A DNA stretch of 64,000 nucleotides from positions 806,001 through 870,000 of the forward strand of contig CP000699.1 of assembly GCA_000016765.1 (NCBI GenBank). Direction: 5' to 3'. This DNA comes from Rhizorhabdus wittichii RW1 (lineage in GTDB: Bacteria; Pseudomonadota; Alphaproteobacteria; Sphingomonadales; Sphingomonadaceae). This document shows positions 1-64,000 of the stretch, piece after piece. The notes under the pieces were generated by a model. That model had not been told where the DNA came from, searched no databases, and worked only from the letters and a program-made list of their open reading frames with translations. The translations under genes were made by a program, and so were the position numbers. Positions within the stretch are counted from its first letter, which is position 1. Each line of letters begins with the position of its first letter.

Positions 1-300
1 GCGCGGCACGACACCGTCGCCTGGGCGCAGTTCGCGGGCGTGTCGATCGGCGTCGCGGTGCTGGCGTCGATCGTGGGCAACGCCTTCTGGAACCGGATGA
101 GCCGGCTGCTGCCGCTGACCCTGGTCGGGCAGATGATCCTGTTCGAGACGCTGTTCGCGCTGATCTACGGCTTCCTGTGGGAACGCCGCCTGCCGACCCT
201 GCTCGAAAGCGCGGCCTTCGCGCTGGTGGTGCTGAGCGTGCTGTCGTGCATCGCCGCGCACCGCAGGCCGGCGACCGGGACGGTCCCGGTCGCCGCCTGA
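1..300 (+). CDS. DMT/EamA-type membrane transporter, C-terminal fragment
   Basis: The frame is open from the first base of the window to a TGA at 298-300, so only the last 99 residues are visible and the true start lies upstream. The segment holds about three hydrophobic helices separated by short charged loops (for example WNRMSR and WERRLP) and ends in a short polar tail. This looks like the end of a drug/metabolite transporter (EamA-like, inner membrane), but no diagnostic motif is present. It runs toward the GMC dehydrogenase operon on the opposite strand, with only 4 bases between the two stops. Substrate unknown. Confidence 0.55.
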   Translation, partial: ARHDTVAWAQFAGVSIGVAVLASIVGNAFWNRMSRLLPLTLVGQMILFETLFALIYGFLWERRLPTLLESAAFALVVLSVLSCIAAHRRPATGTVPVAA

Positions 301-304
301 GCGA

Positions 305-1861
305 TCAGAGCCGGCCCGCCCGTATCTCCCCGTCGATATGCTCGGCCTGGCGCAGGGCGAGCGCGACGATCGTCAGGGTCGGGTTGCAGCCGGCCGCGGT
401 CGGGAACAGGCTGCCGTCCGAGACGAACAGGTTCGCGACGTCGTGGGTGCGGCCATAGGGCGTGCAGACGCTGGCCTTCGGATCGGTGCCCATCCGCGCC
501 GTGCCCATATTGTGGGTGGCGGGGATGAAGTCGCCCATCTCGACGATCTTCTCGGCGCCCAGCGCCTCGTAGATCCTGCGGCCGACCTTCCAGGCATAGG
601 TCTTCATCGCGATGGTGTTGGGGTGATCCTCATAATGGATCACCGGCACCGGCAGGCCGTAGCCGTCGCGCTCGGTCGGGTGCAGGGTGATGCCGTTCGA
701 GAGCTGCGGCGGGTCCTCGCCGGTCAGCAGCAGCCCCGCGAGATGATCATATTTGTCGAGCACCGAGGTCAGGTCCTCGCCCCAGCCGCCGATCATCATG
801 TTCTTCGCCAGGATTTCCGGCGTGAACGGAACGGTGCTGATCAGGAAGCCGCCGACGAAACCACGTTCGGGCTTGTGGGTCCGCTCGTCGCGGACGACGC
901 CGGCCAGGTGGGTCTGGCGGTGGAAGTTCACCTTGCCCGGCATCACCCCCATCACCTGGATGGTGAAGTGGCGCATATAGTTGCGGCCGACGAGGCCGCT
1001 GCCATTGGCGAGGCCGTTGGGGAAACGCGCGCTGCGGTTGTTGAGCAGCAGGCGGGTCGTCTCGACGACGTTGCCGGCGACCGAGACGGCGCGGCACTTC
1101 TGCGTGACCGTCCGGCCCTTGTTCAGATAGGTGACGCTCTCGACCCGGCCATCGGCGCCGAGATTGACCCCGGTGACCATCGATTCCGGGCGCAGCTCGA
1201 ACCGGCCGGTCTCCTCGGCCTTCGGTATCTCGGTGTAGAGGGTCGACCATTTGGCGCCGACCGCGCAGCCCGAGGTGCAGAAGCCAAGCTGCTGGCATGG
1301 CGGCCGATCGTCGCGCGGGACCGAGTTGATCGCCATGTTGTGCGTGTCGATGTCCGTATAGCCGCACATCCGCGCGCCGGCTTCGAGCACCTTGGTATTG
1401 TTGCCCGCCGGCAGGAAGGGCAGCCCGTGCTTGCCGGTCACGCCCATGCGGATCTCGGCCTTGTCATACCAGGGCGCGATCTCCTCGGGCGTCACCGGCC
1501 AGTCGACCAGCGTCGTGTCGGGCAGCGGGCCGTAGGTCGACAGCGCCCGCATCTCATAAGGCTCGATGCGCGGGCAGGCGCCGGTCCAGTGCATGGTGGT
1601 GCCGCCGACCGTCTTGCAGCCCCAGACCGGGAAATTGGGATCGGGCTTGCCGGTCGCCATGCGGCGGTCGAGCCAGGTGAGCTTCTCGAACATCACCGCT
1701 TCGTCGTTGACCACGTCGGTCAGCGACAGGCGCGGGCCCGCCTCCAGGCAGACGACCTTGTGACCCTTCTGCGCCAGCTCGTTCGACAGCGTGCCGCCGC
1801 CCGCGCCCGATCCGATGACGACGAAGACCGAGCCGTCGTCGAGGTTGAAGCGCGCGCTCAT
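305..1861 (-). CDS. GMC-family FAD-dependent dehydrogenase, large subunit
   Basis: 518 residues. The N-terminus carries the FAD-binding Rossmann motif GSGAGGG (residues 17-23), followed by the GMC signature region around GGTTMHWTG. The C-terminus has HNMGTARMG and CNPTLTIVALALRQ, typical of GMC_oxred_C with its catalytic His and Asn. A Cys-rich stretch (CQQLGFCTSGC) is typical of the membrane-bound gluconate/sorbitol dehydrogenase branch. These enzymes oxidise alcohols or sugars in the periplasm and pass electrons to a cytochrome; no cytochrome gene is adjacent. Its ATG overlaps the stop of the small-subunit gene (ATGA), so the two are co-translated, and the Tat signal of the small subunit probably exports the pair. 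Substrate unknown. Confidence 0.85.
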   Translation of the reverse strand: MSARFNLDDGSVFVVIGSGAGGGTLSNELAQKGHKVVCLEAGPRLSLTDVVNDEAVMFEKLTWLDRRMATGKPDPNFPVWGCKTVGGTTMHWTGACPRIEPYEMRALSTYGPLPDTTLVDWPVTPEEIAPWYDKAEIRMGVTGKHGLPFLPAGNNTKVLEAGARMCGYTDIDTHNMAINSVPRDDRPPCQQLGFCTSGCAVGAKWSTLYTEIPKAEETGRFELRPESMVTGVNLGADGRVESVTYLNKGRTVTQKCRAVSVAGNVVETTRLLLNNRSARFPNGLANGSGLVGRNYMRHFTIQVMGVMPGKVNFHRQTHLAGVVRDERTHKPERGFVGGFLISTVPFTPEILAKNMMIGGWGEDLTSVLDKYDHLAGLLLTGEDPPQLSNGITLHPTERDGYGLPVPVIHYEDHPNTIAMKTYAWKVGRRIYEALGAEKIVEMGDFIPATHNMGTARMGTDPKASVCTPYGRTHDVANLFVSDGSLFPTAAGCNPTLTIVALALRQAEHIDGEIRAGRL

Positions 1862-2367
1862 GCCCGCCCTCCCGCCTTGGGCAGCCAGTCGATATCGTCG
1901 AAGCCGCGGTCGTGATAGCCGCCATATTCGAGCGACGAGCCCTCATAGCCGACCATCTTCCACACCGATCGGTCGCGGTAGATCAGCTCCGCGCCGCGCC
2001 AGAGGATCGCCTTGAAGAAGGGCTCCTGGTCGATCTTCTCGACCAGGCCCTTCCGGATCACCGCCGGCAGGTCGGCGAAGGCGGCGATGTGGTTGCCGTC
2101 GAGCAGCGCCAGCCCCCGGTCGTGCTCGGCGACCGCGGCGGGCTTCGCCGCGATCTCCCCGAGATAGGTTTCCGCGACGCCGCGATAGAAGTCCGGCGTC
2201 AGCCGGCCATGCGGAAAGGCGGTCCGCAGCAGCGCGGCGGTGGTCGCCGTCCGCCGGTCGGCCGCCGCCACGGTGGCCCCGATCGCCCGGCCGCAGGCGA
2301 ACGGGATGGTGGCCGCGAGGGCGATGCCGCGCACCGCCCCCCGCCGCGTCATGGAAAGGCTGGTCAT
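1858..2367 (-). CDS. Gluconate 2-dehydrogenase subunit 3-like protein, Tat-exported
   Basis: About 169 residues. The N-terminus has a twin-arginine signal (MTRRGAVRG followed by a hydrophobic stretch ending near GRAIGA). The rest fits the Gluconate_2-dh3 family, the small partner of membrane GMC dehydrogenases, which is thought to carry the flavoprotein across the membrane. I chose ATG 2367 because GGGA lies 7 bases upstream; a GTG at 2373 and an ATG at 2352 are alternatives. It lies between the TonB receptor (17 bases upstream) and the GMC subunit (4-base overlap), so the three probably form one operon for uptake and periplasmic oxidation of one substrate. Confidence 0.75.
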   Translation of the reverse strand: MTSLSMTRRGAVRGIALAATIPFACGRAIGATVAAADRRTATTAALLRTAFPHGRLTPDFYRGVAETYLGEIAAKPAAVAEHDRGLALLDGNHIAAFADLPAVIRKGLVEKIDQEPFFKAILWRGAELIYRDRSVWKMVGYEGSSLEYGGYHDRGFDDIDWLPKAGGRA

Positions 2368-2384
2368 CGTCACGTCCCGGTTGG

Positions 2385-4670
2385 TCAGAGGGAGAAGCCG
2401 GCCTTCACATAATATTGCCGGCCGCGATCATAGGCCTGCATGAAGAAGCCGAAGGACGGCTGGTAATCGCCGAACGTGCGGAACTTCTTGTCGGCGATGT
2501 TGTCGACCCCGAAGGTCAGCGAGAAGGTCTTGCTGTCGCTCTGCCAGCGGACGTTGCCGTTGAAGACGCTGTAGCCCGGCTGGTAGAGTTCGGGGTTGTT
2601 GATGCCGTTGGCGTTGGTGAAGAAGCCCGACCGGTACGACCAGTCGACATGCGGCGTGAGCGAGCCGTTGTCGCCCAGGCCGATCTCCTTCTCGCCCGAC
2701 GCGCTGACCGTCCATTTCGAGACGTAGACGAACTTGGAGTCGAGGGTCAGGCCCTGGACGCCGGCGTCGAGCTGCTTGAACTTGGCGTCGGTCAGGCCGA
2801 CCGCCGCGTTCAGGCGCCAGCCGTCGCCGGGCGCGAAGTTGGTCTCCAGCTCGAAGCCCTGGATGCGCGCCTTGCCGGCGTTGGTGATGAACGGCCCGAC
2901 CCGGGTCGCATCCGCCACCAGAAGCTGCATGTCCTTGTAATCGGTGTAGAAGGCGGCGCCGTTCAGGCGCAGACGGTTGTCGAGCGCCATCAGCTTGAAG
3001 CCGGCTTCGTAGGAGTCGACCGTCTCGGGCTTGAAGTTCGGCAGGCTCGGCTCGGGCGGGAAGATGCGCTGGGTATAGCCACCGCTCTTGAAGCCCTGCG
3101 AATAGGTCGCATAGAGCATGAAGTCGCGCGTCGCCTGGTAGGACAGGTTGACCATCGGCGTCCATTTGTTGACGTCGGCCTTGACCGTCTGGAGCGGCAC
3201 GATCCGGGTGCCGGGCGGGATCACCAGGAACGGCGCCAGCGTCGACTTCACGAACTGGTCGGGCAGATAGTCCTTGCGGTCCTGCGTGTAGCGCAGGCCG
3301 CCGGTCAGGGTCAGCTTGTCGGTGAGCTTGTAGCCGAGCTGCGCGAAGGCGGCCCAGTTCTTGTAGTCGTAATAGCCGCCCGATTCCGCCGACACGACGA
3401 GGAAGTCGATCGAGTTGAGGTCCTTGCCCTTCTCCTTGAAGAAATAGAGGCCGGTGACCCAGTTGAGCCGGTCGTCGAACGCCTTGCCGGTGAACTGGAA
3501 TTCCTGGCTGAACTGCTTCTGGGTGAAGTCGTCATAGACATGGTTGATCGGCAGGTTCGATCCGTCGCGGTCCTGCGCGAAGGTGCCGTTGATGCGACGG
3601 ATCGCGGTGATCGACTTGATCTGCATCTCGTCGGTCAGGTCATAGGAGGCGGTCAGCGACGCCGACCACAGCTCGAGGTCCGAGAAGGTCGGCCCGGTCG
3701 AATAGTTGGTGTCCTTCGAGAAGAGGCGCTGGTTGTAGCACTGGGTGTTGGCCGCAGCCGCCGGGGTCAGGCAGTCGGCCGGATTGCCCAGGCCGGTCGC
3801 GATGACGTTCTGCAACGTCACGAAGCTGCCGGTCGCGGTCGGATCGATGCCCGAGATGGTGACCGGCGCGCCGTTGCTCTTGTCGCGGGTATAGTCGCCG
3901 GCGATCGTCGCCTCGAACCGGCTGTCGACCGGCGCGATGCGCAGCGCGCCGCGGATCATCTTGGTGTCCTGGTTGCCCAGCTTCTTGCCGAGCCCCGGCG
4001 CCTTCACATAGCCGTCCTGCGAGAAGAGGCCGCCGCTGACCTTGGCGTAGATGCCCTCGGCGATCGGGCCGCTGACCATGCCGCGCACGTTGATCCGGTC
4101 GTCGGTGCCGTATTTGATGTCGGCCTTCAGCTTGAACTCGTCGCTCGGCTGGACCGTCGTCAGGTTGATCGCGCCGCCGATCGTGTTGCGGCCGAACAGC
4201 GTGCCCTGCGGCCCGCGCAGTACCTCGACCGAGTTGACGTCGATCAGGTCGAACACGCCGCCGGCGGTGCGGCCCAGATAGACGCCGTCGATATAGATGC
4301 CGACGCCCGGCTCGACGGTCGGCGCGAAGTCGTTCTGTCCGATGCCGCGGATGTAGACGGCCGCGTTCGACGCGATGCCGCTGTTCGACGGGATGTTGGC
4401 GAAGGTCAGGTTCGGCGTGAAGTCCTGGATGCGGTTGACCTGGGTGATGCCCTGCGCCTCGAGCCGGTCGCCCGAGAAGGCGGTGATCGAGATCGGCGTG
4501 CTCTGGAGGTTCTCGGTCTGGCGGCGGGCGGTGACGGTGATCACCTCCAGCTCATTCTCGCCTTCGGTCGAGGCGCCCTGCGCGAGCGCTTCCTGGCTGA
4601 CCCCGCACAGCGCGGCGGCGATCATCGCCGAGGACAGGAGGCGGCGCTTGGTCCAAGCTGTAGATATCAT
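2385..4670 (-). CDS. TonB-dependent outer-membrane receptor
   Basis: 761 residues from ATG 4670, which has AAAGGGGA at the right distance; a TTG six codons earlier has no such site. A signal peptide ends near EALAQ and is followed by a TonB-box-like LEVITVTARR. Then come the plug domain (RIQDFTPNL, GIGQNDF, VEVLRGPQGTLFGRNTIGG) and a 22-strand-type barrel ending in the aromatic-terminated strand YYVKAGFSL. Such receptors import substrates across the outer membrane using TonB energy. The adjacent Tat-exported GMC dehydrogenase suggests the ligand is an alcohol- or sugar-containing compound oxidised in the periplasm. This is inference; sphingomonads carry many such receptors and the ligand cannot be read from the sequence. 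Confidence 0.9.
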   Translation of the reverse strand: MISTAWTKRRLLSSAMIAAALCGVSQEALAQGASTEGENELEVITVTARRQTENLQSTPISITAFSGDRLEAQGITQVNRIQDFTPNLTFANIPSNSGIASNAAVYIRGIGQNDFAPTVEPGVGIYIDGVYLGRTAGGVFDLIDVNSVEVLRGPQGTLFGRNTIGGAINLTTVQPSDEFKLKADIKYGTDDRINVRGMVSGPIAEGIYAKVSGGLFSQDGYVKAPGLGKKLGNQDTKMIRGALRIAPVDSRFEATIAGDYTRDKSNGAPVTISGIDPTATGSFVTLQNVIATGLGNPADCLTPAAAANTQCYNQRLFSKDTNYSTGPTFSDLELWSASLTASYDLTDEMQIKSITAIRRINGTFAQDRDGSNLPINHVYDDFTQKQFSQEFQFTGKAFDDRLNWVTGLYFFKEKGKDLNSIDFLVVSAESGGYYDYKNWAAFAQLGYKLTDKLTLTGGLRYTQDRKDYLPDQFVKSTLAPFLVIPPGTRIVPLQTVKADVNKWTPMVNLSYQATRDFMLYATYSQGFKSGGYTQRIFPPEPSLPNFKPETVDSYEAGFKLMALDNRLRLNGAAFYTDYKDMQLLVADATRVGPFITNAGKARIQGFELETNFAPGDGWRLNAAVGLTDAKFKQLDAGVQGLTLDSKFVYVSKWTVSASGEKEIGLGDNGSLTPHVDWSYRSGFFTNANGINNPELYQPGYSVFNGNVRWQSDSKTFSLTFGVDNIADKKFRTFGDYQPSFGFFMQAYDRGRQYYVKAGFSL

Positions 4671-4838
4671 GACATTCCCCTTTCGCAATTGACGGGCCCT
4701 GCGAACTCGCGCCGGTCTATGCCGGGCTACGATGGGGAAGGTCTCAATTCGGGCGGCCGCCGACTATCCAGTATCCGCAGCCGATGTGCGTCATTGGTAC
4801 GAAACGGTTGGCGAGAAATGGATGACGGTTTTATTCGA

Positions 4839-4929
4839 CGTCATGCCGGCGGAGGCCGGCATCTCGGGAGGAAGGGAGATGAGGTCGAGGCAGGAGCCTC
4901 CCGAGATGCCGGCCTCCGCCGGCATGACG
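4839..4929. repeat. Palindromic intergenic repeat, family A copy 1
   Basis: The arms read GTCATGCCGGCGGAGGCCGG and, about 90 bases on, the reverse complement. They enclose a purine-rich loop and each arm also folds on itself. Near-identical elements in the same orientation lie at 33878-33967 and 45319-45408. It lies between the TonB receptor promoter region and the end of the amidase gene. Confidence 0.85.
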
Positions 4930-4945
4930 AGCATCCTTGCAGGCG

Positions 4946-6217
4946 TTACTGGCCCAGCAGCGACCGGGCGAAGCCGAGCAGCGCCGCATCGGCGTGGCGC
5001 GCGCCGGTCAGCATCATGCCGATCGGCATCCCCTGCCCGTCCGTGCCGGACGGCAGGCTGATCGACGGCAGGCCGGCCATGCTGTCGGGCCGGGTGAAGC
5101 GGGTGATGGTCGGGAAGGTCGGCGCCGGCCGGCCGTTGAGCGCCAGCTCGGGCCCGGTATCGATCGCCGGCGCGACCAGCGGCGCGGTCGGCAGCAGGAT
5201 ATGGTCGACGCCGCCCGCGAAGATCGCGGCATAGGCGGCGCGCAGCGCCGGCCAGTCATGGCCGATCGCCTGCGCATAGTGCGCGGCGGTGACGGTCGCG
5301 CCGTCCGACGCGAGCCCGAGCAGATGCGCGACGTCGGGGCTGGCGACCGCCGCGACCAGTTCCTCGAACGAGCGGCCGGCGAGATCGGGCGCGGTCGCGC
5401 GCAGCGTCTCGTGCGTCTGGTAGAGCGCGATCGGGAAGCCGCAGGCCTCGTCGAGCGCGTTGACCCGCGCGAGATCGACGGTGACGACGCGATGTCCGGC
5501 CGCTTCGATCCGCGCGATCATCCGGCGATAGGCGTCGGCGACGGCGGGCTCCAGCTCGCCCAGGTCGGCGTCGGCGGCGATGCCGATGGTGCGCGCGCCG
5601 ACCGCCGCGTCGGCCGGGATTTCGCCCGCGAGCATCGCATCGGCCCACATTATCCAGCGCAGCTCGCGCGCCATCAGGCCGATCGTGTCGCGGCTCGGCG
5701 ACAGTCCGATCAGCCCGTCCGAGGGATAGCGCCCCATCGAGGGACGAAAGCCGATCACGCCGCAGAAACTTGCCGGAATCCGCGCCGACCCGCCGGTGTC
5801 GGTGACCAGCGAGAGATCGCCGAGGCCGGCCGCCAGCGCGGCGGCCGATCCGCCGCTCGATCCGCCAGCCACGCGCGCGGGATCGCGCGGGTTGGCGATC
5901 GCGCCGGTCCAGCCATTGGCGCCGGTGACGCCGAAGGCGAGTTCGTGGAGCGTCGTCTTGATCGGCAGGACCGCGCCCTTCTCGCGCAGCAGCCGGACGG
6001 CGGTCGCGTCGCGCTCCGCGCGGACGGCGGCGAAGCCCGGCGATCCAGCCGTCCATTGCAGGCCGGCAACGGCGATATTGTCCTTCACGAGCACCAGGGG
6101 CGCGCTCCCTTCCGGAAGCGCACCCCAGGCCGCGATGGCGTCGCGGTCGACCTCGGCGATGGCGTTGAGCGCCGTCGCCCGGTCGATCAGGCTTTCGAGT
6201 GTCGCTTGGTCGACGAT
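4946..6217 (-). CDS. Amidase-signature-family hydrolase, start codon unclear
   Basis: About 423 residues. The amidase-signature triad is visible: the Lys of VLVKDNIAVAG, the cis-Ser in VAGGSSGGSAAALAAG and the nucleophilic Ser in TDTGGSARIPASFCG. It hydrolyses an amide or related bond; the substrate is unknown. The gene follows the aldehyde dehydrogenase with almost no gap. Odd point: from the dehydrogenase stop (6223-6225) to the catalytic Lys region there is no in-frame ATG, GTG or TTG; the only GTGs touch the Lys itself. An ATC at 6217 (GGGG 8 bases upstream) or a CTG at 6190 would have to be used, with coupling to the upstream stop. The given start is therefore approximate. Confidence 0.75.
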   Translation of the reverse strand: MVDQATLESLIDRATALNAIAEVDRDAIAAWGALPEGSAPLVLVKDNIAVAGLQWTAGSPGFAAVRAERDATAVRLLREKGAVLPIKTTLHELAFGVTGANGWTGAIANPRDPARVAGGSSGGSAAALAAGLGDLSLVTDTGGSARIPASFCGVIGFRPSMGRYPSDGLIGLSPSRDTIGLMARELRWIMWADAMLAGEIPADAAVGARTIGIAADADLGELEPAVADAYRRMIARIEAAGHRVVTVDLARVNALDEACGFPIALYQTHETLRATAPDLAGRSFEELVAAVASPDVAHLLGLASDGATVTAAHYAQAIGHDWPALRAAYAAIFAGGVDHILLPTAPLVAPAIDTGPELALNGRPAPTFPTITRFTRPDSMAGLPSISLPSGTDGQGMPIGMMLTGARHADAALLGFARSLLGQ

Positions 6218-6222
6218 GATCC

Positions 6223-7728
6223 TTACCCCAGTGCGATGGTGACCGACTTGCTCTCGGTGTAGAGGTCGCGGGCGACATGGCCAAGCTCGCGGCCATAGCC
6301 CGACATCTTGTAGCCGCCGAACGGCACCGCCGGATCGAGCAGGTTGTGGCAGTTCACCCAGACAGTGCCCGCCTTGAGCTTGCGGACCATGCGGTTGGCG
6401 AGCGAGAGGTTGTTGGTCCAGACGCTGGCGCCGAGGCCGTAGCTGCTGTCGTTCGCCATCGCGGTCGCAGCCTCGAGGTCGTCGAACGGGGTCGCGGCGA
6501 GCACCGGGCCGAAGATCTCCTCGCGATAGATGGTCATGTCGGGGCGGACGTCGGCGAACACCGCCGGGCGGAAGAAGAAGCCCGCGCCGTCGACCGCCTT
6601 GCCGCCCGCGATCAGCCGGCCGCCCTGCTCCTGGCCGAGGTCGAGGAAGCCCTGGACCCGCTCGCGCTGCTTGGCCGAGACCAGCGGTCCCATCTGCGCC
6701 GACGGATCGAAGCCCGATCCGAGGGTGAAGCCTTCGGCGACCTGGGCGAGGCCCTCCATCACCGCGTCGTAGATCGGTCGCTCGACGAACAGGCGCGATC
6801 CGGCGGTGCAGACCTGGCCATGGTTGAAGAACACCGCCTGCGCGGCGCCCTGCACGGCCATGCCGATATCGGCGTCCTTGAGGATCACGACCGGCGACTT
6901 GCCGCCCAGTTCGAGCGAGATGCGCTTCATCGAGTCGGCGGCGCGGCGCTGGATGATCTGGCCGACCTCGGTCGATCCGGTGAAGGCGATCTTGTCGACG
7001 CCGGGATGGTCGACCAGCGCGGCGCCCGGCTCGGCATCGCCGGTGACGATGTTGACGACGCCGTCGGGGAAGCCCGCCTCGCAGATGAGCTGGCCCAGGC
7101 GCAGCGCGGTCAGCGGCGTGTCCTCGGCCGGCTTGAGCACGACGGTGCAGCCCGCCGCGATCGCCGGGGCGATCTTCCACACCGCCATCACCAGCGGGAA
7201 GTTCCACGGGATGATCTGCCCGACCACGCCGACCGGCTCGCGCAGCGTCTGCGACGTGAACTGCATGTCGGGGATATAGGCGAAGGACGGGTTGATCGTG
7301 GTGCCCTCGATCTTGGTCGCCCAGCCCGCCATGTAGCGCAGCGAGTCGATCGCGATGTTGAGGTCGCCATGGCGCGCCATCATCAGCAGCTTGCCGTTGT
7401 CGATCGTCTCCAGCTCGGCGAACTCGTCGGCATGCTGTTCCAGCAGGTCGGCCAGCTTGAGCAGCAGCCGCTCGCGCTGGACCGGACGGACCGCCGCCCA
7501 GCTACCTTCGAACGCCCGGCGCGCGGCCTTGACCGCACGGTCGACGTCGCCGGCCGTACCGGCGGGGACGGTGGTGACGGGAAGCCCGGTCGCCGGATCG
7601 GTGACGGTGATCGTGCGGCCCGACTCGGACCCGACCCACTGGCCGTCGATCAGCATCTGTCCCGGCGCCGAAACGAAGGCGCGGGCCCCTGCCCCGAGCT
7701 TGCCCTTCTGGTCGATGACGTCCGACAT
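6223..7728 (-). CDS. NAD(P)+-dependent aldehyde dehydrogenase (phenylacetaldehyde/betaine aldehyde type)
   Basis: 501 residues, the normal length for class I/II aldehyde dehydrogenases. Visible are the NAD-site PWNFP with Asn176, the general base Glu273 in ELGGKSP, and the catalytic Cys307 in GQVCTAG. ATG 7728 is preceded by GAGGAG five bases away, better than the GTG two codons upstream. It oxidises an aldehyde to its acid in the cytoplasm. An AraC-type regulator is divergent, an arrangement like feaB/feaR for phenylacetaldehyde, and phenylacetate and indoleacetate genes lie nearby. An arylacetaldehyde substrate is a reasonable inference, though betaine aldehyde or others cannot be excluded. 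The amidase gene follows in the same transcript. Confidence 0.85.
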   Translation of the reverse strand: MSDVIDQKGKLGAGARAFVSAPGQMLIDGQWVGSESGRTITVTDPATGLPVTTVPAGTAGDVDRAVKAARRAFEGSWAAVRPVQRERLLLKLADLLEQHADEFAELETIDNGKLLMMARHGDLNIAIDSLRYMAGWATKIEGTTINPSFAYIPDMQFTSQTLREPVGVVGQIIPWNFPLVMAVWKIAPAIAAGCTVVLKPAEDTPLTALRLGQLICEAGFPDGVVNIVTGDAEPGAALVDHPGVDKIAFTGSTEVGQIIQRRAADSMKRISLELGGKSPVVILKDADIGMAVQGAAQAVFFNHGQVCTAGSRLFVERPIYDAVMEGLAQVAEGFTLGSGFDPSAQMGPLVSAKQRERVQGFLDLGQEQGGRLIAGGKAVDGAGFFFRPAVFADVRPDMTIYREEIFGPVLAATPFDDLEAATAMANDSSYGLGASVWTNNLSLANRMVRKLKAGTVWVNCHNLLDPAVPFGGYKMSGYGRELGHVARDLYTESKSVTIALG

Positions 7729-7853
7729 TTCCACTCCTCAAGCCTTGCGAAAAAGATGCCGCAGCTAAGCCTCGGGGCGGACCGGCCGCTATCCGCAATG
7801 CGAAGCAGCCGTCCGCATCTCGCATCCTAAGCCGGGGGTGGCCGAAGCACCAC

Positions 7854-7866
7854 TTGACATTTCAAC
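7854..7866. promoter_or_regulatory. TTGA-N4-TCAA palindrome in the aldehyde dehydrogenase/araC divergent region
   Basis: TTGACATTTCAAC lies in the 227-bp gap between the divergent aldehyde dehydrogenase and AraC genes. It has the same TTGA-N4-TCAA plan as the two perfect copies upstream of iacH (21444, 21476), with three central mismatches. It may be an operator, or a -35 element (TTGACA) for the araC gene. No clear -10 is visible 17 bases away. Confidence 0.3.
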
Positions 7867-7955
7867 TAATTTGCATTGTCCTTCGCGTCCCGGCAGGCCT
7901 AGCCTCAGAACCGGCCTGAGCCGGCCACTGCCTGCACGGCGGGAGGAGGTGCGAT

Positions 7956-8948
7956 ATGCTGACCCTGGCACGAAACGACCCTCGCAAGGCGACGCGCGAT
8001 TTCCAGTCGAACGATCCGGGCGAGATCATCGACTATGTCGGCAAGACGCTGGCCCCGCACCGGATGGACATGGGCGATCCGTCGCGCATGTCCGCCAAGC
8101 TGAGCTGCATCGGCGTCGCGCCGACCCAGATCGTCGACATCCAGTACGGCACCGACGTCTGGATCGACCCCGGCGAGCTCGACGCGCATTTCCTGGTCCA
8201 TGCCTCGATCGAGGGGACCAGCGAGGTCTGGGCCGGCGGCTCGGAAGGCTCGATCCGCCCCGACAACCTCCACATCAGCTCGCCCGGCGCGCCGATCCGC
8301 ATCCACATGACGCCGGCCTGCCGCCACCTGACGGTGCGGATCGCCCGGTCGGCGTTCGAGGATTATCTGACCCGGATCATGAACATCCCGGCCAACCGGC
8401 CGCTGGTCTTCTATCCGGGCCGCGAATGCGGGCGCGAGCTGCCGGTCGTCTGGCGCAACCTGCTCAACCATCTGATCGACCAGACCAGCCATGGTCCGAT
8501 GCTGATGTCGAACAACCGGACCCAGCGCCAATATTCGATGCTGATGATCGAGCTGCTGCTGAGCAATTATTGCAACAGCTATTCGGACCAGATCGCGCTC
8601 TACGGCAACGACATCTCGCCCTGGCACGTCCGCCGCGCCCGCGACATCATCCACGCCTCGTTCGACGACAGCATCTCGGTCACCGATCTCGCCAACCAGG
8701 TCGGGGTGAGCGTCCGCAGCCTGCAGAACGGTTTCCGCCAGTTCCTGGGGCTGACCCCGGTCGAATATGTCCGGCGGCACCGGCTGGAGAAGCTCCACAG
8801 CGCGCTGATGGACGCCAGCCCCGAGGCGAGCGTGACCGAGCTGATGCTCGAATGCGGCATCGTCAATTTCGGCCGCTACGCGCAATATTACCGGCAGCAA
8901 TATGGCTGCCGCCCGTCCGAGACGCTGCGCAGCAGAAGGCCGTGCTGA
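7956..8948 (+). CDS. AraC-family transcriptional activator
   Basis: 330 residues. The first 200 or so resemble the AraC-binding-like domain seen in XylS and FeaR-type regulators. The last 90 form the double helix-turn-helix, with DLANQVGVSVRSLQNGFRQF as the first unit and LECGIVNFGRYAQYYRQQYG as the second. ATG is preceded by GGAGGAGG six bases away. It is transcribed away from the aldehyde dehydrogenase-amidase pair and probably activates that operon in response to its substrate. FeaR-like function is inferred from the layout, not proven by sequence. It ends next to a large palindromic repeat. Confidence 0.85.
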   Translation: MLTLARNDPRKATRDFQSNDPGEIIDYVGKTLAPHRMDMGDPSRMSAKLSCIGVAPTQIVDIQYGTDVWIDPGELDAHFLVHASIEGTSEVWAGGSEGSIRPDNLHISSPGAPIRIHMTPACRHLTVRIARSAFEDYLTRIMNIPANRPLVFYPGRECGRELPVVWRNLLNHLIDQTSHGPMLMSNNRTQRQYSMLMIELLLSNYCNSYSDQIALYGNDISPWHVRRARDIIHASFDDSISVTDLANQVGVSVRSLQNGFRQFLGLTPVEYVRRHRLEKLHSALMDASPEASVTELMLECGIVNFGRYAQYYRQQYGCRPSETLRSRRPC

Positions 8949-8955
8949 CCTCCTG

Positions 8956-9092
8956 AAATCCTCCCCATCGCAGATGGGGAGGGGGACCATCCGAAGGATG
9001 GTGGAGGGGTTTGGCGCGCAGCGCCAGCTTCGCTGTCGCACCCCTCCACCGCCTTCGGCGGTCCCCCTCCCCATCTGCGATGGGGAGGATTT
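8956..9092. repeat. Large palindromic intergenic repeat, family B
   Basis: The outer arms read AAATCCTCCCCATCGCAGAT and its complement at 9073-9092. Inside is a second stem around CACCCCTCCACC / GGTGGAGGGG. The total of 137 bases lies between the convergent AraC and flavin oxidase genes, overlapping the latter's stop codon by two bases. It can fold as a transcription terminator for both. No second full copy is in the window. Confidence 0.85.
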
Positions 9093-10446
9093 AGAATATC
9101 CGGCCCCGGTTCAATATCCCCTTGGGATCGAGCGCCGCCCGGATCGTCCGCATCATCGCGATTTCCGCGGCGCTGCGGCTATGGCCGAGCCAGGCGCGCT
9201 TGAGGATGCCGATGCCGTGCTCGGCCGAGACCGATCCGCCGGCCGCGCGCACCGCGTCGTAGACGATCGCCTCCGCCACCGGCCGCTGCGCCTCCTCGGC
9301 CAGTTCGAGCGCGAGGTGGAGGTTGCCGTCGGCGATATGGCCGAAGCAGATCGGCCGGCTGCCCGGCACCTCACTGGCCAGCCGCGCGCGCAGTTCGGTG
9401 ACGAGGCCGCCGATCGCGCCGATCGGCGCGCTGACGTCGAACGGCTCGACGATCGCCATCGCCCCGACCAGCTCGCCGACCGCGTCGCGGAAGCGCCAGA
9501 AGCGCTGGTGGTCGCGCTCCGACCGGGCGACCAGCGCGTCGCGCACCGTGCCGTCGGCGAAGCTCTCCTCCAGCGCCGCCGCCAGCGCCTCGTCGTCGCC
9601 GCTCTCGGTCTCGACGAGGACGACCAGTTCGTGTGCCGCGTCGAACGGATAGCCCTGCCCGCTGGCGACGCAGGCGGCGCCGAAGAAATCGCTCCACATC
9701 AGCTCATAGGCCGAGAGCTGGCCCGGCATCGCCCGTTCGAGCCGCGCCAGCAGCCGCACCGCCGCGGCATAGTCGGCGACGGCGCAAAGCGCGGTCTGCC
9801 GTCCGATCGCGGGCGGGCGCAGCCGCAGCACCGCGCGGGTGACGATCCCCAGCGTCCCTTCCGATCCGATGAAGAATTGCTTCAGGTCGTAGCCGGTGTT
9901 GTTCTTCAGCATCGCGCCGAGCGACGAGATGATCGTCCCGTCGGCGAGCACCGCCTCCAGCCCCAGCACCTGGTCGCGCATCATGCCGTAGCGCAGCACC
10001 TGGGTGCCGCCGGCATTAGTCGCGATCATCCCGCCGATCGTGCAGCTTCCGCGCGCGCCGATGTCGACCGCCAGCCGCCAGCCTGCGTCGGCCGCCGCCT
10101 GCTGCGCCACCTCCAGCACGCAGCCCGCCCCGACCGTCATCAACCCGGCATCGCTGTCGATCGCCTCGATCGCGGCCATGCGTTCGAGCGACAGGATCAG
10201 CTCGCCGTCGCGCGGCAGGCCGCCGCGCGTCATGCCGGTGCGGCCGCCCTGGACGACGACCGGCTGGCCGGCGGCATGGCAATGCCGCAGCACCGCCGCG
10301 ACCTGCTCGACCCCGGCGGGGCGGACCAGCCCGACGGGTCGCCCCGCCGCGCCGCCGGTCTCGTCGTCGAGATAGCGGGGCTCGACCGCGTCGGGCCCGA
10401 AGGCGTTGCCGGCGCCGACGATGGCGGCGAGCGCGTCGATGGTCAT
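9091..10446 (-). CDS. FAD-linked oxidase, GlcD/D-2-hydroxyacid dehydrogenase family
   Basis: 451 residues. The N-terminal FAD_binding_4 (PCMH) domain is visible from residue 40 or so (VVVQGGRTGMTRGGLP; GARGSCTIGGMIATNAGGT). The C-terminal FAD-oxidase_C domain holds FGHIADGNLHLAL and ends with SAEHGIGILKRAWLG and LDPKGILNRGRIF. Family members oxidise 2-hydroxyacids such as D-lactate or glycolate, or 2-hydroxyglutarate. ATG 10446 overlaps the upstream stop (TGATG), showing translational coupling to the 3-hydroxyacyl-CoA-dehydrogenase-like gene; a TTG one codon earlier is less likely. It is the last gene of a three-gene operon. Substrate unknown; an aryl-lactate would fit the neighbourhood but is speculation. 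Confidence 0.85.
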   Translation of the reverse strand: MTIDALAAIVGAGNAFGPDAVEPRYLDDETGGAAGRPVGLVRPAGVEQVAAVLRHCHAAGQPVVVQGGRTGMTRGGLPRDGELILSLERMAAIEAIDSDAGLMTVGAGCVLEVAQQAAADAGWRLAVDIGARGSCTIGGMIATNAGGTQVLRYGMMRDQVLGLEAVLADGTIISSLGAMLKNNTGYDLKQFFIGSEGTLGIVTRAVLRLRPPAIGRQTALCAVADYAAAVRLLARLERAMPGQLSAYELMWSDFFGAACVASGQGYPFDAAHELVVLVETESGDDEALAAALEESFADGTVRDALVARSERDHQRFWRFRDAVGELVGAMAIVEPFDVSAPIGAIGGLVTELRARLASEVPGSRPICFGHIADGNLHLALELAEEAQRPVAEAIVYDAVRAAGGSVSAEHGIGILKRAWLGHSRSAAEIAMMRTIRAALDPKGILNRGRIF

Positions 10447-11444
10447 CAATCCTCGCTATCGGCGAATTTCGGCATCAGGCCGCGCTGGCGCAGCAGCGCG
10501 ACGAAATCGGCGAGCCGGCCGCTGCGATAGGCGCCGACGTCGACACCGTCATAGTCGTAGAAGCCCGCCCCGTCGCGCAGCCCCCGCCGCGCCTGCGCCA
10601 TGTTCTCGCCGATGATCGCGGGAGCGGCGAAGCGGCCGGCGTCGATTGTCTCCGACAGGAAGGCGCTGGCATGGTGGAGGATGTCGCCCCCGCCCCAGTC
10701 GATGAACTCGAGCAGGCCGAGCACCGCGAAGCGCAGCCCGAAACCGACCCGGATCGCGGTGTCGATATCCTCGGGCGAGGCGACGCCCTCCTCCGCCATC
10801 CGCGCGGCCTCGTTCATCGCCAGCGCCTGGATGCGCGGCACGATATAGCCGGGCGAGGTGCGGCAGGTGACGGGCACCTTGCCGATCGCGGTCAGTATCT
10901 CGCGGAGCCGCGCCAATATCTCGGGCGCGGTGTCGGCCGAGGGCGACACCTCGACCAGCGGCATCAGATAGGCGGGGTTGAGCCAGTGCGCGTTGAGGAA
11001 GCGGTGCGGCCCCCTGACCAGCGGCGCCAGCGTATCGGCGTCGATCGTCGAGGTGGTCGAGGCGATGATCGCGTCGTCGCGGGCATGCTGGCCGACGAAG
11101 GCGAAGCAGTCGCGCTTGGCGTCGACCGTCTCGGGAACGCCCTCGAACAGCAGGTCGCACGCCGCGATCGCCGCCGGGGCGGCCCCTCGATCGGCGAAGC
11201 TGACGCGGCCGAGCGCGGCGGCGACCGCGCCTTCGTCCATCGCGCCGACCGACTTCAGGAAGGCGAAATCCTGCCCGATCTCGCGCAACGCCTCGGCCGC
11301 GAGCCGTTCGGCGGCCTCGGCGTCGCGCGGCTTGACGTCGATCAGGACGACCGCATGGCCGGCCAGCGCGAAGGCGACGGCGATGCCGCGCCCCATCCGC
11401 CCCGCGCCGACCGCGCCGATCCTGAGCGGCTCAGATGCCGTCAT
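10446..11444 (-). CDS. 3-hydroxyacyl-CoA dehydrogenase-family NAD-binding protein
   Basis: 332 residues with an N-terminal Rossmann fold (GAVGAGRMGRGIAV, residues 10-23) and a 3HCDH C-terminal domain (FGLRFAVLGLLEFIDWGG). The catalytic His region reads FLNAHWLNPAYLMPLVEV, in place of the HFFNP of true fatty-acid enzymes. This places it nearer the L-gulonate/carnitine 3-dehydrogenase or hydroxybutyryl-CoA dehydrogenase side branch, so the substrate may be a small hydroxyacid. It overlaps the opine-dehydrogenase-like gene upstream by 14 bases and the flavin oxidase downstream by one. It is not the paaH enzyme, which is at 25110. Confidence 0.75.
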   Translation of the reverse strand: MTASEPLRIGAVGAGRMGRGIAVAFALAGHAVVLIDVKPRDAEAAERLAAEALREIGQDFAFLKSVGAMDEGAVAAALGRVSFADRGAAPAAIAACDLLFEGVPETVDAKRDCFAFVGQHARDDAIIASTTSTIDADTLAPLVRGPHRFLNAHWLNPAYLMPLVEVSPSADTAPEILARLREILTAIGKVPVTCRTSPGYIVPRIQALAMNEAARMAEEGVASPEDIDTAIRVGFGLRFAVLGLLEFIDWGGGDILHHASAFLSETIDAGRFAAPAIIGENMAQARRGLRDGAGFYDYDGVDVGAYRSGRLADFVALLRQRGLMPKFADSED

Positions 11445-12513
11445 GCAGGAAATCCTTCATCGCGTTGCGGTCGAGCGTGTCGAGCCCGAGGCTTTCGAGC
11501 GTGCGGCCGGCGGCATAGAGGTCCTCGCCGGTGATCGCCGACGCCATGGCGAGCAGGCCGGAGGCGACCGGGGTCTCGACGCCCAGCCAGCGGCCGATCG
11601 ACACCAGCATCGACAGGCCGAGCGCGGTATCCTCGCGCATGTAGCGATGCGTCTTGAGATCGATCTTCTCGCGCCAGTCGCCGCTGTCGGTCAGCTTCTC
11701 GTGCGCGGCGTTGCCGTACATCCATTCGTCGCCGTCGAGGGTGTAGTGATCGGCGAGCGGGAAGTGCGGCGCGCGATAGCCGAGCGCCTCGCGCAGCACG
11801 ATCCGCTCATTGTCGAGCGCGGTGGTGACGGCGCGGATCGACGGCTGGGTGCCTTCGTTGTGGATGTCCCAGGCCGGGAAATATTCGAGCGGCCCGGCAT
11901 TCATCAGGATCAGCGGCGGGTGGATGATCGGCCCGGCGTTCATCAGCCCGCCCGACAGCCCGTCCTCGATCCGCTCGATCGCCGGATAGACCTGTTCGAG
12001 CAGCCCGAAGGCATGGTCGGCGTTGCGCGCCGGGAACACGCCGGTCGGCAGGCGGGTGGCATAGGCGCTGACGACGATCTCGGCCGGACCGTGCTTGCGC
12101 ACCAGATAGGGCAAGGTGCCGGTCTCGGCGAAGCTGACGTCGGCGCTGTTGCCGGCCGCGCGCGCCGCCTGCGCGAACAGGATCGAGCCGAGGGTGCCCG
12201 GCGGCAGGAAGGCGACCTGCCCGTCACGCCAATAAGGCGCGCAGGCGACGGCCAGGTCCGCATGGGTGTCGGCCGGCAGCGGGATCACGACGACCTCGGC
12301 CGAGGTGATCGCCTCCTCCAGCGACAGCGTCGGGTGCGCGATCGCGACCTCGCGGTCGCCCCTGGAGTCGCGGATGCGGATGCCGCGCTTCTCCAGCACC
12401 GGCGCGAACGCCTCGGCGCCGCGGCGCCAGAACCAGACCTCATGGCCCTTCTCGCTCAGTTCAACCGCCGCCGCGTAGCAGCCATGTCCCCCGCCCAATA
12501 CCGCGACACGCAT
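11431..12513 (-). CDS. NAD/NADP octopine/nopaline dehydrogenase-family protein
   Basis: 360 residues from ATG 12513, where the Rossmann motif begins immediately (MRVAVLGGGHG) and GGGAG lies 9 bases upstream; an ATG 12 codons earlier is unlikely. The C-terminal half matches the Octopine_DH domain, with the His-containing GPIIHPPLILMNAGPLEYF and the N-rich loop around GDEWMYGNAAHEKL. Known members join or split an amino acid and a 2-oxoacid by NAD(P)H-dependent reductive condensation. Here it is the first gene of an operon with a 3-hydroxyacyl-CoA-dehydrogenase-like protein and a 2-hydroxyacid oxidase, facing an MFS transporter. This suggests catabolism of an imported opine-like or hydroxyacid compound. 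Inference only. Confidence 0.75.
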   Translation of the reverse strand: MRVAVLGGGHGCYAAAVELSEKGHEVWFWRRGAEAFAPVLEKRGIRIRDSRGDREVAIAHPTLSLEEAITSAEVVVIPLPADTHADLAVACAPYWRDGQVAFLPPGTLGSILFAQAARAAGNSADVSFAETGTLPYLVRKHGPAEIVVSAYATRLPTGVFPARNADHAFGLLEQVYPAIERIEDGLSGGLMNAGPIIHPPLILMNAGPLEYFPAWDIHNEGTQPSIRAVTTALDNERIVLREALGYRAPHFPLADHYTLDGDEWMYGNAAHEKLTDSGDWREKIDLKTHRYMREDTALGLSMLVSIGRWLGVETPVASGLLAMASAITGEDLYAAGRTLESLGLDTLDRNAMKDFLHDGI

Positions 12514-12693
12514 TCCCGAATTCTCCCATGGATCGATGTCTGCGAGCATTTGTGCCGGACACGGCCGCCGCCACTATACGCTATCGGCAGGGTTGATCCG
12601 CAATCTGCAGCAATGTCGCGATGCCCTTTCCGGCGAGGATTGACAGGCAATGGCGCGCCGGGCCCTCATCGCCGCACGGATGGCCTATCTTTA

Positions 12694-12717
12694 TTGCCAT
12701 TTCACGTGACATATAAT
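12694..12717. promoter_or_regulatory. Operator-like site and -10 upstream of the MFS gene, shared with iacA
   Basis: The sequence TTGCC-A-TTTCA-C-GTGA-C-AT is followed directly by TATAAT (12712-12717). It contains the palindrome TCACGTGA. Nearly the same string lies upstream of iacA at 14123-14146. It is in the 251-bp divergent gap between the opine-dehydrogenase-like operon and the MFS gene, so one regulator, probably one of the two MarR proteins nearby, may control all of them. Confidence 0.45.
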
Positions 12718-12764
12718 CCACCCACCCGCGGAGTCGAACCGGGCGGACAGCGAGGAGCCAGCGG

Positions 12765-14078
12765 ATGCAGCCGGACGAACGACGGGGATGGTATGTCGTC
12801 ATCCTGTGCATGACGGCCTATATCTTCTCGTTCATCGACCGGCAGATCCTCGCCCTGCTGATCGCCCCGATCCAGGCCGACCTCGGCATCACCGACACCC
12901 AGTTCGGCCTGCTCCACGGCCTCGCCTTCTCGCTGTTCTACGCGACGATGGGCATTCCGGTCGCCAGCCTGTCGGACCGCGCCTCGCGCCCGCTGATCAT
13001 CGCGATCGGCGTCGCCTTCTGGAGCGCGGCGACGATGGCCTGCGGGCTGGCGCGCAGCTTCCTGTCGCTGTTCCTCGCGCGGATCTGCGTCGGCGCAGGC
13101 GAGGCGGCGCTGTCGCCCGCCACCTATTCGCTGATCAGCAACCTCTTCCCGCGCGAGAAGCTGGGTCGCGCGGTCGCGGTCTATTCGCTCGGCTCCTTCC
13201 TCGGATCGGGCATCGCCTTCCTCGCCGGCGGCGCGGTGATCGCGATGGTCAGCGGCAGCGACGGCATCACCCTCGCCGGCATCGCCTTCCGGCCATGGCA
13301 CCTCGCCTTCCTGATCGTCGGCGCGCCGGGCGTGCTGCTCGCGGCGATCATCTTCCTGACGGTCCGCGAGCCGCTGCCGCCCGCCGCCCGCGCGGGCGCA
13401 GCCGACCATCCCTCGCTGAAGGCGGTGCTCGCCTTCCTGGCGCGCGAGCGGGCGATCTTCGTGCCGCACATGCTGGGCTATACCTTCGCGGCGATGGCGC
13501 TGTTCTCGCTGCTCGGCTGGTCGCCCGCCTATCTGATGCGCGTCCATGGCGTCGATCCCGCCGCCTCGGGGCTATGGCTGGGCGTCGTCACCGTCGTCGC
13601 GGGCGGCGGCGGCGTGCTCGCCAGCGGCTGGATCATGGATCGGCTCGCCAGCCGCGGCGTCGCGGATTCGCCGTTCCGCACCGGCATCATCGGGGCGCTG
13701 GGGACGATGCTGCCCGCCGCCGCCCTGCCCTTCGCGCCGTCCTTCGGGGCGGGGATGGCGCTGCTCGCGGTCGCGCTGTTCTTCGCCTCCTTCCCGATGC
13801 CGCCGTCGACCGCCGTCATGCAGATCGTCGCGCCGGCCGCGATGCGGTCGCGGGTCGCGGCGATCTTCCTGTGCAGCAATTCGCTGATCGGCCTGACGCT
13901 CGGATCGCTGCTGGTCGGCCTGCTCAACGACCATGTGTTCGCCGGCAAGGCGGCGGTCGGCAGCTCGCTCGGCATCGTCGTCGCGGGCGCCTCGATCGTC
14001 GCGGCGGGGTTGCTGGCGTTCGGATGCCGGCCCTATGCGGATACGCTCGCGCACCGGCCGGCCCATGGCGCGGCCTGA
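12765..14078 (+). CDS. Major facilitator superfamily transporter
   Basis: 437 residues with about twelve hydrophobic segments. The MFS loop 2-3 signature is present as ASLSDRASRPLIIAIG, and the central loop (REPLPPAARAGA) splits two six-helix halves. It lies in the inner membrane. ATG is preceded by GAGGAG seven bases upstream. The promoter region carries a site almost identical to one before iacA, so the likeliest cargo is an indole-3-acetate-like acid. The divergent opine-dehydrogenase operon is the other candidate partner. MFS permeases are known companions of iac loci (iacT-type), but no sequence feature here fixes the substrate. Confidence 0.85.
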   Translation: MQPDERRGWYVVILCMTAYIFSFIDRQILALLIAPIQADLGITDTQFGLLHGLAFSLFYATMGIPVASLSDRASRPLIIAIGVAFWSAATMACGLARSFLSLFLARICVGAGEAALSPATYSLISNLFPREKLGRAVAVYSLGSFLGSGIAFLAGGAVIAMVSGSDGITLAGIAFRPWHLAFLIVGAPGVLLAAIIFLTVREPLPPAARAGAADHPSLKAVLAFLARERAIFVPHMLGYTFAAMALFSLLGWSPAYLMRVHGVDPAASGLWLGVVTVVAGGGGVLASGWIMDRLASRGVADSPFRTGIIGALGTMLPAAALPFAPSFGAGMALLAVALFFASFPMPPSTAVMQIVAPAAMRSRVAAIFLCSNSLIGLTLGSLLVGLLNDHVFAGKAAVGSSLGIVVAGASIVAAGLLAFGCRPYADTLAHRPAHGAA

Positions 14079-14122
14079 CCGGAATGCGGACGTTTCCTCT
14101 TCCGGGAGGCCGTATAAATTAG

Positions 14123-14146
14123 TTGCCTTTTCAAGTGATATGTTTA
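14123..14146. promoter_or_regulatory. Operator-like site upstream of iacA, twin of the MFS site
   Basis: TTGCC-T-TTTCA-A-GTGA-T-AT matches the site at 12694-12717 at all but three of its first 18 bases. It lies 44 bases before the iacA start codon. A MarR-family regulator is encoded at the end of the iacA-iacB-iacE transcript, and auxin-catabolic loci are known to be controlled by MarR proteins. Assignment to that protein is inference. Confidence 0.45.
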
Positions 14147-14189
14147 GCATTGGTGGGAAGGAGAATCCCACCAGCCAGGAGCACGCGGC

Positions 14190-15350
14190 ATGGACGCCAA
14201 GGAGCAAGTGAAGCCCGAACCGAGCGACCGGACGGCCGCGCTGGAGACGCTGCTGTCGGCGGCGCGCGCGCGCCGCGACGAGTTCAGCGCCAACCAGCAG
14301 ATCAGCGCCGACGTCGTCGAGATGATGAAGGCGGCCGGCGTCTATCGCGCGATGGTCGCCAAGCGCTTCGGCGGCGACGAGAAATCGCCCGCCGAGTTCC
14401 TGCGCCTGATCGAGACGATCTCGCAGGCCGACGGATCGGCCGGCTGGGTCGCCAGCTTCGGCTTCTCGGCGGTCTATCTCTCGGCGCTGCCGATCGAGAC
14501 GCTCGAGGCGATGTACGCCAACGGCCCCGACGTGGTGTTCGCGGGCGGCATCTTCCCGCCGCAGAAGGCGGTGCCGGTCGACGGCGGGCTCGAAGTGTCG
14601 GGCCGCTGGAGCTGGGGCAGCGGCTGCACCGGCGCCGAGGTCATCGGCGTCGGCATCAAGGTCGAGGGCGGCGGATCGAACGGCGGCCTACCGCTGATCG
14701 CGGTGACCCCGGCGAAGAACGTCCAGATCGTCCCCAACTGGGACGTCATCGGCATGCGCGGCACCGGCAGCCATGACATGGTGCTCGACAAGGTCGTCGT
14801 GCCCGAGGCGTGGACCTTCGTACGCGGCGGCAAGTCGAGCCTCGACACCCCGCTCTATCGCTATCCGTCGATGCCGCTCGCGGCGCAGGTTCTGGCGGTG
14901 GTCGGCCTCGGCATCGCGCGCAGCGCGCTCGACCAGATGATCGCCCTGGCCGGCGGGCGGACCTCGATCACCGGCCAGCCGACCCTGGCCGACCGTCCCT
15001 ATGTCCAGACCGACATCGCCAAGGCGGAGGCGGCGCTGCGATCGGCCCGCGCCTTCTTCTACGAGATCACGGAAGAAGCCTATGCGACGCTGGTCGCGGG
15101 CGACGAGCTGAGCGTCGAGACCCGCGCCCTGCTCCGCCTCGCCTCGACCAACGCGGCGCGCGTCGGCGCCGACATCACGCTCGACATCTACCGCATGGCC
15201 GGCACGACCGGCGTCTTCGCCAATCACTGGATCGCGCATCTGATGCAGGATGCGCAGGTCATCCCGCAGCATGCCTTCCTCGCCGATACCACCTGGCAGA
15301 ATGCCGGCAAGGTGCTGCTGGGTCTCGAATCCCCTCCCGGATATCCCTGA
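14190..15350 (+). CDS. iacA: IacA-like flavin-dependent monooxygenase (acyl-CoA dehydrogenase fold)
   Basis: 386 residues of the acyl-CoA dehydrogenase fold, group D flavin monooxygenases (HsaA, HpaB-type, IacA). Visible are WVASFGFSAVYLSALP in the helical N-domain, SGRWSWGSGCTGAEV and GMRGTGSHDMVLDKVVVPE in the beta domain, and YRMAGTTGVFANHWIAHLMQDAQV near the C-terminus. In Pseudomonas putida 1290, IacA starts indole-3-acetic acid breakdown by oxidising the indole ring. Such enzymes need reduced flavin from a separate reductase, which is not encoded here. ATG has AGGAG eight bases upstream. It is the first gene of the iacA-iacB-iacE-marR transcript, downstream of an operator shared with the MFS gene. 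The iac assignment rests on the whole neighbourhood. Confidence 0.8.
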   Translation: MDAKEQVKPEPSDRTAALETLLSAARARRDEFSANQQISADVVEMMKAAGVYRAMVAKRFGGDEKSPAEFLRLIETISQADGSAGWVASFGFSAVYLSALPIETLEAMYANGPDVVFAGGIFPPQKAVPVDGGLEVSGRWSWGSGCTGAEVIGVGIKVEGGGSNGGLPLIAVTPAKNVQIVPNWDVIGMRGTGSHDMVLDKVVVPEAWTFVRGGKSSLDTPLYRYPSMPLAAQVLAVVGLGIARSALDQMIALAGGRTSITGQPTLADRPYVQTDIAKAEAALRSARAFFYEITEEAYATLVAGDELSVETRALLRLASTNAARVGADITLDIYRMAGTTGVFANHWIAHLMQDAQVIPQHAFLADTTWQNAGKVLLGLESPPGYP

Positions 15351-15368
15351 ACTGGAAAGGACGACTTC

Positions 15369-15728
15369 ATGACCACCGAGAAACAGCGTCTTCGCGTCCT
15401 CTTCTGCGGCGCGGTGCTGCAGAATTTCTTCGATCTTCCCGCCAACGACATCGGCAAGGTGTGGGCGGCGACCGGCGAGATGCTGAAGGGCATCCGCGAC
15501 CTGCCCGGCGTCGAGATCCTCGGCACCATCGACGACGACCAGACGATGGTCGGCACCTCGCCGACCGGCTGGCCGTGGACCTTCTACATCCTCGCCGAGG
15601 TTCCCGATCGCGAGACCGCCGTCGCCGCGTGCAACCTGTTCCGCACCATCGAGGTCGGCGAATATCGCCTGTGGAAGTATATGCGGGTCGAGGCGCGGAT
15701 CGGCCGTGAGCTGGTGATCCCGGCATGA
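15369..15728 (+). CDS. iacB: IacB-like small protein
   Basis: 119 residues, soluble, with no signal peptide. It resembles the small conserved protein IacB that follows IacA in indole-3-acetate clusters: an alpha/beta-looking chain with aromatic-rich segments (GWPWTFYILAEVPD; GEYRLWKYMRVEARIG). Its fold suggests a ferredoxin-like small-molecule-binding or dimeric barrel protein; the biochemical role is not established. It lies 18 bases after iacA, with AAGGA seven bases before its ATG, and overlaps the next gene by 4 bases (ATGA), so it is co-translated with the SDR gene. Confidence 0.7.
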   Translation: MTTEKQRLRVLFCGAVLQNFFDLPANDIGKVWAATGEMLKGIRDLPGVEILGTIDDDQTMVGTSPTGWPWTFYILAEVPDRETAVAACNLFRTIEVGEYRLWKYMRVEARIGRELVIPA

Positions 15729-16480
15729 CGCAGGGCAACGGCGGCGACGTCGTCCTCGTCACCGGCGGCGCGAGCGGCCTGGGCGCGGCGATCGCGCGCG
15801 GGATGCACGAGCGCGGCTTCCGGGTCGGCATCGGCGATCTCGATGCCGCCGCCGCTTCGGCGCTGGCGGCCGAGCTCGACCCGAGCGGGGCGACCGCGAT
15901 CGGCATCGCCCTCGACGTGCGCGAGCAGGCCTCGTTCGAGGCGGCCCGCGACGCGCTGACGGCGCGCTGGGGATCCGTCGAAGGGCTGGTCAACAACGCC
16001 GCCGCCACCGCCGCCAGGCCGGTGCTCGACATCACCCCCGACGAGTTCGACGCGGTGATGGCGGTCAACGCGCGCGGCACCTTCGTCGGGTCGCAGGTGT
16101 TCGGCCGGGTGTTCAAGGCGCAGGGCTATGGCCGCATCGTCAACCTCGCCTCGCTCGCGGGGCAGAATGGCGGGACGGCGACGGGCGCGCATTATGCCGC
16201 GTCGAAGGGCGCGATCCTGACCCTGACCAAGGTGTTCGCGCGCGACCTCGCCGCCTTCGGCGTCACCGCCAACGCGATCGCGCCGGGGCCGCTCGATTCG
16301 CCGATGGTCCACCGCACCATCTCCGAAGAGGCGATGCCGCGCTTCCTGGAGAATATCCCGGTCCGCCAGCTCGGCACGCCCGCCTTCATCGCCGACATCG
16401 CCGCGCGCCTGTGCGCCCGCGACGCCGGCTTCGTGACCGGCGCCACCTGGGACATCAATGGCGGCCTCTTCATGCGCTGA
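15725..16480 (+). CDS. iacE: SDR-family oxidoreductase, probable IacE
   Basis: 251 residues. It has the classical short-chain dehydrogenase layout: the TGGASGLGAAIARG nucleotide loop, the LVNNAA structural motif, the catalytic Ser/Tyr/Lys region (NLASLAGQNG, then YAASK), and a C-terminal VTGATWDINGG. It uses NAD(P)(H). In iac loci IacE acts next to IacA on the oxindole intermediate. The gene overlaps iacB (ATGA) and precedes a MarR gene by 67 bases. The family call is firm; the iacE label depends on the position between iacB and the regulator. Confidence 0.75.
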   Translation: MTQGNGGDVVLVTGGASGLGAAIARGMHERGFRVGIGDLDAAAASALAAELDPSGATAIGIALDVREQASFEAARDALTARWGSVEGLVNNAAATAARPVLDITPDEFDAVMAVNARGTFVGSQVFGRVFKAQGYGRIVNLASLAGQNGGTATGAHYAASKGAILTLTKVFARDLAAFGVTANAIAPGPLDSPMVHRTISEEAMPRFLENIPVRQLGTPAFIADIAARLCARDAGFVTGATWDINGGLFMR

Positions 16481-16547
16481 GCCGCGCCGGCCCGCATCCG
16501 TGAAAACGAGCTTGCGCGGCCGGCAAAAGGGGGAGAGAGCGACGAGC

Positions 16548-17021
16548 ATGATGGACAACGCCCTGCGTGACAGCCCTCCCCCCGACGCGACCGGGTTCGA
16601 CCCGCACGACTGGCCGTTCTTCTGGATGACGCAGGCGGTGGGCCGCTATCTCCAGCGGCTGGAGACGGCGCTGAAGCGGGTCGAGCTCGACGTGTCGCGC
16701 TGGCGGGTGCTGATGTGCCTCAAGGAAGGCCAGGCGACGAGCGTGAGCGAGATCGCCGAACTGGCGATCGTCAAGCTGCCGACCATGACCAAGATCGTGC
16801 AGCGGATGCAGGCCGACGGCCTCGTTACCTGCGAGGCGCGGGCGTCGGACGGGCGAGTGACCGAGGTGTCGCTGACCGATCGCGGCCTCGCCGCGCGGCA
16901 GGAGGCCTGGACGATCGCCAACAAGCTCTACGTCCAAGCTTTCCGCACCATCGCGGACGACGACAAGCACCGCCTCAACCGGCTGGTGGAATCGATCTTC
17001 AACAATCTCAGCGAGTGGTGA
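16548..17021 (+). CDS. iacR: MarR-family transcriptional regulator (IacR-like)
   Basis: 157 residues; ATG 16548 or the adjacent ATG 16551 may start it, after a GGGGGAGAG tract. The winged helix is visible as SVSEIAELAIVKLPTMTKIVQRMQADGLV followed by the wing GRVTEVSLTDRG. The N-terminal WPFFWMTQAVGRYLQRLE helix is shared with the second MarR at 21543, so the two are paralogues. It is last in the iacA-iacB-iacE transcript. MarR repressors that respond to indole-3-acetate control known auxin-degradation loci, so it probably senses the pathway substrate and binds the 14123/12694 or 21444/21476 sites. Which MarR binds which site cannot be decided by reading. Confidence 0.8.
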   Translation: MMDNALRDSPPPDATGFDPHDWPFFWMTQAVGRYLQRLETALKRVELDVSRWRVLMCLKEGQATSVSEIAELAIVKLPTMTKIVQRMQADGLVTCEARASDGRVTEVSLTDRGLAARQEAWTIANKLYVQAFRTIADDDKHRLNRLVESIFNNLSEW

Positions 17022-17026
17022 TCACT

Positions 17027-17048
17027 CCCCGGGGCGTCAGCCCCGGGG
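17027..17048. terminator. Bidirectional hairpin between marR and the hydratase gene
   Basis: CCCCGGGGC, four bases, then GCCCCGGGG form a perfect 9-bp GC stem between two convergent genes. It overlaps the hydratase stop codon (17037-17039). There is no T-run, so it is either an intrinsic terminator of weak type or a transcript-end stabiliser. Confidence 0.6.
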
Positions 17049-17828
17049 CGCCGCCTTGACCACGGTGCAGGCGATCGCGCCGAACGCGCCGAAATCGGCG
17101 GTGCAGCGCTGGCCGATGCGGACGACATGGACGCCGGTGATCGCGCCGGTCGAGATCAGGTCGCCCTTGCGGATCGACCGGCCCATCCGCGCCGTGCGGG
17201 CAAGCGCGAAGGCGAGCGCCGCGATCGGCGTGCCGGGGATCGCGCTGGCCGCCGCCTCCCCCGCCACCGCGCCGTCGATCGTGGTGGTGCAGCGGATCGC
17301 ATCGAACGACAGAGCGCGCCAATCCGCGATACCGGCCCCGAGGATCAGGCCGTTATTGCCCCCGAAGCTGGCGATCGTGGTGAGCGGGCCGAGATCGTTG
17401 GCCGCCGCGAACGGGCCGCCCGCCACCTCGACCGCGATGTGCATCGCGCCCGCCAGATCGGCCGCCTCGTCGGCGGTCCAGTCGGTCTTGCCGGCCGGGG
17501 CATCGGCCGAGGCGACGATCACCAGTTCGGCCTCGAACGCCGAGAAGCCGTTCTCGATCGCGGCGAAGTCGTTCGCCGCGCCGGCGCTCAGCACGGTGGC
17601 GGCGAAGATCGGGCCGACGAACCGGTCCTCGCCGAACGTCTCGACCAGCGGCGGCGCGATCCGGCCGACCTTCCAGCCGGCGATCCGATCGGCCCATTGC
17701 CCGATCTCCGCCGACTGGACGGCATAGGCCTGGTCGAGATCGGCCGGCAGCGGGCCGGGATAATCGGGAAAACCGATGGCCGCGCTGCGGGCCTCGACGA
17801 ATTTCGCCGCCTGTGTTTCGACGCTCAT
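17037..17828 (-). CDS. 2-keto-4-pentenoate hydratase-family protein
   Basis: 263 residues from ATG 17828. It belongs to the fumarylacetoacetase-fold hydratases (MhpD/DmpE/HpcG type). GWKVGRI opens the active-site domain, the metal-binding Glu region reads AFEAELVIV, and GGNNGLILG and GDLISTGAITGVHVVRIGQ follow. Such enzymes add water to 2-hydroxydienoates in meta-cleavage pathways, or are the decarboxylases of that family. It is last in the iacH-I-C-D direction, separated from iacD by a palindromic repeat. The classical iac route ends at catechol and does not need it, so its presence suggests the ring is later opened by meta cleavage, or that the enzyme has another role. Confidence 0.7.
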   Translation of the reverse strand: MSVETQAAKFVEARSAAIGFPDYPGPLPADLDQAYAVQSAEIGQWADRIAGWKVGRIAPPLVETFGEDRFVGPIFAATVLSAGAANDFAAIENGFSAFEAELVIVASADAPAGKTDWTADEAADLAGAMHIAVEVAGGPFAAANDLGPLTTIASFGGNNGLILGAGIADWRALSFDAIRCTTTIDGAVAGEAAASAIPGTPIAALAFALARTARMGRSIRKGDLISTGAITGVHVVRIGQRCTADFGAFGAIACTVVKAAPRG

Positions 17829-17875
17829 GGACCTCGCCTGCTGCCTTTCCGGATTCGATGTAAACCCCGATCCTT

Positions 17876-17970
17876 CCGTCATTCCCGCGAAAGCGGGAAT
17901 CCACGGTCACGGAACATTCCTTCTCCTGCGGGCCGCCGTCCATGGATTCCCACTTTCGCGGGAATGACGG
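17876..17970. repeat. Palindromic intergenic repeat, family C
   Basis: The arms are CCGTCATTCCCGCGAAAGCG and its imperfect complement ending at 17970, each itself a hairpin (TTCCCGC-GAAA-GCGGGAA). It separates iacD from the hydratase gene and could attenuate transcription between them. Confidence 0.75.
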
Positions 17971-18002
17971 GACGGTGCTGGAAACGGCGGCCTGCTCAAG
18001 GA

Positions 18003-18518
18003 TTAGAGAAGATAGCCGATACCATGCTGGTAATCGTCGCAATTGACCAGCGTGACGATCTTCCGGTCGAGCTTCAGCCCGTCGGCGGTCGAGACGATAC
18101 GGTAGACGACGTCGGCCGCCATGGTGCGCATCCGCTCATATTTATACTCGACCATGATCATCGCCGCGCGCAGCGTGATCGCGCCGTCCTCGACCACGAC
18201 CGGCACGAAGCGCGAGACGGTGCGGACGGTGCGGGCCGGCGGCGCCGACGACATCGAGAAGCCCGACAACAGCCGCTTGACGCGCGCCTGCCGCATCTCG
18301 GCATCGTCGTTGAGGATGTTGAGCCGGTCGTCATAGTCGCTGATGTCGCGCTCGGTCGGGACGATGTAGCGGCCGTCCTCGGTCCACAGCGGCAGCCAGG
18401 CCTTGTAGTCGAGCCGGTCGAGCATGTCGGCCTCGGCCCAGACGAACTGGATCGCGTCCTGCAGCGACGGCGCCGCCGCCGCGTCGGAACGGTTCAGGGG
18501 TTCAGCGATCGTGCTCAC
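18003..18518 (-). CDS. iacD: Ring-hydroxylating dioxygenase beta subunit, IacD-like
   Basis: 171 residues from GTG 18518, which overlaps the alpha-subunit stop as GTGA; a GTG seven codons upstream is possible. It has the NTF2-like beta-subunit fold: AIQFVWAEADMLDRLDYKAWLPLW, TEDGRYIVP, ISDYDDRLNIL, and the C-terminal VYRIVSTADGLKLDRKIVTL. The beta subunit is structural and binds the Rieske alpha subunit in an alpha3beta3 oxygenase. Directly after iacC, it should be the partner that gives the iac pathway its ring dioxygenase. No reductase or ferredoxin gene accompanies the pair here. Confidence 0.85.
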   Translation of the reverse strand: MSTIAEPLNRSDAAAAPSLQDAIQFVWAEADMLDRLDYKAWLPLWTEDGRYIVPTERDISDYDDRLNILNDDAEMRQARVKRLLSGFSMSSAPPARTVRTVSRFVPVVVEDGAITLRAAMIMVEYKYERMRTMAADVVYRIVSTADGLKLDRKIVTLVNCDDYQHGIGYLL

Positions 18519-19771
18519 GCGGTCATCATCCTCTTCCACATCTGATAGGCGGCGCGCATGCCGGTCTCGGCGCTGACGTCACCGGCATTATGCCCCGGGG
18601 CGGCGACGCCCTCGGGCGCGTCGACACCGCGATTGACCATGACCCACAGGTCCTGGCCCGCGCGCGCGCCGCGCTGGACGCGCTCCCAGCCCTCGGCATC
18701 GTCGGGGGTGCCGAAGCCCATCGGGCCCTGGAAATGCTCGTGCAGGCGCAGCCGCATGCGGTTCGCCGCATCCGGGCCGCCGTCCATGCCGATCGCGACG
18801 TGCATGATCTCGGTCTCGTCGACCTCGATCGGCCGCAGCACGCGGAAGAAGGCCATCGAGCAGGCGACGTTGGGGAACAGGTTCAGGTTGAAGCCCGAGC
18901 CGCCGACGGCGCGGACGACGCGGCGCACCTGGTCGTCGGGCATGCCCTCGGCCGCCAGTTCCTTCGCCAGTTCCTCGAAACGCTGCGGGATCGGCGCGTC
19001 GAGATTGTCCTCGAGGTCGATCAGGTCGGGGATCATGACCATCACGCTGTGGCCGTTGCCCAGATCCTCGACCCAGCCGCCATGCGCCAGCACCTGGAAG
19101 ACGTTCTCCGCTTCCGGATCGAGCGAGTCGAGGAAGGTCTTGTGGACGATCGGGAAGTGATAGGCGTCGGTGGTGTTCTCGAGCTGGATCTTCCAGTTGC
19201 CGGGGAAGCGGAAGCGATGCTCGCCCAGCGTCTTCACGCCGTAGCCGCCGCCCTGCTTCATGAACAGGTCGATCCACTTCTTCGCCGAGCCGAGGAACTC
19301 GACCAGCGGCTGGATGTCGTCCTTGAAGGTGGCGAAGATCATCCCGTTATATTCTTCGGTGCGCAGCGACACGAGGCCGTAGTCGTCGGTGTCGAGCCCC
19401 TCGCCATAGCCGCTGATGTGCGGCACCTTGCGGAGCTTGCCGTCCACGTCATAGCTCCAGCCATGATAGGGGCAGACGAACACGCTGGCCTTGCCCTTGC
19501 GCTTCTCGCACACGCTGGCGGCGCGGTGGCGGCAGCGGTTGAGCAGGGTGTGGATCTTGCCCTGCTTGTCGCGGGTGACGATCACCGGCTCGCGGCCGAC
19601 CCAGGAGGTCTTGAAGGTGTTGCCGGTCGGCACGTCGCTGGCGTGCGCCACCCAGACCCAGGTGTTCTTGAAGATCCGGTCCATCTCCTCCTCGAAGATG
19701 GCCTCGTCGGTGTACATCGGCGTCAGGACACGATCGTCCCGCACCAGGGTGGCGAAGTCTGTGCTGCTCAT
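18515..19771 (-). CDS. iacC: Rieske aromatic ring-hydroxylating dioxygenase alpha subunit, IacC-like
   Basis: 418 residues. The Rieske [2Fe-2S] ligands are Cys80 and His82 (CRH) and Cys100 and His103 (CPYH). The mononuclear iron site reads DAYHFPIVH with His205 and His210, and Asp202 as the bridging residue. This complete set marks an active oxygenase component. In iac loci IacC/IacD dihydroxylate the oxidised indoleacetate intermediate on the way to catechol. AAAGGAG precedes its ATG, which overlaps the iacI stop (ATGA). The order iacH-iacI-iacC-iacD is tightly coupled. Electrons must come from a reductase encoded elsewhere. Confidence 0.85.
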   Translation of the reverse strand: MSSTDFATLVRDDRVLTPMYTDEAIFEEEMDRIFKNTWVWVAHASDVPTGNTFKTSWVGREPVIVTRDKQGKIHTLLNRCRHRAASVCEKRKGKASVFVCPYHGWSYDVDGKLRKVPHISGYGEGLDTDDYGLVSLRTEEYNGMIFATFKDDIQPLVEFLGSAKKWIDLFMKQGGGYGVKTLGEHRFRFPGNWKIQLENTTDAYHFPIVHKTFLDSLDPEAENVFQVLAHGGWVEDLGNGHSVMVMIPDLIDLEDNLDAPIPQRFEELAKELAAEGMPDDQVRRVVRAVGGSGFNLNLFPNVACSMAFFRVLRPIEVDETEIMHVAIGMDGGPDAANRMRLRLHEHFQGPMGFGTPDDAEGWERVQRGARAGQDLWVMVNRGVDAPEGVAAPGHNAGDVSAETGMRAAYQMWKRMMTA

Positions 19772-20319
19772 GATGGCTCCTTTGACGCAACGTCAGGGAC
19801 GGAGATGGGGGCGGCGTCGGACCAGTGGTCGACGTCGCGGGCGAAGAGGTTCTCGGTGATGAAATGGGATATCCGCCAGGCGCCGTCCTCGACGGCGCAG
19901 CGGATCGTCAGCGCGGCCGAGCGCAGGTCCGACCGGCCGTCGCGATAGGTCGAGGTCTGCAGCATCGACCATTGGCCGACCGCCGCCTCGGGCCCCTCGG
20001 TCGTGCCCTCGATCGTGATCGTCTCGGTCGACAGGAAATGCGCGTTCATCGCGAAATGGGCAACCGGCACGGCATAGCTGCCGAGCATCGCGACGATCGC
20101 GTCGCGGCCCTCGTGCCGGCCGAACGCCTTGCGGTAGCGGCCCCGCCCTTCCCACAGCGCGTCGCGGGTGAAGCACAGGCCGAGATCGTCGAGCGAGGTA
20201 TCGGGACCCAGCGTGTCGCACAGCCGGAAATAGCGCATCACGACGGCGCGCACCGCACGCTCGGCGCGCAGGTCGGCCAGTTCGGCGCGGAGCGCCGCGA
20301 TGTCCTGTTCGATCGTCAT
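19768..20319 (-). CDS. iacI: SnoaL/NTF2-like small protein, IacI-like
   Basis: 183 residues. It has an N-terminal coiled helix (IAALRAELADLRAERAVRAV) and then an NTF2-like domain: VMRYFRLCDTLG, DALWEGRGRYRKAFGRHEGRDAI and AHFLSTETITIEGTTEG. These proteins are small isomerases, hydrolases or dioxygenase-beta relatives. Its place between amidase and alpha subunit matches iacI, which sits next to iacC in the Pseudomonas iacHABICDEFG order; its role there is not established. The start is fixed by a 4-base overlap with the amidase stop (ATGA). Confidence 0.7.
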   Translation of the reverse strand: MTIEQDIAALRAELADLRAERAVRAVVMRYFRLCDTLGPDTSLDDLGLCFTRDALWEGRGRYRKAFGRHEGRDAIVAMLGSYAVPVAHFAMNAHFLSTETITIEGTTEGPEAAVGQWSMLQTSTYRDGRSDLRSAALTIRCAVEDGAWRISHFITENLFARDVDHWSDAAPISVPDVASKEPS

Positions 20320-21428
20320 GCCGCGAGGCCCTGCTCGATGCGCGCGCCGACCGCGCAGAGCGTCTCGTCGTCGTTGCGGCGGCCGACGAGCTGGATCGCG
20401 ATCGGGCGGCCGGCGAGCGGGATCGCCAGCGCCGGATGGCCCGAGACGTTGAACGGCCGGATCAGCGAGGTCAGGCGCAGCATCCGCGCAGCATCGCCGA
20501 GATCGTCGAGCGCGGGCGGCAGCGCCGGCAGGGCCGGGAGGGCGAGTGCGTCGACCCCGGCGAGCGCCTGGTCGACCGCCGCGACGAAGCGGGTGCGGAC
20601 CTTCTCCGCCTCGGCGAGCTGGGCGGCCGAGACCTTGCTCGCGCCGAGCAGCCGGGCGCGGACATCGGCGCCGATCCGGGGGTCCTCGACGAGATCGCCG
20701 AAGGTCGACCAGGCTTCGGCCGCCATGATGGTGATGCCCGCCTCGAACGCCTGGCCGAGGCCCGGCAGATCGACCGGAACGACATCCGCTCCGCTGCGCC
20801 GCAGTTCGGCGAGGACGGCCTCGGCGATCTCGGCGTCGGCCGAGCTCTCGACCCAGCCGATGCGGACCGATGCCGGCCGGCCGGCGGGCACGAAGGTCGG
20901 GTCGATCAGCGCCATCGCCGTCTCGATTCCCGCCACGTCGCGCGCGAAGGGGCCGACGCAGTCGAGGCTCGAATCGGCCGGGATGCAGCCCTCGCGGCTG
21001 ACCCGGCCGAAGCTGGGCTTCAGGCCGAACACGCCGCAGCAGGTGGCGGGCATGCGGATCGAGCCGCCGGTGTCGGTGCCGATCGCGATCTCGACGAGCC
21101 CCGCCGCGACAGCCGCGGCCGATCCGCTCGACGAACCGCCGGGGATCAGGCCGGGATAATTGGGGTTCACCGGGGTGCCGAGCCAGCGGTTCACGCCGGT
21201 CACGCCATAGGCGAACTCGTGCATGTTGGTCTTGCCGACGATGCGCGCGCCGCCCGCGATCAGCGCGGCGACGACCGCCGCGTGCGCGGCCGCCGGCGGC
21301 GCTTCGGACAGCGCCTCGCTGCCGACGCTGGTGCGCTTGCCGGCGATGTCGATGCAATCCTTGACCGCCACCGTCGGACCGGCGCCGCCAAGCTCGAACC
21401 GTTCGACGAAGATGTTGTCCGACGTCAC
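20316..21428 (-). CDS. iacH: Amidase-signature hydrolase, IacH-like
   Basis: About 370 residues from GTG 21428, chosen because GAGGGG lies six bases upstream and because it leaves both TTGAATATTCAAC operators outside the gene; an ATG 12 codons earlier would put one inside. The Lys-Ser-Ser triad is seen in TVAVKDCIDIAG, IPGGSSSGSAAAVAAG and TDTGGSIRMPA. In iac clusters IacH is the amidase, assumed to open an amide-containing (oxindole or anthranilate-like) intermediate. It is the first gene of the minus-strand arm iacH-I-C-D and faces the second MarR gene across a 114-bp control region. Confidence 0.75.
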   Translation of the reverse strand: MTSDNIFVERFELGGAGPTVAVKDCIDIAGKRTSVGSEALSEAPPAAAHAAVVAALIAGGARIVGKTNMHEFAYGVTGVNRWLGTPVNPNYPGLIPGGSSSGSAAAVAAGLVEIAIGTDTGGSIRMPATCCGVFGLKPSFGRVSREGCIPADSSLDCVGPFARDVAGIETAMALIDPTFVPAGRPASVRIGWVESSADAEIAEAVLAELRRSGADVVPVDLPGLGQAFEAGITIMAAEAWSTFGDLVEDPRIGADVRARLLGASKVSAAQLAEAEKVRTRFVAAVDQALAGVDALALPALPALPPALDDLGDAARMLRLTSLIRPFNVSGHPALAIPLAGRPIAIQLVGRRNDDETLCAVGARIEQGLAA

Positions 21429-21443
21429 CCTCAGCCCCTCAAC

Positions 21444-21456
21444 TTGAATATTCAAC
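21444..21456. promoter_or_regulatory. MarR-type operator 1 (TTGAATATTCAAC)
   Basis: A perfect palindrome TTGAATATTCAA lies between the iacH ribosome-binding site and its promoter. A second identical copy is 32 bases away, three helix turns, so both lie on one face of the DNA. Such AT-rich palindromes of 12-20 bp are typical of MarR dimers, and a MarR gene is divergent here. Confidence 0.6.
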
Positions 21457-21475
21457 CTATCCATAGCATGTCGAG

Positions 21476-21488
21476 TTGAATATTCAAC
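21476..21488. promoter_or_regulatory. MarR-type operator 2 (TTGAATATTCAAC)
   Basis: The second exact copy of the 13-mer, spaced 32 bases centre to centre from operator 1 and 55 bases before the second MarR start. Together they probably give autoregulation of the regulator and repression of the iacH arm. No second base pattern in the gap competes with this reading. Confidence 0.6.
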
Positions 21489-21542
21489 CAGATTGTCGCC
21501 GCCGCCTCGGGCGGATAGAGAAGGAGGCGAACGGAGAAACCA

Positions 21543-22019
21543 ATGACCGCGAAGCATGACAAGAAGGCCCCGGTCCGCGACGAGCGGTTCAACTACCGGA
21601 GCTGGCCCTTCTACTGGATCGCCCGGGCGAGCGGGCGCTATCGCGGCCGGATGGAGGAGATGCTGCGCGGTACGACGCTCGACATGCCGCGCTGGCGGGT
21701 GCTGATGACGCTCCATCAGGACCGGGTCGCCAGCGTCAGCGAGATCGCCGCGCATTCGAGCGAGAAGCTGCCGACGATGACGCGGATCATCCAGCGGATG
21801 GAAGCCGACGGACTCGTCCGCCGCCGCCCCCGGCCGGGCCGCGAACATGTCATGGAAGTGGTGCTGACCGACGCGGGCGAGGTCGCCGGCAACGAGGCCT
21901 GGGCCTGCGCCGATTCGATCTACGGCCAGGCCTTCGCCGGGATGACCGACGCCGAGCTGGAACAACTCACCGGCCTGCTCCAGCGGGTGGCGGAGAATCT
22001 GAAGGCGTCGGGGGAGTAA
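21543..22019 (+). CDS. Second MarR-family transcriptional regulator (IacR paralogue)
   Basis: 158 residues. The winged helix is SVSEIAAHSSEKLPTMTRIIQRMEADGLVRRR with wing HVMEVVLTDAGE. The N-terminal helix WPFYWIARASGRYRGRMEEML matches the paralogue at 16548, as does the LDMPRWRVLM segment. GGAGAAACCA precedes the ATG. It is divergent from iacH and shares with it a gap holding two perfect TTGAATATTCAAC palindromes. It most likely represses iacH-I-C-D and itself, with an indole-acid ligand. It could instead act on the adjacent paaZ side, but that gene is convergent and separated by repeats. Confidence 0.85.
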   Translation: MTAKHDKKAPVRDERFNYRSWPFYWIARASGRYRGRMEEMLRGTTLDMPRWRVLMTLHQDRVASVSEIAAHSSEKLPTMTRIIQRMEADGLVRRRPRPGREHVMEVVLTDAGEVAGNEAWACADSIYGQAFAGMTDAELEQLTGLLQRVAENLKASGE

Positions 22020-22039
22020 CGCCCGCCGCCCAAAACGAA

Positions 22040-22133
22040 ACCGTCATGCTGAACTTGTTTCAGCATCCACCCATCATCCGCACTGTCGCGGCTTGTGGCA
22101 CGGTGGATGCTGAAACAAGTTCAGCATGACGGT
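22040..22133. repeat. Perfect 32-bp inverted repeat, family D
   Basis: The arms at 22040-22071 and 22102-22133 are exact complements (the left begins ACCGTCATGCTGAACTTGTT), with a 30-base loop. It lies between the convergent MarR and paaZ genes and can form a long hairpin at both transcript ends. Confidence 0.85.
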
Positions 22134-22153
22134 ATTCAACCTATTGAAATACC
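22131..22153. terminator. Short palindrome abutting the paaZ stop
   Basis: GGTATT-CAACCTATTG-AAATACC lies directly after the paaZ stop codon and contains TTCAA-N4-TTGAA. It repeats the 12-mer TATTCAACCTAT of iacH operator 1. It may be a weak terminator or an extra MarR site. Evidence is only the palindrome and the shared 12-mer. Confidence 0.35.
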
Positions 22154-24181
22154 TCAGATCGCGTTCATCGTCAGCAGGTCGTAGGTCGCGACCAGCTCGT
22201 CGGCGGAGTCGGTGACCGTGACCGCCCAGCGGACCTCGCCATATTCGTCGTTGCGCTGGGTCTTGCTCTTGACGGTCAGCGCGACCTTGATCGCCTCGCC
22301 GGGCGACACCGGCTTGACGAAGCGCAGCCCTTCCAGGCCGTAATTGGCGAGGACGGGGCCCGGCGCCGGATCGACGAACAGGCCCGCCGCGAACGACAGG
22401 ATCAGATAGCCGTGCGCCACCCGGCCCGGGAAGAAGGGATTGGCCGCGGCCGCCTCCTCGTCCATGTGCGCATAGAAGGTGTCGCCGGTGAAATGGGCGA
22501 AATGCTCGATATCGTCGAGCGTGATCGTGCGCGGCGCGGTGCGCAGCGTGTAGCCGATCTGCAGCTCGCCGAAGCGCTGGCGGAACGGGTGGACCTCGCC
22601 CTCCGGCTGCGGCGCGCCGGCCAGGTAGCGGCCCGCGACGACGCTCAGGCTGCGCGGATGGCCCTGGAGAGCGCTGCGCTGCATATAATGCTTCACGCCG
22701 CGGACGCCGCCCATCTCCTCACCGCCGCCGGCGCGACCGGGACCGCCGTGGATCAGCATCGGCAGCGGCGAACCGTGGCCGGTCGATTCCTTGGCGCTGT
22801 CGCGATCGAGGATGACGATGCGGCCATGATAGGCGGCGGCGCCGATCACGAACTGGCGCGCGACCTGCGGATCATAGGTGAACAGCGACACCGCGAGCGA
22901 GCCGAGGCCGCGATTGGCCAGCGCGATCGCGTCGTCGAAATCCTTGTACGGCATCAGCGTCGAGACCGGGCCGAACGCCTCGACGTCATGGACCAGCTTC
23001 GCCGTCCAGGGATCGTCGCGGCGGAACAGCAGCGGCGAGACGAAGGCGCCCTTGGCCGCCTCGGCGCCCTGTACCTGGACCGTGTCGATGTCGCCGAAGA
23101 CGAGCTTCGCCTCGGTCGCCAGCTCACGCGCCTTGGCACGAACGTCGTTGAGCTGGGTGATGCCGGCGAGCGGGCCCATGGTGACGCCCTCCTGCGCCGG
23201 ATCGCCGACCACGACCTTGCCGAGCCGGGCCTTCAGCGCCTCCTCGGCGGCGTCGAGCCACTGGGCGGGGACGAAGGCGCGGCGGATCGCCGTGCACTTC
23301 TGCCCCGTCTTCACCGTCATCTCGCGCGCGACCTCCTTGACGAACAGGTCGAACTCGGGCGTGCCCGGCGCGGCGTCGGGGCCGAGGATCGAGGCGTTGA
23401 GCGAATCCCGCTCGGCCACGAAGCGCACCGACTCCCGCGCGATGACGGGGTGCGACTGGAGCTTCATCGCGGTCGCCGCCGATCCGGTGAAGGAGACGAC
23501 GTCCTGGCAGGTCAGATGGTCGAGCAGGTCGCCGACCCCGCCGACGATGAGCTGGAGCGCGCCGGCCGGCAGCACGCCCGCCTCGATCATGATGCGGACG
23601 GCATGCTCGGTGACGTGGCAGGTCGCGGTGCCCGGCTTGACGATCGCGGGAACGCCCGCGAGCAGCGTCGGCCCGAGCTTCTCGAGCATCCCCCAAACCG
23701 GGAAGTTGAAGGCGTTGATGTGGACCGCGACGCCCTGCAGCGAGGTATAGACGTGCTGGCCGACGAAGGTGCCGTTCTTGCCGATCGGCTCGAGGTCGCC
23801 ATCGATCAGGACGACGTCGTCGGGCAATTCCCGCCGGCCGCGCGAGGACATGGTGAACAGCGTGCCGGCGCCGCCCTCGATGTCGATCCAGCTGTCGACG
23901 CGGGTCGCGCCGGTCGAGGCGGAGAGCGCGTAGAGCTCCTCCTTGCGGGCCATGATCGCCTGCGCCAGCGCCTTGAGCATGCGGGCGCGGGCGTGGAAGG
24001 TCATCGCGCGCAGCGCCGGGCCGCCGACATCGCGCGCGTGGCGCAGCATGCCCGCGAAATCGAGTCCCGCGCTGCCCGCCTGGGCGACCGGCGAGCCGTC
24101 GATCGCCGACAGCACCGGCAGCTTCTCGGTGGTGCTCGCCACCCACTGGTCGGCGGCATAGTTGTTGAGCGTCTTGGTCAT
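22154..24181 (-). CDS. paaZ: PaaZ: oxepin-CoA hydrolase / 3-oxo-5,6-dehydrosuberyl-CoA semialdehyde dehydrogenase
   Basis: 675 residues, the usual length of the bifunctional ring-opening enzyme. The N-terminal 520 residues are an aldehyde dehydrogenase with Glu in [11 protein letters not shown] and Cys in [12 protein letters not shown]. The C-terminal 150 are a MaoC/R-hydratase domain with the hot-dog motif [15 protein letters not shown] and the following [16 protein letters not shown]. It opens the oxepin-CoA ring and oxidises the resulting aldehyde in phenylacetyl-CoA breakdown. ATG has GAGGAAGCC before it. paaG lies 32 bases upstream in the same direction. Confidence 0.93.
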
Positions 24182-24213
24182 GGCTTCCTCGATCTCGATC
24201 AGGAAAACGGGCG

Positions 24214-25005
24214 TCAGCGCCCGGTGAATTTGGGGGCCCGCTTCTCGGTGAAGGCGCTCACGCCCTCGCGATAATCGTCGCTATAGCCCAGCTCGCGCAT
24301 CCACCGGCCCTCGATGGCGAGCTCCTCGTCGAGGGTCTTCATCATCGAGCCGCGGATCAGATGCTTGGTCGCGGCGAGGCCGCGCGTCGGGCCGCTGGCG
24401 AATTTGCGGGCGAGCTTCATGCTCTCCTCGGCCAGCGCCGCGTCGTCGACGCACTTCCAGATCAGCCCCCATTGCTCGGCCGTCTCGGCCGGCAGCGGAT
24501 CGCCGGTCATGGCGAGGCCCAGCGCGCGCGCCTGGCCGATCAGGCGCGGCAGCACCCAGGTGCCGCCCGAGTCGGGGATCAGGCCGATATTGGCGAAGGA
24601 CTGGATGAACTTGGCGCTGCGCGCGGCGAACACGATGTCGCAGGCGAAGGCGATGTTGGCGCCCGCCCCGGCCGCGACGCCGTTGACCGCACAGACCACC
24701 GGCTTGTCCATCGTCGCGAGGCGAGTGACGAGCGGCGCATAATATTTCTCGACCGAGGCGCCGAGGTCGACCGCCTCGCCGCCCGGCGCCACCGCGCGGT
24801 CGCCGAGGTCCTGGCCGGCGCAGAAGCCGCGGCCCGCGCCGGTGAGCAGCATCGCGCGAATCGCCGCGTCGCCCTCGATGGTGTCGAGCGCCGAGGCGAC
24901 CTCCTCGTGCATCTTCACGGTGAAGCTGTTCAGCCGATCCGGGCGGTTCAGCGTCAGGCGGGCGACGCCGTCCTCGACGGCGAGCTCAATCGTTTCATAG
25001 GCCAT
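24214..25005 (-). CDS. paaG: PaaG: 1,2-epoxyphenylacetyl-CoA isomerase (enoyl-CoA hydratase family)
   Basis: 263 residues of the crotonase fold. The oxyanion-hole segments are GAGRGFCAGQDLGD and CAVNGVAAGAGANIAFACD, and the acidic residue lies in NIGLIPDSGGTWVLPRLIG. PaaG converts ring-1,2-epoxyphenylacetyl-CoA to the oxepin, which the adjacent PaaZ then opens. The AGQDLG form is typical of PaaG rather than PaaF. ATG has GAGG eight bases upstream. It faces paaH across a 104-bp gap with a TetR-like operator, so paaGZ and paaHIJ are probably co-regulated. Confidence 0.88.
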   Translation of the reverse strand: MAYETIELAVEDGVARLTLNRPDRLNSFTVKMHEEVASALDTIEGDAAIRAMLLTGAGRGFCAGQDLGDRAVAPGGEAVDLGASVEKYYAPLVTRLATMDKPVVCAVNGVAAGAGANIAFACDIVFAARSAKFIQSFANIGLIPDSGGTWVLPRLIGQARALGLAMTGDPLPAETAEQWGLIWKCVDDAALAEESMKLARKFASGPTRGLAATKHLIRGSMMKTLDEELAIEGRWMRELGYSDDYREGVSAFTEKRAPKFTGR

Positions 25006-25030
25006 AGGCGATCCTCGACTTCCTTTTAAT

Positions 25031-25052
25031 AGACTGCCCGGTCAGACAATTA
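25031..25052. promoter_or_regulatory. TetR (PaaR)-type operator between paaG and paaH
   Basis: GACTGCCCGGTC (partial palindrome) overlaps CGGTCAGACAATTA. The string CGGTCANNCAATTA recurs, reversed, at the paaA promoter (28264-28277). A possible + promoter for paaH follows (TTGGCA at 25053, a weak TAGATA 17 bases on). The TetR gene at 33984 is the likely binder. Inference from the shared motif. Confidence 0.5.
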
Positions 25053-25109
25053 TTGGCAAGCGCTATTTTGCGGGCTAGATATACATGATCTGACGGTTAG
25101 AGAGAGACC

Positions 25110-26579
25110 ATGACGATCGGAACGGACGGCATCATCGCAGTGGTCGGCGCGGGCACGATGGGCGCGGGGATCGCGCTGGTCGCGGCGCAGGCCGGCCATG
25201 CGGTGCGGGTGATCGACACCCAGGACGCGGCGCTCGACCGCGGGCGGCAAAGCGTCGCCCGGTCGCTCGCCTCGCTGGTCAAGCGCGGCACGATCGACGA
25301 GGCGGGCGCCGCCGCGATCGCCGAACGGATCGGCTGGAGCACCGACGTCGCCGACGCCGCCCCCGCCGCGCTCGCGATCGAGGCGATCGTCGAGCGGATG
25401 GACGTCAAGACCGGCCTGTTCGAGACGCTCGCCCGCCATGTCGCGCCCGGCGCGATCCTGGCCAGCAACACCTCCTCGCTGTCGATCGAGGCGATGGCCA
25501 GCGCGGTGCCGGGGCCCGAGCGCTTCGCCGGCCTCCATTTCTTCAACCCCGTGCCGGCGATGAAGCTGGTCGAGCTGATCCCCTCGTCGCGCACCGCGCC
25601 GACGGTGGTCGACGATCTCGAAGCGCTGATGCGCGCGTGGAAGAAGCTGCCGGTCCGCGTCCGCGACGTGCCCGGCTTCATCGTCAACCGGGTCGCCCGG
25701 CCCTATTATGCCGAGGGCTTCGCCGCGCTCGGCGAGGGCGTCGATCCGGCGACGATCGACCAGGCGCTGGAAAGCGCGGGCGGCTTCCGCATGGGGCCGC
25801 TGACCCTGGCCGACCTGATCGGCCACGACGTCAACTACACCGTCGCCTGCCAGGTGTTCGACGGCTATGCCGGCAAGACCCGCTTCCGCCCGCAGCCGAG
25901 CCAGCAGGCGCTCCACGATGCCGGACATCTCGGCCGCAAGAGCGGGCGCGGCGTCTATGATTATGGCGCCGACCTCCCCGCCCCGCCCTTCGTCGCCCCC
26001 GCCGCCCCGCCGCGCAGCATCGAGGCCGGCGCCGACGCGGGCGATCTCGAACCGCTCGTCGCGCTGGCCGAGGCGGCCGGCGGCGCCGTCGCGCGCAGCG
26101 CCGACCTCGCCCCCGGCCTGCTGCGAATCGACGGCCGGCTGCTGGCGACGGGCGACGGCCGCCGCCTCGCCGACCGCGCCGATGCCGACATGCTGCTCGA
26201 CGCGGCGCGCGACTATGCCGCGACGCCGACCCTGGTCGTCACCGCGCGCGACGCGGCGGCGCTGGCGCTCGCCGCCGGCTTCGCCGGGCTGATCGGCAAG
26301 CGGGTGCTGGCGCTGCCCGACCGGCCCGGCCAGATCGTGCTGCGGACGCTCGCCCAGCTCGCCAATGCGGGCTTCGACGCGCTCGACGACGACGTCGCCG
26401 ACGCCGCCGGGGTCGATACGGCGATGCGCTACGGCGCCAACCATCCGCAGGGCCCGATCGAATGGGCCGGGCGCTTCGGCACCGCCCGGCTCGCCGCCGT
26501 GCTCGCCACCATCGCCGCCGCCACCGGCGATCCGATCTACGCCCCCTCCCCCTCGATCGCCGTCGCGGAGCCCGCATGA
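25110..26579 (+). CDS. paaH: PaaH: 3-hydroxyadipyl-CoA dehydrogenase
   Basis: 489 residues, the long form typical of PaaH/PaaC-type enzymes. It has a Rossmann NAD site (VGAGTMGAGIALVAAQAGH, residues 12-30) and the catalytic His in LHFFNPVPAMKLVELI. The 3HCDH C-terminal domain is duplicated: FRMGPLTLADLIGHDVNYTV and, about 260 residues later, ANHPQGPIEWAGRFG. It oxidises 3-hydroxyadipyl-CoA to 3-oxoadipyl-CoA near the end of the phenylacetate route. It starts the paaHIJ transcript and overlaps paaI by 4 bases (ATGA). Confidence 0.9.
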   Translation: MTIGTDGIIAVVGAGTMGAGIALVAAQAGHAVRVIDTQDAALDRGRQSVARSLASLVKRGTIDEAGAAAIAERIGWSTDVADAAPAALAIEAIVERMDVKTGLFETLARHVAPGAILASNTSSLSIEAMASAVPGPERFAGLHFFNPVPAMKLVELIPSSRTAPTVVDDLEALMRAWKKLPVRVRDVPGFIVNRVARPYYAEGFAALGEGVDPATIDQALESAGGFRMGPLTLADLIGHDVNYTVACQVFDGYAGKTRFRPQPSQQALHDAGHLGRKSGRGVYDYGADLPAPPFVAPAAPPRSIEAGADAGDLEPLVALAEAAGGAVARSADLAPGLLRIDGRLLATGDGRRLADRADADMLLDAARDYAATPTLVVTARDAAALALAAGFAGLIGKRVLALPDRPGQIVLRTLAQLANAGFDALDDDVADAAGVDTAMRYGANHPQGPIEWAGRFGTARLAAVLATIAAATGDPIYAPSPSIAVAEPA

Positions 26580-27025
26580 CCGACGACATCCTTGCCCGCC
26601 GCGTCGCCGAGCGGCTGCTCGAACTGGAGGGCACCGCCCCGGTCTGGGGCATCGTGCTGGAGGAGGCGCGGGTCGGCTATGCGCGCCTCGCGATGACGAT
26701 CCGGCCGGACATGACCAACGGCCATGGATCGATCCATGGCGGCATGATCTTCGCGCTGGCCGACACCGCCTTCGCCTATGCCTGCAACAGCCGCAACGTC
26801 TCGACCGTCGCGCAGGGCGCATCCATCCTGTTCCTGGCCCCCGCCCATCCGGGCGAGGAGCTGATCGCCGAGGCGACCGAACAGGCCGTCGCCGGCCGCA
26901 GCGGCGCCTACAGCGTCGCGATCCGCACCCGCGACGGCCGTGCCATCGCGCAATTCCAGGGCCATAGCCGAGCGATCGGCGGCCAGGTCATCGAAGACGA
27001 ACCCCAAGGAGACTCCCATGGCTGA
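26576..27025 (+). CDS. paaI: PaaI: hydroxyphenylacetyl-CoA-type thioesterase
   Basis: 149 residues of the hot-dog fold with the PaaI signature NGHGSIHGGMIFALADTAFAY, where the Asp and the preceding HGG are catalytic. PaaI releases CoA from dead-end ring-hydroxylated phenylacetyl-CoA products and so protects the CoA pool. It overlaps paaH (ATGA) and the thiolase gene by 8 bases. The thiolase ribosome-binding site AAGGAG lies inside the end of paaI. Length and motif are normal. Confidence 0.9.
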   Translation: MTDDILARRVAERLLELEGTAPVWGIVLEEARVGYARLAMTIRPDMTNGHGSIHGGMIFALADTAFAYACNSRNVSTVAQGASILFLAPAHPGEELIAEATEQAVAGRSGAYSVAIRTRDGRAIAQFQGHSRAIGGQVIEDEPQGDSHG

Positions 27026-28217
27026 CGCCTATATCTGCGACGCGGCACGTACCCCGATCGGCCGTTATGGCGGCAGCCTCGCGGCCGTCCGCGCCGACGA
27101 CCTCGCCGCGATCCCGATGCGGGTGCTGCGCGAGCGCAACCCGGGGATCGTCGGCCATATCGACGACATATTGTTCGGCTGCGCCAACCAGGCGGGCGAG
27201 GACAACCGCAACGTCGCGCGCATGGCGGCGCTGCTGTCGGGCCTGGGCGAGGACGCGCCGGGCACGACGATCAACCGGCTGTGCGGATCGGGCATGGACG
27301 CGGTCGCCTATGCGGCCCGCGCGATCAAGGCCGGCGAGGCCGACCTGATCGTCGCCGGCGGCGTCGAGAGCATGTCGCGCGCGCCCTTCGTCATGCCGAA
27401 GGCCGACGGCGCCTTCTCGCGCAGCAACGCGGTCTACGACACCACGATCGGCTGGCGCTTCGTCAACAAGCTGATGAAGGAGCGGTTCGGCATCGACTCG
27501 ATGCCCGAGACCGCCGAGAATGTCGCGCAGGACTTCCAGGTCAGCCGCGAGGACCAGGACCGTTTCGCCGTCGAGAGCCAGCGCCGCGCCGCCGCGGCGC
27601 AGGCCAATGGCCGCCTCGCCGCCGAGATCGTCCCCGTGACCATCCCGCAGCGCAAGGGCGATCCCATCGTCGTCGACCGCGACGAGCATCCGCGCGAGAC
27701 CTCGATGGAGGCGCTCGGCAAGCTCAAGCCGATCGTCCGCGCCGACGGCACGATCACCGCCGGCAACGCCAGCGGCGTCAACGACGGCGCCGCCGCGATC
27801 ATCGTCGCCAGCAAGGCGGCGGTCGAGGCCTATGGCCTGACCCCGCGCGCCAAGGTGCTGGGCGGCGCGGTGGCGGGCGTGCCGCCGCGCATCATGGGCA
27901 TCGGCCCGGCCCCGGCCAGCAAGAAGCTGCTCGAGCGGCTCGGCATCGGCATCGGCGCGATCGACGTGGTCGAGCTCAACGAGGCGTTCGCCAGCCAGGG
28001 CCTCGCCGTGCTCCGCCAGCTCGGCCTGCCCGACGACGCGGCGCATGTGAACCCGAACGGCGGCGCGATCGCGCTCGGCCACCCGCTCGGCATGTCGGGC
28101 GCGCGGCTGGTGCTGACCGCGACCGAGGAACTGGTCCGCAGCGGCGCCGGCAAGGCGCTCTGCACCATGTGCATCGGCGTCGGCCAGGGCATCGCGCTGG
28201 CGATCGAACGGGTGTGA
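27018..28217 (+). CDS. paaJ: PaaJ/PcaF: 3-oxoadipyl-CoA thiolase
   Basis: 399 residues. The thiolase catalytic residues are present: the acylated Cys in [13 protein letters not shown], His in [20 protein letters not shown] and the second Cys in [10 protein letters not shown]. It cleaves 3-oxoadipyl-CoA, and possibly 2,3-dehydro-3-oxosuberyl-CoA earlier in the path, to succinyl-CoA and acetyl-CoA. It is co-translated with paaI and is the last gene before a hairpin and the paaA promoter. The same enzyme would also serve the beta-ketoadipate route from catechol, the predicted end product of the iac genes. Confidence 0.9.
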
Positions 28218-28227
28218 GGCCCCGGCG

Positions 28228-28251
28228 GAGCCCGGTTTGACGGCCGGGCTC
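28228..28251 (+). terminator. GC hairpin after paaJ
   Basis: GAGCCCGG, an 8-base loop, then CCGGGCTC form an 8-bp stem 10 bases after the paaJ stop. No T-run follows, so termination is plausible but unproven. It lies just before the paaA promoter. Confidence 0.45.
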
Positions 28252-28263
28252 CCCGCCTCTCGC

Positions 28264-28299
28264 TAATTGATTGACCGATCGTTCGGTTAATTATATAGT
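28264..28299 (+). promoter_or_regulatory. paaA promoter overlapped by a TetR-type palindrome
   Basis: The -35 TTGACC (28271-28276) and -10 TATAGT (28294-28299) are 17 bases apart, a near-consensus promoter for the paaABCDEF operon 24 bases before ATG. The palindrome ACCGA-N4-TCGGT (28274-28287) covers the -35 and spacer, so a bound TetR dimer would block polymerase. The flanking reversed motif CGGTCANNCAATTA is shared with the paaG/paaH gap. Confidence 0.7.
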
Positions 28300-28322
28300 G
28301 CAGGTCATAAGGAGATTCGCTC

Positions 28323-29321
28323 ATGTACACGACGGAACTCGACAAGACGGCCACCGCCCCCACGCCGATCGGCGGCGAGGACCCCGCGCTGATCGCGGCC
28401 TTCGAGGCCCGCGTCGCGGCGGATGAGTTCATCGAGCCGAAGGACTGGATGCCCGAGGCCTATCGCCGCACTCTCACCCGCCAGATCTCCCAGCACGCGC
28501 ACAGCGAGATCGTCGGCATGCTGCCCGAGGGCAACTGGCTGACCCGCGCGCCGAGCCTGAAGCGCAAGGCGATCCTGCTCGCCAAGATTCAGGACGAGGG
28601 CGGCCACGGCCTCTACCTCTATTGCGCGGCGGAAACGCTGGGCACGAGCCGCGAGCAGATGATCGACGCGCTGCACAGCGGCCGCGCCAAATATTCGACC
28701 ATCTTCAACTATCCGACGCTCAACTGGGCGGATATCGGCGCGATCGGCTGGCTGGTCGACGGCGCCGCGATCATGAACCAGGTGCCGCTGCAGCGCACCA
28801 GCTACGGCCCCTATGCCCGCGCGATGGTCCGCGTCTGCAAGGAGGAGAGCTTCCACCAGCGGCAGGGCTTCGACATCATGATGGCGATGGCCAACGGCTC
28901 GCCCGCGCAGAAGGCGATGGCGCAGGACGCGCTCGATCGCTGGTGGTGGCCGTCGCTGATGATGTTCGGCCCGTCGGACGACAATTCGCCGAACACCGCG
29001 CAGTCGATCCGCTGGCGGATCAAGCGCGAGACCAATGACGAGCTGCGCCAGAAGTTCGTCGACGCCACCGTGCCGCAGGCCGAGCTGCTCGGCCTGACCA
29101 TCCCCGATCCCGCCCTGAAGTGGAACGAGGAACGCGGCCATTATGATTTCGGCGCGATCGAGTGGGACGAGTTCTACGCCGTCGTGCGCGGCGAGGGCCC
29201 GACCGCCAAGGAGCGCATGAAGGCGCGCCGCGCCGCCTGGAACGACGGCGCCTGGGTCCGCGCCGCCGCCGATGCCCATGAGGCGAAGCGCGCCGCCCGT
29301 TCGGCCGCCGCGGCCGCCTGA
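28323..29321 (+). CDS. paaA: PaaA: 1,2-phenylacetyl-CoA epoxidase catalytic subunit
   Basis: 332 residues of the ferritin-like diiron fold. Iron ligands are visible in [13 protein letters not shown] and [12 protein letters not shown], the paired E-x-x-H motifs of PaaA. It epoxidises the ring of phenylacetyl-CoA using O2, as the catalytic subunit of the PaaABCDE complex in the cytoplasm. AAGGAG lies eight bases before ATG. It is the first gene of a six-gene operon behind a clear promoter. Confidence 0.95.
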
Positions 29322-29338
29322 CAGAAGGAAGGAAAGAG

Positions 29339-29623
29339 ATGAGCAAGGATTGGCCGCTCTGGGAAGTGTTCGTCCGCGCCCGCGGCGGGCTCGACCATCG
29401 CCATGTCGGTTCGGTGCATGCGCCGGACGCGGAGATGGCGCTGCGCCACGCGCGCGACACCTATACCCGCCGCATGGAAGGCGTGAGCCTGTGGGTCGTC
29501 AAGTCGACCGACATCGCCGCGTCGGACCCCGACCAGTCGGGCGAGTTGTTCGAGCCGGCGCAGACCAAGATCTACCGGCATCCGACCTTCTACGAGCTGC
29601 CCGACGCCGTGAAGCACATGTGA
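29339..29623 (+). CDS. paaB: PaaB: phenylacetyl-CoA epoxidase subunit
   Basis: 94 residues, the normal size. It begins with WPLWEVFVRARGGLDHRHVGS and contains the alternating polar/hydrophobic DAEMALRHARDTYTRR helix characteristic of PaaB. PaaB is a small structural subunit that joins the PaaA-PaaC heterodimers in the epoxidase complex. GAAGGAAAGAG precedes its ATG, and paaC starts 7 bases after its stop. All five subunits are in the standard order here. Confidence 0.94.
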   Translation: MSKDWPLWEVFVRARGGLDHRHVGSVHAPDAEMALRHARDTYTRRMEGVSLWVVKSTDIAASDPDQSGELFEPAQTKIYRHPTFYELPDAVKHM

Positions 29624-29630
29624 GGGCGCG

Positions 29631-30383
29631 ATGAGCGACATTCTCTTCCGCAGCCTGCTCGAACTGGGCGACGACAGCCTGATCCTGGCGCAGCGCCTCT
29701 GCGAGTGGTGCGGCCAGGCGCCGAGCGTCGAGGTCGACCTCAGCCTGTCGAACCTGGGCCTCGACCTGATGGGCCAGGCGACCTTGTTCCTCGGCTATGC
29801 CGGGGAAGTCGAGGGCAAGGGCCGCGACGCCGACCGCCTCGCCTTCCACCGCGACGCCGAGCAGTTCCGCAACTGCCTGCTGGTCGAGCAGCCGAACGGC
29901 GACTTCGGCCAGACCATGGCGCGCCAGTTCCTGTTCTCGACCTATCAGCTCGCCTTGTTCGAGGGGCTGGTCGGATCGACCGACCCGCGCATCGCCGAGA
30001 TCGCCGCCAAGGCGGTCAAGGAAGTGCGCTACCATGCCGACATCTCGGCCGACTGGGTGATCCGCCTGGGCGACGGGACCGAGGAGAGCCACCAGCGCAT
30101 GGTCGACGGCTTCGACTGGTTCTGGCGCTTCATCGACGACATGTTCGCGGTGGACGCTGACCAGCGCGCGCTGATCGACCAGGGCGTGCTCGTCGACCGG
30201 GCGGCGCTCCGCCCGGCGTTCGACGCGCGCGTCGCCGAGGTGCTGGCCGAGGCCACCCTGCCCGCCGCGGAGCCGGTCTGGCAGGTCGGCGCGGGCCGCG
30301 AGGGCCGGCACACCGAGCATCTGTCGCACCTGCTGGGCGTGATGCAGCAGCTCCCGCGCGCCCACCCGGAAGCCGCCTGGTAA
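29631..30383 (+). CDS. paaC: PaaC: phenylacetyl-CoA epoxidase structural subunit
   Basis: 250 residues. It has the ferritin-like fold of PaaA without a full iron site; recognisable segments are LGDDSLILAQRLCEWCGQAP, DLGLDLMGQATLFL-type helices, and HADISADWVIRLGDGTEESH. PaaC pairs with PaaA and stabilises it. The gene lies 7 bases after paaB and 5 bases before paaD. Confidence 0.93.
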   Translation: MSDILFRSLLELGDDSLILAQRLCEWCGQAPSVEVDLSLSNLGLDLMGQATLFLGYAGEVEGKGRDADRLAFHRDAEQFRNCLLVEQPNGDFGQTMARQFLFSTYQLALFEGLVGSTDPRIAEIAAKAVKEVRYHADISADWVIRLGDGTEESHQRMVDGFDWFWRFIDDMFAVDADQRALIDQGVLVDRAALRPAFDARVAEVLAEATLPAAEPVWQVGAGREGRHTEHLSHLLGVMQQLPRAHPEAAW

Positions 30384-30388
30384 GCAGC

Positions 30389-30889
30389 ATGGCCGCCGGA
30401 GCCGCCCTGTCGGAACAAGCGCTGCGGGACCGGATCGAGACGGTCCTCGCCGAGGTGCCCGATCCCGAGATCCCGGCCGTGTCGGTCGTCGAGCTCGGCA
30501 TCGTGCGCGGCGTCGACCCGGAGGGGCCGAGCGTGATCATCACGCCGACCTATACGGGCTGCCCGGCGACGATCGCGATCGAGATGGCGATCCGCGTCGC
30601 GCTCGACGAGGCGGGGATGGCGGACGTCGCGATCCGCACGGTGCTGTCGCCGCCGTGGAGCACCGACATGATCAGCGACGCGGGGCGCGAGAAGCTGCGC
30701 GCCTACGGCATCGCGCCGCCGCCCAAGGGGGCCGAGGCGCGGTCGCTGCGCGGCGCCGACATCGTCGAATGCCCGCGCTGCGGATCGCCCCATACGCAGG
30801 AGGTCAGCCGCTTCGGCTCGACGCCCTGCAAGGCGCTCTGGAAATGCGCCGACTGCCACGAGCCGTTCGACCGGTTCAAATGCCATTGA
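30389..30889 (+). CDS. paaD: PaaD: epoxidase iron-sulfur/metal assembly protein
   Basis: 166 residues. The N-terminal domain is MIP18/DUF59-like (LAEVPDPEIPAVSVVELGIV; TPTYTGCPATIAIEM). The C-terminus is a zinc-ribbon-like Cys cluster (CPRCGSPHT, then TPCKALWKCADCHEPFDRFKCH). PaaD is needed for activity of the epoxidase, probably by maturing its metal or Fe-S sites. It lies five bases after paaC. Confidence 0.93.
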   Translation: MAAGAALSEQALRDRIETVLAEVPDPEIPAVSVVELGIVRGVDPEGPSVIITPTYTGCPATIAIEMAIRVALDEAGMADVAIRTVLSPPWSTDMISDAGREKLRAYGIAPPPKGAEARSLRGADIVECPRCGSPHTQEVSRFGSTPCKALWKCADCHEPFDRFKCH

Positions 30890-30950
30890 CGTTGATGGGA
30901 CGAGGCCGACGCGGGATGCGCGGCCCGGCCCGGGGGAAAAGGAAGTAGAT

Positions 30951-32027
30951 ATGTCCAGCGGCTTTCACGCCCTCCAGATCGCCGAGGTCCGGCGCGAGAT
31001 CGACGACGCGGTGTCGCTGCGCTTCACCGTGCCCGACGAGCTGCGCGATGCGTTCCGCTTCACCCCCGGCCAGCACCTGACCCTGCGCACCGAGATCGAG
31101 GGCGAGGACATCCGCCGCAACTATTCGATCTGCGCCGCGCCGCATGAAGGCGAGCTGCGGGTCGCGATCAAGCAGATCAACGGCGGCGTCTTCTCGACCT
31201 GGGCCAACCGGACGCTGTCCGCCGGCCAGACGATGGAGGTGATGCCCCCGCACGGCAGCTTCACCTGGACCTTCGATCCCGATCGTTCCGCCGTCTATGC
31301 GGGCTTCGCGGGCGGATCGGGGATCACGCCGATCCTGTCGCTGCTCAAGACCGCGCTGCGCGAGGAGCCGAAGAGCCGGTTCGTCCTGTTCTACGGCAAT
31401 CGGGCGAGCAGCAGCATCATGTTCCTCGAGGAGATCGCGGCGATGAAGAACCGCTTCCTCGACCGCCTCGAAGTCTATCATTTCCTCGAGGACGAGGAAG
31501 ACGACATCACCCTGTTCAACGGCCGGCTCGACACCGCCAAGACCGCCGAGATCTTCGGCCCGCTGATCGACCCGGCGGCCATCGACGCGGCGTTCATCTG
31601 CGGTCCGGGGCCGATGATGGACGCGGTCGAGGCCGGGTTGAAGGCGGCCGGCGTGCCCGGCGAGCGCATCCTGATCGAGCGCTTCACGGTCGGCGAGATG
31701 ACCGGAGCCCAGCTTGCCGCCGCGCGCGAGCTGGAGCGCAAGGCGGAAGGGCTGAAGGTCAAGCTGACCCTCGACGGCCGCCGCCGCACCGTTACCTTCG
31801 ACGCCGACAAGGGCTCGATCCTGGAGAATGCGCGCGCCGCCGGCATGCCTGCTCCCTTCGCCTGCAAGGCCGGCGTCTGCGCCACCTGCCGCGCCAAGGT
31901 GGTGTCGGGCGAGGTGACGATGAAGCAGAATTACGGCCTCGCGCCGGAGGAGGTCGCCGCCGGCTATGTGCTGACCTGCCAGGCGGTGCCGCTGACCGAC
32001 GACGTCGAACTCAACTTCGATGCCTGA
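30951..32027 (+). CDS. paaE: PaaE: phenylacetyl-CoA epoxidase reductase
   Basis: 358 residues in three domains. The FAD site is RRNYSICAAP, the NAD(P) site GGSGITPILSLLK, and the C-terminal plant-type ferredoxin has the four [2Fe-2S] Cys in CKAGVCATCRAKV and the later LTCQ. It passes electrons from NAD(P)H to the PaaA diiron centre. A 61-bp gap separates it from paaD, with AAGGAAG before ATG. paaF overlaps its end by 8 bases. Confidence 0.95.
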   Translation: MSSGFHALQIAEVRREIDDAVSLRFTVPDELRDAFRFTPGQHLTLRTEIEGEDIRRNYSICAAPHEGELRVAIKQINGGVFSTWANRTLSAGQTMEVMPPHGSFTWTFDPDRSAVYAGFAGGSGITPILSLLKTALREEPKSRFVLFYGNRASSSIMFLEEIAAMKNRFLDRLEVYHFLEDEEDDITLFNGRLDTAKTAEIFGPLIDPAAIDAAFICGPGPMMDAVEAGLKAAGVPGERILIERFTVGEMTGAQLAAARELERKAEGLKVKLTLDGRRRTVTFDADKGSILENARAAGMPAPFACKAGVCATCRAKVVSGEVTMKQNYGLAPEEVAAGYVLTCQAVPLTDDVELNFDA

Positions 32028-32799
32028 TCCCCGCACCCTGATCGTCGAGCGCCGCGCCGGGGGCGTGGTGCTGATCCGCCTCAACCATCCCGAACGGCGC
32101 AATGCGCTGGCGACCCCGCTGCTGCGCGCCGTCGCCGACGAGATCAATGCGGCCGAAGGCGACAAGGACGTGCGCGTGGTGGTGATCACCGGCAGCGACA
32201 CGCTGTTCGCCGCGGGCGCCGACATCGACGAACTGCTCGCGAGCGGGGCCGGCGATCCGATCGAGACGCCGCGCTACATCGCCTGGGCGGCGATCCGCTC
32301 CTTCTCGAAGCCGCTCGTCGCCGCGGTCGAGGGCTGGTGCCTCGGCGCGGGGGCGGAGCTGATGATGTGCGCCGACATCGTCGTCGCGGCGAAGGGCGCG
32401 AAGATCGGCCAGCCCGAAACCAACCTGGGCATCATCCCGGGCGCAGGCGGCACCGCCACCCTGCCCCGCCGCATCGGCCAGGCGCGGGCTATGCACATGG
32501 TGCTGACCGGCGAGCCGATCGGCGCGGAGGAGGCGCATGCGATCGGCCTGGTCGCCTGCCTCGCCGAACAGGGACAGGCGCTCGACGACGCGCTGGCGCT
32601 GGCGGCCAAGCTGGCGATGCGCGCGCCGCTCGCGCTGCGCGCCGCCAAGGCGAGCATCCGCGACGCCGAGCATCTCGACGAGGCCGCGCATCTGCGCAGC
32701 GAGCGGGTCCGCTTCCTCAAGCTGCTCGGCACCGCCGACAAGGCCGAGGGCATCACCGCCTTCCGCGAGAAGCGCCGGCCCGACTGGCAGGGCAGATAG
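32020..32799 (+). CDS. paaF: PaaF: 2,3-dehydroadipyl-CoA hydratase
   Basis: 259 residues of the crotonase fold with both catalytic Glu positions of true hydratases: LVAAVEGWCLGAGAELMMCAD and GQPETNLGIIPGAGGTATLP. It hydrates 2,3-dehydroadipyl-CoA to 3-hydroxyadipyl-CoA, the substrate of PaaH. The PETNLG and GAGGT features and its position after paaE support PaaF rather than a general enoyl-CoA hydratase. It overlaps paaE by 8 bases and ends 7 bases from a convergent acyltransferase gene. Confidence 0.88.
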   Translation: MPDPRTLIVERRAGGVVLIRLNHPERRNALATPLLRAVADEINAAEGDKDVRVVVITGSDTLFAAGADIDELLASGAGDPIETPRYIAWAAIRSFSKPLVAAVEGWCLGAGAELMMCADIVVAAKGAKIGQPETNLGIIPGAGGTATLPRRIGQARAMHMVLTGEPIGAEEAHAIGLVACLAEQGQALDDALALAAKLAMRAPLALRAAKASIRDAEHLDEAAHLRSERVRFLKLLGTADKAEGITAFREKRRPDWQGR

Positions 32800-32806
32800 C
32801 CTCTGC

Positions 32807-33817
32807 TCAGGGGCCCGCCGGAACCGGCACCCCACGGACAGTGCGCCGCTCGCGGAACCAGGCGAGGATCGGCCGCTCGATCAGCAGATAGCCGATCAGG
32901 CCGGCGGCGATCCCGCCGACGATGCCGAGCGCGATCGTCGGCATCTGGGACAGCCCGAGCCGCCCGGCGAGCCGGACCGTCACCGAGATGGCGAGCGTGT
33001 GCCAGATATAGATCGAATAGCTGGCGTCGCCGAGCAGCAACGGCAGCCGCCACTCGCCGATCGCCGCGCGCCGCTCCAGCGCCAATATGCTCGCCAGCAG
33101 TAGCGCGGCGGGCAGGCCGAAGCCGATCGCGCGCGGGAGCTGCGGCGCATGGAACGCCACCCAGCCGACCGCCGCCAGCGCGACCAGCGCGCTCCCCCAC
33201 CCCAGCCAGCGCGGCCAGTCGCCGGGACGCTTCCACAGGATGCCGAGCCAGCAGCAGCCGGCGAATTCGAGCAGGATCGGATCGGTGTAGAAGGTGGCGA
33301 GCGCGCTGGCCGGATCGAGCAGCGGCCGCAGCGTCACCAGCCCGGCGAACAGCAGCGTCAGCGCCGCGACCTGCCGGACCTGCCGGCCGAGCGGCAGCAG
33401 CGCCGCGAACAGCAGGTAGAAGGCCATTTCGAAGTTGAGCGTCCAGCCCGGCACGAGCAGCGGCCAGACATGGCCGTTGCTGGGCGAGGTCCAGGGCAGG
33501 AACAGATAGGAAGCGAGGACATGGTCCGCCTCCAGCCAGACCTTGGGGAAGGCGCCGGCCAGCGCGGCGGCGAGCATGACGCTGGTCGCGATCCAGTAGA
33601 CGGGGACGATCCGGCGGACCCGGTCGGCGAGGAAGGCGAGCGGGCGCGTCTCCGGCCCGCTGATCGCGACCATCAGGAAGCCGCTGAGCAGGAAGAACAG
33701 GTCGACCCCGGCCTCGCCGGCATGGAAGTTCAGCCCGGACCGCCCGGCCGCGTGGAACAGCACCACCGCCACCGCCGCAAGGCCACGCAGATATTGGAGA
33801 CCCAGCAGCTTCCGCAT
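32807..33817 (-). CDS. Acyltransferase family 3 membrane protein
   Basis: 336 residues with about ten hydrophobic segments. The family 3 start motif is LQYLRGLAAVAVVLFHAAG with the catalytic His, followed by GVDLFFLLSGFLM. Members transfer acetyl or succinyl groups to sugars of O-antigen, exopolysaccharide or other surface molecules. It has no functional link to its phenylacetate neighbours and is convergent with paaF, seven bases away. The target is unknown. Confidence 0.88.
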   Translation of the reverse strand: MRKLLGLQYLRGLAAVAVVLFHAAGRSGLNFHAGEAGVDLFFLLSGFLMVAISGPETRPLAFLADRVRRIVPVYWIATSVMLAAALAGAFPKVWLEADHVLASYLFLPWTSPSNGHVWPLLVPGWTLNFEMAFYLLFAALLPLGRQVRQVAALTLLFAGLVTLRPLLDPASALATFYTDPILLEFAGCCWLGILWKRPGDWPRWLGWGSALVALAAVGWVAFHAPQLPRAIGFGLPAALLLASILALERRAAIGEWRLPLLLGDASYSIYIWHTLAISVTVRLAGRLGLSQMPTIALGIVGGIAAGLIGYLLIERPILAWFRERRTVRGVPVPAGP

Positions 33818-33877
33818 GGCTGAGGTTTAGAGCGGACCGGAATCGAAAGCCAACGGATGCACCCCATTCTTCCCACG

Positions 33878-33967
33878 CGTCATCCCGGCGGAGGCCGGGA
33901 TCTCGGGAGGAAAAGAGATGAGGTTGCCGCAGGAGACGCCCGAGATGCCGGCCTCCGCCGGCATGAC
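33878..33967. repeat. Palindromic intergenic repeat, family A copy 2
   Basis: Same family and orientation as 4839-4929 and 45319-45408. The left arm has changed (CATCCCGG-C-GGAGGCCGGG) while the right arm keeps GCCGGCCTCCGCCGGCATGA. It lies between the acyltransferase start and the TetR stop, both on the minus strand. Confidence 0.85.
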
Positions 33968-33983
33968 TGGCATGGGCTTTGCC

Positions 33984-34562
33984 TTACCCCGCGATCAGGT
34001 CGAAGGCGCGGTCGGCGATCGCCTCGGGCTTGAGCGGGCCGGCGGGGTCGTACCAGTTGCCGGTCCAGTTGATCATGCCGAACAGCAGCATGGTCCGCAC
34101 CCGCGCCTCGCCCTTGTCCCCGGCGAGCGCGGGATCGATCTCGACCAGCAGCGCCTGCACCGTGTCGACGATGCGGCGCTGCTTGGCGATGATCGCCGCG
34201 CGCCGGTCCTGCGGCAGGTTGTCGAGCTCGTTCAACAGAACCTTCTGCCGCGACGCCGCGCCGACATAATCGGCCATGAATAGCCGCAGCAGCCGGCGCA
34301 GACGATCGCGCGCCGCGCCGGCTTCGCCCATCGCGGTCTCGACGCTGTCCACCAGCCCGTCGATATGCGAGGCCATGACCGCGTAGAGCACGTCCTCCTT
34401 CGACGGATAATAATGGTAGAGCAACGACTTGGAGGTCTTGCAGGCCTTGGCGATGTCCGACACCGACGCGCCCAGGAAGCCGCGCTCGGCGAACAGCTCG
34501 GCCGCCTTCTCGACGATCGCCTCGCGTCGTTCCTCATAATCGGCCGCCTGCGTCCGCGCCAT
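33984..34562 (-). CDS. paaR: TetR-family repressor, probable PaaR
   Basis: 192 residues from ATG 34562 (GGGG six bases upstream); an in-frame upstream ATG would add 19 low-complexity residues. The helix-turn-helix is FAERGFLGASVSDIAKACKTSKSLLYHYYPSKEDVLY. The C-terminal ligand domain has RLLRLFMADYVGAASRQKVLLNEL. TetR-type PaaR proteins control phenylacetate genes in several proteobacteria with phenylacetyl-CoA as inducer. It sits between the paa genes and the predicted phenylpyruvate dehydrogenase operon, and TetR-like palindromes occur at paaA and paaG/H. The symbol is therefore a reasoned guess. Confidence 0.7.
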   Translation of the reverse strand: MARTQAADYEERREAIVEKAAELFAERGFLGASVSDIAKACKTSKSLLYHYYPSKEDVLYAVMASHIDGLVDSVETAMGEAGAARDRLRRLLRLFMADYVGAASRQKVLLNELDNLPQDRRAAIIAKQRRIVDTVQALLVEIDPALAGDKGEARVRTMLLFGMINWTGNWYDPAGPLKPEAIADRAFDLIAG

Positions 34563-34667
34563 TATCGCCCCGTTGCCATTTCCAATGCGAAAGAACGGAC
34601 TAGCGGGTGTTGGCGGCACGTCAACCGCGCTGATCCACCGGTGATGGCGATCGCTATCGGCCCTCCC

Positions 34668-35930
34668 TCACGACGGCCAGTTTTCGAGCGTCTCGACGAA
34701 GGCCGAGAGCCAGCCGTTGGTCTGGTGCCCGTCGACCACGCGATGGTCGATCGTCAGGGAGACATAGGCGAGCGACCGGATCTGGATCGTGTCGACGCCG
34801 TCGACCTCGCGCACCACCACCCGCTTCTCGGTCTTGCCGATGCCGAGGATCGCCGACTGCGGCTGGTTGATGATGATCGGCGTGGCGAACAGCGATCCCG
34901 ACACGCCATGGTTGGAGATGGTGAAGGTGCCGCCACGCATGTCGGCCGGGGTCAGCTTGTTGGCGCGGGCGCGCTCGACCATCTCGGTCAGCCGCTTGGC
35001 GATGCCGAGCAGCGACAGCTCCTGGCATTTCGAGACGACCGGGACGACCAGCCCCTTGTCGCCCAGCGCGGTGCCGATGCCGATGTTGACGTCGTCGAAG
35101 ATGTCGAGCCGGTCGTCGTGCCAGCGGCTGTTGATCGCCGGCGCCGCCTTCATCGCCGCGACGCAGGCCGCGATGAAATAGGCGGTGAAGGTCAGGTTCG
35201 CGCCCTCCGCCGCGAACGCCGCCTTGTGCTTGCGGCGATGCGCCATGATCGCGGTGAAGTCGCATTCGAACATCGCCGTGACGTGCGGAGCGACCGTCAC
35301 GCTGTTGAGCATGTTCTGGGCGATCGCCAGGCGCATCCGGTCGTGCGGGATCGACCGCACGCCGCCTGCCGACGCCGGAGCCTCCTCGCGCGCCGCGACA
35401 GGGGCCGGCGCGGGCCTGGGAGCCGGCGCGGCGGCGCGCTCGGCGACCGCCTTGTCGACGTCGGCGCGGGTGATCCGCCCCGCCTTGCCGGTGCCGGTGA
35501 TCGTCGCCGGATCGATGTCGTGCGTCCGCACGGCGCGGCGCACCGCAGGGGACAGCGCCAGCGCCATGCTCTTGTCGCCCGGCGCGGCCGGCGCCGGGGA
35601 AGATGCCGGAGCCGGGGCGAACCCCGCCTCCCCAGGCTCGGCTCCGGCATCCCCGGAAGCGGCCGGGGGCGTCGCGCCCGCCGCCGCCTCGTCACCGACC
35701 CTCAGGCGGCCGAGCAAAGCGCCAGGCTCGGCCTCCGCGTCGGATGCCAACAGTATCTCGGCGATCACGCCGGCGGCCGGCGCGGGCACTTCCTGGGTGA
35801 CCTTGTCCGTCTCCAGCTCGACCAGCGGATCATTCTCCTCGACCCGGTCGCCGACATTGCGGAGCCAGCTCCGCACGATCGCCTTGGTGCCCTCCTGCTC
35901 GGCGGGCACGAAAATATCGATATATCCCAT
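34668..35930 (-). CDS. 2-oxoacid dehydrogenase complex E2 (dihydrolipoyl acyltransferase)
   Basis: 420 residues from ATG 35930 (AGGGGGCAG just upstream). It has a lipoyl domain with the modified Lys in ELETDKVTQEVPAPAAG, a Pro/Ala linker, a peripheral-subunit-binding domain (SPAVRRAVRTHDIDPATITGTGKAGRITRADVD) and the catalytic domain ending in LTIDHRVVDGHQTNGWLSAF with the active-site His and Asp. It transfers the acyl group to CoA. The gene follows the fused E1 by 14 bases. Together with the aromatic aminotransferase and next to paa genes, it is predicted to yield phenylacetyl-CoA. No E3 gene is here; the lpd at 55178 could serve. Confidence 0.85.
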   Translation of the reverse strand: MGYIDIFVPAEQEGTKAIVRSWLRNVGDRVEENDPLVELETDKVTQEVPAPAAGVIAEILLASDAEAEPGALLGRLRVGDEAAAGATPPAASGDAGAEPGEAGFAPAPASSPAPAAPGDKSMALALSPAVRRAVRTHDIDPATITGTGKAGRITRADVDKAVAERAAAPAPRPAPAPVAAREEAPASAGGVRSIPHDRMRLAIAQNMLNSVTVAPHVTAMFECDFTAIMAHRRKHKAAFAAEGANLTFTAYFIAACVAAMKAAPAINSRWHDDRLDIFDDVNIGIGTALGDKGLVVPVVSKCQELSLLGIAKRLTEMVERARANKLTPADMRGGTFTISNHGVSGSLFATPIIINQPQSAILGIGKTEKRVVVREVDGVDTIQIRSLAYVSLTIDHRVVDGHQTNGWLSAFVETLENWPS

Positions 35931-35944
35931 CTCTGCCCCCTCGA

Positions 35945-38023
35945 TCAGAACGCGATCAGTTCGTCGATCTTCGCGCGGATGCGCTCGACCGACGGCACCG
36001 CCCAATCGAGCAGCAACGGATTATGCGGGCTGGGAATGTCGGGCATCGTCACCCGCGCGACCGGCGCGTCGAGGTCCATGAACGCCTGGTCGGCGACCAC
36101 CGCCGCGATCTCCGCGCCGAAGCCGGCGGTCTGGAGATCCTCGTGCACGATCAGGCAGCGGCGGGTGCGGCGCACCGAGTCCAGTACCGCCTCGCGGTCC
36201 CACGGCATCAGCGTGCGCAGGTCGATGACGTCGGCCGAGACATGCGCGGCCGCATCCTCGCAGCGCGGCACCATCGCGCCCCAGGTGACGATGGTGATGT
36301 CGCTGCCCTGCCGGGTGAACTTCGCCTGGCCGAACGGCAGCACGAAATCGTCGCCCGGATAGGGCCGCCGCGCCCAGGCGAGGTCGAGCAGGTTGCGATG
36401 CTCGAAGAAGATCACCGGATCGTTGCCGCGCAGCGAGGCGCGCAGCAGGCCGACCGCGTCCTCGGCATTGGACGGCACCGCGACCTTCCAGCCCGGATTG
36501 TGGACGAAGGCGACCTCGTTGGTCTGGCTGTGCCAGGGATCGCCGCACTTGAAGAAGCCGCCCGGGATGCGGACCACCATCGGCGCCGCGAAGCGGTTGT
36601 TGGTGCGCCAGCGCATCGTGCCGCAATCGTTGATCTGCTCGGTCGCCGGCTCGGCATATTTGCGGAACTGGATCTCCGGCACCGGCATCAGCCCGGCGAG
36701 CGCCATGCCGACCGCGCGGCCGATGATGCCCTCCTCCGACAGCGAGGTGTCGAACACGCGCTCCGTGCCGTATTTCTCCTGGAGGCCGAGCGTCACCGCG
36801 TGGACGCCGCCCTTCGGCCCGATATCCTCGCCGAACAGCACGACCTTGTCGTTGATCGACAGCTCATGGTCGAGGGTGCGGCGGATCGCGGTCACCATGT
36901 TGATCCGCTGCCCCTCGGGCCTGGGCTCCCCGGTCGCGGCGGGCGCGACATAGCCGTGCAGCGCCATGCCGCCCTCGGCCTGCATCTCGCCTTCGAAGAA
37001 GACGTTCTTCATCACGCTTTCGGGCTGCGAGACTGGGCGCGCCTTCGCCTCCTCGCAGGCGGCTTCGGCGGCGGCCTGCGCCTCGCCCTGCAACCTGTCC
37101 CACTCGGCCTCGCTCAGCACGGCGGGGACCAGGTAGGACTTGAGCTTGGGCAGCGGATCGCGCGCCCATTCGGCCTCGACGACGTTGGACGACTTGTAGG
37201 TCTGGGTGTCCTGGAAGCTGTGGCCCTGGAGGCGCGGCACGGTCAGCCGCAGCATCGCGGGCGCGCGCCGGTCGCGGACATAGGACGTCGCCGCGTCAAC
37301 GAGGCGCGCGGCCTCGGCCGGGTCGGTGCCGTCGCCCGAGAATATCTCGAGCCCCTGCCAGCTCCCCAGATTGGCGGCGATGTTGCCGCCCGGCGTCTGG
37401 AAGGTCGAGGGCACCGAGATGCCGAAGCCGTTGTCCTCGATGTAGAAGAGCATCGGCAGCTTCTGCGTCGTCGCGATGGTCAGCGCCGCCCAGAAGCCGT
37501 TCGACGCGACCGATCCGTCGCCGCCGAGCACGACCGCCAGCGCCTTGTCATAGGCGGGGTCCTTCACGACGGTGCGGTAATATTCGATCGCCTGCGCCCA
37601 GCCGGCGGTCGGCGTGTATTGCGCGCCGACCCCGCCGCACATCGGCAGGGCCGAGGCGCCGTCGGGGTTGGGGAAGTTGAACACCACGCCGATGTCGCGG
37701 CCGTCCGAATAGCCGCCCGCGCGGCCCATCGCCGAGCCGAGCGCGTCGGCCACGTCGACGCCGAGCGCCAGCAGCAGCGGGCGCGAACGATAATAGCCGC
37801 AGCTCGCATCCTGCGGATTGTCGAGCCGGCAGCCGAGCAGGATCTGCCCCATGTCGTGGCCGCGCGCCGAGAACTGGTAGAGCACCTCCTTCTCGGGAAC
37901 GAGCCGGGTCTCCTCCATCTTGTCGAGCGCGCGCGACAGGTGGACGAGATAGGCGACGCGCTTCCAGTCGACATTATCGTCGGGGGCGTTGCGGAGCGGC
38001 TGCTTGAGCGCGGCGGTGGCCAT
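35945..38023 (-). CDS. 2-oxoacid dehydrogenase E1, fused alpha-beta
   Basis: 692 residues, joining an E1-alpha half (thiamine diphosphate motif VLGGDGSVASNGFW ending in YIEDNGFG) to an E1-beta half from about residue 355 (NMVTAIRRTLDHELSINDKVVLFGEDIGPKGGVH). It decarboxylates a 2-oxoacid and loads the acyl group on E2. Fused E1 enzymes occur in branched-chain-type complexes. The first gene of the operon is an aromatic aminotransferase and the second Bkd set of this window (54026-60097) is linked to ilvE. I therefore infer an aromatic substrate such as phenylpyruvate or indolepyruvate. Sequence alone cannot prove that. Confidence 0.85.
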   Translation of the reverse strand: MATAALKQPLRNAPDDNVDWKRVAYLVHLSRALDKMEETRLVPEKEVLYQFSARGHDMGQILLGCRLDNPQDASCGYYRSRPLLLALGVDVADALGSAMGRAGGYSDGRDIGVVFNFPNPDGASALPMCGGVGAQYTPTAGWAQAIEYYRTVVKDPAYDKALAVVLGGDGSVASNGFWAALTIATTQKLPMLFYIEDNGFGISVPSTFQTPGGNIAANLGSWQGLEIFSGDGTDPAEAARLVDAATSYVRDRRAPAMLRLTVPRLQGHSFQDTQTYKSSNVVEAEWARDPLPKLKSYLVPAVLSEAEWDRLQGEAQAAAEAACEEAKARPVSQPESVMKNVFFEGEMQAEGGMALHGYVAPAATGEPRPEGQRINMVTAIRRTLDHELSINDKVVLFGEDIGPKGGVHAVTLGLQEKYGTERVFDTSLSEEGIIGRAVGMALAGLMPVPEIQFRKYAEPATEQINDCGTMRWRTNNRFAAPMVVRIPGGFFKCGDPWHSQTNEVAFVHNPGWKVAVPSNAEDAVGLLRASLRGNDPVIFFEHRNLLDLAWARRPYPGDDFVLPFGQAKFTRQGSDITIVTWGAMVPRCEDAAAHVSADVIDLRTLMPWDREAVLDSVRRTRRCLIVHEDLQTAGFGAEIAAVVADQAFMDLDAPVARVTMPDIPSPHNPLLLDWAVPSVERIRAKIDELIAF

Positions 38024-38042
38024 GGGGAAACTCCGTCTTCGG

Positions 38043-39248
38043 TCAGCGGACCGCCGCGAAGGCGGCGGCGAGCGGGGCGAGCTTGGCGGGGGTGAGGCCC
38101 GCGATGTTGATGCGGCCGGACCCGGCCATGTAGATGGCGTACCGCTCGCGCATCGCCTTCACCTGGTCGGGCGAGAGCGGCAGGGTCGAGAACATGCCCT
38201 TCTGCCGCCCGATGAAGGCCAGCGCGGGATCGAGCGCGGCGAGCCCGGCGCGCATCGCGGCGATGCGGGCGCGGACCTCGTCGAGCTCGGCCAGCCATTG
38301 CGCGCGCAGCTCGGCGCTTTCGAGGATCAAACGCACGACCGCCGCGCCATGATCCGGCGGCATCGACCAGTTGGCGCGGGCGAGGCTCAGCAGGTTCGAC
38401 TGGACGACGGCGGCCGCCTCGGGCTCGGCGGCGAGTATGAACAGCGCCCCGACCCGCTCGCGATAGAGGCCGAAATTCTTGTCGCAGCTATAGGCGACCA
38501 GCATCTCCGGGCAGTGGCGCGCGACGATGCGGACGCCCTCGGCATCCTCGTCCATCGACGCACCGAGGCCCTGATAGGCGAGGTCGATGAAGGGCAGCAG
38601 CCCGCGCTTCGCCATCAACGCGCCGAGTGCCTCCCACTGGTCGGCCGTGAAATCGGCGCCGGTCGGGTTGTGGCAGCAGCCGTGGAGCAGCACGACGTCG
38701 CCCGGCACTGCGGTCTGCAAGGCGGCGAGCACGTCGTCGAAGCACAGCTCCTGTGTGGTCAGGTCGATATGGCGGTGCTGGCGCAGCGCGAGCCGCGCCG
38801 CCGCGAAGATCGGCGCATGGTTCGGCCAGGTCGGGCCACCGACATGGATGACCGCATCGGGATTGTTGCGGGCGATCAGCTCGGCGCCCAGCCGCAGCGC
38901 GCCGGTGCCGCCCGGGGTCTGGAGACCGGCGAGGCGGGCGCGCGGCGCGGCGTCGCCGAACACAATCGGCGCCAGCCCCTCGAAGAAGCCGATATCGCCT
39001 TCGGGCCCGACATAGGCCTTGGTCGGCTGCTCGGCGAGCAGCTTCGCCTCGGCGGCCTTCACCGCCGCGAACACCGGGGTATGCCCGGCCTCGTCCTTGT
39101 AGACGCCGACGCCGAGGTCGATCTTGCTGGCGCGCGGGTCGGCCGCATAGAGGCCGATCAGAGCCAGCAGCGAGTCCGAAGGCTGAAGCTCGAGCCGGCC
39201 GAACAGCGCGCGCGGCGGCGCCACGGTCGTCTCGTCGAGGGTGATCAT
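38043..39248 (-). CDS. tyrB: Aromatic/aspartate aminotransferase (TyrB/AspC family)
   Basis: 401 residues from ATG 39248 (AAGGAG nine bases upstream), the standard length. The PLP Lys lies in SCDKNFGLYRERVG, and the substrate-binding motifs GCCHNPTGADF and PFIDLAYQGLG are complete. It exchanges amino groups between aromatic amino acids and 2-oxoglutarate, giving phenylpyruvate or related acids. It leads an operon with fused E1 and E2, and an Lrp regulator is divergent. Catabolic use in phenylalanine breakdown is inferred from this context; a biosynthetic role is the alternative. Confidence 0.82.
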   Translation of the reverse strand: MITLDETTVAPPRALFGRLELQPSDSLLALIGLYAADPRASKIDLGVGVYKDEAGHTPVFAAVKAAEAKLLAEQPTKAYVGPEGDIGFFEGLAPIVFGDAAPRARLAGLQTPGGTGALRLGAELIARNNPDAVIHVGGPTWPNHAPIFAAARLALRQHRHIDLTTQELCFDDVLAALQTAVPGDVVLLHGCCHNPTGADFTADQWEALGALMAKRGLLPFIDLAYQGLGASMDEDAEGVRIVARHCPEMLVAYSCDKNFGLYRERVGALFILAAEPEAAAVVQSNLLSLARANWSMPPDHGAAVVRLILESAELRAQWLAELDEVRARIAAMRAGLAALDPALAFIGRQKGMFSTLPLSPDQVKAMRERYAIYMAGSGRINIAGLTPAKLAPLAAAFAAVR

Positions 39249-39332
39249 CGTCGGCCGCTCCTTCGGACATGCATTTCCTGTGGATTTTTTATCGCATGCA
39301 GCCGAAAGATGTCGTTCAAACTTAGGCATGAT

Positions 39333-39356
39333 AACGCCAGATATGAAATCAGCGTT
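39333..39356. promoter_or_regulatory. Inverted repeat in the tyrB/lrp gap
   Basis: AACGC and GCGTT flank 14 bases of AT-rich sequence in the 125-bp divergent gap. Lrp proteins often bind such loose palindromes and control both flanking genes. The match is short and may be chance. Confidence 0.3.
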
Positions 39357-39373
39357 TCACATTATCGGATTTG

Positions 39374-39844
39374 ATGATGGAAAAAGTTCAGCTCGATTCG
39401 ATCGACCGCAAGCTGCTCCGGGTGCTGCAGCGCCGCGCCGACATCAGCCAGGCGGCGCTGGCCGAAGAGGTGGGGTCCTCCCCCGCATCATGCTGGCGCC
39501 GGCTGAAGGCGCTGGAGGAGGCCGGTGTGCTCGGCCCGACCGTCCGGCTGCTCAACCCGCAGGCGATCGGCAAGACGCTCGACGTGGTCTGCCAGGTGCG
39601 GATGAAGGCGCACGACGTCGAGAGCCGGTCGGCGTTCGAATCCTTCATCGTCGGCCGCGAGGAGGTGATGGAATGCCTCTCCATGTCCGGAGAGTGGGAC
39701 TATCAGATCCGCGTCACCGTCAGCGACATGGCGGAATATGAGGATTTCCTGATGCGCCGCCTGCTCGCCCAGCCGGCGGTGGCGCATTCGGCGTCGCACT
39801 TCGCGCTCAAGCGCATCAAGTCGACCACCGCGATCGCGGTGTGA
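39374..39844 (+). CDS. Lrp/AsnC-family regulator
   Basis: 156 residues from one of two adjacent ATGs (39374, 39377); a TTG precedes them. The helix-turn-helix is RADISQAALAEEVGSSPASCWRRLKALEEAGVL, followed by the RAM ligand domain with VMECLSMSGEWDYQIRVTVSDMAEYEDFL. It is divergent from the tyrB-E1-E2 operon and probably activates it when an aromatic amino acid is present. It is a paralogue of the Lrp protein at 60255, which stands in the same relation to the branched-chain operon. Confidence 0.88.
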   Translation: MMEKVQLDSIDRKLLRVLQRRADISQAALAEEVGSSPASCWRRLKALEEAGVLGPTVRLLNPQAIGKTLDVVCQVRMKAHDVESRSAFESFIVGREEVMECLSMSGEWDYQIRVTVSDMAEYEDFLMRRLLAQPAVAHSASHFALKRIKSTTAIAV

Positions 39845-39859
39845 CTTCCCCACCTCCCC

Positions 39860-39955
39860 CGTCATGCCAGCGAAGGCTGGCATCCATGTCTGTCGTCTCC
39901 CGGATGGCATCTGGCTGATGAGAGACATGGGCCCCTGCCTTCGCAGGGGCGACGG
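39860..39955. repeat. Palindromic intergenic repeat, family E copy 1
   Basis: Starts GTCATGCCAGCGAAGGCTGG and contains CATCTGGCTGATGAGAGACA. The reverse complement of the same element is at 53916-54013. It lies between the convergent Lrp and TonB receptor genes. Confidence 0.85.
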
Positions 39956-39970
39956 TGAAGTTGGGAGGCC

Positions 39971-42181
39971 TCAGAAGCTGTACCGCGCCTGCACGCCGAA
40001 CCAGCGCGGGGTGGCGTAGGTGCCGTAGGAGCCGCCGAGCGGCGGGGCCGAGACGTCGAAGGCGAAGGTCTTGCGCGCCTTGTCGAACAGGTTGTTGACG
40101 AAGCCCGCCAGCTCGAAGCCGCTGTCGGCGAACTTCAGCGACACCCGCGCATTGGCCAGCCAGCTTCCCTTGATCAGGGTCGCCTGCGCATTGGTGAGCT
40201 GGGCGTAGAAGTCGTCGGTGTAGATCGCGTTCATCGTGCCGCTCAACTGGCCGAAGCCGAGGTCGAAGCGCTTCGTCGCGGCCAGGTTGATCGTATAGTC
40301 GGGCGACTGCGGCGCCTTGCGGTCGACCAGGCGGGTGCCGATCGGGATGCCCTTCACATTGGTGTGGAGCAGCGCCAGGCCCGCATCGAACTGGAAGCCC
40401 ATGCCCGGCCGCGCCGACAGCTCGAAATCGGCGCCGTACATCTTCGCGCTGGTGTTGAAGAGCGTGAAGTTGAAGCCACGCTGGTCGAACGCCTGATAGT
40501 CCGAATAGTCGTAATAATAAGTGGCGCCGTTAAGCCGCAGGCGGCGATCGAAGAACTCGAACTTGCCGCCCACTTCATAGGCCATCAGGTTCTCGCCCTT
40601 GAAGCGGAAGCCGGTGAGCGGCGCCTGCCCGACGAAGCCGGCATTGTAGTTGAACGCCTTGTAGCCGCGATTGATGCTCGCATAGAGCAGTGTGTCGCTA
40701 TTGGGCTTGTAATCGAGCGCGAGGCGGCCCGAGACGCCGGTCTCGCCATGCTTGTCGGTGGTGACGCCGGCCGAGGCGAGCGATCCCGGCGCGATGAAGG
40801 CCGGGCACAGCGGGCCGGTGCAGACCTCCGAGTAATAATATTTCTTCTCGTCGCGGGTGACGCGGATACCGGCGGTCAGCTTGAGCTGCTCGGTCAGGTC
40901 ATATTCCGCCTGCCCGAAGGCCGAGTAGGATTGGGTGTCGACGCTGTAGTCGGCGCGCGGATAGGTGCCGAAGGCCGGCAGGTTGAAGCCCTGAAAATAG
41001 TCGCCCTTGATGTTGAGGTAATAGAGGCCGGCGGTCCAGCGGAACGCGCCCTCATCCTCGATCAGGCGGATTTCCTGGGTGAAATGCTTGGCCTTGGCGT
41101 TCTGCCCGAAGATGCCGATGTCGATCGGCGAGAAGTCGTTGTCGGCCGCATATTCGCTGTCGAGGCTCTGGTAGCTGGTGACGGTCGCAAGCGAATAGCC
41201 GCCGCCGAGATCGAGGTTGATCTTGCCGCCGACCGTCCAGGTCTCGCGGGTGAAGCGGCCCGCGAAGTTGAACGAGCCGGTATAGGGATCGCCGTCGGCG
41301 TCGACATAGCCGAAGCCGGTCGGCGAGCCAGGCGGCAGCAGCACGCCGAGCCCGTCCGCGTCCTGCGCCGCGCCGGTGATCATCGCGCCGCCGGTCGCGA
41401 CCGGGCGGATCTTGTACCAGTCGGCGAACAGGTTGACGGTCAGCCGGTCGTTCGGCTCGATCTTCACCTGGCCGCGCGCCGCCAGCGTGTCGTTGGCCAG
41501 GATGTCGGAGCCGATGTCGTTCTTGATATAGCCGTCGGCCTTGTTCTTGAGCACCGCGATGCGCGCCGAGACGCCTTCGCCCAGCGGGCCGCCGACCGCC
41601 GCCTCGACCCGGAACTGGTCGTAGCTGCCATAGGTCGCGTCGACGAAGCCGCTCAGCTCGTCGGTCGGCTGGTTGGTGATGACGTGGATCAGGCCGCCGG
41701 TCGCGTTGCGGCCGAACAGCGTGCCCTGCGGCCCCTTCAGCACCTCGACCCGGCTGACGTCGAACAGCTCCTGCACGCTGGTGGCGTTGGAGGGCTGATA
41801 GACCTCGTCGACATAGAAGGCGTTGGCGGGCTCGATATGGCCGGCGAAGTCGTTCTGCGAGACGCCGCGGATCGAGATCAGGCCGGCGACCGGCGGGCCG
41901 CCCGGCGCGGTGAACTGCAGGCCCGGCGTCATCGCCGCCAGGTCGGTCGAGTTGCGCAGGCCCAGTTCGGTCAGACGGTCGCCCCCCAGCGCCGTCACCG
42001 CGATGCCGATATCCTGCACGTTCGCGGCGCGGCGGGTCGCGGTCACGACGATCTCGTCGACCGCGTCGTCGGCGGCCGGTGCCGCCCTGTCCTGCGCGAA
42101 AGCGGGCATGGACAGGCCCGCGACGGCCAGCGCGAAGCCGCAGGCCGCCGAACGGAACGCCCCGATGCTGTCTTTGAACAC
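39971..42181 (-). CDS. TonB-dependent outer-membrane receptor
   Basis: 736 residues from GTG 42181, which has GGAGAGG five bases upstream and directly starts a signal peptide ending at MPAFAQ. Longer in-frame starts would put the signal inside the protein. A TonB-box-like DEIVVTATRR is followed by the plug (GVSQNDFAGHIEPANAF, VEVLKGPQGTLFGRNATGG) and a barrel ending in WFGVQARYSF. It imports an unknown ligand. A LuxR-type regulator is divergent, 239 bases away, and probably controls it. The pair is close to the acyl-CoA synthetase/cupin/SDR group, whose promoter region shares a motif with this gap. Confidence 0.9.
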   Translation of the reverse strand: MFKDSIGAFRSAACGFALAVAGLSMPAFAQDRAAPAADDAVDEIVVTATRRAANVQDIGIAVTALGGDRLTELGLRNSTDLAAMTPGLQFTAPGGPPVAGLISIRGVSQNDFAGHIEPANAFYVDEVYQPSNATSVQELFDVSRVEVLKGPQGTLFGRNATGGLIHVITNQPTDELSGFVDATYGSYDQFRVEAAVGGPLGEGVSARIAVLKNKADGYIKNDIGSDILANDTLAARGQVKIEPNDRLTVNLFADWYKIRPVATGGAMITGAAQDADGLGVLLPPGSPTGFGYVDADGDPYTGSFNFAGRFTRETWTVGGKINLDLGGGYSLATVTSYQSLDSEYAADNDFSPIDIGIFGQNAKAKHFTQEIRLIEDEGAFRWTAGLYYLNIKGDYFQGFNLPAFGTYPRADYSVDTQSYSAFGQAEYDLTEQLKLTAGIRVTRDEKKYYYSEVCTGPLCPAFIAPGSLASAGVTTDKHGETGVSGRLALDYKPNSDTLLYASINRGYKAFNYNAGFVGQAPLTGFRFKGENLMAYEVGGKFEFFDRRLRLNGATYYYDYSDYQAFDQRGFNFTLFNTSAKMYGADFELSARPGMGFQFDAGLALLHTNVKGIPIGTRLVDRKAPQSPDYTINLAATKRFDLGFGQLSGTMNAIYTDDFYAQLTNAQATLIKGSWLANARVSLKFADSGFELAGFVNNLFDKARKTFAFDVSAPPLGGSYGTYATPRWFGVQARYSF

Positions 42182-42275
42182 TCTTGCCTCTCCCCGATAG
42201 GCCGGACCACGACGACAGGCCGGCACCTTTTTGGAACGGAGCCTATCTGCATCGGGGCGGGTGCGCTGCCTATGA

Positions 42276-42290
42276 CGGGAAATACTCACC
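42276..42290. promoter_or_regulatory. Motif ATGACGGGAAATACTCACC in the TonB/LuxR gap
   Basis: ATGACGGG-AAATACTCACC-CGC recurs with small changes at 45973-45991 and, inverted, at 46010-46024 in the cupin/SDR gap. All three lie in divergent promoter regions a few kb apart. It may be the binding site of the LuxR-type regulator at 42421. No palindrome is obvious in the single copy. Confidence 0.35.
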
Positions 42291-42420
42291 CGCTGAAGGT
42301 GCAACGACATGGACGCAAGGCCCGTGGCGGCGTAGAACCAGCCCCGGTTATCGAAGGCGGTTCGCCGCCGCAGGCCGCGCCAGACGGCCCAGCGACGAGG
42401 GAGGAGGAACGAAGACGACC

Positions 42421-43515
42421 ATGTCGAAGCAGAGTTTCACCTCCGCCCCGTCGGCCAGCCTCTACGAGAAGATCCTGTCCTGCGACGGGCTCGACGACAT
42501 CGGCGGCCACATCCTCGAGCCGCTGGTCGACGCGCTCGGCGCGACCAGCGCGGTCTTCATCCAGATGTTCGCCTCCCCGCTCGGCGACCGCCATTTCGGC
42601 GCCCACAGCTATGTCGGCCACAAGCCGGGATCGGTCGGCGTCTATCTCGACGAGTTCCACAAGCTCGATCCGGTCATGCGCCCGGCGATGGACTGGCTCG
42701 ACGATCCCAAGCGCCCGCTGCCCAACATGCTGACCGGATCGTTCAAGCGCATCCTGGAGCAGAACAGCTATTATGGCAGCAGCTTCCTGCAACCGTTCGA
42801 CGTCGGCCATGTCGTCGCCTTCGTCCTGCCGATGAACACCGCCTTCGAGACCCAGCTCGCCTGCGTCGGCTTCCACCGCCGGCTCGACGATCCGGCCTTC
42901 TCGGCCGATCAGATCGGCTGGTTCGAGCGGCTGGGGCCCGCGCTCCGCTCGGTGCTCTACGTGCTTGCCGCGAAGGAGGCGATCACCCTGTCCGAGACGA
43001 TCGCGATGGCGGCGAAGGAGGCCGGCAACGATTTCGGCTTCCTGATCTTCGACGAGGACCTGGTGATCCGCAACGCCAATGCGCGCGGCATGGAGGATAT
43101 CGGCGTCGGCGGCGCGGACGGCCGGGGGTCCTCGCTGCTCGGCGAGATCAAGCAGAAGCTGCTCGGCTGCGATCGCAGCGAAGGCGGCGCGCTCACCTTC
43201 CGCGCCGACATGCCCAAGCCGGTCGAGGTCGAGATCCGCAATTTCCATTCGGCCGACGGACGACTGTTCCATCTGGTCGTCACCAACGGAGCGGGCAAGC
43301 ATCACGCGATCGACGGCGCCTGCCGCAAATTCGGACTGACCGAGCGCGAGGCCGAAGTCGTCTCGCGGATCGCGGCAGGCAAGTGCAACGCGTCGCTCAG
43401 CCAGGAACTGGGCATCTCGCTGCGCACCGGCGAGAATCATCTGCGCTCGATCTACCGCAAGGTCGGGGTCGGCAGCCGGACGCAATTGCTGTCGCGGCTG
43501 CTCCAGATCCACTAA
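42421..43515 (+). CDS. LuxR-type helix-turn-helix transcriptional regulator
   Basis: 364 residues. The last 60 form the LuxR/FixJ DNA-binding domain (KFGLTEREAEVVSRIAAGKCNASLSQELGISLRTGENHLRSIYRKVGVGS). The long N-terminal part has no motif I recognise; it contains a PAS-like stretch around FLIFDEDLVIRNANARGMEDIG. No acyl-homoserine-lactone domain is evident. The start is ATG 42421; a purine-rich GAGGAGGAACGAAG lies somewhat far upstream. It is divergent from the TonB receptor gene and followed by a palindromic repeat. Confidence 0.8.
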   Translation: MSKQSFTSAPSASLYEKILSCDGLDDIGGHILEPLVDALGATSAVFIQMFASPLGDRHFGAHSYVGHKPGSVGVYLDEFHKLDPVMRPAMDWLDDPKRPLPNMLTGSFKRILEQNSYYGSSFLQPFDVGHVVAFVLPMNTAFETQLACVGFHRRLDDPAFSADQIGWFERLGPALRSVLYVLAAKEAITLSETIAMAAKEAGNDFGFLIFDEDLVIRNANARGMEDIGVGGADGRGSSLLGEIKQKLLGCDRSEGGALTFRADMPKPVEVEIRNFHSADGRLFHLVVTNGAGKHHAIDGACRKFGLTEREAEVVSRIAAGKCNASLSQELGISLRTGENHLRSIYRKVGVGSRTQLLSRLLQIH

Positions 43516-43544
43516 AGCAATGAGCGTCGCGCCTTAAACATGAC

Positions 43545-43642
43545 CCGCTCCGCCTGAGGAGCCACTGAGCGTGGCGAAGTGGCGTCTCGAAGGCCCTTCG
43601 AGGCGGGCTTCGACTTCGCTCAGCCCTCCTCAGGGTGAGCGG
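43545..43642. repeat. Palindromic intergenic repeat, family F
   Basis: The two 49-base halves are imperfect complements; the left begins CCGCTCCGCCTGAGGAGCCA and the right ends CCCTCCTCAGGGTGAGCGG. It lies between the convergent LuxR-type and acyl-CoA synthetase genes, probably as a transcript end. Confidence 0.75.
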
Positions 43643-43685
43643 ACAAGGCGATCCCGCGATTCAATGACTTAGGAAAGCCGCCTGA

Positions 43686-45314
43686 TCAGGCCGCCGGCTC
43701 AGCCGCCAGACAAACGGCGTGGCGGGCGCGCAACGCCTTCTTGTCGATCTTGCCCGTCGCGGTGAGCGGCACCGCCTCGAACAGGATGCGGTCGGGCATC
43801 CACCAGCGCGCGATCCGCGGCGTCAGGAAGGTGCGGACCATCTCGACCGTCACCATCGCGCCGTCGTGCGCCTCGATCACCAGGATCGGGCGCTCCTCCC
43901 ATTTCGGATGGTGGACGCCGACGACGGCGGCGATCCGCACGCCGGGCAGGCCGACGACGATATTCTCGATGTCGATCGAGCTGATCCACTCGCCGCCCGA
44001 CTTGATCACGTCCTTGGCGCGGTCGGTGAGGCGCAGGAAGCCGTCGCCGTCGATCGTGGCGATGTCGCCCGTGTCGAACCAGCCATCGGCGTCGGCGGCG
44101 TCCTCCTCCGCGCGGAAATAGCGCCGGATCGTCCAAGGGCCGCGCACCATGAGCGCGCCCGCGCTCTCGCCGTCATGCGGCAGCGCCGCGCCATCCTCGC
44201 CGACGATCCTCAACTCGACGCCGAACTGCATCCGGCCCTGCCGGGTCCAGATGACGTCGTCGACATGATCGGCGCCCCATTCGGCGAGCGCCGGGGTCGG
44301 CGTCGCCACCACGCCGACCGGGTTGAGCTCGGTCATGCCCCAGAGCTGGAGCACCCGGACGCCATGGTCGCGCGCGAACCGTTCGGCCATCGCGCGCGGC
44401 ACCGCCGATCCGCCGATGACGATGCGGTCGAGCGTACCGGTCCCCGCCCCGCTGCGCTGGAGATGATCGAGATACATTGTCCAGATCGTCGGCACGCCGC
44501 AGGTGAAGGTGACGCCCGCCGTCTCGACCAGCTCGTGCAGGCTGGCCGCGTCCATCCGGTCGCCGGGCAGCGCGAAGGCGCAACCGTTGAGCGCGCCCGC
44601 GAAGGGCAGGCCCCAGCCGGTCGCATGGTAGAAGCTGCTGCACGGCATGATGCAGTCGAACGCCCCCAGCCCGAAGGCCGAGCCGAGGCTCGCCGCCATC
44701 GCATGCAGCACGGTCGAGCGGTGCGAGTAGAGCACGCCCTTGGGATGCCCGGTGGTGCCCGAGGTGTAGCAGAGGAAGGCCGCCGCCTTCTCGTCGAGCA
44801 GCGGCCAGTCGAACGCCGCCGTCTCGCGCGCCAGCAGCACCTCCCAGCTTTGCGCGCCGACCGAACCGGCGACGGTGCGTTCCGCGTCGCTGAACATCAC
44901 ATAATGGCGGACGGCGGGCAGCAGCGGCGCGAGCCGCTCGACCAGTTCGGCGAAGCTGCGCTCGTAGAACAGCATCGAACTGCCGGCATGGTCGATCGTA
45001 TAGGCGATCTGCTCGTCGGTCAGGCGCGGATTGGCGGTGTGCAGCACCGCGCCGATCCCCGGCGCGGCGAACATCAGCTCCATGTGGCGATGGCCGTTCC
45101 AGCCGAGCGAGCTGATCCGGTCGCCGGACCCGATGCCGAAGCGCCGCAGCATATGCGCCGCCTGCGCGGCCCGCGCCGCCAGCCCATGATAGTCGTAGCG
45201 CCACAGCGGCTCGTCGACGACCCGCGACAGGATCGCCCGCCGCGGATGCGCCGCCGCCGCATGGGCGAGCAGGCCGCTGATCAGCAGCGGCCGATCCTGC
45301 ATCAGTCCGAGCAT
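43686..45314 (-). CDS. AMP-forming acyl-CoA synthetase (medium/long-chain type)
   Basis: 542 residues. The ATP/AMP motifs are complete: P-loop YTSGTTGHPKGVLYSHRS, QLWGMTELNPVG, DGWFDTGDIATIDGDGFLRLTDRAKDVIKSGGEWIS, and the C-terminal catalytic Lys in LTATGKIDKKALR. It activates a carboxylic acid to its CoA ester. Similarity is to AlkK/medium-chain synthetases, not to PaaK phenylacetate ligases, so it does not fill the missing paaK step by sequence alone. Its 5' end abuts a palindromic repeat; ATG 45314 or ATG 45302 may be the start. The upstream minus gene is a cupin, probably in the same transcript. Confidence 0.85.
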   Translation of the reverse strand: MLGLMQDRPLLISGLLAHAAAAHPRRAILSRVVDEPLWRYDYHGLAARAAQAAHMLRRFGIGSGDRISSLGWNGHRHMELMFAAPGIGAVLHTANPRLTDEQIAYTIDHAGSSMLFYERSFAELVERLAPLLPAVRHYVMFSDAERTVAGSVGAQSWEVLLARETAAFDWPLLDEKAAAFLCYTSGTTGHPKGVLYSHRSTVLHAMAASLGSAFGLGAFDCIMPCSSFYHATGWGLPFAGALNGCAFALPGDRMDAASLHELVETAGVTFTCGVPTIWTMYLDHLQRSGAGTGTLDRIVIGGSAVPRAMAERFARDHGVRVLQLWGMTELNPVGVVATPTPALAEWGADHVDDVIWTRQGRMQFGVELRIVGEDGAALPHDGESAGALMVRGPWTIRRYFRAEEDAADADGWFDTGDIATIDGDGFLRLTDRAKDVIKSGGEWISSIDIENIVVGLPGVRIAAVVGVHHPKWEERPILVIEAHDGAMVTVEMVRTFLTPRIARWWMPDRILFEAVPLTATGKIDKKALRARHAVCLAAEPAA

Positions 45315-45318
45315 CGAA

Positions 45319-45408
45319 CGTCATGCCGGCGGAGGCCGGCATCTCCGGAGAGAGGAGCGAAGGTTGAGGCAGGAGCCGCCCGAGATGCCGGCCTCCGCCG
45401 GCATGACG
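45319..45408. repeat. Palindromic intergenic repeat, family A copy 3
   Basis: Same arms as the copy at 4839-4929 (GTCATGCCGGCGGAGGCCGG and complement), same orientation. It fills the gap between the cupin stop and the acyl-CoA synthetase start, only five bases from the latter's ATG. Confidence 0.88.
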
Positions 45409-45432
45409 GACATGGGTCGCGCATCCTGCCGA

Positions 45433-45912
45433 TCACCAATCGGCGGGCTTGTCGATATGGTCGGCGGCGTTGCCGGCCACCGCCATCTCGTACATCAGCT
45501 TGGCGTCGACGATCGCCGCGACGCTGCCGTCGGCGTTGTAGCCGACCAGTGGGCCGTTGACGGTGGCGAACATCACCATGCCGTCGGGATCGGTATCGGG
45601 GATATGGTTGATCCCGCCCGCCTCGCGGACATACCAGCCCGCACGGCCGCGATCCTCGCCATAGCCGAAGCCACCTTCGAGCAGGATGCCCTCGACCCCG
45701 CCGATATGGCCGTGGACCGGCGCCTCGTTGCTGGGTCCGACCTTGAGCAGCAGGGTGAAGCCGCCGGTCAGCGCATTGACGTTGAGCAGCTTGAACCAGG
45801 TCTCCGGCATCACCCAATCGAGCCAGGGCAGCTTGCCGACGTCATGGAAGGCCGGGCGGTGGAGCTTGGTCTGGGCGATATCGGGGCTGTCGCCCTTGGT
45901 GAGCAGCACCAT
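45433..45912 (-). CDS. Cupin-domain protein (dihydroxyacetophenone dioxygenase-like)
   Basis: 159 residues from ATG 45912 (AGGAG eight bases upstream). The cupin barrel shows LLKVGPSNEAPVHGHIGGVEGILLEGGFGYG, with metal-type His and Glu, and a second strand set AGGINHIPDTDPDGMVMFATV. It resembles the 2,4'-dihydroxyacetophenone dioxygenase/ChrR-like cupins, which cleave C-C bonds next to a ring carbonyl. The specific function is unsure. It is divergent from two SDR genes and upstream of an acyl-CoA synthetase, which fits an aromatic side-chain pathway. Confidence 0.7.
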   Translation of the reverse strand: MVLLTKGDSPDIAQTKLHRPAFHDVGKLPWLDWVMPETWFKLLNVNALTGGFTLLLKVGPSNEAPVHGHIGGVEGILLEGGFGYGEDRGRAGWYVREAGGINHIPDTDPDGMVMFATVNGPLVGYNADGSVAAIVDAKLMYEMAVAGNAADHIDKPADW

Positions 45913-45976
45913 GGTCACGTCTCCTAATGGCTGTTGTCCCGGCCACAGTGGCCGCATCGTCCGGCACGGGAAATGA

Positions 45977-46024
45977 CGGGGAACACCTACGCCCGCCGCC
46001 TTCGCCGGCCTGAGTGGTTCCCGC
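45977..46024. promoter_or_regulatory. Inverted pair of GGGAA-motifs in the cupin/SDR gap
   Basis: CGGGGAACACCTACG (45977-45991) and the opposite-strand GCGGGAACCACTCAG (46010-46024) face each other 18 bases apart. Both resemble CGGGAAATACTCACC at 42276. This points to a common regulator for the TonB receptor and the cupin/SDR genes. Confidence 0.35.
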
Positions 46025-46090
46025 TATTTGCCCCTCCCCGCCCGCTGCCTAGCCTCGGCCCGGATCAACGAAGCGGGAGGAAGCGGGACG

Positions 46091-46876
46091 GTGCGCCTGA
46101 AGGACAAGATCGCGATCGTCACCGGCGGCGCGTCGGGCATCGGCCGGGCGACGGCGCTGACCTTCGCCCGCGAGGGCGCCCGCGTCGCCGTCGCCGACAT
46201 CGACGCGGCCGGCGCCGCGCGCACCGCCGCCCAGATCGGCGAGCAGGCGATGGCGATCGCCTTCGACGTCGCCGACGAAGCCGCCTGGGCCGACGCCGCG
46301 CGGCGCACGGTCGATCGCTTCGGCCGGCTCGACATCCTCGCCAATATCGCCGGGATCGGCTTTCCGGGCACGATCCTCGACCTGACCATGGACCAGTGGA
46401 ACAGGATGATCGCGGTCAACCTGACCGGCGTCATGCTCGGCTGCCAGGCGGCGATCCGCGCGATCACCGCCAGCGGCGGCAGCGGCGCGATCGTCAACGT
46501 CTCCTCGCTCGCCGGGCTGGTCGGCATCTCCGACGTCGCCGGCTATTGCGGGTCGAAGGGCGGCGTGACGACGCTCAGCAAGTCGGTCGCGCTGTTCTGC
46601 GCCGAGCGCGGCCTGCCGATCCGCTGCGTCTCGGTCCATCCCACCTATGTCGACAGCGAGATGCTCGATCCGATCGCCGATGCGGTCGGCGGACGGCAGG
46701 CGATGGTCGACGCGATGGCGCGGCTGGTGCCGATCGGCCGGATCGCGACGCCGCAGGACATCGCCAACGCCATCCTCTTCGCGGCCTCCGACGAAGCTGC
46801 GATGATGAGCGGGCATGCGCTGGTCATCGACGGGGCCCAGTTGGCGGGCCCCACCAGCGCCCATTCGAAAGGCTGA
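46091..46876 (+). CDS. SDR-family oxidoreductase
   Basis: 261 residues from GTG 46091, which has GGGAGGA nine bases upstream and places the nucleotide motif TGGASGIGRATALTF at residues 12-26. The active-site Ser is in NVSSLAGLVG, and Tyr-Lys in YCGSKGG, where the usual Ala is replaced by Cys-Gly. The dimer interface reads VSVHPTYVDSEML. It uses NAD(P). Its stop is 2 bases before the next SDR gene; the two are related but not identical enzymes. Substrate unknown. Confidence 0.85.
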   Translation: MRLKDKIAIVTGGASGIGRATALTFAREGARVAVADIDAAGAARTAAQIGEQAMAIAFDVADEAAWADAARRTVDRFGRLDILANIAGIGFPGTILDLTMDQWNRMIAVNLTGVMLGCQAAIRAITASGGSGAIVNVSSLAGLVGISDVAGYCGSKGGVTTLSKSVALFCAERGLPIRCVSVHPTYVDSEMLDPIADAVGGRQAMVDAMARLVPIGRIATPQDIANAILFAASDEAAMMSGHALVIDGAQLAGPTSAHSKG

Positions 46877-46878
46877 AC

Positions 46879-47634
46879 ATGAGCGGACGGGTTTCGGGCA
46901 AGGTCATCATCGTCACGGGCGCGGCCGCCGGGCTGGGCGCGGCGATCGCGCGGCGGCTGGCCGAGGAAGGCGCCACCGTCGTCCGCACCGACATAGCGGG
47001 CGGCGACGGCGTGATCCGCCAGGACGTGACCGACGAGGGCCAGTGGCAGGCGCTGATCGCCGACGTCGCCGCGACGCACGGCCGGCTCGACGGCCTCGTC
47101 AACAATGCCGGCATCGCCGACGGCAAGGGCCCGCCCGATCCGGAGGGCGCGCTGGCCGAGGATTGGCGCCGCATCTACACGGTCAATGTCGAGGGCGTGT
47201 TCCTCGGCTGCAAGCATGCGATCCCCGCCATCGCGGCGGCCGGCGGCGGCGCGATCGTCAACATGTCGTCGATCGGCGCGCTGGTGCCGACGCCCTTCCT
47301 GTCGGCCTATGGCGCGTCGAAGGCGGCGGTGATGCAGTTCACCCGGTCGGTCGCGCTCCATTGCTGCGAGCAGGGCCATGCGATCCGCTGCAACAGCGTC
47401 CATCCCGGCCAGGTCCGCACCCCGATGCACGACGAGCTGATCGCGCGCACCGCGGCCGAGCACGGCCTCGACGAGGCGCAGGCGGCCGAGGCCTTCCTGT
47501 CCAAGGTGCCGATGAAGAAATGGCAGGAGGCCGTCGACATCGCCAACGGCGTGCTCTTCCTGATGTCCGACGAAGCCCGCTTCGTCACCGGCACCTCGCT
47601 GGTGGTCGACGGCGGCATGAGCCTCACCAACTAG
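46879..47634 (+). CDS. SDR-family oxidoreductase (3-alpha/cyclopentanol dehydrogenase-like)
   Basis: 251 residues. The nucleotide site is TGAAAGLGAAIARRL, the structural motif LVNNAG, the catalytic Ser in NMSSIGALV, and YGASK carries Tyr and Lys. The C-terminus VTGTSLVVDGG closes the fold. It follows the first SDR by two bases and precedes a VOC protein by 8, so the three are one operon. SDR pairs of this kind act in the oxidation of hydroxysteroids, cyclic alcohols or aromatic diols; which applies here is unknown. Confidence 0.85.
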   Translation: MSGRVSGKVIIVTGAAAGLGAAIARRLAEEGATVVRTDIAGGDGVIRQDVTDEGQWQALIADVAATHGRLDGLVNNAGIADGKGPPDPEGALAEDWRRIYTVNVEGVFLGCKHAIPAIAAAGGGAIVNMSSIGALVPTPFLSAYGASKAAVMQFTRSVALHCCEQGHAIRCNSVHPGQVRTPMHDELIARTAAEHGLDEAQAAEAFLSKVPMKKWQEAVDIANGVLFLMSDEARFVTGTSLVVDGGMSLTN

Positions 47635-47642
47635 GGAATCCC

Positions 47643-48191
47643 ATGGATCAGATCCTCGACTTCGGCCAGCCGATGGGCGGCATCATGCAGGTGGCCTATA
47701 TCGTCCCCGACATCCGCCAGGCGATCGAGCAGTATCGCGCGCGGCTGAAGACCGGCCCCTGGTTCGTCATCGACCATTTCCCACTGTTCGAGGCGCAGTA
47801 TCGCGGCCGGCCGTCCGAGTTCGACGTCAGCCTCGCCCTCACCTATTCGGGCTCGATGTGCGTCGAGCTGATCCAGCAGAACAATTGGGAGACGCCCTCG
47901 GTCTATACCGAGGTGCAGGCGAAGCGCGGCTGGGGCTTCCACCATTTCGGCGTCTCCTGCCGCGACTTCGACGCCGACGTCGCGCATTACCAGGCGCTGG
48001 GGCATGAGATGGCGCTGTACGGCGTCGCCGGGGTCGGCGCCCGCGCCGCCTATATGGACACCAGCGACGCGCTGCCCGGCATGATCGAGCTGATCGAGAT
48101 GACCGACAAGACCGAAGCCTTCTTCACGATGATGAAGACGGCGGCGGAGAATTGGGACGGCAGCGACCCGGTGCGCGTACTGGGCGCCTAG
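47643..48191 (+). CDS. VOC/glyoxalase-family protein
   Basis: 182 residues with two half-barrel repeats of the vicinal-oxygen-chelate fold: MQVAYIVPDIRQAIEQYRARLKTGPW, then GWGFHHFGVSCRDFDADVAHYQALGHEM and the acidic LPGMIELIEM. The His of HHFGV and the Glu of IELIE are in metal-ligand positions. It may be a ring-cleavage or isomerase-type enzyme. It is the third gene of the SDR-SDR-VOC transcript. No substrate can be named. Confidence 0.75.
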   Translation: MDQILDFGQPMGGIMQVAYIVPDIRQAIEQYRARLKTGPWFVIDHFPLFEAQYRGRPSEFDVSLALTYSGSMCVELIQQNNWETPSVYTEVQAKRGWGFHHFGVSCRDFDADVAHYQALGHEMALYGVAGVGARAAYMDTSDALPGMIELIEMTDKTEAFFTMMKTAAENWDGSDPVRVLGA

Positions 48192-48209
48192 CCCCCGCGC
48201 CCCATCACC

Positions 48210-48237
48210 CGTCATTCCAGCTTTCGCTGGGATGACG
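48210..48237. terminator. Hairpin between convergent VOC and Hsp70 genes
   Basis: CGTCATTCCAGC-TTTC-GCTGGGATGACG forms a 12-bp stem with one mismatch between two convergent genes. It resembles one half of the family C repeat at 17876. Confidence 0.65.
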
Positions 48238-48238
48238 T

Positions 48239-49540
48239 CTAAACTGCCCAGTCGGCGATGTTCTCCGCCTGGCCGATCAGCGCGAGGCCGTGCGCGATCG
48301 AGGTCAGCTCGCCGCCCCCGCCGATCCGCTCCTCGCCGAAGCGGCGCTCGAACGACCGGCGGATCGCCGGGATCAGCGACGAGCCGCCGGTCAGGAAGAC
48401 GCGGTCGATCGCCTCCGGCGTCACCCCGGCGCGAAGCAGCGCCGCGTCGACGGCGGTTTCGATCCGGGCGATGTCGGGGGCGATCCAGCTTTCGAAATCG
48501 GCACGGCTGACCTCGCTCGCGATGTCCAGCCCGCCGCCGGTGAAGCGGAAGCCGGCATGCTCCTCGGTCGACAGCGCGCGCTTGAGTTGGCCGACCGCGT
48601 CGTAGAGCGCATAGCCCAGCTCATTCTCGATGATCGCGATCATCCGGTCGATCGCCGCCGGCTCGACCGCGCTGCGGCGCAGCTTGCCCAGCTCGTCGAG
48701 CGTACGGCGGTTGCGCATCAGCGCCAGCTTCGACCAATCCGAGAAGTCCGAGAAATAACCGGCTGGAATTTCGAGGATCTTGTCGAAGGATCGATAGGAG
48801 CCGCCCTTGCCGAGCAGCGGCAGCACCAGCCGCTCGACGATCCGGCTGTCGAAGCGGTCCCCGGCGATGCCGACGCCGGTCGAGCTCAGCGGCACGCAGC
48901 GCGGACGCGCCTCGGGCTCGGCGACCCGGACGATCGAGAAGTCGCTGGTGCCGCCGCCGAAATCGGCGACCAGCACGGTGGTCGGCTCGGTCAGCCGCGC
49001 GGCGAAGCTGAACGCGGCGCCGAGCGGTTCGTAGACATAATGGACCTCGGCGCCGAAGCCCGCGAACATCTGGTCGTAGCGCTCTCGCGCCAGCGCCGGA
49101 TCGGCCCGCGCGCCGGCATAGTCGACCGGCCGCCCGACGACGATCCGCGCCCCGCGCCCGTCGAGCGCCCCGCCCGCATGCGCGGCGAGATGCGCCAGGA
49201 ATATCTGGCCCAGCTCCTCGAAGCGGAAGCGCTTGTGGAACACCGAGGCCTGTTCGAACAGCGGACTGGCGGCAACCGACTTGAACGACTGGATGAAGCG
49301 GCTGCCCTGCGGATAATCGAGATAGTCGGCGATCGCCCAGGGCCCCGCCGCATGCCCCAGCCCGCCGCGCTCGTCCTCGTCCTGCCAGAAGCAGAGCGCC
49401 GAGCGGAACACCGACCCGGTCGCCTGCTCGCCCGCGAACGTGACCAGTTCCGCCGCCCCGTCGTCCCGCGAAACCGCGGCGACGGTGTTGGTCGTGCCGA
49501 AATCGAGGCCGATCGCGCGGCCGGCATTTTCCTCCCGCAT
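48239..49540 (-). CDS. yegD: YegD-like Hsp70-family ATPase
   Basis: 433 residues. It carries the actin/Hsp70 nucleotide motifs: GLDFGTTNTVAAVS near the start, VADFGGGTSDFSIV in the middle and VFLTGGSSLIPAIR near the end. The peptide-binding domain of DnaK is missing, as in YegD. Function of YegD proteins is poorly known; a chaperone role is assumed. The start overlaps the stop of a small charged protein by one base (TGATG), so the two are translationally coupled, unusual for yegD. Confidence 0.85.
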   Translation of the reverse strand: MREENAGRAIGLDFGTTNTVAAVSRDDGAAELVTFAGEQATGSVFRSALCFWQDEDERGGLGHAAGPWAIADYLDYPQGSRFIQSFKSVAASPLFEQASVFHKRFRFEELGQIFLAHLAAHAGGALDGRGARIVVGRPVDYAGARADPALARERYDQMFAGFGAEVHYVYEPLGAAFSFAARLTEPTTVLVADFGGGTSDFSIVRVAEPEARPRCVPLSSTGVGIAGDRFDSRIVERLVLPLLGKGGSYRSFDKILEIPAGYFSDFSDWSKLALMRNRRTLDELGKLRRSAVEPAAIDRMIAIIENELGYALYDAVGQLKRALSTEEHAGFRFTGGGLDIASEVSRADFESWIAPDIARIETAVDAALLRAGVTPEAIDRVFLTGGSSLIPAIRRSFERRFGEERIGGGGELTSIAHGLALIGQAENIADWAV

Positions 49541-49950
49541 CAGAGCTTCATCACTCCGACGCCTTCGATCGCCTTCTCGACCGTCTCGATCGAAACGCCG
49601 AACACCTTGGCGAGGCCCTCGACCGTCGCCCCGCGCATCGCGAGCTGGCGCATCCGGCTGATGTCGACATTGGTGCGGTAGTTGCGGGTGTCGCGCACCA
49701 CCTTGGTCTCGCCGGTACGGGCGAGCGATCCCGAGGCGCGGCGCTTCGGGCGATCCTCGCGCGCCTCGGCCAGCGCGGCGCGGCGTTGCTCGTCCTCGAC
49801 GCGGCGGGCGTCGCGCGCCTGTTCGCGCAGGCGGGCGGCCTCGTCGCGCTCGGCGGCACGGCGGTCGCCGCGCGCCTGCGCGGCTTCGGCGCGCTCGGCC
49901 GCCCGGCGGCCCCGTTCCTCTTCCCGGTTGCGCGCCCGGTCGTCGTCCAT
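49540..49950 (-). CDS. Small charged coiled-coil protein with a C-terminal helix-turn-helix-like segment
   Basis: 136 residues from ATG 49950 (GAGGA seven bases upstream). Residues 1-75 are an Arg/Glu/Ala-rich helix (for example RRAAERDEAARLREQARDAR), likely a coiled coil. The last 45 read like a recognition helix pair: MRQLAMRGATVEGLAKVFGVSIETVEKAI, a Sigma70-region-4 or resolvase-like HTH. I do not recognise the family. It is coupled to the yegD-like gene by a one-base overlap, so it may be its partner, an adaptor or a regulator. Confidence 0.65.
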   Translation of the reverse strand: MDDDRARNREEERGRRAAERAEAAQARGDRRAAERDEAARLREQARDARRVEDEQRRAALAEAREDRPKRRASGSLARTGETKVVRDTRNYRTNVDISRMRQLAMRGATVEGLAKVFGVSIETVEKAIEGVGVMKL

Positions 49951-50094
49951 CGGTTTTTCCTCTGCTTCCCCGTTGCTCGCAAATGCGGCTCGCCCGGCCG
50001 CAAGCCGGGCGGCCTTGTTCGGGCCGTTCATCGATCAGTCAACGAAATTCTCTATCGTCCGCTTCGCCCCCGAACGTCGCAAGCGAACAAGATA

Positions 50095-50310
50095 ATGTTG
50101 GTAAAACAGAGAGATATCTCCGAAAATATTCCGCAGGAAATCGGGGAGGAATCCTCCTACTTCCTGCTCCGCGCCCGACAGGAAGTGGAACGCTCCGAAG
50201 CCGCCACGGCGCCGCAGGCCGTCGCCGCCCATCGCGAACTCGCCATGCTCTATTCGGTCAAGGCGCTGCTCGCCCATGCCGATGCGGATGCCGACGACGA
50301 GCCCACCTGA
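50095..50310 (+). CDS. Small conserved-looking protein of unknown function
   Basis: 71 residues, acidic at the C-terminus, with two likely helices (YFLLRARQEVERSEAATAP and AVAAHRELAMLYSVKALLAHA). The start is ATG 50095, without a strong ribosome-binding site. Its stop TGA directly abuts the stop of the convergent LuxR-type gene (zero bases apart). Codon use matches the neighbours and the frame is unbroken, so it is probably real. No function can be given. Confidence 0.55.
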   Translation: MLVKQRDISENIPQEIGEESSYFLLRARQEVERSEAATAPQAVAAHRELAMLYSVKALLAHADADADDEPT

Positions 50311-51054
50311 TCAGTCGATGATCGCCGGCAGGAATTCGCTGACCCCCGAGAAGCCGTAACGCTGATAGGCGCGCTGACGATAGGTCAGCACCGTCGCCCG
50401 GCCAATCCCCAACTCGGCCGCGATCTCGTCGGCGTTGCGGCCCGCCAGGGTCCGCGCGCAGACCTGCAACTCGCGGCCGCGCAGGTCGGGATGGACGCGC
50501 GCCAGCCGCCGTTCGAGCCGGTCGGCAAGGCTGGCCTCCGGCTGGTGCGGCTTCTGCGCGATCGCCGACAGCGCCACGCTGGCGAGCGCCGCCAGCCGCG
50601 CCGCGCCCTGCCATTCGGCGACGCCGCGCCGGTACATGCTGAGGAACAGGCTCTCCTCGCTGCCGCGCCAGCCGAAGCAGAGCTTGTCGGCGAAGGCCGG
50701 CTTGTCGAAACAGATCGCACGATAGTCGTGCAGCAATATCTGGCTGGCATGGACCCGCCGCGCGAACACCGCGCCGACCGGGGTCTCCGCCCAGATGCCG
50801 CGCGCCGGATCGTCGCGGTAGAAGCGGCGGGCGAAAATCTCCGCCCGCTCGTCCGAGCGGTCGAGCCCGCTCGACGAGGCGACGACCCGCGGCTTGCCGT
50901 CAGCGCCGAGCCGATAGGCGAACACCTCCTCGACGAAGTCGTAGCGCTGCGCCGCCGCCAGCAGCACGTCGCCGAACGTCTCGCGGCCCGCCGCCTCGAT
51001 CAGCGCCGCGCCGACATTGGGGTCCACCGGTTCGGGCAATCCGCTCCACGCCAT
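50311..51054 (-). CDS. LuxR-type transcriptional regulator
   Basis: 247 residues. The C-terminal LuxR-type DNA-binding domain is LRGRELQVCARTLAGRNADEIAAELGIGRATVLTYRQRAYQRYG. The N-terminal 170 residues form a sensor domain without the conserved Trp/Tyr/Asp set of lactone receptors, so its ligand is probably a metabolite. It is divergent from an MBL-fold/flavin-monooxygenase/DUF2783 operon, with a perfect 20-bp palindrome in the 120-bp gap. That palindrome is centred about 42.5 bases before the predicted transcription start, as for LuxR-type activators. Confidence 0.82.
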   Translation of the reverse strand: MAWSGLPEPVDPNVGAALIEAAGRETFGDVLLAAAQRYDFVEEVFAYRLGADGKPRVVASSSGLDRSDERAEIFARRFYRDDPARGIWAETPVGAVFARRVHASQILLHDYRAICFDKPAFADKLCFGWRGSEESLFLSMYRRGVAEWQGAARLAALASVALSAIAQKPHQPEASLADRLERRLARVHPDLRGRELQVCARTLAGRNADEIAAELGIGRATVLTYRQRAYQRYGFSGVSEFLPAIID

Positions 51055-51095
51055 CGCCGCTTTTCATAGCAGCCGCGCCGCGCCCGCGCGAGTCC

Positions 51096-51141
51096 TGTCC
51101 ATAGCTCTATGGACATGGAGCGATCGGCCGCGCGCTATAGC
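51096..51141 (+). promoter_or_regulatory. lux-box-like 20-bp palindrome and -10 of the MBL operon
   Basis: TGTCCATAGCTCTATGGACA (51096-51115) has two perfect 9-bp arms. TATAGC at 51136-51141 can be the -10; a start near 51148 would place the palindrome centre at about -42.5, the class II position of LuxR activators. The flanking LuxR-type gene is the natural binder. The geometry is read from the sequence; binding is inference. Confidence 0.6.
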
Positions 51142-51174
51142 CGATGCCGACAGATCACCCGAGAGGAGACGGAC

Positions 51175-52134
51175 ATGGCCAAGCCCTTCGCATCGTCGGC
51201 CGACCTTGCCGAGAAGAAAGAAACCCTCGAGATCCTCGCCGACGGCGTCTACGCGCTGACCGCCGAGGGCGACCCCAATGTCGGCGCGATCGAGGGCGAG
51301 GATTTCCTCGTCTGCTTCGAGGCGCGCGCCACCCCGGCCGCCGCGCGCGACTGGCTGGCCAAGCTGCGCGAGCACACCGACAAGCCGATCAAATATCTGG
51401 TGCTGACCCATTATCACGCGGTCCGCGTGCTGGGCGCGAGCGCGTTCGGCGCCGAGCAGATCATCACCAGCGAGACGACCCGCAAGCTGATCGAGGAGCG
51501 CGGCAAGCAGGATTGGGACAGCGAATATGGCCGCATGCCGCGCCTGTTCAAGCAGCCCGAGGAGATCCCCGGCCTGACCTGGCCGACCAAGACCTTCGAG
51601 GACGCTTTCTCGATCGAGCTGGGCGGCGATCGCGGCCGCATCGACCTGCAATTCTGCGGGCGCGGCCATACCGCCGGCGACATCGTCGCCTGGCACGAGA
51701 AGAGCCGGACGCTGTTCGCGGGCGATCTGGTCGAGGCCGAGGCGGCGCTCTACACCGGCGACGCCTTCCACTTCGATTGGTCGTCGGGCACGCTCGACAA
51801 GGTCAAGGCCTATCGCTCGGAGAACCTGATCGGCGGGCGCGGCGCGGTGGCCAAGGGCGTCGCGGCGACCGACGCCGCCGTCGAGCAGACCCGCGAATTC
51901 CTGAAGGTCATGATCGAGCAGACCGGCGCGGTCCACAAGCGCGGCGGCACGCTGAAGGAGGCGTTCGAGGCGACCCACGCCGCGCTCGGCCCCAAGTTCG
52001 GCCGCTGGCCGATCTTCGAGCATTGCCTGCCGTTCGACGTGCAGCGCCTGTGGGATGAGTTCGACGGCATCGACTGGCCGCGCATCTGGACGATGGAGCG
52101 CGACCGCGAGGTGTGGGACCTGCTGCAGGGATAA
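51175..52134 (+). CDS. MBL-fold (metallo-beta-lactamase) protein with altered metal motif
   Basis: 319 residues from ATG 51175 (GAGAGGAG upstream). The fold is clear: GVYALTAEGDPNVGAIEGEDFLV at the start, CGRGHTAGDIVAW, then FAGDLVEAE. The signature HxHxDH reads HYHAVR, so the usual Asp and third His are absent while the first two His, the later His (GRGHTAG) and Asp (AGDL) remain. It may hold one metal or have a changed reaction. It is first in an operon with a flavin monooxygenase, 6 bases apart, and a DUF2783 protein. Confidence 0.8.
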   Translation: MAKPFASSADLAEKKETLEILADGVYALTAEGDPNVGAIEGEDFLVCFEARATPAAARDWLAKLREHTDKPIKYLVLTHYHAVRVLGASAFGAEQIITSETTRKLIEERGKQDWDSEYGRMPRLFKQPEEIPGLTWPTKTFEDAFSIELGGDRGRIDLQFCGRGHTAGDIVAWHEKSRTLFAGDLVEAEAALYTGDAFHFDWSSGTLDKVKAYRSENLIGGRGAVAKGVAATDAAVEQTREFLKVMIEQTGAVHKRGGTLKEAFEATHAALGPKFGRWPIFEHCLPFDVQRLWDEFDGIDWPRIWTMERDREVWDLLQG

Positions 52135-52140
52135 GCCGCC

Positions 52141-53715
52141 ATGACCGACGTCCGTTACGGGCATGTCTGGCGCAGCATCGGGCCGTCGCCACGGCCCGCC
52201 ACGACGGCCGACGAAGCGCCGGTCGTCATCGCGGGGGCCGGCCCGGTCGGCCTCGCCATGGCGCTCGACCTCGGCCGGCGCGGGCACCGCGTCGTCGTGC
52301 TGACCCGGCTCGCCCATATCGCCGGGGGCTCCAAGGCGATCTGCTTCTCGAAGCGCTCGCTCGACATCATGGACCGGCTCGGCGTCGGCCAGCGCATGGT
52401 CGACAAGGGCGTGACCTGGAACGTCGGCAAGGTGTTCTGGAAGGACCGGCCCGATCCGGTCTACCAGTTCGACCTGCTGCCGGTGAAGGACCAGCGCCGC
52501 CCGGCCTTCATCAACCTCCAGCAATATTATGTGGAGGAATATCTCGTCGACGCGCTCGCCGAGCTACCCGGCGTCGAGATCCGCTGGGGGCATGAGGTGC
52601 GCGGCGTCGCGTCCCATGACGGCGGCGTCTCGATCGAGGTCGGCACGGCCGAGGGCGGCTATGCGATCGAGGCCGGCTGGCTGATCGCCTGCGACGGCAA
52701 CCGCTCGCCGATCCGCAATATGCTGGGGCTCGATTTCGAGGGCCGCGTCTTCGAGGACAATTTCCTGATCGCCGACATCCGGATCAAGGAGGATCGCCCG
52801 GCCGAGCGCTGGTTCTGGTTCGATCCCCCGTTCAATCCGGGCAAGTCGGCGCTGTTCCACCGCCAGCCCGACGACGTCTGGCGGCTCGACTTCCAGCTCG
52901 GCTGGAACATCGACCGCGAGACGTGCGTCGAGGACGCGAATGTCGAACGCTACATCCGCGCGATGCTCGGCCCCGACGTGGCGTTCGAGAAGGAATGGTA
53001 CAGCGTCTACACCTTCCAGTGCCGCCGCATGGCGCGCTTCGTCCATGGCCGGGTGATCTTCGCCGGGGACAGCGCGCATCTGGTGTCGCCGTTCGGCGCG
53101 CGCGGCTGCAACGGCGGGTTCGCCGATATCGACAATCTCGGCTGGAAGCTCGACCTGGTGCTGGGCGGAGCGAGCTCCGAGCTGCTCGAAAGCTATAATG
53201 ACGAGGCGATCGTCACGGCCGACGAAAATATCCTGAACTCAACGCGTTCGACCGACTTTCTGACACCGAAGAGCGAGATCAGCGAGACATTCCGCGACGC
53301 CGTGCTCGGGCTGGCGGCGGAGCACGGTTTCGCCCGGCCGATCGTCAATTCGGGGCGGTTGTCGACCGCGATCAGCTATCCCGACAGCGCGCTCAGCACG
53401 CCCGACGAGGACGACTGGACCGGCGGCGTCGCCCCCGGCTCGCCCGCGCTCGACGCCCCGCTCGGCGAGGGCTGGCTGCTCGGCGGGCTGGGCGACCGCT
53501 TCGTGCTGCTCCATGCGGGCAGCGCGGATGCCGCGCCCGAGGGGCTCGACGCGGTCGCGATCGACGGCGACATCGCGCTGGCCCGCTACGGGCTGGAGGC
53601 GGGCGGCGCCTATCTGATCCGCCCCGACCATTATGTCGCGGCGCGCTGGCGCAGGCCCGACGCCGCCAAGATCGCCCGCGCGCTCGCCCGGGCCCAGGGA
53701 GGCGACCCGCGATGA
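52141..53715 (+). CDS. FAD-dependent aromatic monooxygenase (PheA/MhpA/TfdB family)
   Basis: 524 residues. The FAD motifs are GAGPVGLAMALDLGRRGHRV (GxGxxG), the NAD-sensing DG motif LIACDGNRSPIRNMLGLDF, and the GD motif RVIFAGDSAHLVSPFGARGCNGGFADIDNLGWKL. Family members hydroxylate phenols, using NAD(P)H and O2. The C-terminal 140 residues take the thioredoxin-like position of the phenol hydroxylase branch. It lies between the MBL protein and the DUF2783 gene (4-base overlap), a trio likely acting on one aromatic substrate, not identified here. Confidence 0.87.
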   Translation: MTDVRYGHVWRSIGPSPRPATTADEAPVVIAGAGPVGLAMALDLGRRGHRVVVLTRLAHIAGGSKAICFSKRSLDIMDRLGVGQRMVDKGVTWNVGKVFWKDRPDPVYQFDLLPVKDQRRPAFINLQQYYVEEYLVDALAELPGVEIRWGHEVRGVASHDGGVSIEVGTAEGGYAIEAGWLIACDGNRSPIRNMLGLDFEGRVFEDNFLIADIRIKEDRPAERWFWFDPPFNPGKSALFHRQPDDVWRLDFQLGWNIDRETCVEDANVERYIRAMLGPDVAFEKEWYSVYTFQCRRMARFVHGRVIFAGDSAHLVSPFGARGCNGGFADIDNLGWKLDLVLGGASSELLESYNDEAIVTADENILNSTRSTDFLTPKSEISETFRDAVLGLAAEHGFARPIVNSGRLSTAISYPDSALSTPDEDDWTGGVAPGSPALDAPLGEGWLLGGLGDRFVLLHAGSADAAPEGLDAVAIDGDIALARYGLEAGGAYLIRPDHYVAARWRRPDAAKIARALARAQGGDPR

Positions 53716-53906
53716 GCCTGATCCTCACCCCCAACCTCGCCGATCCCGACGGCATCTACGAAAAGCTGATCGCGCTCCACGAAGGGCGCGACGCGGCCGA
53801 CAGCCAGCGGGTCAACGCGCGGCTGATCATGACGCTGATCAACCATATCGGTGACCGGGAGACGATCCTCGAAGCGATCGCCGTCGCGGCGGGCGGGAAA
53901 GCCTAG
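53712..53906 (+). CDS. DUF2783-family small protein
   Basis: 64 residues; ILTPNLADPDGIYEKLIALHEG and LIMTLINHIGDRETILEAI match the DUF2783 pattern of a small helical protein found next to flavin monooxygenases. It overlaps the monooxygenase stop by 4 bases (ATGA). The function is unknown; a subunit or stabilising role for the monooxygenase is likely from the coupling. Confidence 0.75.
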   Translation: MSLILTPNLADPDGIYEKLIALHEGRDAADSQRVNARLIMTLINHIGDRETILEAIAVAAGGKA

Positions 53907-53915
53907 TCCTTTGCT

Positions 53916-54013
53916 CCGTCACCCCAGCGCAGGCTGGGGTCCATGTCTCTCATCAGCCAGATGGCATCTGAGAAGAAGACAGACATGGATGCCAGCCTTC
54001 GCTGGCATGACGG
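53916..54013. repeat. Palindromic intergenic repeat, family E copy 2 (inverted)
   Basis: The reverse complement of 39860-39955, with scattered changes (TGTCTCTCATCAGCCAGATG shared). It lies between the convergent DUF2783 and ilvE genes. Confidence 0.85.
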
Positions 54014-54025
54014 AGGTGGTGTCGA

Positions 54026-55105
54026 TCAACCGACCCGGCGCACCCAGCCATAGGGGTCGGCGACGGTGCCGCGCTGGATGCCGGTCAGCCTGTCGCGCAA
54101 CCGCGCCGTGGTCTGGCCGGTGCCGCCGGCGCCGATGGTGAACTCGCCGTCATCGCCCTTGACCGTGCCGATCGCGGTGACGACCGCGGCGGTGCCGCAG
54201 GCGAAGGTCTCGACCAGCTTGCCCGAGCGGGCGTCGGCCTTCCACTGCTCGTAGGAATAGGGCTCCTCGCGGACCGCGATGCCCTCGTCGCGCGCCAGGC
54301 GGATGATCGAGTCGCGGGTGATGCCGGGCAGGATCGTGCCCTGCAGCGGCGGCGTCACCATCGATCCGTCGTCCATCACGAAGAAGACGTTCATGCCGCC
54401 CAGTTCCTCGATCCACTTGCGCTCGGCGGCGTCGAGGAAGACGACCTGGTCGCAGCCATGCTCGGTCGCCTGCTTCTGGGCGAGGAGGCTGGCGGCATAG
54501 TTGCCGCCGCACTTGGCGCTGCCGGTGCCGCCCGGCGCGGCGCGGGTATAGTCGGTCGAGACCCAGACGGTGACCGAGTCCTTGCCGCCCTTGAAATAGG
54601 CGCCGACCGACGAGGCGATCACCATGAACAGATATTCGGACGAGGGCTTGACGCCCAGGAACACCTCGTTCGCGAACATGAACGGGCGCAGGTAGAGGCT
54701 GCCGCCGCCACCCGGCACCCAGTCGCGGTCGATGCGGACGAGCTGCTCGACCGCCTCGATGAACAGCTCCTCGGGCACGTCGGGCATCGCCATGCGGCGC
54801 GCCGACAGGTTGAAGCGGGCGGCGTTCGCCTCGGGCCGGAACAGCGCCAGGCCGTCGTCCAGGCGATAGGCCTTCATCCCCTCGAAGATCTCCTGCGCAT
54901 AATGGAGCACCGCCGACGCCGGATCGATCTGCAGCGGCCCGCGCGCCTTCACCTCGGCATCGTGCCAGCCCTTGCCCTCGACATAGCGGACGACGACCAT
55001 ATGGTCGGTGAAGACGCGGCCGAAGCCGGGATTTTCCAGCAGCTTGGCGCGGTCTTCGGCCGGGGTCGGCGCCGCGTTGGGCAGGATGGTGAACTGGGAC
55101 GTCAT
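54026..55105 (-). CDS. ilvE: IlvE: branched-chain amino acid aminotransferase
   Basis: 359 residues from ATG 55105 (AGGAG nine bases upstream). The fold type IV PLP enzyme is recognised by LHYAQEIFEGMKAYR, the PLP Lys in GSAKCGGNYAASLLAQ, and EELGGMNVFFVMDDG; GRVFTDHM and LRPFMFANEVFLGV are also family marks. It converts Leu, Ile and Val to their 2-oxoacids. It lies at the end of the Bkd operon, 72 bases after the E3 gene, linking deamination to oxidative decarboxylation. Confidence 0.92.
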   Translation of the reverse strand: MTSQFTILPNAAPTPAEDRAKLLENPGFGRVFTDHMVVVRYVEGKGWHDAEVKARGPLQIDPASAVLHYAQEIFEGMKAYRLDDGLALFRPEANAARFNLSARRMAMPDVPEELFIEAVEQLVRIDRDWVPGGGGSLYLRPFMFANEVFLGVKPSSEYLFMVIASSVGAYFKGGKDSVTVWVSTDYTRAAPGGTGSAKCGGNYAASLLAQKQATEHGCDQVVFLDAAERKWIEELGGMNVFFVMDDGSMVTPPLQGTILPGITRDSIIRLARDEGIAVREEPYSYEQWKADARSGKLVETFACGTAAVVTAIGTVKGDDGEFTIGAGGTGQTTARLRDRLTGIQRGTVADPYGWVRRVG

Positions 55106-55177
55106 CGGCAACTGCTCCTGCGAAACTCTTCCTGCTTGGCGGCCGGCCCGGACTCGGCCGGTCGACCGCCTGTCATG

Positions 55178-56578
<1,401 letters not shown>

Positions 56579-56581
56579 CGG

Positions 56582-57847
56582 TCAGTCCATGAAGATGAGG
56601 GCGGGATGCTCGAGCAGGCGCTTGAGCTGCTGGACGAACAGCGCGGCGTCGTAGCCGTCGACGATGCGGTGATCGAAGGAGGAGGACAGGTTCATCATCT
56701 TGCGCACCGTGACGAAGCTGCCCTGCACCGTCGGCCGCTCGACCAGCTTGTTGGGACCGATGATCGCGACCTCGGGATGGTTGACGATCGGGGTCGATGT
56801 GACGCCGCCGAGCGTGCCGAGCGAGGTGATGGTGATCGTCGCGCCCGACATCTCCTCGCGGGTCGCGCTGCCGTCGCGCGCGGCCTTGCTGAGCCGGGCG
56901 ATCTCCTCCGCCAGGGCCCGGAGGTCGAGCGCCTCGGCGTGGCGGATGACGGGGACGAGCAGGCCCGCCGGCGTCTGGGTGGCGATGCCGAGGTGGATCG
57001 CGTCCGACTGGTGGAGCACGCCCGCGTCGTCGTCATAGCGCGCGTTGACCTGCGGGAAGCGCGGCAGGACGCGGGCCAGCGCGCGGATGAAGAAGGGCAG
57101 CAGGGTGAGCTTGGGCTGTCCCTCCTCGCGGTGCGCGTTGAGGTCGGCGCGCAGCGCCTCCAACTCGGTCAGGTCGCATTCCTCGACATAGGTGATGTGG
57201 GGAATGCGGCGCTTCGCCTCCTGCATCTTCTCGGCGATCTTGCGGCGCATGCCGACGATGCGGACGTCGCTGCCGCCGGTGCGCGGCGTCAGGCGCCCCG
57301 CCCCGCCCGCCGCGAGCGCGCCGCCCGTCTCGACATAGCGGTCGAGGTCCTCGGAGGTGATCCGCCCGCCGGGGCCGGTGCCCGGCACATATTGCAGCGC
57401 GATCCCCAGTTCGTGCGCGCGCCGCCGTGTCGCCGGGGCGGCGAGCGGCTCCTGTCCCGGCGTCCGCGTCGCGAAAGCGGGTTGGGCGGACGGCGGCTGC
57501 ACGGCCTTGGGAGCGGCAATGACGGGAGGCGCCGGCGCAGCCTCGACGACCGGAGCCGCCGCTTCGACGACGACGACGGCCGGCGCATCGGCGCCGTTGC
57601 CCTCGCCTTCGACCTCCAGCTCGACCAGCGTCGATCCGACCGCGCGCAGCTCGCCGATCTCGCCGTGCAGCGCGACGACGGTGCCCGCGACGGGCGAGGT
57701 CATGTCGACGGTCGCCTTGTCGGTCATCACGTCGACCAAGCTCTGGTCCTCGGCGATGCTGTCGCCCGGCTTGACGTGCCAGGCGATGATCTCCGCCTCG
57801 GCGACGCCCTCGCCGACGTCGGGCATGCGGAACAGGTAGCGCCCCAT
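56582..57847 (-). CDS. bkdB: Branched-chain 2-oxoacid dehydrogenase E2
   Basis: 421 residues from ATG 57847. The N-terminal MGRYLFRMPDVGEGVAEAEIIAW starts the lipoyl domain, with the modified Lys in DVMTDKATVDMTSP. Then come the E3/E1-binding segment (TRRRAHELGIALQYVPGTGPGGRITSEDLD) and the catalytic domain, ending in SFDHRIVDGYDAALFVQQL with the active-site His/Asp. The acyltransferase forms isobutyryl-, isovaleryl- or 2-methylbutyryl-CoA. It is 2 bases from E1-beta. Confidence 0.9.
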   Translation of the reverse strand: MGRYLFRMPDVGEGVAEAEIIAWHVKPGDSIAEDQSLVDVMTDKATVDMTSPVAGTVVALHGEIGELRAVGSTLVELEVEGEGNGADAPAVVVVEAAAPVVEAAPAPPVIAAPKAVQPPSAQPAFATRTPGQEPLAAPATRRRAHELGIALQYVPGTGPGGRITSEDLDRYVETGGALAAGGAGRLTPRTGGSDVRIVGMRRKIAEKMQEAKRRIPHITYVEECDLTELEALRADLNAHREEGQPKLTLLPFFIRALARVLPRFPQVNARYDDDAGVLHQSDAIHLGIATQTPAGLLVPVIRHAEALDLRALAEEIARLSKAARDGSATREEMSGATITITSLGTLGGVTSTPIVNHPEVAIIGPNKLVERPTVQGSFVTVRKMMNLSSSFDHRIVDGYDAALFVQQLKRLLEHPALIFMD

Positions 57848-57849
57848 GG

Positions 57850-58863
57850 TCAGGCCTCCATCGCGCGGTCGAGGGCGGCCGCGATCCGGGCGGGGCCGAC
57901 GAAATAATCCCATTCGAAGGCGTGCGGATAGGGCGTGTCCCAGCCCGCGACCCGCTCGATCGGGCTCTTGAGGCGGTAGAAGCAGCGCTCCTGCACCAGC
58001 GCCGACAGCTCGCCACCGAAGCCGCCGAAGCGCGACGCCTCATGGACGATCACGCAGCGGCCGGTGCGCTCGACCGAGGCGGTGATCGCGTCGATGTCGA
58101 GCGGGACGATCGAGCGGAGGTCGATCAGCTCGGCGTCGATCCCGCTCTCCTCGATCGCGCCCAGCGCGACATGGACCATCGTGCCGTAAGCGATGACGGT
58201 GACGTCCTTGCCCTCGCGCACCGTCGCCGCCTTGCCGAGCGGCACGGTGTAATGGCCCTCGGGCACCTCGCCCGCTGCATGGCCGGCCCAGGTCCGGAGT
58301 TGCCGGTCGTGGCGGCCGTCGAACGGGCCGTTGTAGAGGCGCTTGGGCTCCAGGAAGATGACCGGATCGTCGCATTCGATCGACGCGATCAGCAGGCCCT
58401 TGGCGTCATGGGGGTTGGACGGGATCACCGTCTTCAACCCGGTGATGTGCGCGAACACCGCCTCGGGGCTCTGGCTATGGGTCTGGCCGCCGAAGATGCC
58501 GCCGCCATAGGGCGATCGCACCGTGATCGGCGCGGAGAATTCGCCGCCCGATCGATAGCGGAGCCGCGCCGCCTCCGACACCAGCTGGTCATAGGCAGGC
58601 AGGATATAGTCGGCGAACTGGATCTCCGGCACCGGCCGCAACCCATAGGCGCCCATGCCGATCGCGGTGGCGATGATCCCGCCTTCGGAGATCGGCGCGT
58701 CGAAGCAGCGGGTCAGCCCATGTTTCTTCTGGAGCCCGTCGGTGACACGGAAGACACCGCCGAAATAGCCGACATCCTCCCCGAATATCAATACATTGGG
58801 GTCATTACCTAACATCACGTCGAGCGCCGAGTTGAGCGCCTGGATCATGTTCATCTGCGCCAT
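57850..58863 (-). CDS. bkdA2: Branched-chain 2-oxoacid dehydrogenase E1-beta
   Basis: 337 residues with the transketolase central and C-terminal folds: MNMIQALNSALDVMLGNDPNVLIFGEDVGYFGGVF, then SPYGGGIFGGQTHSQSPEAVF and PKRLYNGPFDGR. It binds the thiamine diphosphate with E1-alpha as an alpha2beta2 enzyme. It is 4 bases after E1-alpha and 2 before E2, in the conserved order. Unlike the fused E1 at 35945, the two E1 chains are separate here. Confidence 0.92.
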   Translation of the reverse strand: MAQMNMIQALNSALDVMLGNDPNVLIFGEDVGYFGGVFRVTDGLQKKHGLTRCFDAPISEGGIIATAIGMGAYGLRPVPEIQFADYILPAYDQLVSEAARLRYRSGGEFSAPITVRSPYGGGIFGGQTHSQSPEAVFAHITGLKTVIPSNPHDAKGLLIASIECDDPVIFLEPKRLYNGPFDGRHDRQLRTWAGHAAGEVPEGHYTVPLGKAATVREGKDVTVIAYGTMVHVALGAIEESGIDAELIDLRSIVPLDIDAITASVERTGRCVIVHEASRFGGFGGELSALVQERCFYRLKSPIERVAGWDTPYPHAFEWDYFVGPARIAAALDRAMEA

Positions 58864-58867
58864 CGGA

Positions 58868-60097
58868 TCAGACTCCCAGCTCGCGGCGCTGCTCGATCAG
58901 GCGCCAGTCGGGTTCCTTGAACACGCCCTCGAACATCTCGCGGACGCTGGGCTTGGACTGGCCGAGCGTGCCGACCGCCTCGCCCTGCTTGACCGCGGCG
59001 CGGATCGTCTCGGTCAGCTCGGCGACCAGCGCGGCATGGCGCTCCTCGTCCCATTCGCCGATCGCGATCAGGTGCTGCTTCAGCCGGTCGACGGGATCGC
59101 CGAGCGGCCAGTGCTCGGCCTCGTCGGCGGGGCGGTATTTGGTCGGGTCGTCGCTGGTCGAATGGCCGGCGGCGCGATAGGTGAACAGCTCGATCAGGGT
59201 CGCGCCATGGTTGGTGCGCGCGCGCTCCGCCGCCCATGTCGTCGCCGCCCAGACCGCAAGGAAGTCGTTGCCGTCGACGCGCAGGCCGGGCAGGCCATAG
59301 GCGATCGCCTTCGCCGCGAAGGTCGTCGCCTCCGCGCCCGCGATGCCCGAGAAGGACGAGATCGCATATTGGTTGTTGGTGACGCACAGGATGACCGGCG
59401 CGCGATAGACCGAGGCGAAGGTCAGCGCCTCGTGGAAGTCGCCCTCGGCGGTCGTGCCCTCGCCGATATAGCCGATCGCGATGCCGTCGTCGCCCTTGTA
59501 GGCCGACGCCATCGCCCAGCCGACGGCATGGCCGAAGCGGCTGCCGACATTGCCCGACAGCGAGTAAAAGCCGTAATCGCGCGCCGAATAGAGGATCGGC
59601 AGCTGCTTGCCCTTGAGCGGGTCCTCCGCGTTCGAGAATATCTCGTTGACGAGGTGGATCAGCGGATAGTCGCGCGCCATCAGCCAGCCCAGCATCCGGT
59701 AGGTCGGGAAGGACATGTCGCGCTCGCCCAGCGCCAGCGACTGGGCGACGCCGATCGCCTCCTCGCCCAGCGACTTCATGTAGAAGCTGGTCTTGCCCTG
59801 GCGGTGGAGGCGGAACATCCGGTCGTCGAACAGCCGGGTCGCCAGCATCGCGCGCAGCCCGCGCCGCAGCATGTCGGGCGACAGCTTCGGGTCCCAGGGG
59901 CCTACCGCCCGCCCTTCGCCGTCGAGCACGCGGACCAGGTCATAGGGCAGGTCGCGCATCTCCGCCTCGGGCGCGGCGCTGTCGGGACGGCGCACCGCTC
60001 CGGCCTCCGAGAGGCGCAGATGATCGAAGGAGGGCGCGTCGCCGGGCCGCGCGGGCGGGACCGGAATGTGGAGCCGCAGGCTCGGCAGGTTGGACAT
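58868..60097 (-). CDS. bkdA1: Branched-chain 2-oxoacid dehydrogenase E1-alpha
   Basis: 409 residues; the thiamine diphosphate motif runs GYIGEGTTAEGDFHEALTFA to CVTNNQYAISS, and the phosphorylation-loop region YRAAGHSTSDDPTKYRPADE is typical of the branched-chain E1. It decarboxylates 3-methyl-2-oxobutanoate and its relatives. It is the first gene of E1a-E1b-E2-E3-ilvE and faces an Lrp regulator across a 157-bp AT-rich gap with AGGAT palindromes. Confidence 0.92.
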   Translation of the reverse strand: MSNLPSLRLHIPVPPARPGDAPSFDHLRLSEAGAVRRPDSAAPEAEMRDLPYDLVRVLDGEGRAVGPWDPKLSPDMLRRGLRAMLATRLFDDRMFRLHRQGKTSFYMKSLGEEAIGVAQSLALGERDMSFPTYRMLGWLMARDYPLIHLVNEIFSNAEDPLKGKQLPILYSARDYGFYSLSGNVGSRFGHAVGWAMASAYKGDDGIAIGYIGEGTTAEGDFHEALTFASVYRAPVILCVTNNQYAISSFSGIAGAEATTFAAKAIAYGLPGLRVDGNDFLAVWAATTWAAERARTNHGATLIELFTYRAAGHSTSDDPTKYRPADEAEHWPLGDPVDRLKQHLIAIGEWDEERHAALVAELTETIRAAVKQGEAVGTLGQSKPSVREMFEGVFKEPDWRLIEQRRELGV

Positions 60098-60153
60098 GGG
60101 CGCGGACTCTCCTCGCGGTCGTTATGCGTGGAGATTGGCAGAAGGCGCCGAGA

Positions 60154-60238
60154 AAATCCTTGCGAAGATGGCTCAGGATTCGATAATTTAGAGGATAATC
60201 CTTGTATGAAAATTACTTTATTAGGACATTTATCCTAA
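60154..60238. promoter_or_regulatory. Lrp-type operator array between bkdA1 and lrp
   Basis: AATCCT (60155), AGGATT (60175), the palindrome AGGATAATCCT (60192-60202) and TTAGGACATTTATCCTAA (60221-60238) share the half-site AGGAT(T). They sit at intervals of roughly two to three helix turns in the AT-rich divergent gap, as expected for a wrapping Lrp oligomer controlling both genes. Confidence 0.6.
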
Positions 60239-60254
60239 TCTGGAGAAAGTGCCG

Positions 60255-60707
60255 ATGGACGAGATGGACGGCCGGATCCTCCGCACGATCCAGAAGCATC
60301 CCGACCTCGCGGTGGCGGAACTGGCCGAGCGCGTCGGGCTGTCGCACACGCCCTGCTGGCGGCGGCTAAAGCGCCTCCAGGCGAGCGGCGTGATCGAGCG
60401 GAACGCGGTGATCCTCAACCCCAAGCGGCTCGGCCTGGAGGCGGTGGTGTTCGCCAGCATCCGGCTGAAGCAGCATGACGAGGAGACGCTGGACGCGTTC
60501 GAAACCGCGATCCGCAACCTCCCGCAGATCGTCGAATGCTTCTCGATGAGCGGCGACAGCGACTATCAGCTCCGCATCGTCGTCGCGAACATCGAGGCCT
60601 ATCACGACTTCCTGAAGAAGATCGTGCTCCACCTGCCCGGCGTCGCCTCGGTCAACTCGCACTTCGCGCTCAACACGGTGAAGCTGACCACCGACCTGCC
60701 GATCTGA
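60255..60707 (+). CDS. bkdR: Lrp/AsnC-family regulator (BkdR-like)
   Basis: 150 residues from ATG 60255 (GGAG nine bases upstream); GTG 60249 is less likely. The helix-turn-helix is DLAVAELAERVGLSHTPCWRRLKRLQASGVI, followed by the RAM domain (IVECFSMSGDSDYQLRIVVANIEAYHDFL). BkdR-type Lrp proteins activate branched-chain oxoacid dehydrogenase operons in response to branched-chain amino acids; position and the operator array support that role. It is related to the Lrp protein at 39374. Confidence 0.85.
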   Translation: MDEMDGRILRTIQKHPDLAVAELAERVGLSHTPCWRRLKRLQASGVIERNAVILNPKRLGLEAVVFASIRLKQHDEETLDAFETAIRNLPQIVECFSMSGDSDYQLRIVVANIEAYHDFLKKIVLHLPGVASVNSHFALNTVKLTTDLPI

Positions 60708-60716
60708 CCGCTCCGC

Positions 60717-61703
60717 TCAGGGCGCCGAGCGATATTCGGTCGCCTCCGCCAGCAGGATGAGGAAATTGTCCTCGGCATCGCTCCATTGCGCGCACGGGCT
60801 CCAGCCGCTCGCCTGCAACATCAGCCGCGCCTGGTCGGGGGTATATTTGTGGCTGTTCTCGGTGTGGATCGTCTCCCCACGCCGCATCGTCACCGGGCGG
60901 CCGGAAACCTCGAAGGCGACGTCCTCGATCGCCTCCAGATGCATCTCGATCCGGTTCCAGTCGGCGTTCCAGCGCGCGACGTGGCGGAAGCGGTCGACGG
61001 GAATGGTGCCGTCCAGCTCGCGGTTGATCCGTATCAGCAGGTTGAGGTTGAAGCGCGCCGTCACCCCTTCGGCATCGTCATAGGCGGCGATGAGGCGTCC
61101 GATATCCTTGATCCGGTCGACGCCGATCAGCAGGTGCGACCGATCGCCGAGCGTCGCCCGCATCGACCGCAGCAGGTCGATCGCGGTGCGCGGCACCATG
61201 TTGCCGATCGTCGATCCGGGGAAGAAGCCGAGCATCGCGAGATCGCGGACCGACGCCGGCAGGGTCACCGGCTTCATGAAGTCGGCCTCGATCGGGATCA
61301 CCGGCAGATCGGGGAATTTCGCGGCCAGCTCGACGCTCGACTGGCGCAGGAAATCGCCGGAGATGTCGATCGGCACATAGGCGGCGGCGTCCATCCGCGC
61401 GAGCAGCAGCGGCGTCTTGACCGAGCTGCCCGATCCGAATTCGACCACCGCCCGCCCCGGCCCGACCAGCGCCGCCGCCTCGGCGGCGTGCGCCTTCAGC
61501 AGGGCGGTCTCGGTGCGGGTCGGATAATATTCGGGCAGGGTCGTGATCCGCTCGAACAGTTCCGATCCGGCGCGGTCGTAGAACCAGCGCGCCGGAACCG
61601 CCTTCTGCCGCTGGGCGAGCCCGTTGAGCACGTCGGCGCGGAAGGCGGGATCGACGCCCTCGCCGTCCCGGTCGACCAGCTTGATGTCGGCATGGACGCC
61701 CAT
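60717..61703 (-). CDS. egtD: EgtD: histidine N-alpha-trimethyltransferase
   Basis: 328 residues from ATG 61703. SAM-binding and family marks are visible: YDRAGSELFERITTLPEYYPTRTE, AVVEFGSGSSVKT, LGFFPGSTIGNM, LLIGVDRIKD and MHLEAIEDVAFEV. It makes hercynine from histidine, the first step of ergothioneine synthesis. It starts 1 base after the egtB stop, so it is the second gene of an egtB-egtD pair. No egtC, egtA or egtE is adjacent, which suggests a shorter, cysteine-using route or genes elsewhere. Confidence 0.9.
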   Translation of the reverse strand: MGVHADIKLVDRDGEGVDPAFRADVLNGLAQRQKAVPARWFYDRAGSELFERITTLPEYYPTRTETALLKAHAAEAAALVGPGRAVVEFGSGSSVKTPLLLARMDAAAYVPIDISGDFLRQSSVELAAKFPDLPVIPIEADFMKPVTLPASVRDLAMLGFFPGSTIGNMVPRTAIDLLRSMRATLGDRSHLLIGVDRIKDIGRLIAAYDDAEGVTARFNLNLLIRINRELDGTIPVDRFRHVARWNADWNRIEMHLEAIEDVAFEVSGRPVTMRRGETIHTENSHKYTPDQARLMLQASGWSPCAQWSDAEDNFLILLAEATEYRSAP

Positions 61704-61704
61704 G

Positions 61705-62991
61705 TCACAGATCCTTTGCCAGGCGCAGGCCGGTGAACTGCCAGCGCTGCTGCGGGTAGAAGAAGTTGCGGTAGGAGGCGCGGGCATGGCCGCGCGGCGT
61801 GGCGCAGCTTCCGCCCTTGAGGACGAACTGCCCGCTCATGAACTTGCCGTTATATTCGCCGACCGCGCCCGCCGCCGCGCGGAAGCGCGGATAGGGGCGA
61901 TAGGCGGAGCCCGTCCATTGCCAGACATTGCCGAACAGCGACGATCCCTCCCCCGGCGCTTCGGCCTGGGGCGCGACCGGACCCGCCTCGTCGAGCTGGA
62001 CGCCGCCCGAAGGGTCCTGCGACCGGGCGACGGCCTCCCATTCCTGCTCGGTCGGCAGCCGCGCGCCGGCCCAGCCCGCAAAGGCGTCCGCCTCGTAGAA
62101 GCTGATGTGCGCGACCGGCGCGGCGAGGTCGAGCGGCTGCCAGCCGGACAGCGAGAATTGCTCCCAGCCGTCGCTGGCGCGGCGCCAGTGCAGCGGGCTG
62201 GCTATGCCTTCCTGCCGCACCCAGGCCCAGCCGTCCGACAGCCAGAGGCCGGCGGTCGCATAGCCGCCATCGGCGATGAAGCGCAGCCAGTCGCCATTGG
62301 TGACGAGCCGGTCGGCCAGCGCGAAAGGGGTCAGGTGGACCTTGTGAACGGGCCGCTCATTGTCGAAGGCGAAGTCCCCGCCCCGGTCGCCGATCTCGAC
62401 CAGCCCCGCCGGTCCTTCCCGCCAGCCGACCGGCGGAGCTTCGTCCGCGCAGGCGCGCAAGGCGGGCCCGGCCGGCCAGACGGCGGGGCCGAGCGGGTTG
62501 CAGGACAGGAGATGCTTGAGGTCGGTGAGCAGCAATTCCTGATGCTGCTGCTCATGGTTGAGGCCGAGCTCGATCAGCTCGCCGCAGCGCTCCGCCAGCA
62601 GCGGCATCGCATCGAGCATCGCCGCGTCGACCGCGGCGCGATAGGCGAGCACCTCGTCGAGCGACGGCCGAGTGAGCAGCCCGCGCTGCGGCCGGGCGTG
62701 GCGCGGCCCCTCCGCCTCATAATAGCTGTTGAACAGATAGGGCCAGCGATCGTCGAACAGGCGATAGCCGGGCAGATGGTCGCGCAGCACGAAACTCTCG
62801 AAGAACCAGCTGACATGCGCCAGATGCCATTTGGCCGGCGACGCGTCGGGCATCGACTGCGCGGTCGCGTCGGCGTCCGACAAGGGCGCGGCGAGCGCCT
62901 CGCTCAGAGCCCGAATCCGCGCATAGCGTCGCGCCAGCGCTTCCGGGGACGGTCCGGCCGGTCGCCGGATCGGGTCGGTGATGGTGGCCAA
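61705..62991 (-). CDS. egtB: EgtB: sulfoxide synthase of ergothioneine biosynthesis
   Basis: 428 residues. The N-terminal DinB_2 domain has WHLAHVSWFFE and the iron site NHEQQHQELLLTD (HxxxH). The C-terminal FGE-sulfatase domain shows RLPTEQEWE, GNVWQWTGSAYRPYPRF and FVLKGGSCATPRGHARASYRNFFYP. EgtB joins hercynine to a thiol using O2 and non-haem iron. It is upstream of egtD, and a binding-protein-dependent transporter gene ends 86 bases before it. Confidence 0.9.
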   Translation of the reverse strand: MATITDPIRRPAGPSPEALARRYARIRALSEALAAPLSDADATAQSMPDASPAKWHLAHVSWFFESFVLRDHLPGYRLFDDRWPYLFNSYYEAEGPRHARPQRGLLTRPSLDEVLAYRAAVDAAMLDAMPLLAERCGELIELGLNHEQQHQELLLTDLKHLLSCNPLGPAVWPAGPALRACADEAPPVGWREGPAGLVEIGDRGGDFAFDNERPVHKVHLTPFALADRLVTNGDWLRFIADGGYATAGLWLSDGWAWVRQEGIASPLHWRRASDGWEQFSLSGWQPLDLAAPVAHISFYEADAFAGWAGARLPTEQEWEAVARSQDPSGGVQLDEAGPVAPQAEAPGEGSSLFGNVWQWTGSAYRPYPRFRAAAGAVGEYNGKFMSGQFVLKGGSCATPRGHARASYRNFFYPQQRWQFTGLRLAKDL

Positions 62992-63077
62992 GCCGGAACC
63001 CCTCCCTCTTCGAGCGGACCGCGGGAAAGGCCGGTTCGCTCAAGAATCCCTGATAGAACTCATGAGGGACGATTAAG

Positions 63078-64000
63078 TTACGGGCCCCTCGTCCTTTTCG
63101 TGTCGAGCAGCCAGCGCGCGGCCTGCGCGGGGCTGCGCTTGGCGATATCGCGGTCGACCATCCCGTTCGCCGTCCGCATCCGGCCGATATCGATCGCGCC
63201 GACCAGCGGGCGCAGCGCCGCCACCAGCCCGGGATCGGCGGCGGCGCGGCGCGAGAGCAGCAGCACCGCGTCATAGTGCGGCAGCGCGGCGCGCGGATCG
63301 GCGATCGTCACCAGGTCCATCGCCGCGATCCGCCCGTCCGACGAAAAGGCCGAGATCACGTCGGCCGATCCGTCCGCCAGCGCCCGGTACATGAAGGTCG
63401 GGCTGTAGGAGCGCTGGTCGGCGAAGGTGGGATGGTAGCGCGCCTGCACCGCCCGCCATTCGGGACGGCTGAGGAATTCGAGGTCGCTCGCCAGCCGCAG
63501 CCGGGGCGCCGCGCGGGCGAGATCCTCGAGCGTGGCGATGCCGAGCGCCCGCGCCCGATCGCGCTTCATCGCAAATGTATAGGCATTTTCGAAACCGAGC
63601 GCGCCGAGCAGCCGGACGCCGTCGCGCGCCGCCAGATCGCGCTCCAGCCGGCGCAGCATGACGTCGGGCGGCGGCGTGTCGGTGCGGCCGAGGACGTTGC
63701 TCCAGAGCGTGCCCGAATAGTCGACATAGACGGCGATATCCCCGGCGGCGAGCGCGCGATAGGCGATCGCCGAACCGAGATTGTCGCGCCGCGCGGTGCG
63801 ATAGCCCGCCGCCCGGAGCCGCTGCTCGATCGCCTCGGCGAGGATATATTGCTCGGAGAAATTCTTGGCGCCGATGACGACGACATCGCCGGTCCGCGCG
63901 GCGTCCCCCCTCGGCAGCGGCGCGAAGGCCGCAGCCACGGCAAGCAGGAGCACGGCGAGGCCAGCGATCAGGCGCGGGCGCGAGCGGGCCTCAAGGCCGC
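63078..64000 (-). CDS. Osmoprotectant/ergothioneine-type ABC permease-binding protein fusion, C-terminal part
   Basis: 307 residues are visible and the frame is open to the last base of the window. It starts with a cytoplasmic-looking LEARSRPR, then a transmembrane helix (IAGLAVLLLAVAAAF) and an OpuAC/glycine betaine-type substrate-binding domain: VVIGAKNFSEQYILAE, VYVDYSGTLWSNVLGR, SYSPTFMYRALADGSADVISAFSSD. A helix directly joined to the binding domain is the arrangement of permease-SBP fusions such as EgtU. Being next to egtBD, ergothioneine or its betaine relatives are candidate cargo. Choline/betaine transport is the alternative. The permease part lies outside the window. Confidence 0.75.
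   Translation of the reverse strand, partial: GLEARSRPRLIAGLAVLLLAVAAAFAPLPRGDAARTGDVVVIGAKNFSEQYILAEAIEQRLRAAGYRTARRDNLGSAIAYRALAAGDIAVYVDYSGTLWSNVLGRTDTPPPDVMLRRLERDLAARDGVRLLGALGFENAYTFAMKRDRARALGIATLEDLARAAPRLRLASDLEFLSRPEWRAVQARYHPTFADQRSYSPTFMYRALADGSADVISAFSSDGRIAAMDLVTIADPRAALPHYDAVLLLSRRAAADPGLVAALRPLVGAIDIGRMRTANGMVDRDIAKRSPAQAARWLLDTKRTRGP

Follow-up and report, generated by a model that had tools for sequence, protein, structure and literature searches.

In the window, a 64,000-nucleotide stretch of the Rhizorhabdus wittichii RW1 genome, positions 14190-22019 carry on the plus strand iacA, encoding a group D flavin monooxygenase (indole-3-acetate oxygenase, 14190..15350), iacB (15369..15728), the SDR gene iacE (15725..16480) and marR1 (16548..17021), together with a second regulator gene, marR2 (21543..22019). 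On the minus strand lie iacH, which starts with GTG and encodes an amidase-signature protein with a GGSSSG motif (20316..21428), iacI for an NTF2/SnoaL-like protein (19768..20319), iacC and iacD for the Rieske dioxygenase alpha (18515..19771) and beta (18003..18539) subunits, and a gene for a member of the 2-keto-4-pentenoate hydratase superfamily (17037..17828, with a possible ORF start at 17882). All of the genes that the first-pass annotation had listed (iacA, B, E, C, D, H, I and R-type) are present at these coordinates, as is the attached hydratase of the 2-keto-4-pentenoate type, but its description of two divergent arms has to be corrected: iacABE-marR1 and iacHICD-hydratase converge at 17021/17037, and the divergent pair of the locus is iacH/marR2.

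Homology bears out the proposed iac identity, as nine Iac and MarR proteins match those of the canonical Klebsiella variicola plasmid cluster (L018, order R-H-A-B-I-C-D-E-F-G) with 33-65% identity (IacA 51%, IacB 56%, IacE 54%, IacC 65%, IacD 38%, IacI 40%, IacH 50%, MarR1 37%, MarR2 33%). The IacA, IacB and IacE homologues are adjacent on the plus strand, IacH and IacI are both encoded, and IacC, with its Rieske motif CRH-X17-CPYH and iron site NTTDAYHFPIVH, is encoded next to IacD, which matches Ring_hydroxyl_B. In a tree of IacA proteins the window protein nests in a clade of sphingomonad IacA proteins (96/96) that stands among other iac enzymes. The alternative, raised beforehand, that the closest relatives might be steroid enzymes fails, with the HsaA model scoring 149 bits where the cut-off is 450; p-hydroxyphenylacetate-type and DszC-type monooxygenases were rejected for IacA on scores likewise far below cut-off. 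Both MarR proteins are of the IacR type, their best PDB match being P. putida IacR (7KUA, E = 3e-34 for MarR1 and 1.5e-29 for MarR2), whereas MarR1 matches IadR (7KFO) at 5e-11. The hydratase (Pfam FAA_hydrolase; MhpD 1sv6, E = 7.5e-12) is linked to iac in genomes G059, G248 and G190 and lies near iac-like genes in G002; a role as a plain catechol meta-cleavage enzyme was set aside, as DmpE/DmpH-type models match weakly and intradiol dioxygenases are found elsewhere in the genome.

The locus extends past 14190. An MFS transporter gene (12765..14078, plus strand), which by homology and its position beside iac encodes a candidate uptake protein for the plant hormone auxin, indole-3-acetic acid (IAA), belongs to it; the protein is 45-46% identical to that of the MFS gene adjoining the Acinetobacter baumannii iac cluster (L019) and has a 62% match beside iac in G059. 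Beyond it lie minus-strand genes for an octopine/nopaline dehydrogenase family protein (11431..12549; Pfam Octopine_DH; its 64% orthologue in G147, L131, adjoins the aldehyde dehydrogenase gene), a 3-hydroxyacyl-CoA dehydrogenase family protein (10446..11444) and a GlcD-type FAD-linked oxidase (9091..10449), and a plus-strand gene for an AraC-family regulator (7956..8948; Pfam AraC_binding_2 and HTH_18, nearest NCBIfam model AndR), which was preferred over an ORF at 7905-9074 on the minus strand. An operon then runs along the minus strand from 7734 to 305. It encodes an aldehyde dehydrogenase of the phenylacetaldehyde dehydrogenase (StyD) type (6223..7734), an amidase with an uncertain start codon (4946..6262), a TonB-dependent outer-membrane receptor (2428..4688; Pfam TonB_dep_Rec_b-barrel and Plug), a small protein with a Tat-like leader, MTMTSLSMTRRGAVRGIALAATIPFA (1858..2373), and finally a GMC-family FAD dehydrogenase (305..1861; Pfam GMC_oxred_C/N). 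The small protein has no Pfam match and a 67% orthologue in L117, and is likely the partner subunit of the GMC dehydrogenase. An 84% orthologue of the latter is encoded in G248 (L117), where the order of genes is preserved and the operon stays joined to iac.

This operon is assigned to the iac locus because it shares a predicted operator with it. A MarR-type palindrome, ACTTGAATATTCAAGT, occurs at four promoter places: upstream of iacA (AGTTGCCTTTTCAAGT, 14121..14136), twice between iacH and marR2 (ACTTGAATATTCAACC, 21442..21457, and AGTTGAATATTCAACC, 21474..21489), and between the aldehyde dehydrogenase and AraC genes (ACTTGACATTTCAACT, 7852..7867), the last site being conserved in the relatives UM2, Y57 and Root720. 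A weight matrix trained solely on sites from other genera ranked these four above everything else across the 64 kb (scores 30.0, 23.0, 15.8 and 15.8; next 4.4), with an expected chance count of at most 0.03 at each threshold. The two sites between iacH and marR2 are stronger than those upstream of iacA and of the aldehyde dehydrogenase gene, and Y57 and Root720 carry an imperfect version of the iacA site. A site of this form was not found in several sphingomonad iac loci (pNL2, G024, G059 and G248). In G147, a member of a different family, the genome has just two additional sites, and both fall 2 Mb away from iac, in a region with orthologues of the aldehyde dehydrogenase (71%), the TonB receptor, the octopine-type dehydrogenase, the 3-hydroxyacyl-CoA dehydrogenase and the MFS transporter; no other sampled genome has three close palindrome matches, which in G147 are placed at iac and at this unlinked aldehyde-dehydrogenase region. 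In G259 a site precedes an aldehyde dehydrogenase gene (72%). An exact 12-mer at C1:4800408 differs in its flanks and lies ahead of a TonB receptor gene far from iac; we do not claim it as a site.

The core of the locus is of the known sphingomonad iac kind. Leveau and Gerards 2008, as cited in PMC7372246, list iac homologues in Sphingomonas wittichii RW1, very probably those described here, and the same arrangement occurs in Sphingomonas sp. Root720, which degrades IAA (PMC11630574); we therefore count the iac core as already known. UM2, Y57 and Root720, three relatives of the genus, keep the gene order, which excludes a chance arrangement. The iac-like locus described for Root720, Root50 and Root1294 (PMC11630574) has, in Root720 (L034), the same order, two MarR genes and the hydratase, although the MFS transporter aligns over its C-terminal part only; the text of that paper is silent on the lack of iacF, on the palindrome and on the operon with the aldehyde dehydrogenase. 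In the accessible literature we found no gene-order, regulon or reductase analysis of the RW1 homologues. With the clusters of Pseudomonas putida 1290 and Enterobacter soli LF7 (iacHABICDEFG plus iacR) the window shares iacA, B, C, D, E, H, I and an IacR-type MarR gene, but it differs in its convergent arms, two MarR genes, hydratase, lack of iacF/iacG, and palindrome upstream of an aldehyde dehydrogenase/amidase operon as well. The Variovorax iad loci (iadA-E, IadR) likewise have Rieske alpha and beta subunits under MarR control, but the MarR proteins of the window match IacR far better than IadR. What seems new here is the shared predicted operator that joins the iac promoters to the aldehyde-dehydrogenase/amidase operon.

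We read the window, with a probability of about 0.8, as an iac-like IAA catabolic locus of the sphingomonad type whose predicted IacR-type palindrome would also govern a precursor-feeding operon. By analogy with steps known or proposed from homologues, IacA with reduced flavin, probably from an unlinked flavin reductase, would convert IAA to 2-oxoindole-3-acetate, IacE would yield 3-hydroxy-2-oxindole-3-acetate, and IacCD, with IacB, IacH and IacI, would take this to catechol, drawing electrons from unlinked ferredoxins and reductases. One or both MarR proteins would repress three promoters by binding the palindrome: those of iacABE-marR1, of the iacHICD/marR2 pair and of the TonB/arylacetaldehyde dehydrogenase/amidase/GMC operon. 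The operon would provide TonB-dependent uptake and pass indole-3-acetaldehyde, tryptophol and indole-3-acetamide into IAA catabolism, and we infer from the promoter pattern a regulon feeding auxin precursors into that pathway.

The first-pass annotation rightly found iacF and iacG absent, and the locus is not filed as a complete 1290-type cluster because it encodes neither protein; published use of 'iac-like' does not require the two genes in the locus. The absence of iacF is no peculiarity of this strain, being the rule in sphingomonads: iacF is present in 0/16 complete sphingomonad iac loci checked against 29/29 other loci. It would be very improbable that the locus is a decayed cluster that no longer yields catechol for want of these genes, since the iac frames are all intact, the three relatives conserve IacA, B and E at 90-99%, and iacF is lacking in all sphingomonad loci checked, that of the IAA-degrading Root720 included. 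In favour of decay, no unattached IacF orthologue was found in the genome: its three homologues, one VanA-partnered and two P450-fused reductases, adjoin or lie inside other oxygenases, and the sole IacF-like match in the window (26%, 31059-31979) is beside paa genes. Since the relatives of IacF are placed in this way, IacCD probably works with dispersed partners. Ferredoxins and three BphA4-type reductases are scattered across the genome, dispersed ferredoxins and reductases have been shown for the RW1 dioxin dioxygenase (PMC3425912), and it is plausible from gene content that they serve IacCD, as the earlier suggestion that the strain borrows reductases had it. No reductase gene was found under the shared palindrome with one mismatch allowed.

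The substrates of the aldehyde dehydrogenase and the amidase are guesses, because the scores for StyD (NF045735, 719.9 bits, cut-off 850) and for indoleacetamide hydrolase (NF005688, 367.6 bits, cut-off 532) fall below the curated cut-offs, the former being far above other models and the latter ahead of the next at 197 bits. Phenylacetaldehyde is as likely a substrate, with paa genes next door. The operon might serve phenylacetaldehyde/phenylethylamine catabolism through those genes, with iac still acting on IAA and the common palindrome merely reflecting one regulator for phenylacetate-type and indoleacetate-type acids. The StyD match and the start of the paa cluster at 22154 speak for this reading, but we consider it doubtful, as the amidase is nearest to indoleacetamide hydrolase, and in G147 and G248 the operon is found together with iac or with its operator, and the stretches read there showed no paa genes. 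It is less likely still that the locus acts on a different indole acid or related heterocycle with IAA as a side substrate. Indole-propionic and indole-butyric acids are known substrates of IacA/IacE enzymes, those of C. glathei are promiscuous (PMC7225977), and the same genome has a second iac-like cluster with an extradiol dioxygenase; however, IAA is degraded by Root720, whose IacA is 91% identical, whose gene order agrees and in which no further IacA match reaches E <= 1e-60.

Returning to the precursor-feeding regulon, a wider and tentative model, to which we give slightly less than even odds, is that sphingomonads have an auxin-precursor funnel in which one IAA-responsive MarR operator switches on IAA catabolism together with a periplasmic entry step that is interchangeable and leads to a conserved arylacetaldehyde dehydrogenase. 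The entry step would be the GMC dehydrogenase here, a PQQ alcohol dehydrogenase in G147 and a tryptophan-tryptophylquinone amine dehydrogenase on N. aromaticivorans pNL2, so that these bacteria would remove not only IAA but also tryptophol, indole-3-acetaldehyde, indole-3-acetamide and tryptamine. The lineage-wide absence of iacF suggests that the Iac dioxygenase operates without the reductase usually paired with it, and which electron donor it uses is testable, the dispersed ferredoxins and reductase of RW1 having already been characterised. The palindrome ACTTGAATATTCAAGT offers a direct handle for locating auxin regulons in further genomes. Root bacteria that break down auxin shape root growth, and if the regulon is real, sphingomonads would clear auxin precursors and auxin itself under a single switch.

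The first-pass annotation had named an iac gene set, and every gene of it is found in the window, at 14190-22019. With an annotated iac cluster on a Klebsiella variicola plasmid (order R-H-A-B-I-C-D-E-F-G) as reference, identities are 51% for A, 56% for B, 54% for E, 65% for C, 38% for D, 40% for I and 50% for H, with 37% for MarR1 and 33% for MarR2, and both regulators have as their best match 7KUA, P. putida IacR, a regulator that binds IAA. Reading the products as steroid enzymes instead was rejected, as the score with the steroid model HsaA is 300 bits short of its cut-off. In the IacA tree the window protein groups with those of R. histidinilytica UM2, Sphingomonas sp. Y57 and Root720, inside a sphingomonad IacA clade (96/96) and among other iac IacA proteins, and all three relatives carry the corresponding block with its gene order unchanged. 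The two arms, described earlier as divergent, instead converge at 17021/17037, and the sole divergent pair is iacH/marR2. Because the iacH-I-C-D reading frames overlap by a few bases, the arrangement suggests that these genes form a single operon. The attached hydratase is a member of the MhpD superfamily; its linkage to iac recurs in three further genomes (G059, G248 and G190), and in another (G002) it lies near iac-like genes, and it is therefore a genuine component of the locus in this lineage. At a guess, to which we attach little weight, it might act on the four-carbon 2-oxo acid expected to be lost as the dioxygenase IacCD frees catechol.

Since RW1 has long been listed as an iac carrier (Leveau and Gerards 2008, as cited in PMC7372246), and Root720 is among three Sphingomonas strains reported as IAA degraders with an iac-like operon and two MarR genes (PMC11630574), the core finding is already known: the locus is an iac-like, sphingomonad variant recognised earlier in outline. 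The transcriptomes of the Root720 study did not cover Sphingomonas, and induction in this arrangement is at most inferred. Upstream of iacA in Root720 (L034, 7740-9817) the window's MFS transporter aligns in its C-terminal part only (residues 324-436); the gene looks broken or replaced in this reported IAA degrader. Our additions are the lineage-wide lack of iacF and a palindrome common to iac and a putative precursor operon.

The assembly consists of three contigs (5,382,261, 310,228 and 222,757 bases; window at C1:806001-870000), and one chromosome and two megaplasmids are described for RW1 (PMC4911050). After the iac locus, paa genes start at 22154 (the RW1 paa cluster is Swit_750-758; PMC3425912). 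Two long imperfect inverted repeats in intergenic gaps, at 17880-17970 and 22045-22135 (GTCATTCCCGCGAAAGCGGGAATCC... and CGTCATGCTGAACTTGTTTCAGCATCC...), look like dispersed palindromic repeats. A second iac-like cluster, ordered A-B-I-H-C-D-E, lies at C1:4605665-4611421 (L021, 10666-16422) beside an AraC regulator, an extradiol dioxygenase and an alpha/beta hydrolase; it contains neither iacF nor iacG, and its IacA has only 47-52% identity to any found, with no close copy in the sampled genus relatives. A third IacA homologue (47%) at C1:4734961-4736091 (L023, 15962-17092) is preceded by an Asp/Glu racemase-family gene and followed by a Rieske oxygenase gene.

All 29 loci outside Sphingomonadales (Gammaproteobacteria, Rhodobacterales, Rhizobiales, Azospirillum and Actinomycetota) that have a complete iacABCDE set also have iacF, versus 0/16 such loci within the order (Fisher value 1.5e-12, which overstates independence as the loci are related), and iacG is retained in 6 of these 16. 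The search of this genome for IacF-like proteins returned three, each tied to another oxygenase: one, a reductase, is encoded six bases after a VanA-type oxygenase, and the other two are reductase domains in-frame with cytochromes P450. The nearest IacG-like protein (C1:4515065) has 35% identity, and three BphA4-type reductases and 21 Fer2 domains are scattered across the genome. The dioxin dioxygenase of RW1 uses the dispersed Fdx1 and RedA2 (PMC3425912), and it is likely that IacCD shares such dispersed ferredoxins and reductases.

In the gap between iacH and marR2, TTGAATATTCAA occurs twice without a mismatch (chance expectation 0.10 when as many as two mismatches are allowed). Its extended form, the palindrome ACTTGAATATTCAAGT, or a sequence near to it, precedes iacH in three Novosphingobium loci and genome G147, iacA in Sphingobium CECT 9361, and an aldehyde dehydrogenase gene in both G147 and a further genome, G259. 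A weight matrix trained solely on these sites outside the window ranks 21441 (30.0), 21473 (23.0), 14120 (15.8) and 7851 (15.8) highest in it, the next score being 4.4; simulated sequence gives at most 0.03 matches per 64 kb at the scores of these four, and UM2, Y57 and Root720 retain the one at 7851. With at most one mismatch the 16-mer occurs in 7 of the 298 genomes sampled from the order Sphingomonadales, and alone of those seven G147 has three sites, one at iac and two in a region 2 Mb off that encodes orthologues of the window aldehyde dehydrogenase, TonB receptor, octopine-type dehydrogenase, 3-hydroxyacyl-CoA dehydrogenase and MFS genes. The best evidence for placing the accessory genes in one predicted regulon with iac is this recurrence at an unlinked region. 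Among the other genomes two loci without the full iac set (L133 and L134) carry the site, and the palindrome is therefore not exclusive to iac. A third exact TTGAATATTCAA in the RW1 genome, with other flanks, lies just upstream of where a TonB receptor gene likely starts (C1:4800408; L089, 9409).

The accessory operon (7734-305, minus strand) encodes an aldehyde dehydrogenase whose best model is the phenylacetaldehyde dehydrogenase StyD (720 versus 850 needed), and the main rival explanation is that the operon serves phenylacetate-type catabolism; we found no paper linking it to IAA catabolism among the open-access literature. Its amidase has indoleacetamide hydrolase as best model (368 versus 532 needed; next model 197), and the remaining genes encode a GMC dehydrogenase, a small Tat-like protein and a TonB receptor. 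The entire operon adjoins iac in genome G248. A separate three-gene operon at 9091-12549 encodes an octopine-type dehydrogenase, a 3-hydroxyacyl-CoA dehydrogenase and a GlcD-type oxidase, and orthologues of the first two lie beside the palindrome-bearing aldehyde dehydrogenase region of G147. There the TonB receptor and aldehyde dehydrogenase genes have one for a PQQ alcohol dehydrogenase as neighbour. The genes that flank iac on pNL2 of N. aromaticivorans encode a methylamine-dehydrogenase-type quinoprotein, a TonB receptor and an aldehyde dehydrogenase (66%), and include beta-ketoadipate genes; the methylamine-dehydrogenase-type genes, a cytochrome c and the TonB receptor adjoin iac at L017 872-7065. 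These amine-dehydrogenase-type genes possibly serve tryptamine or phenylethylamine. In the precursor route we propose, an exchangeable periplasmic oxidation step would convert arylethanols or arylethylamines to the aldehyde, which would be oxidised to IAA and then enter the Iac pathway.
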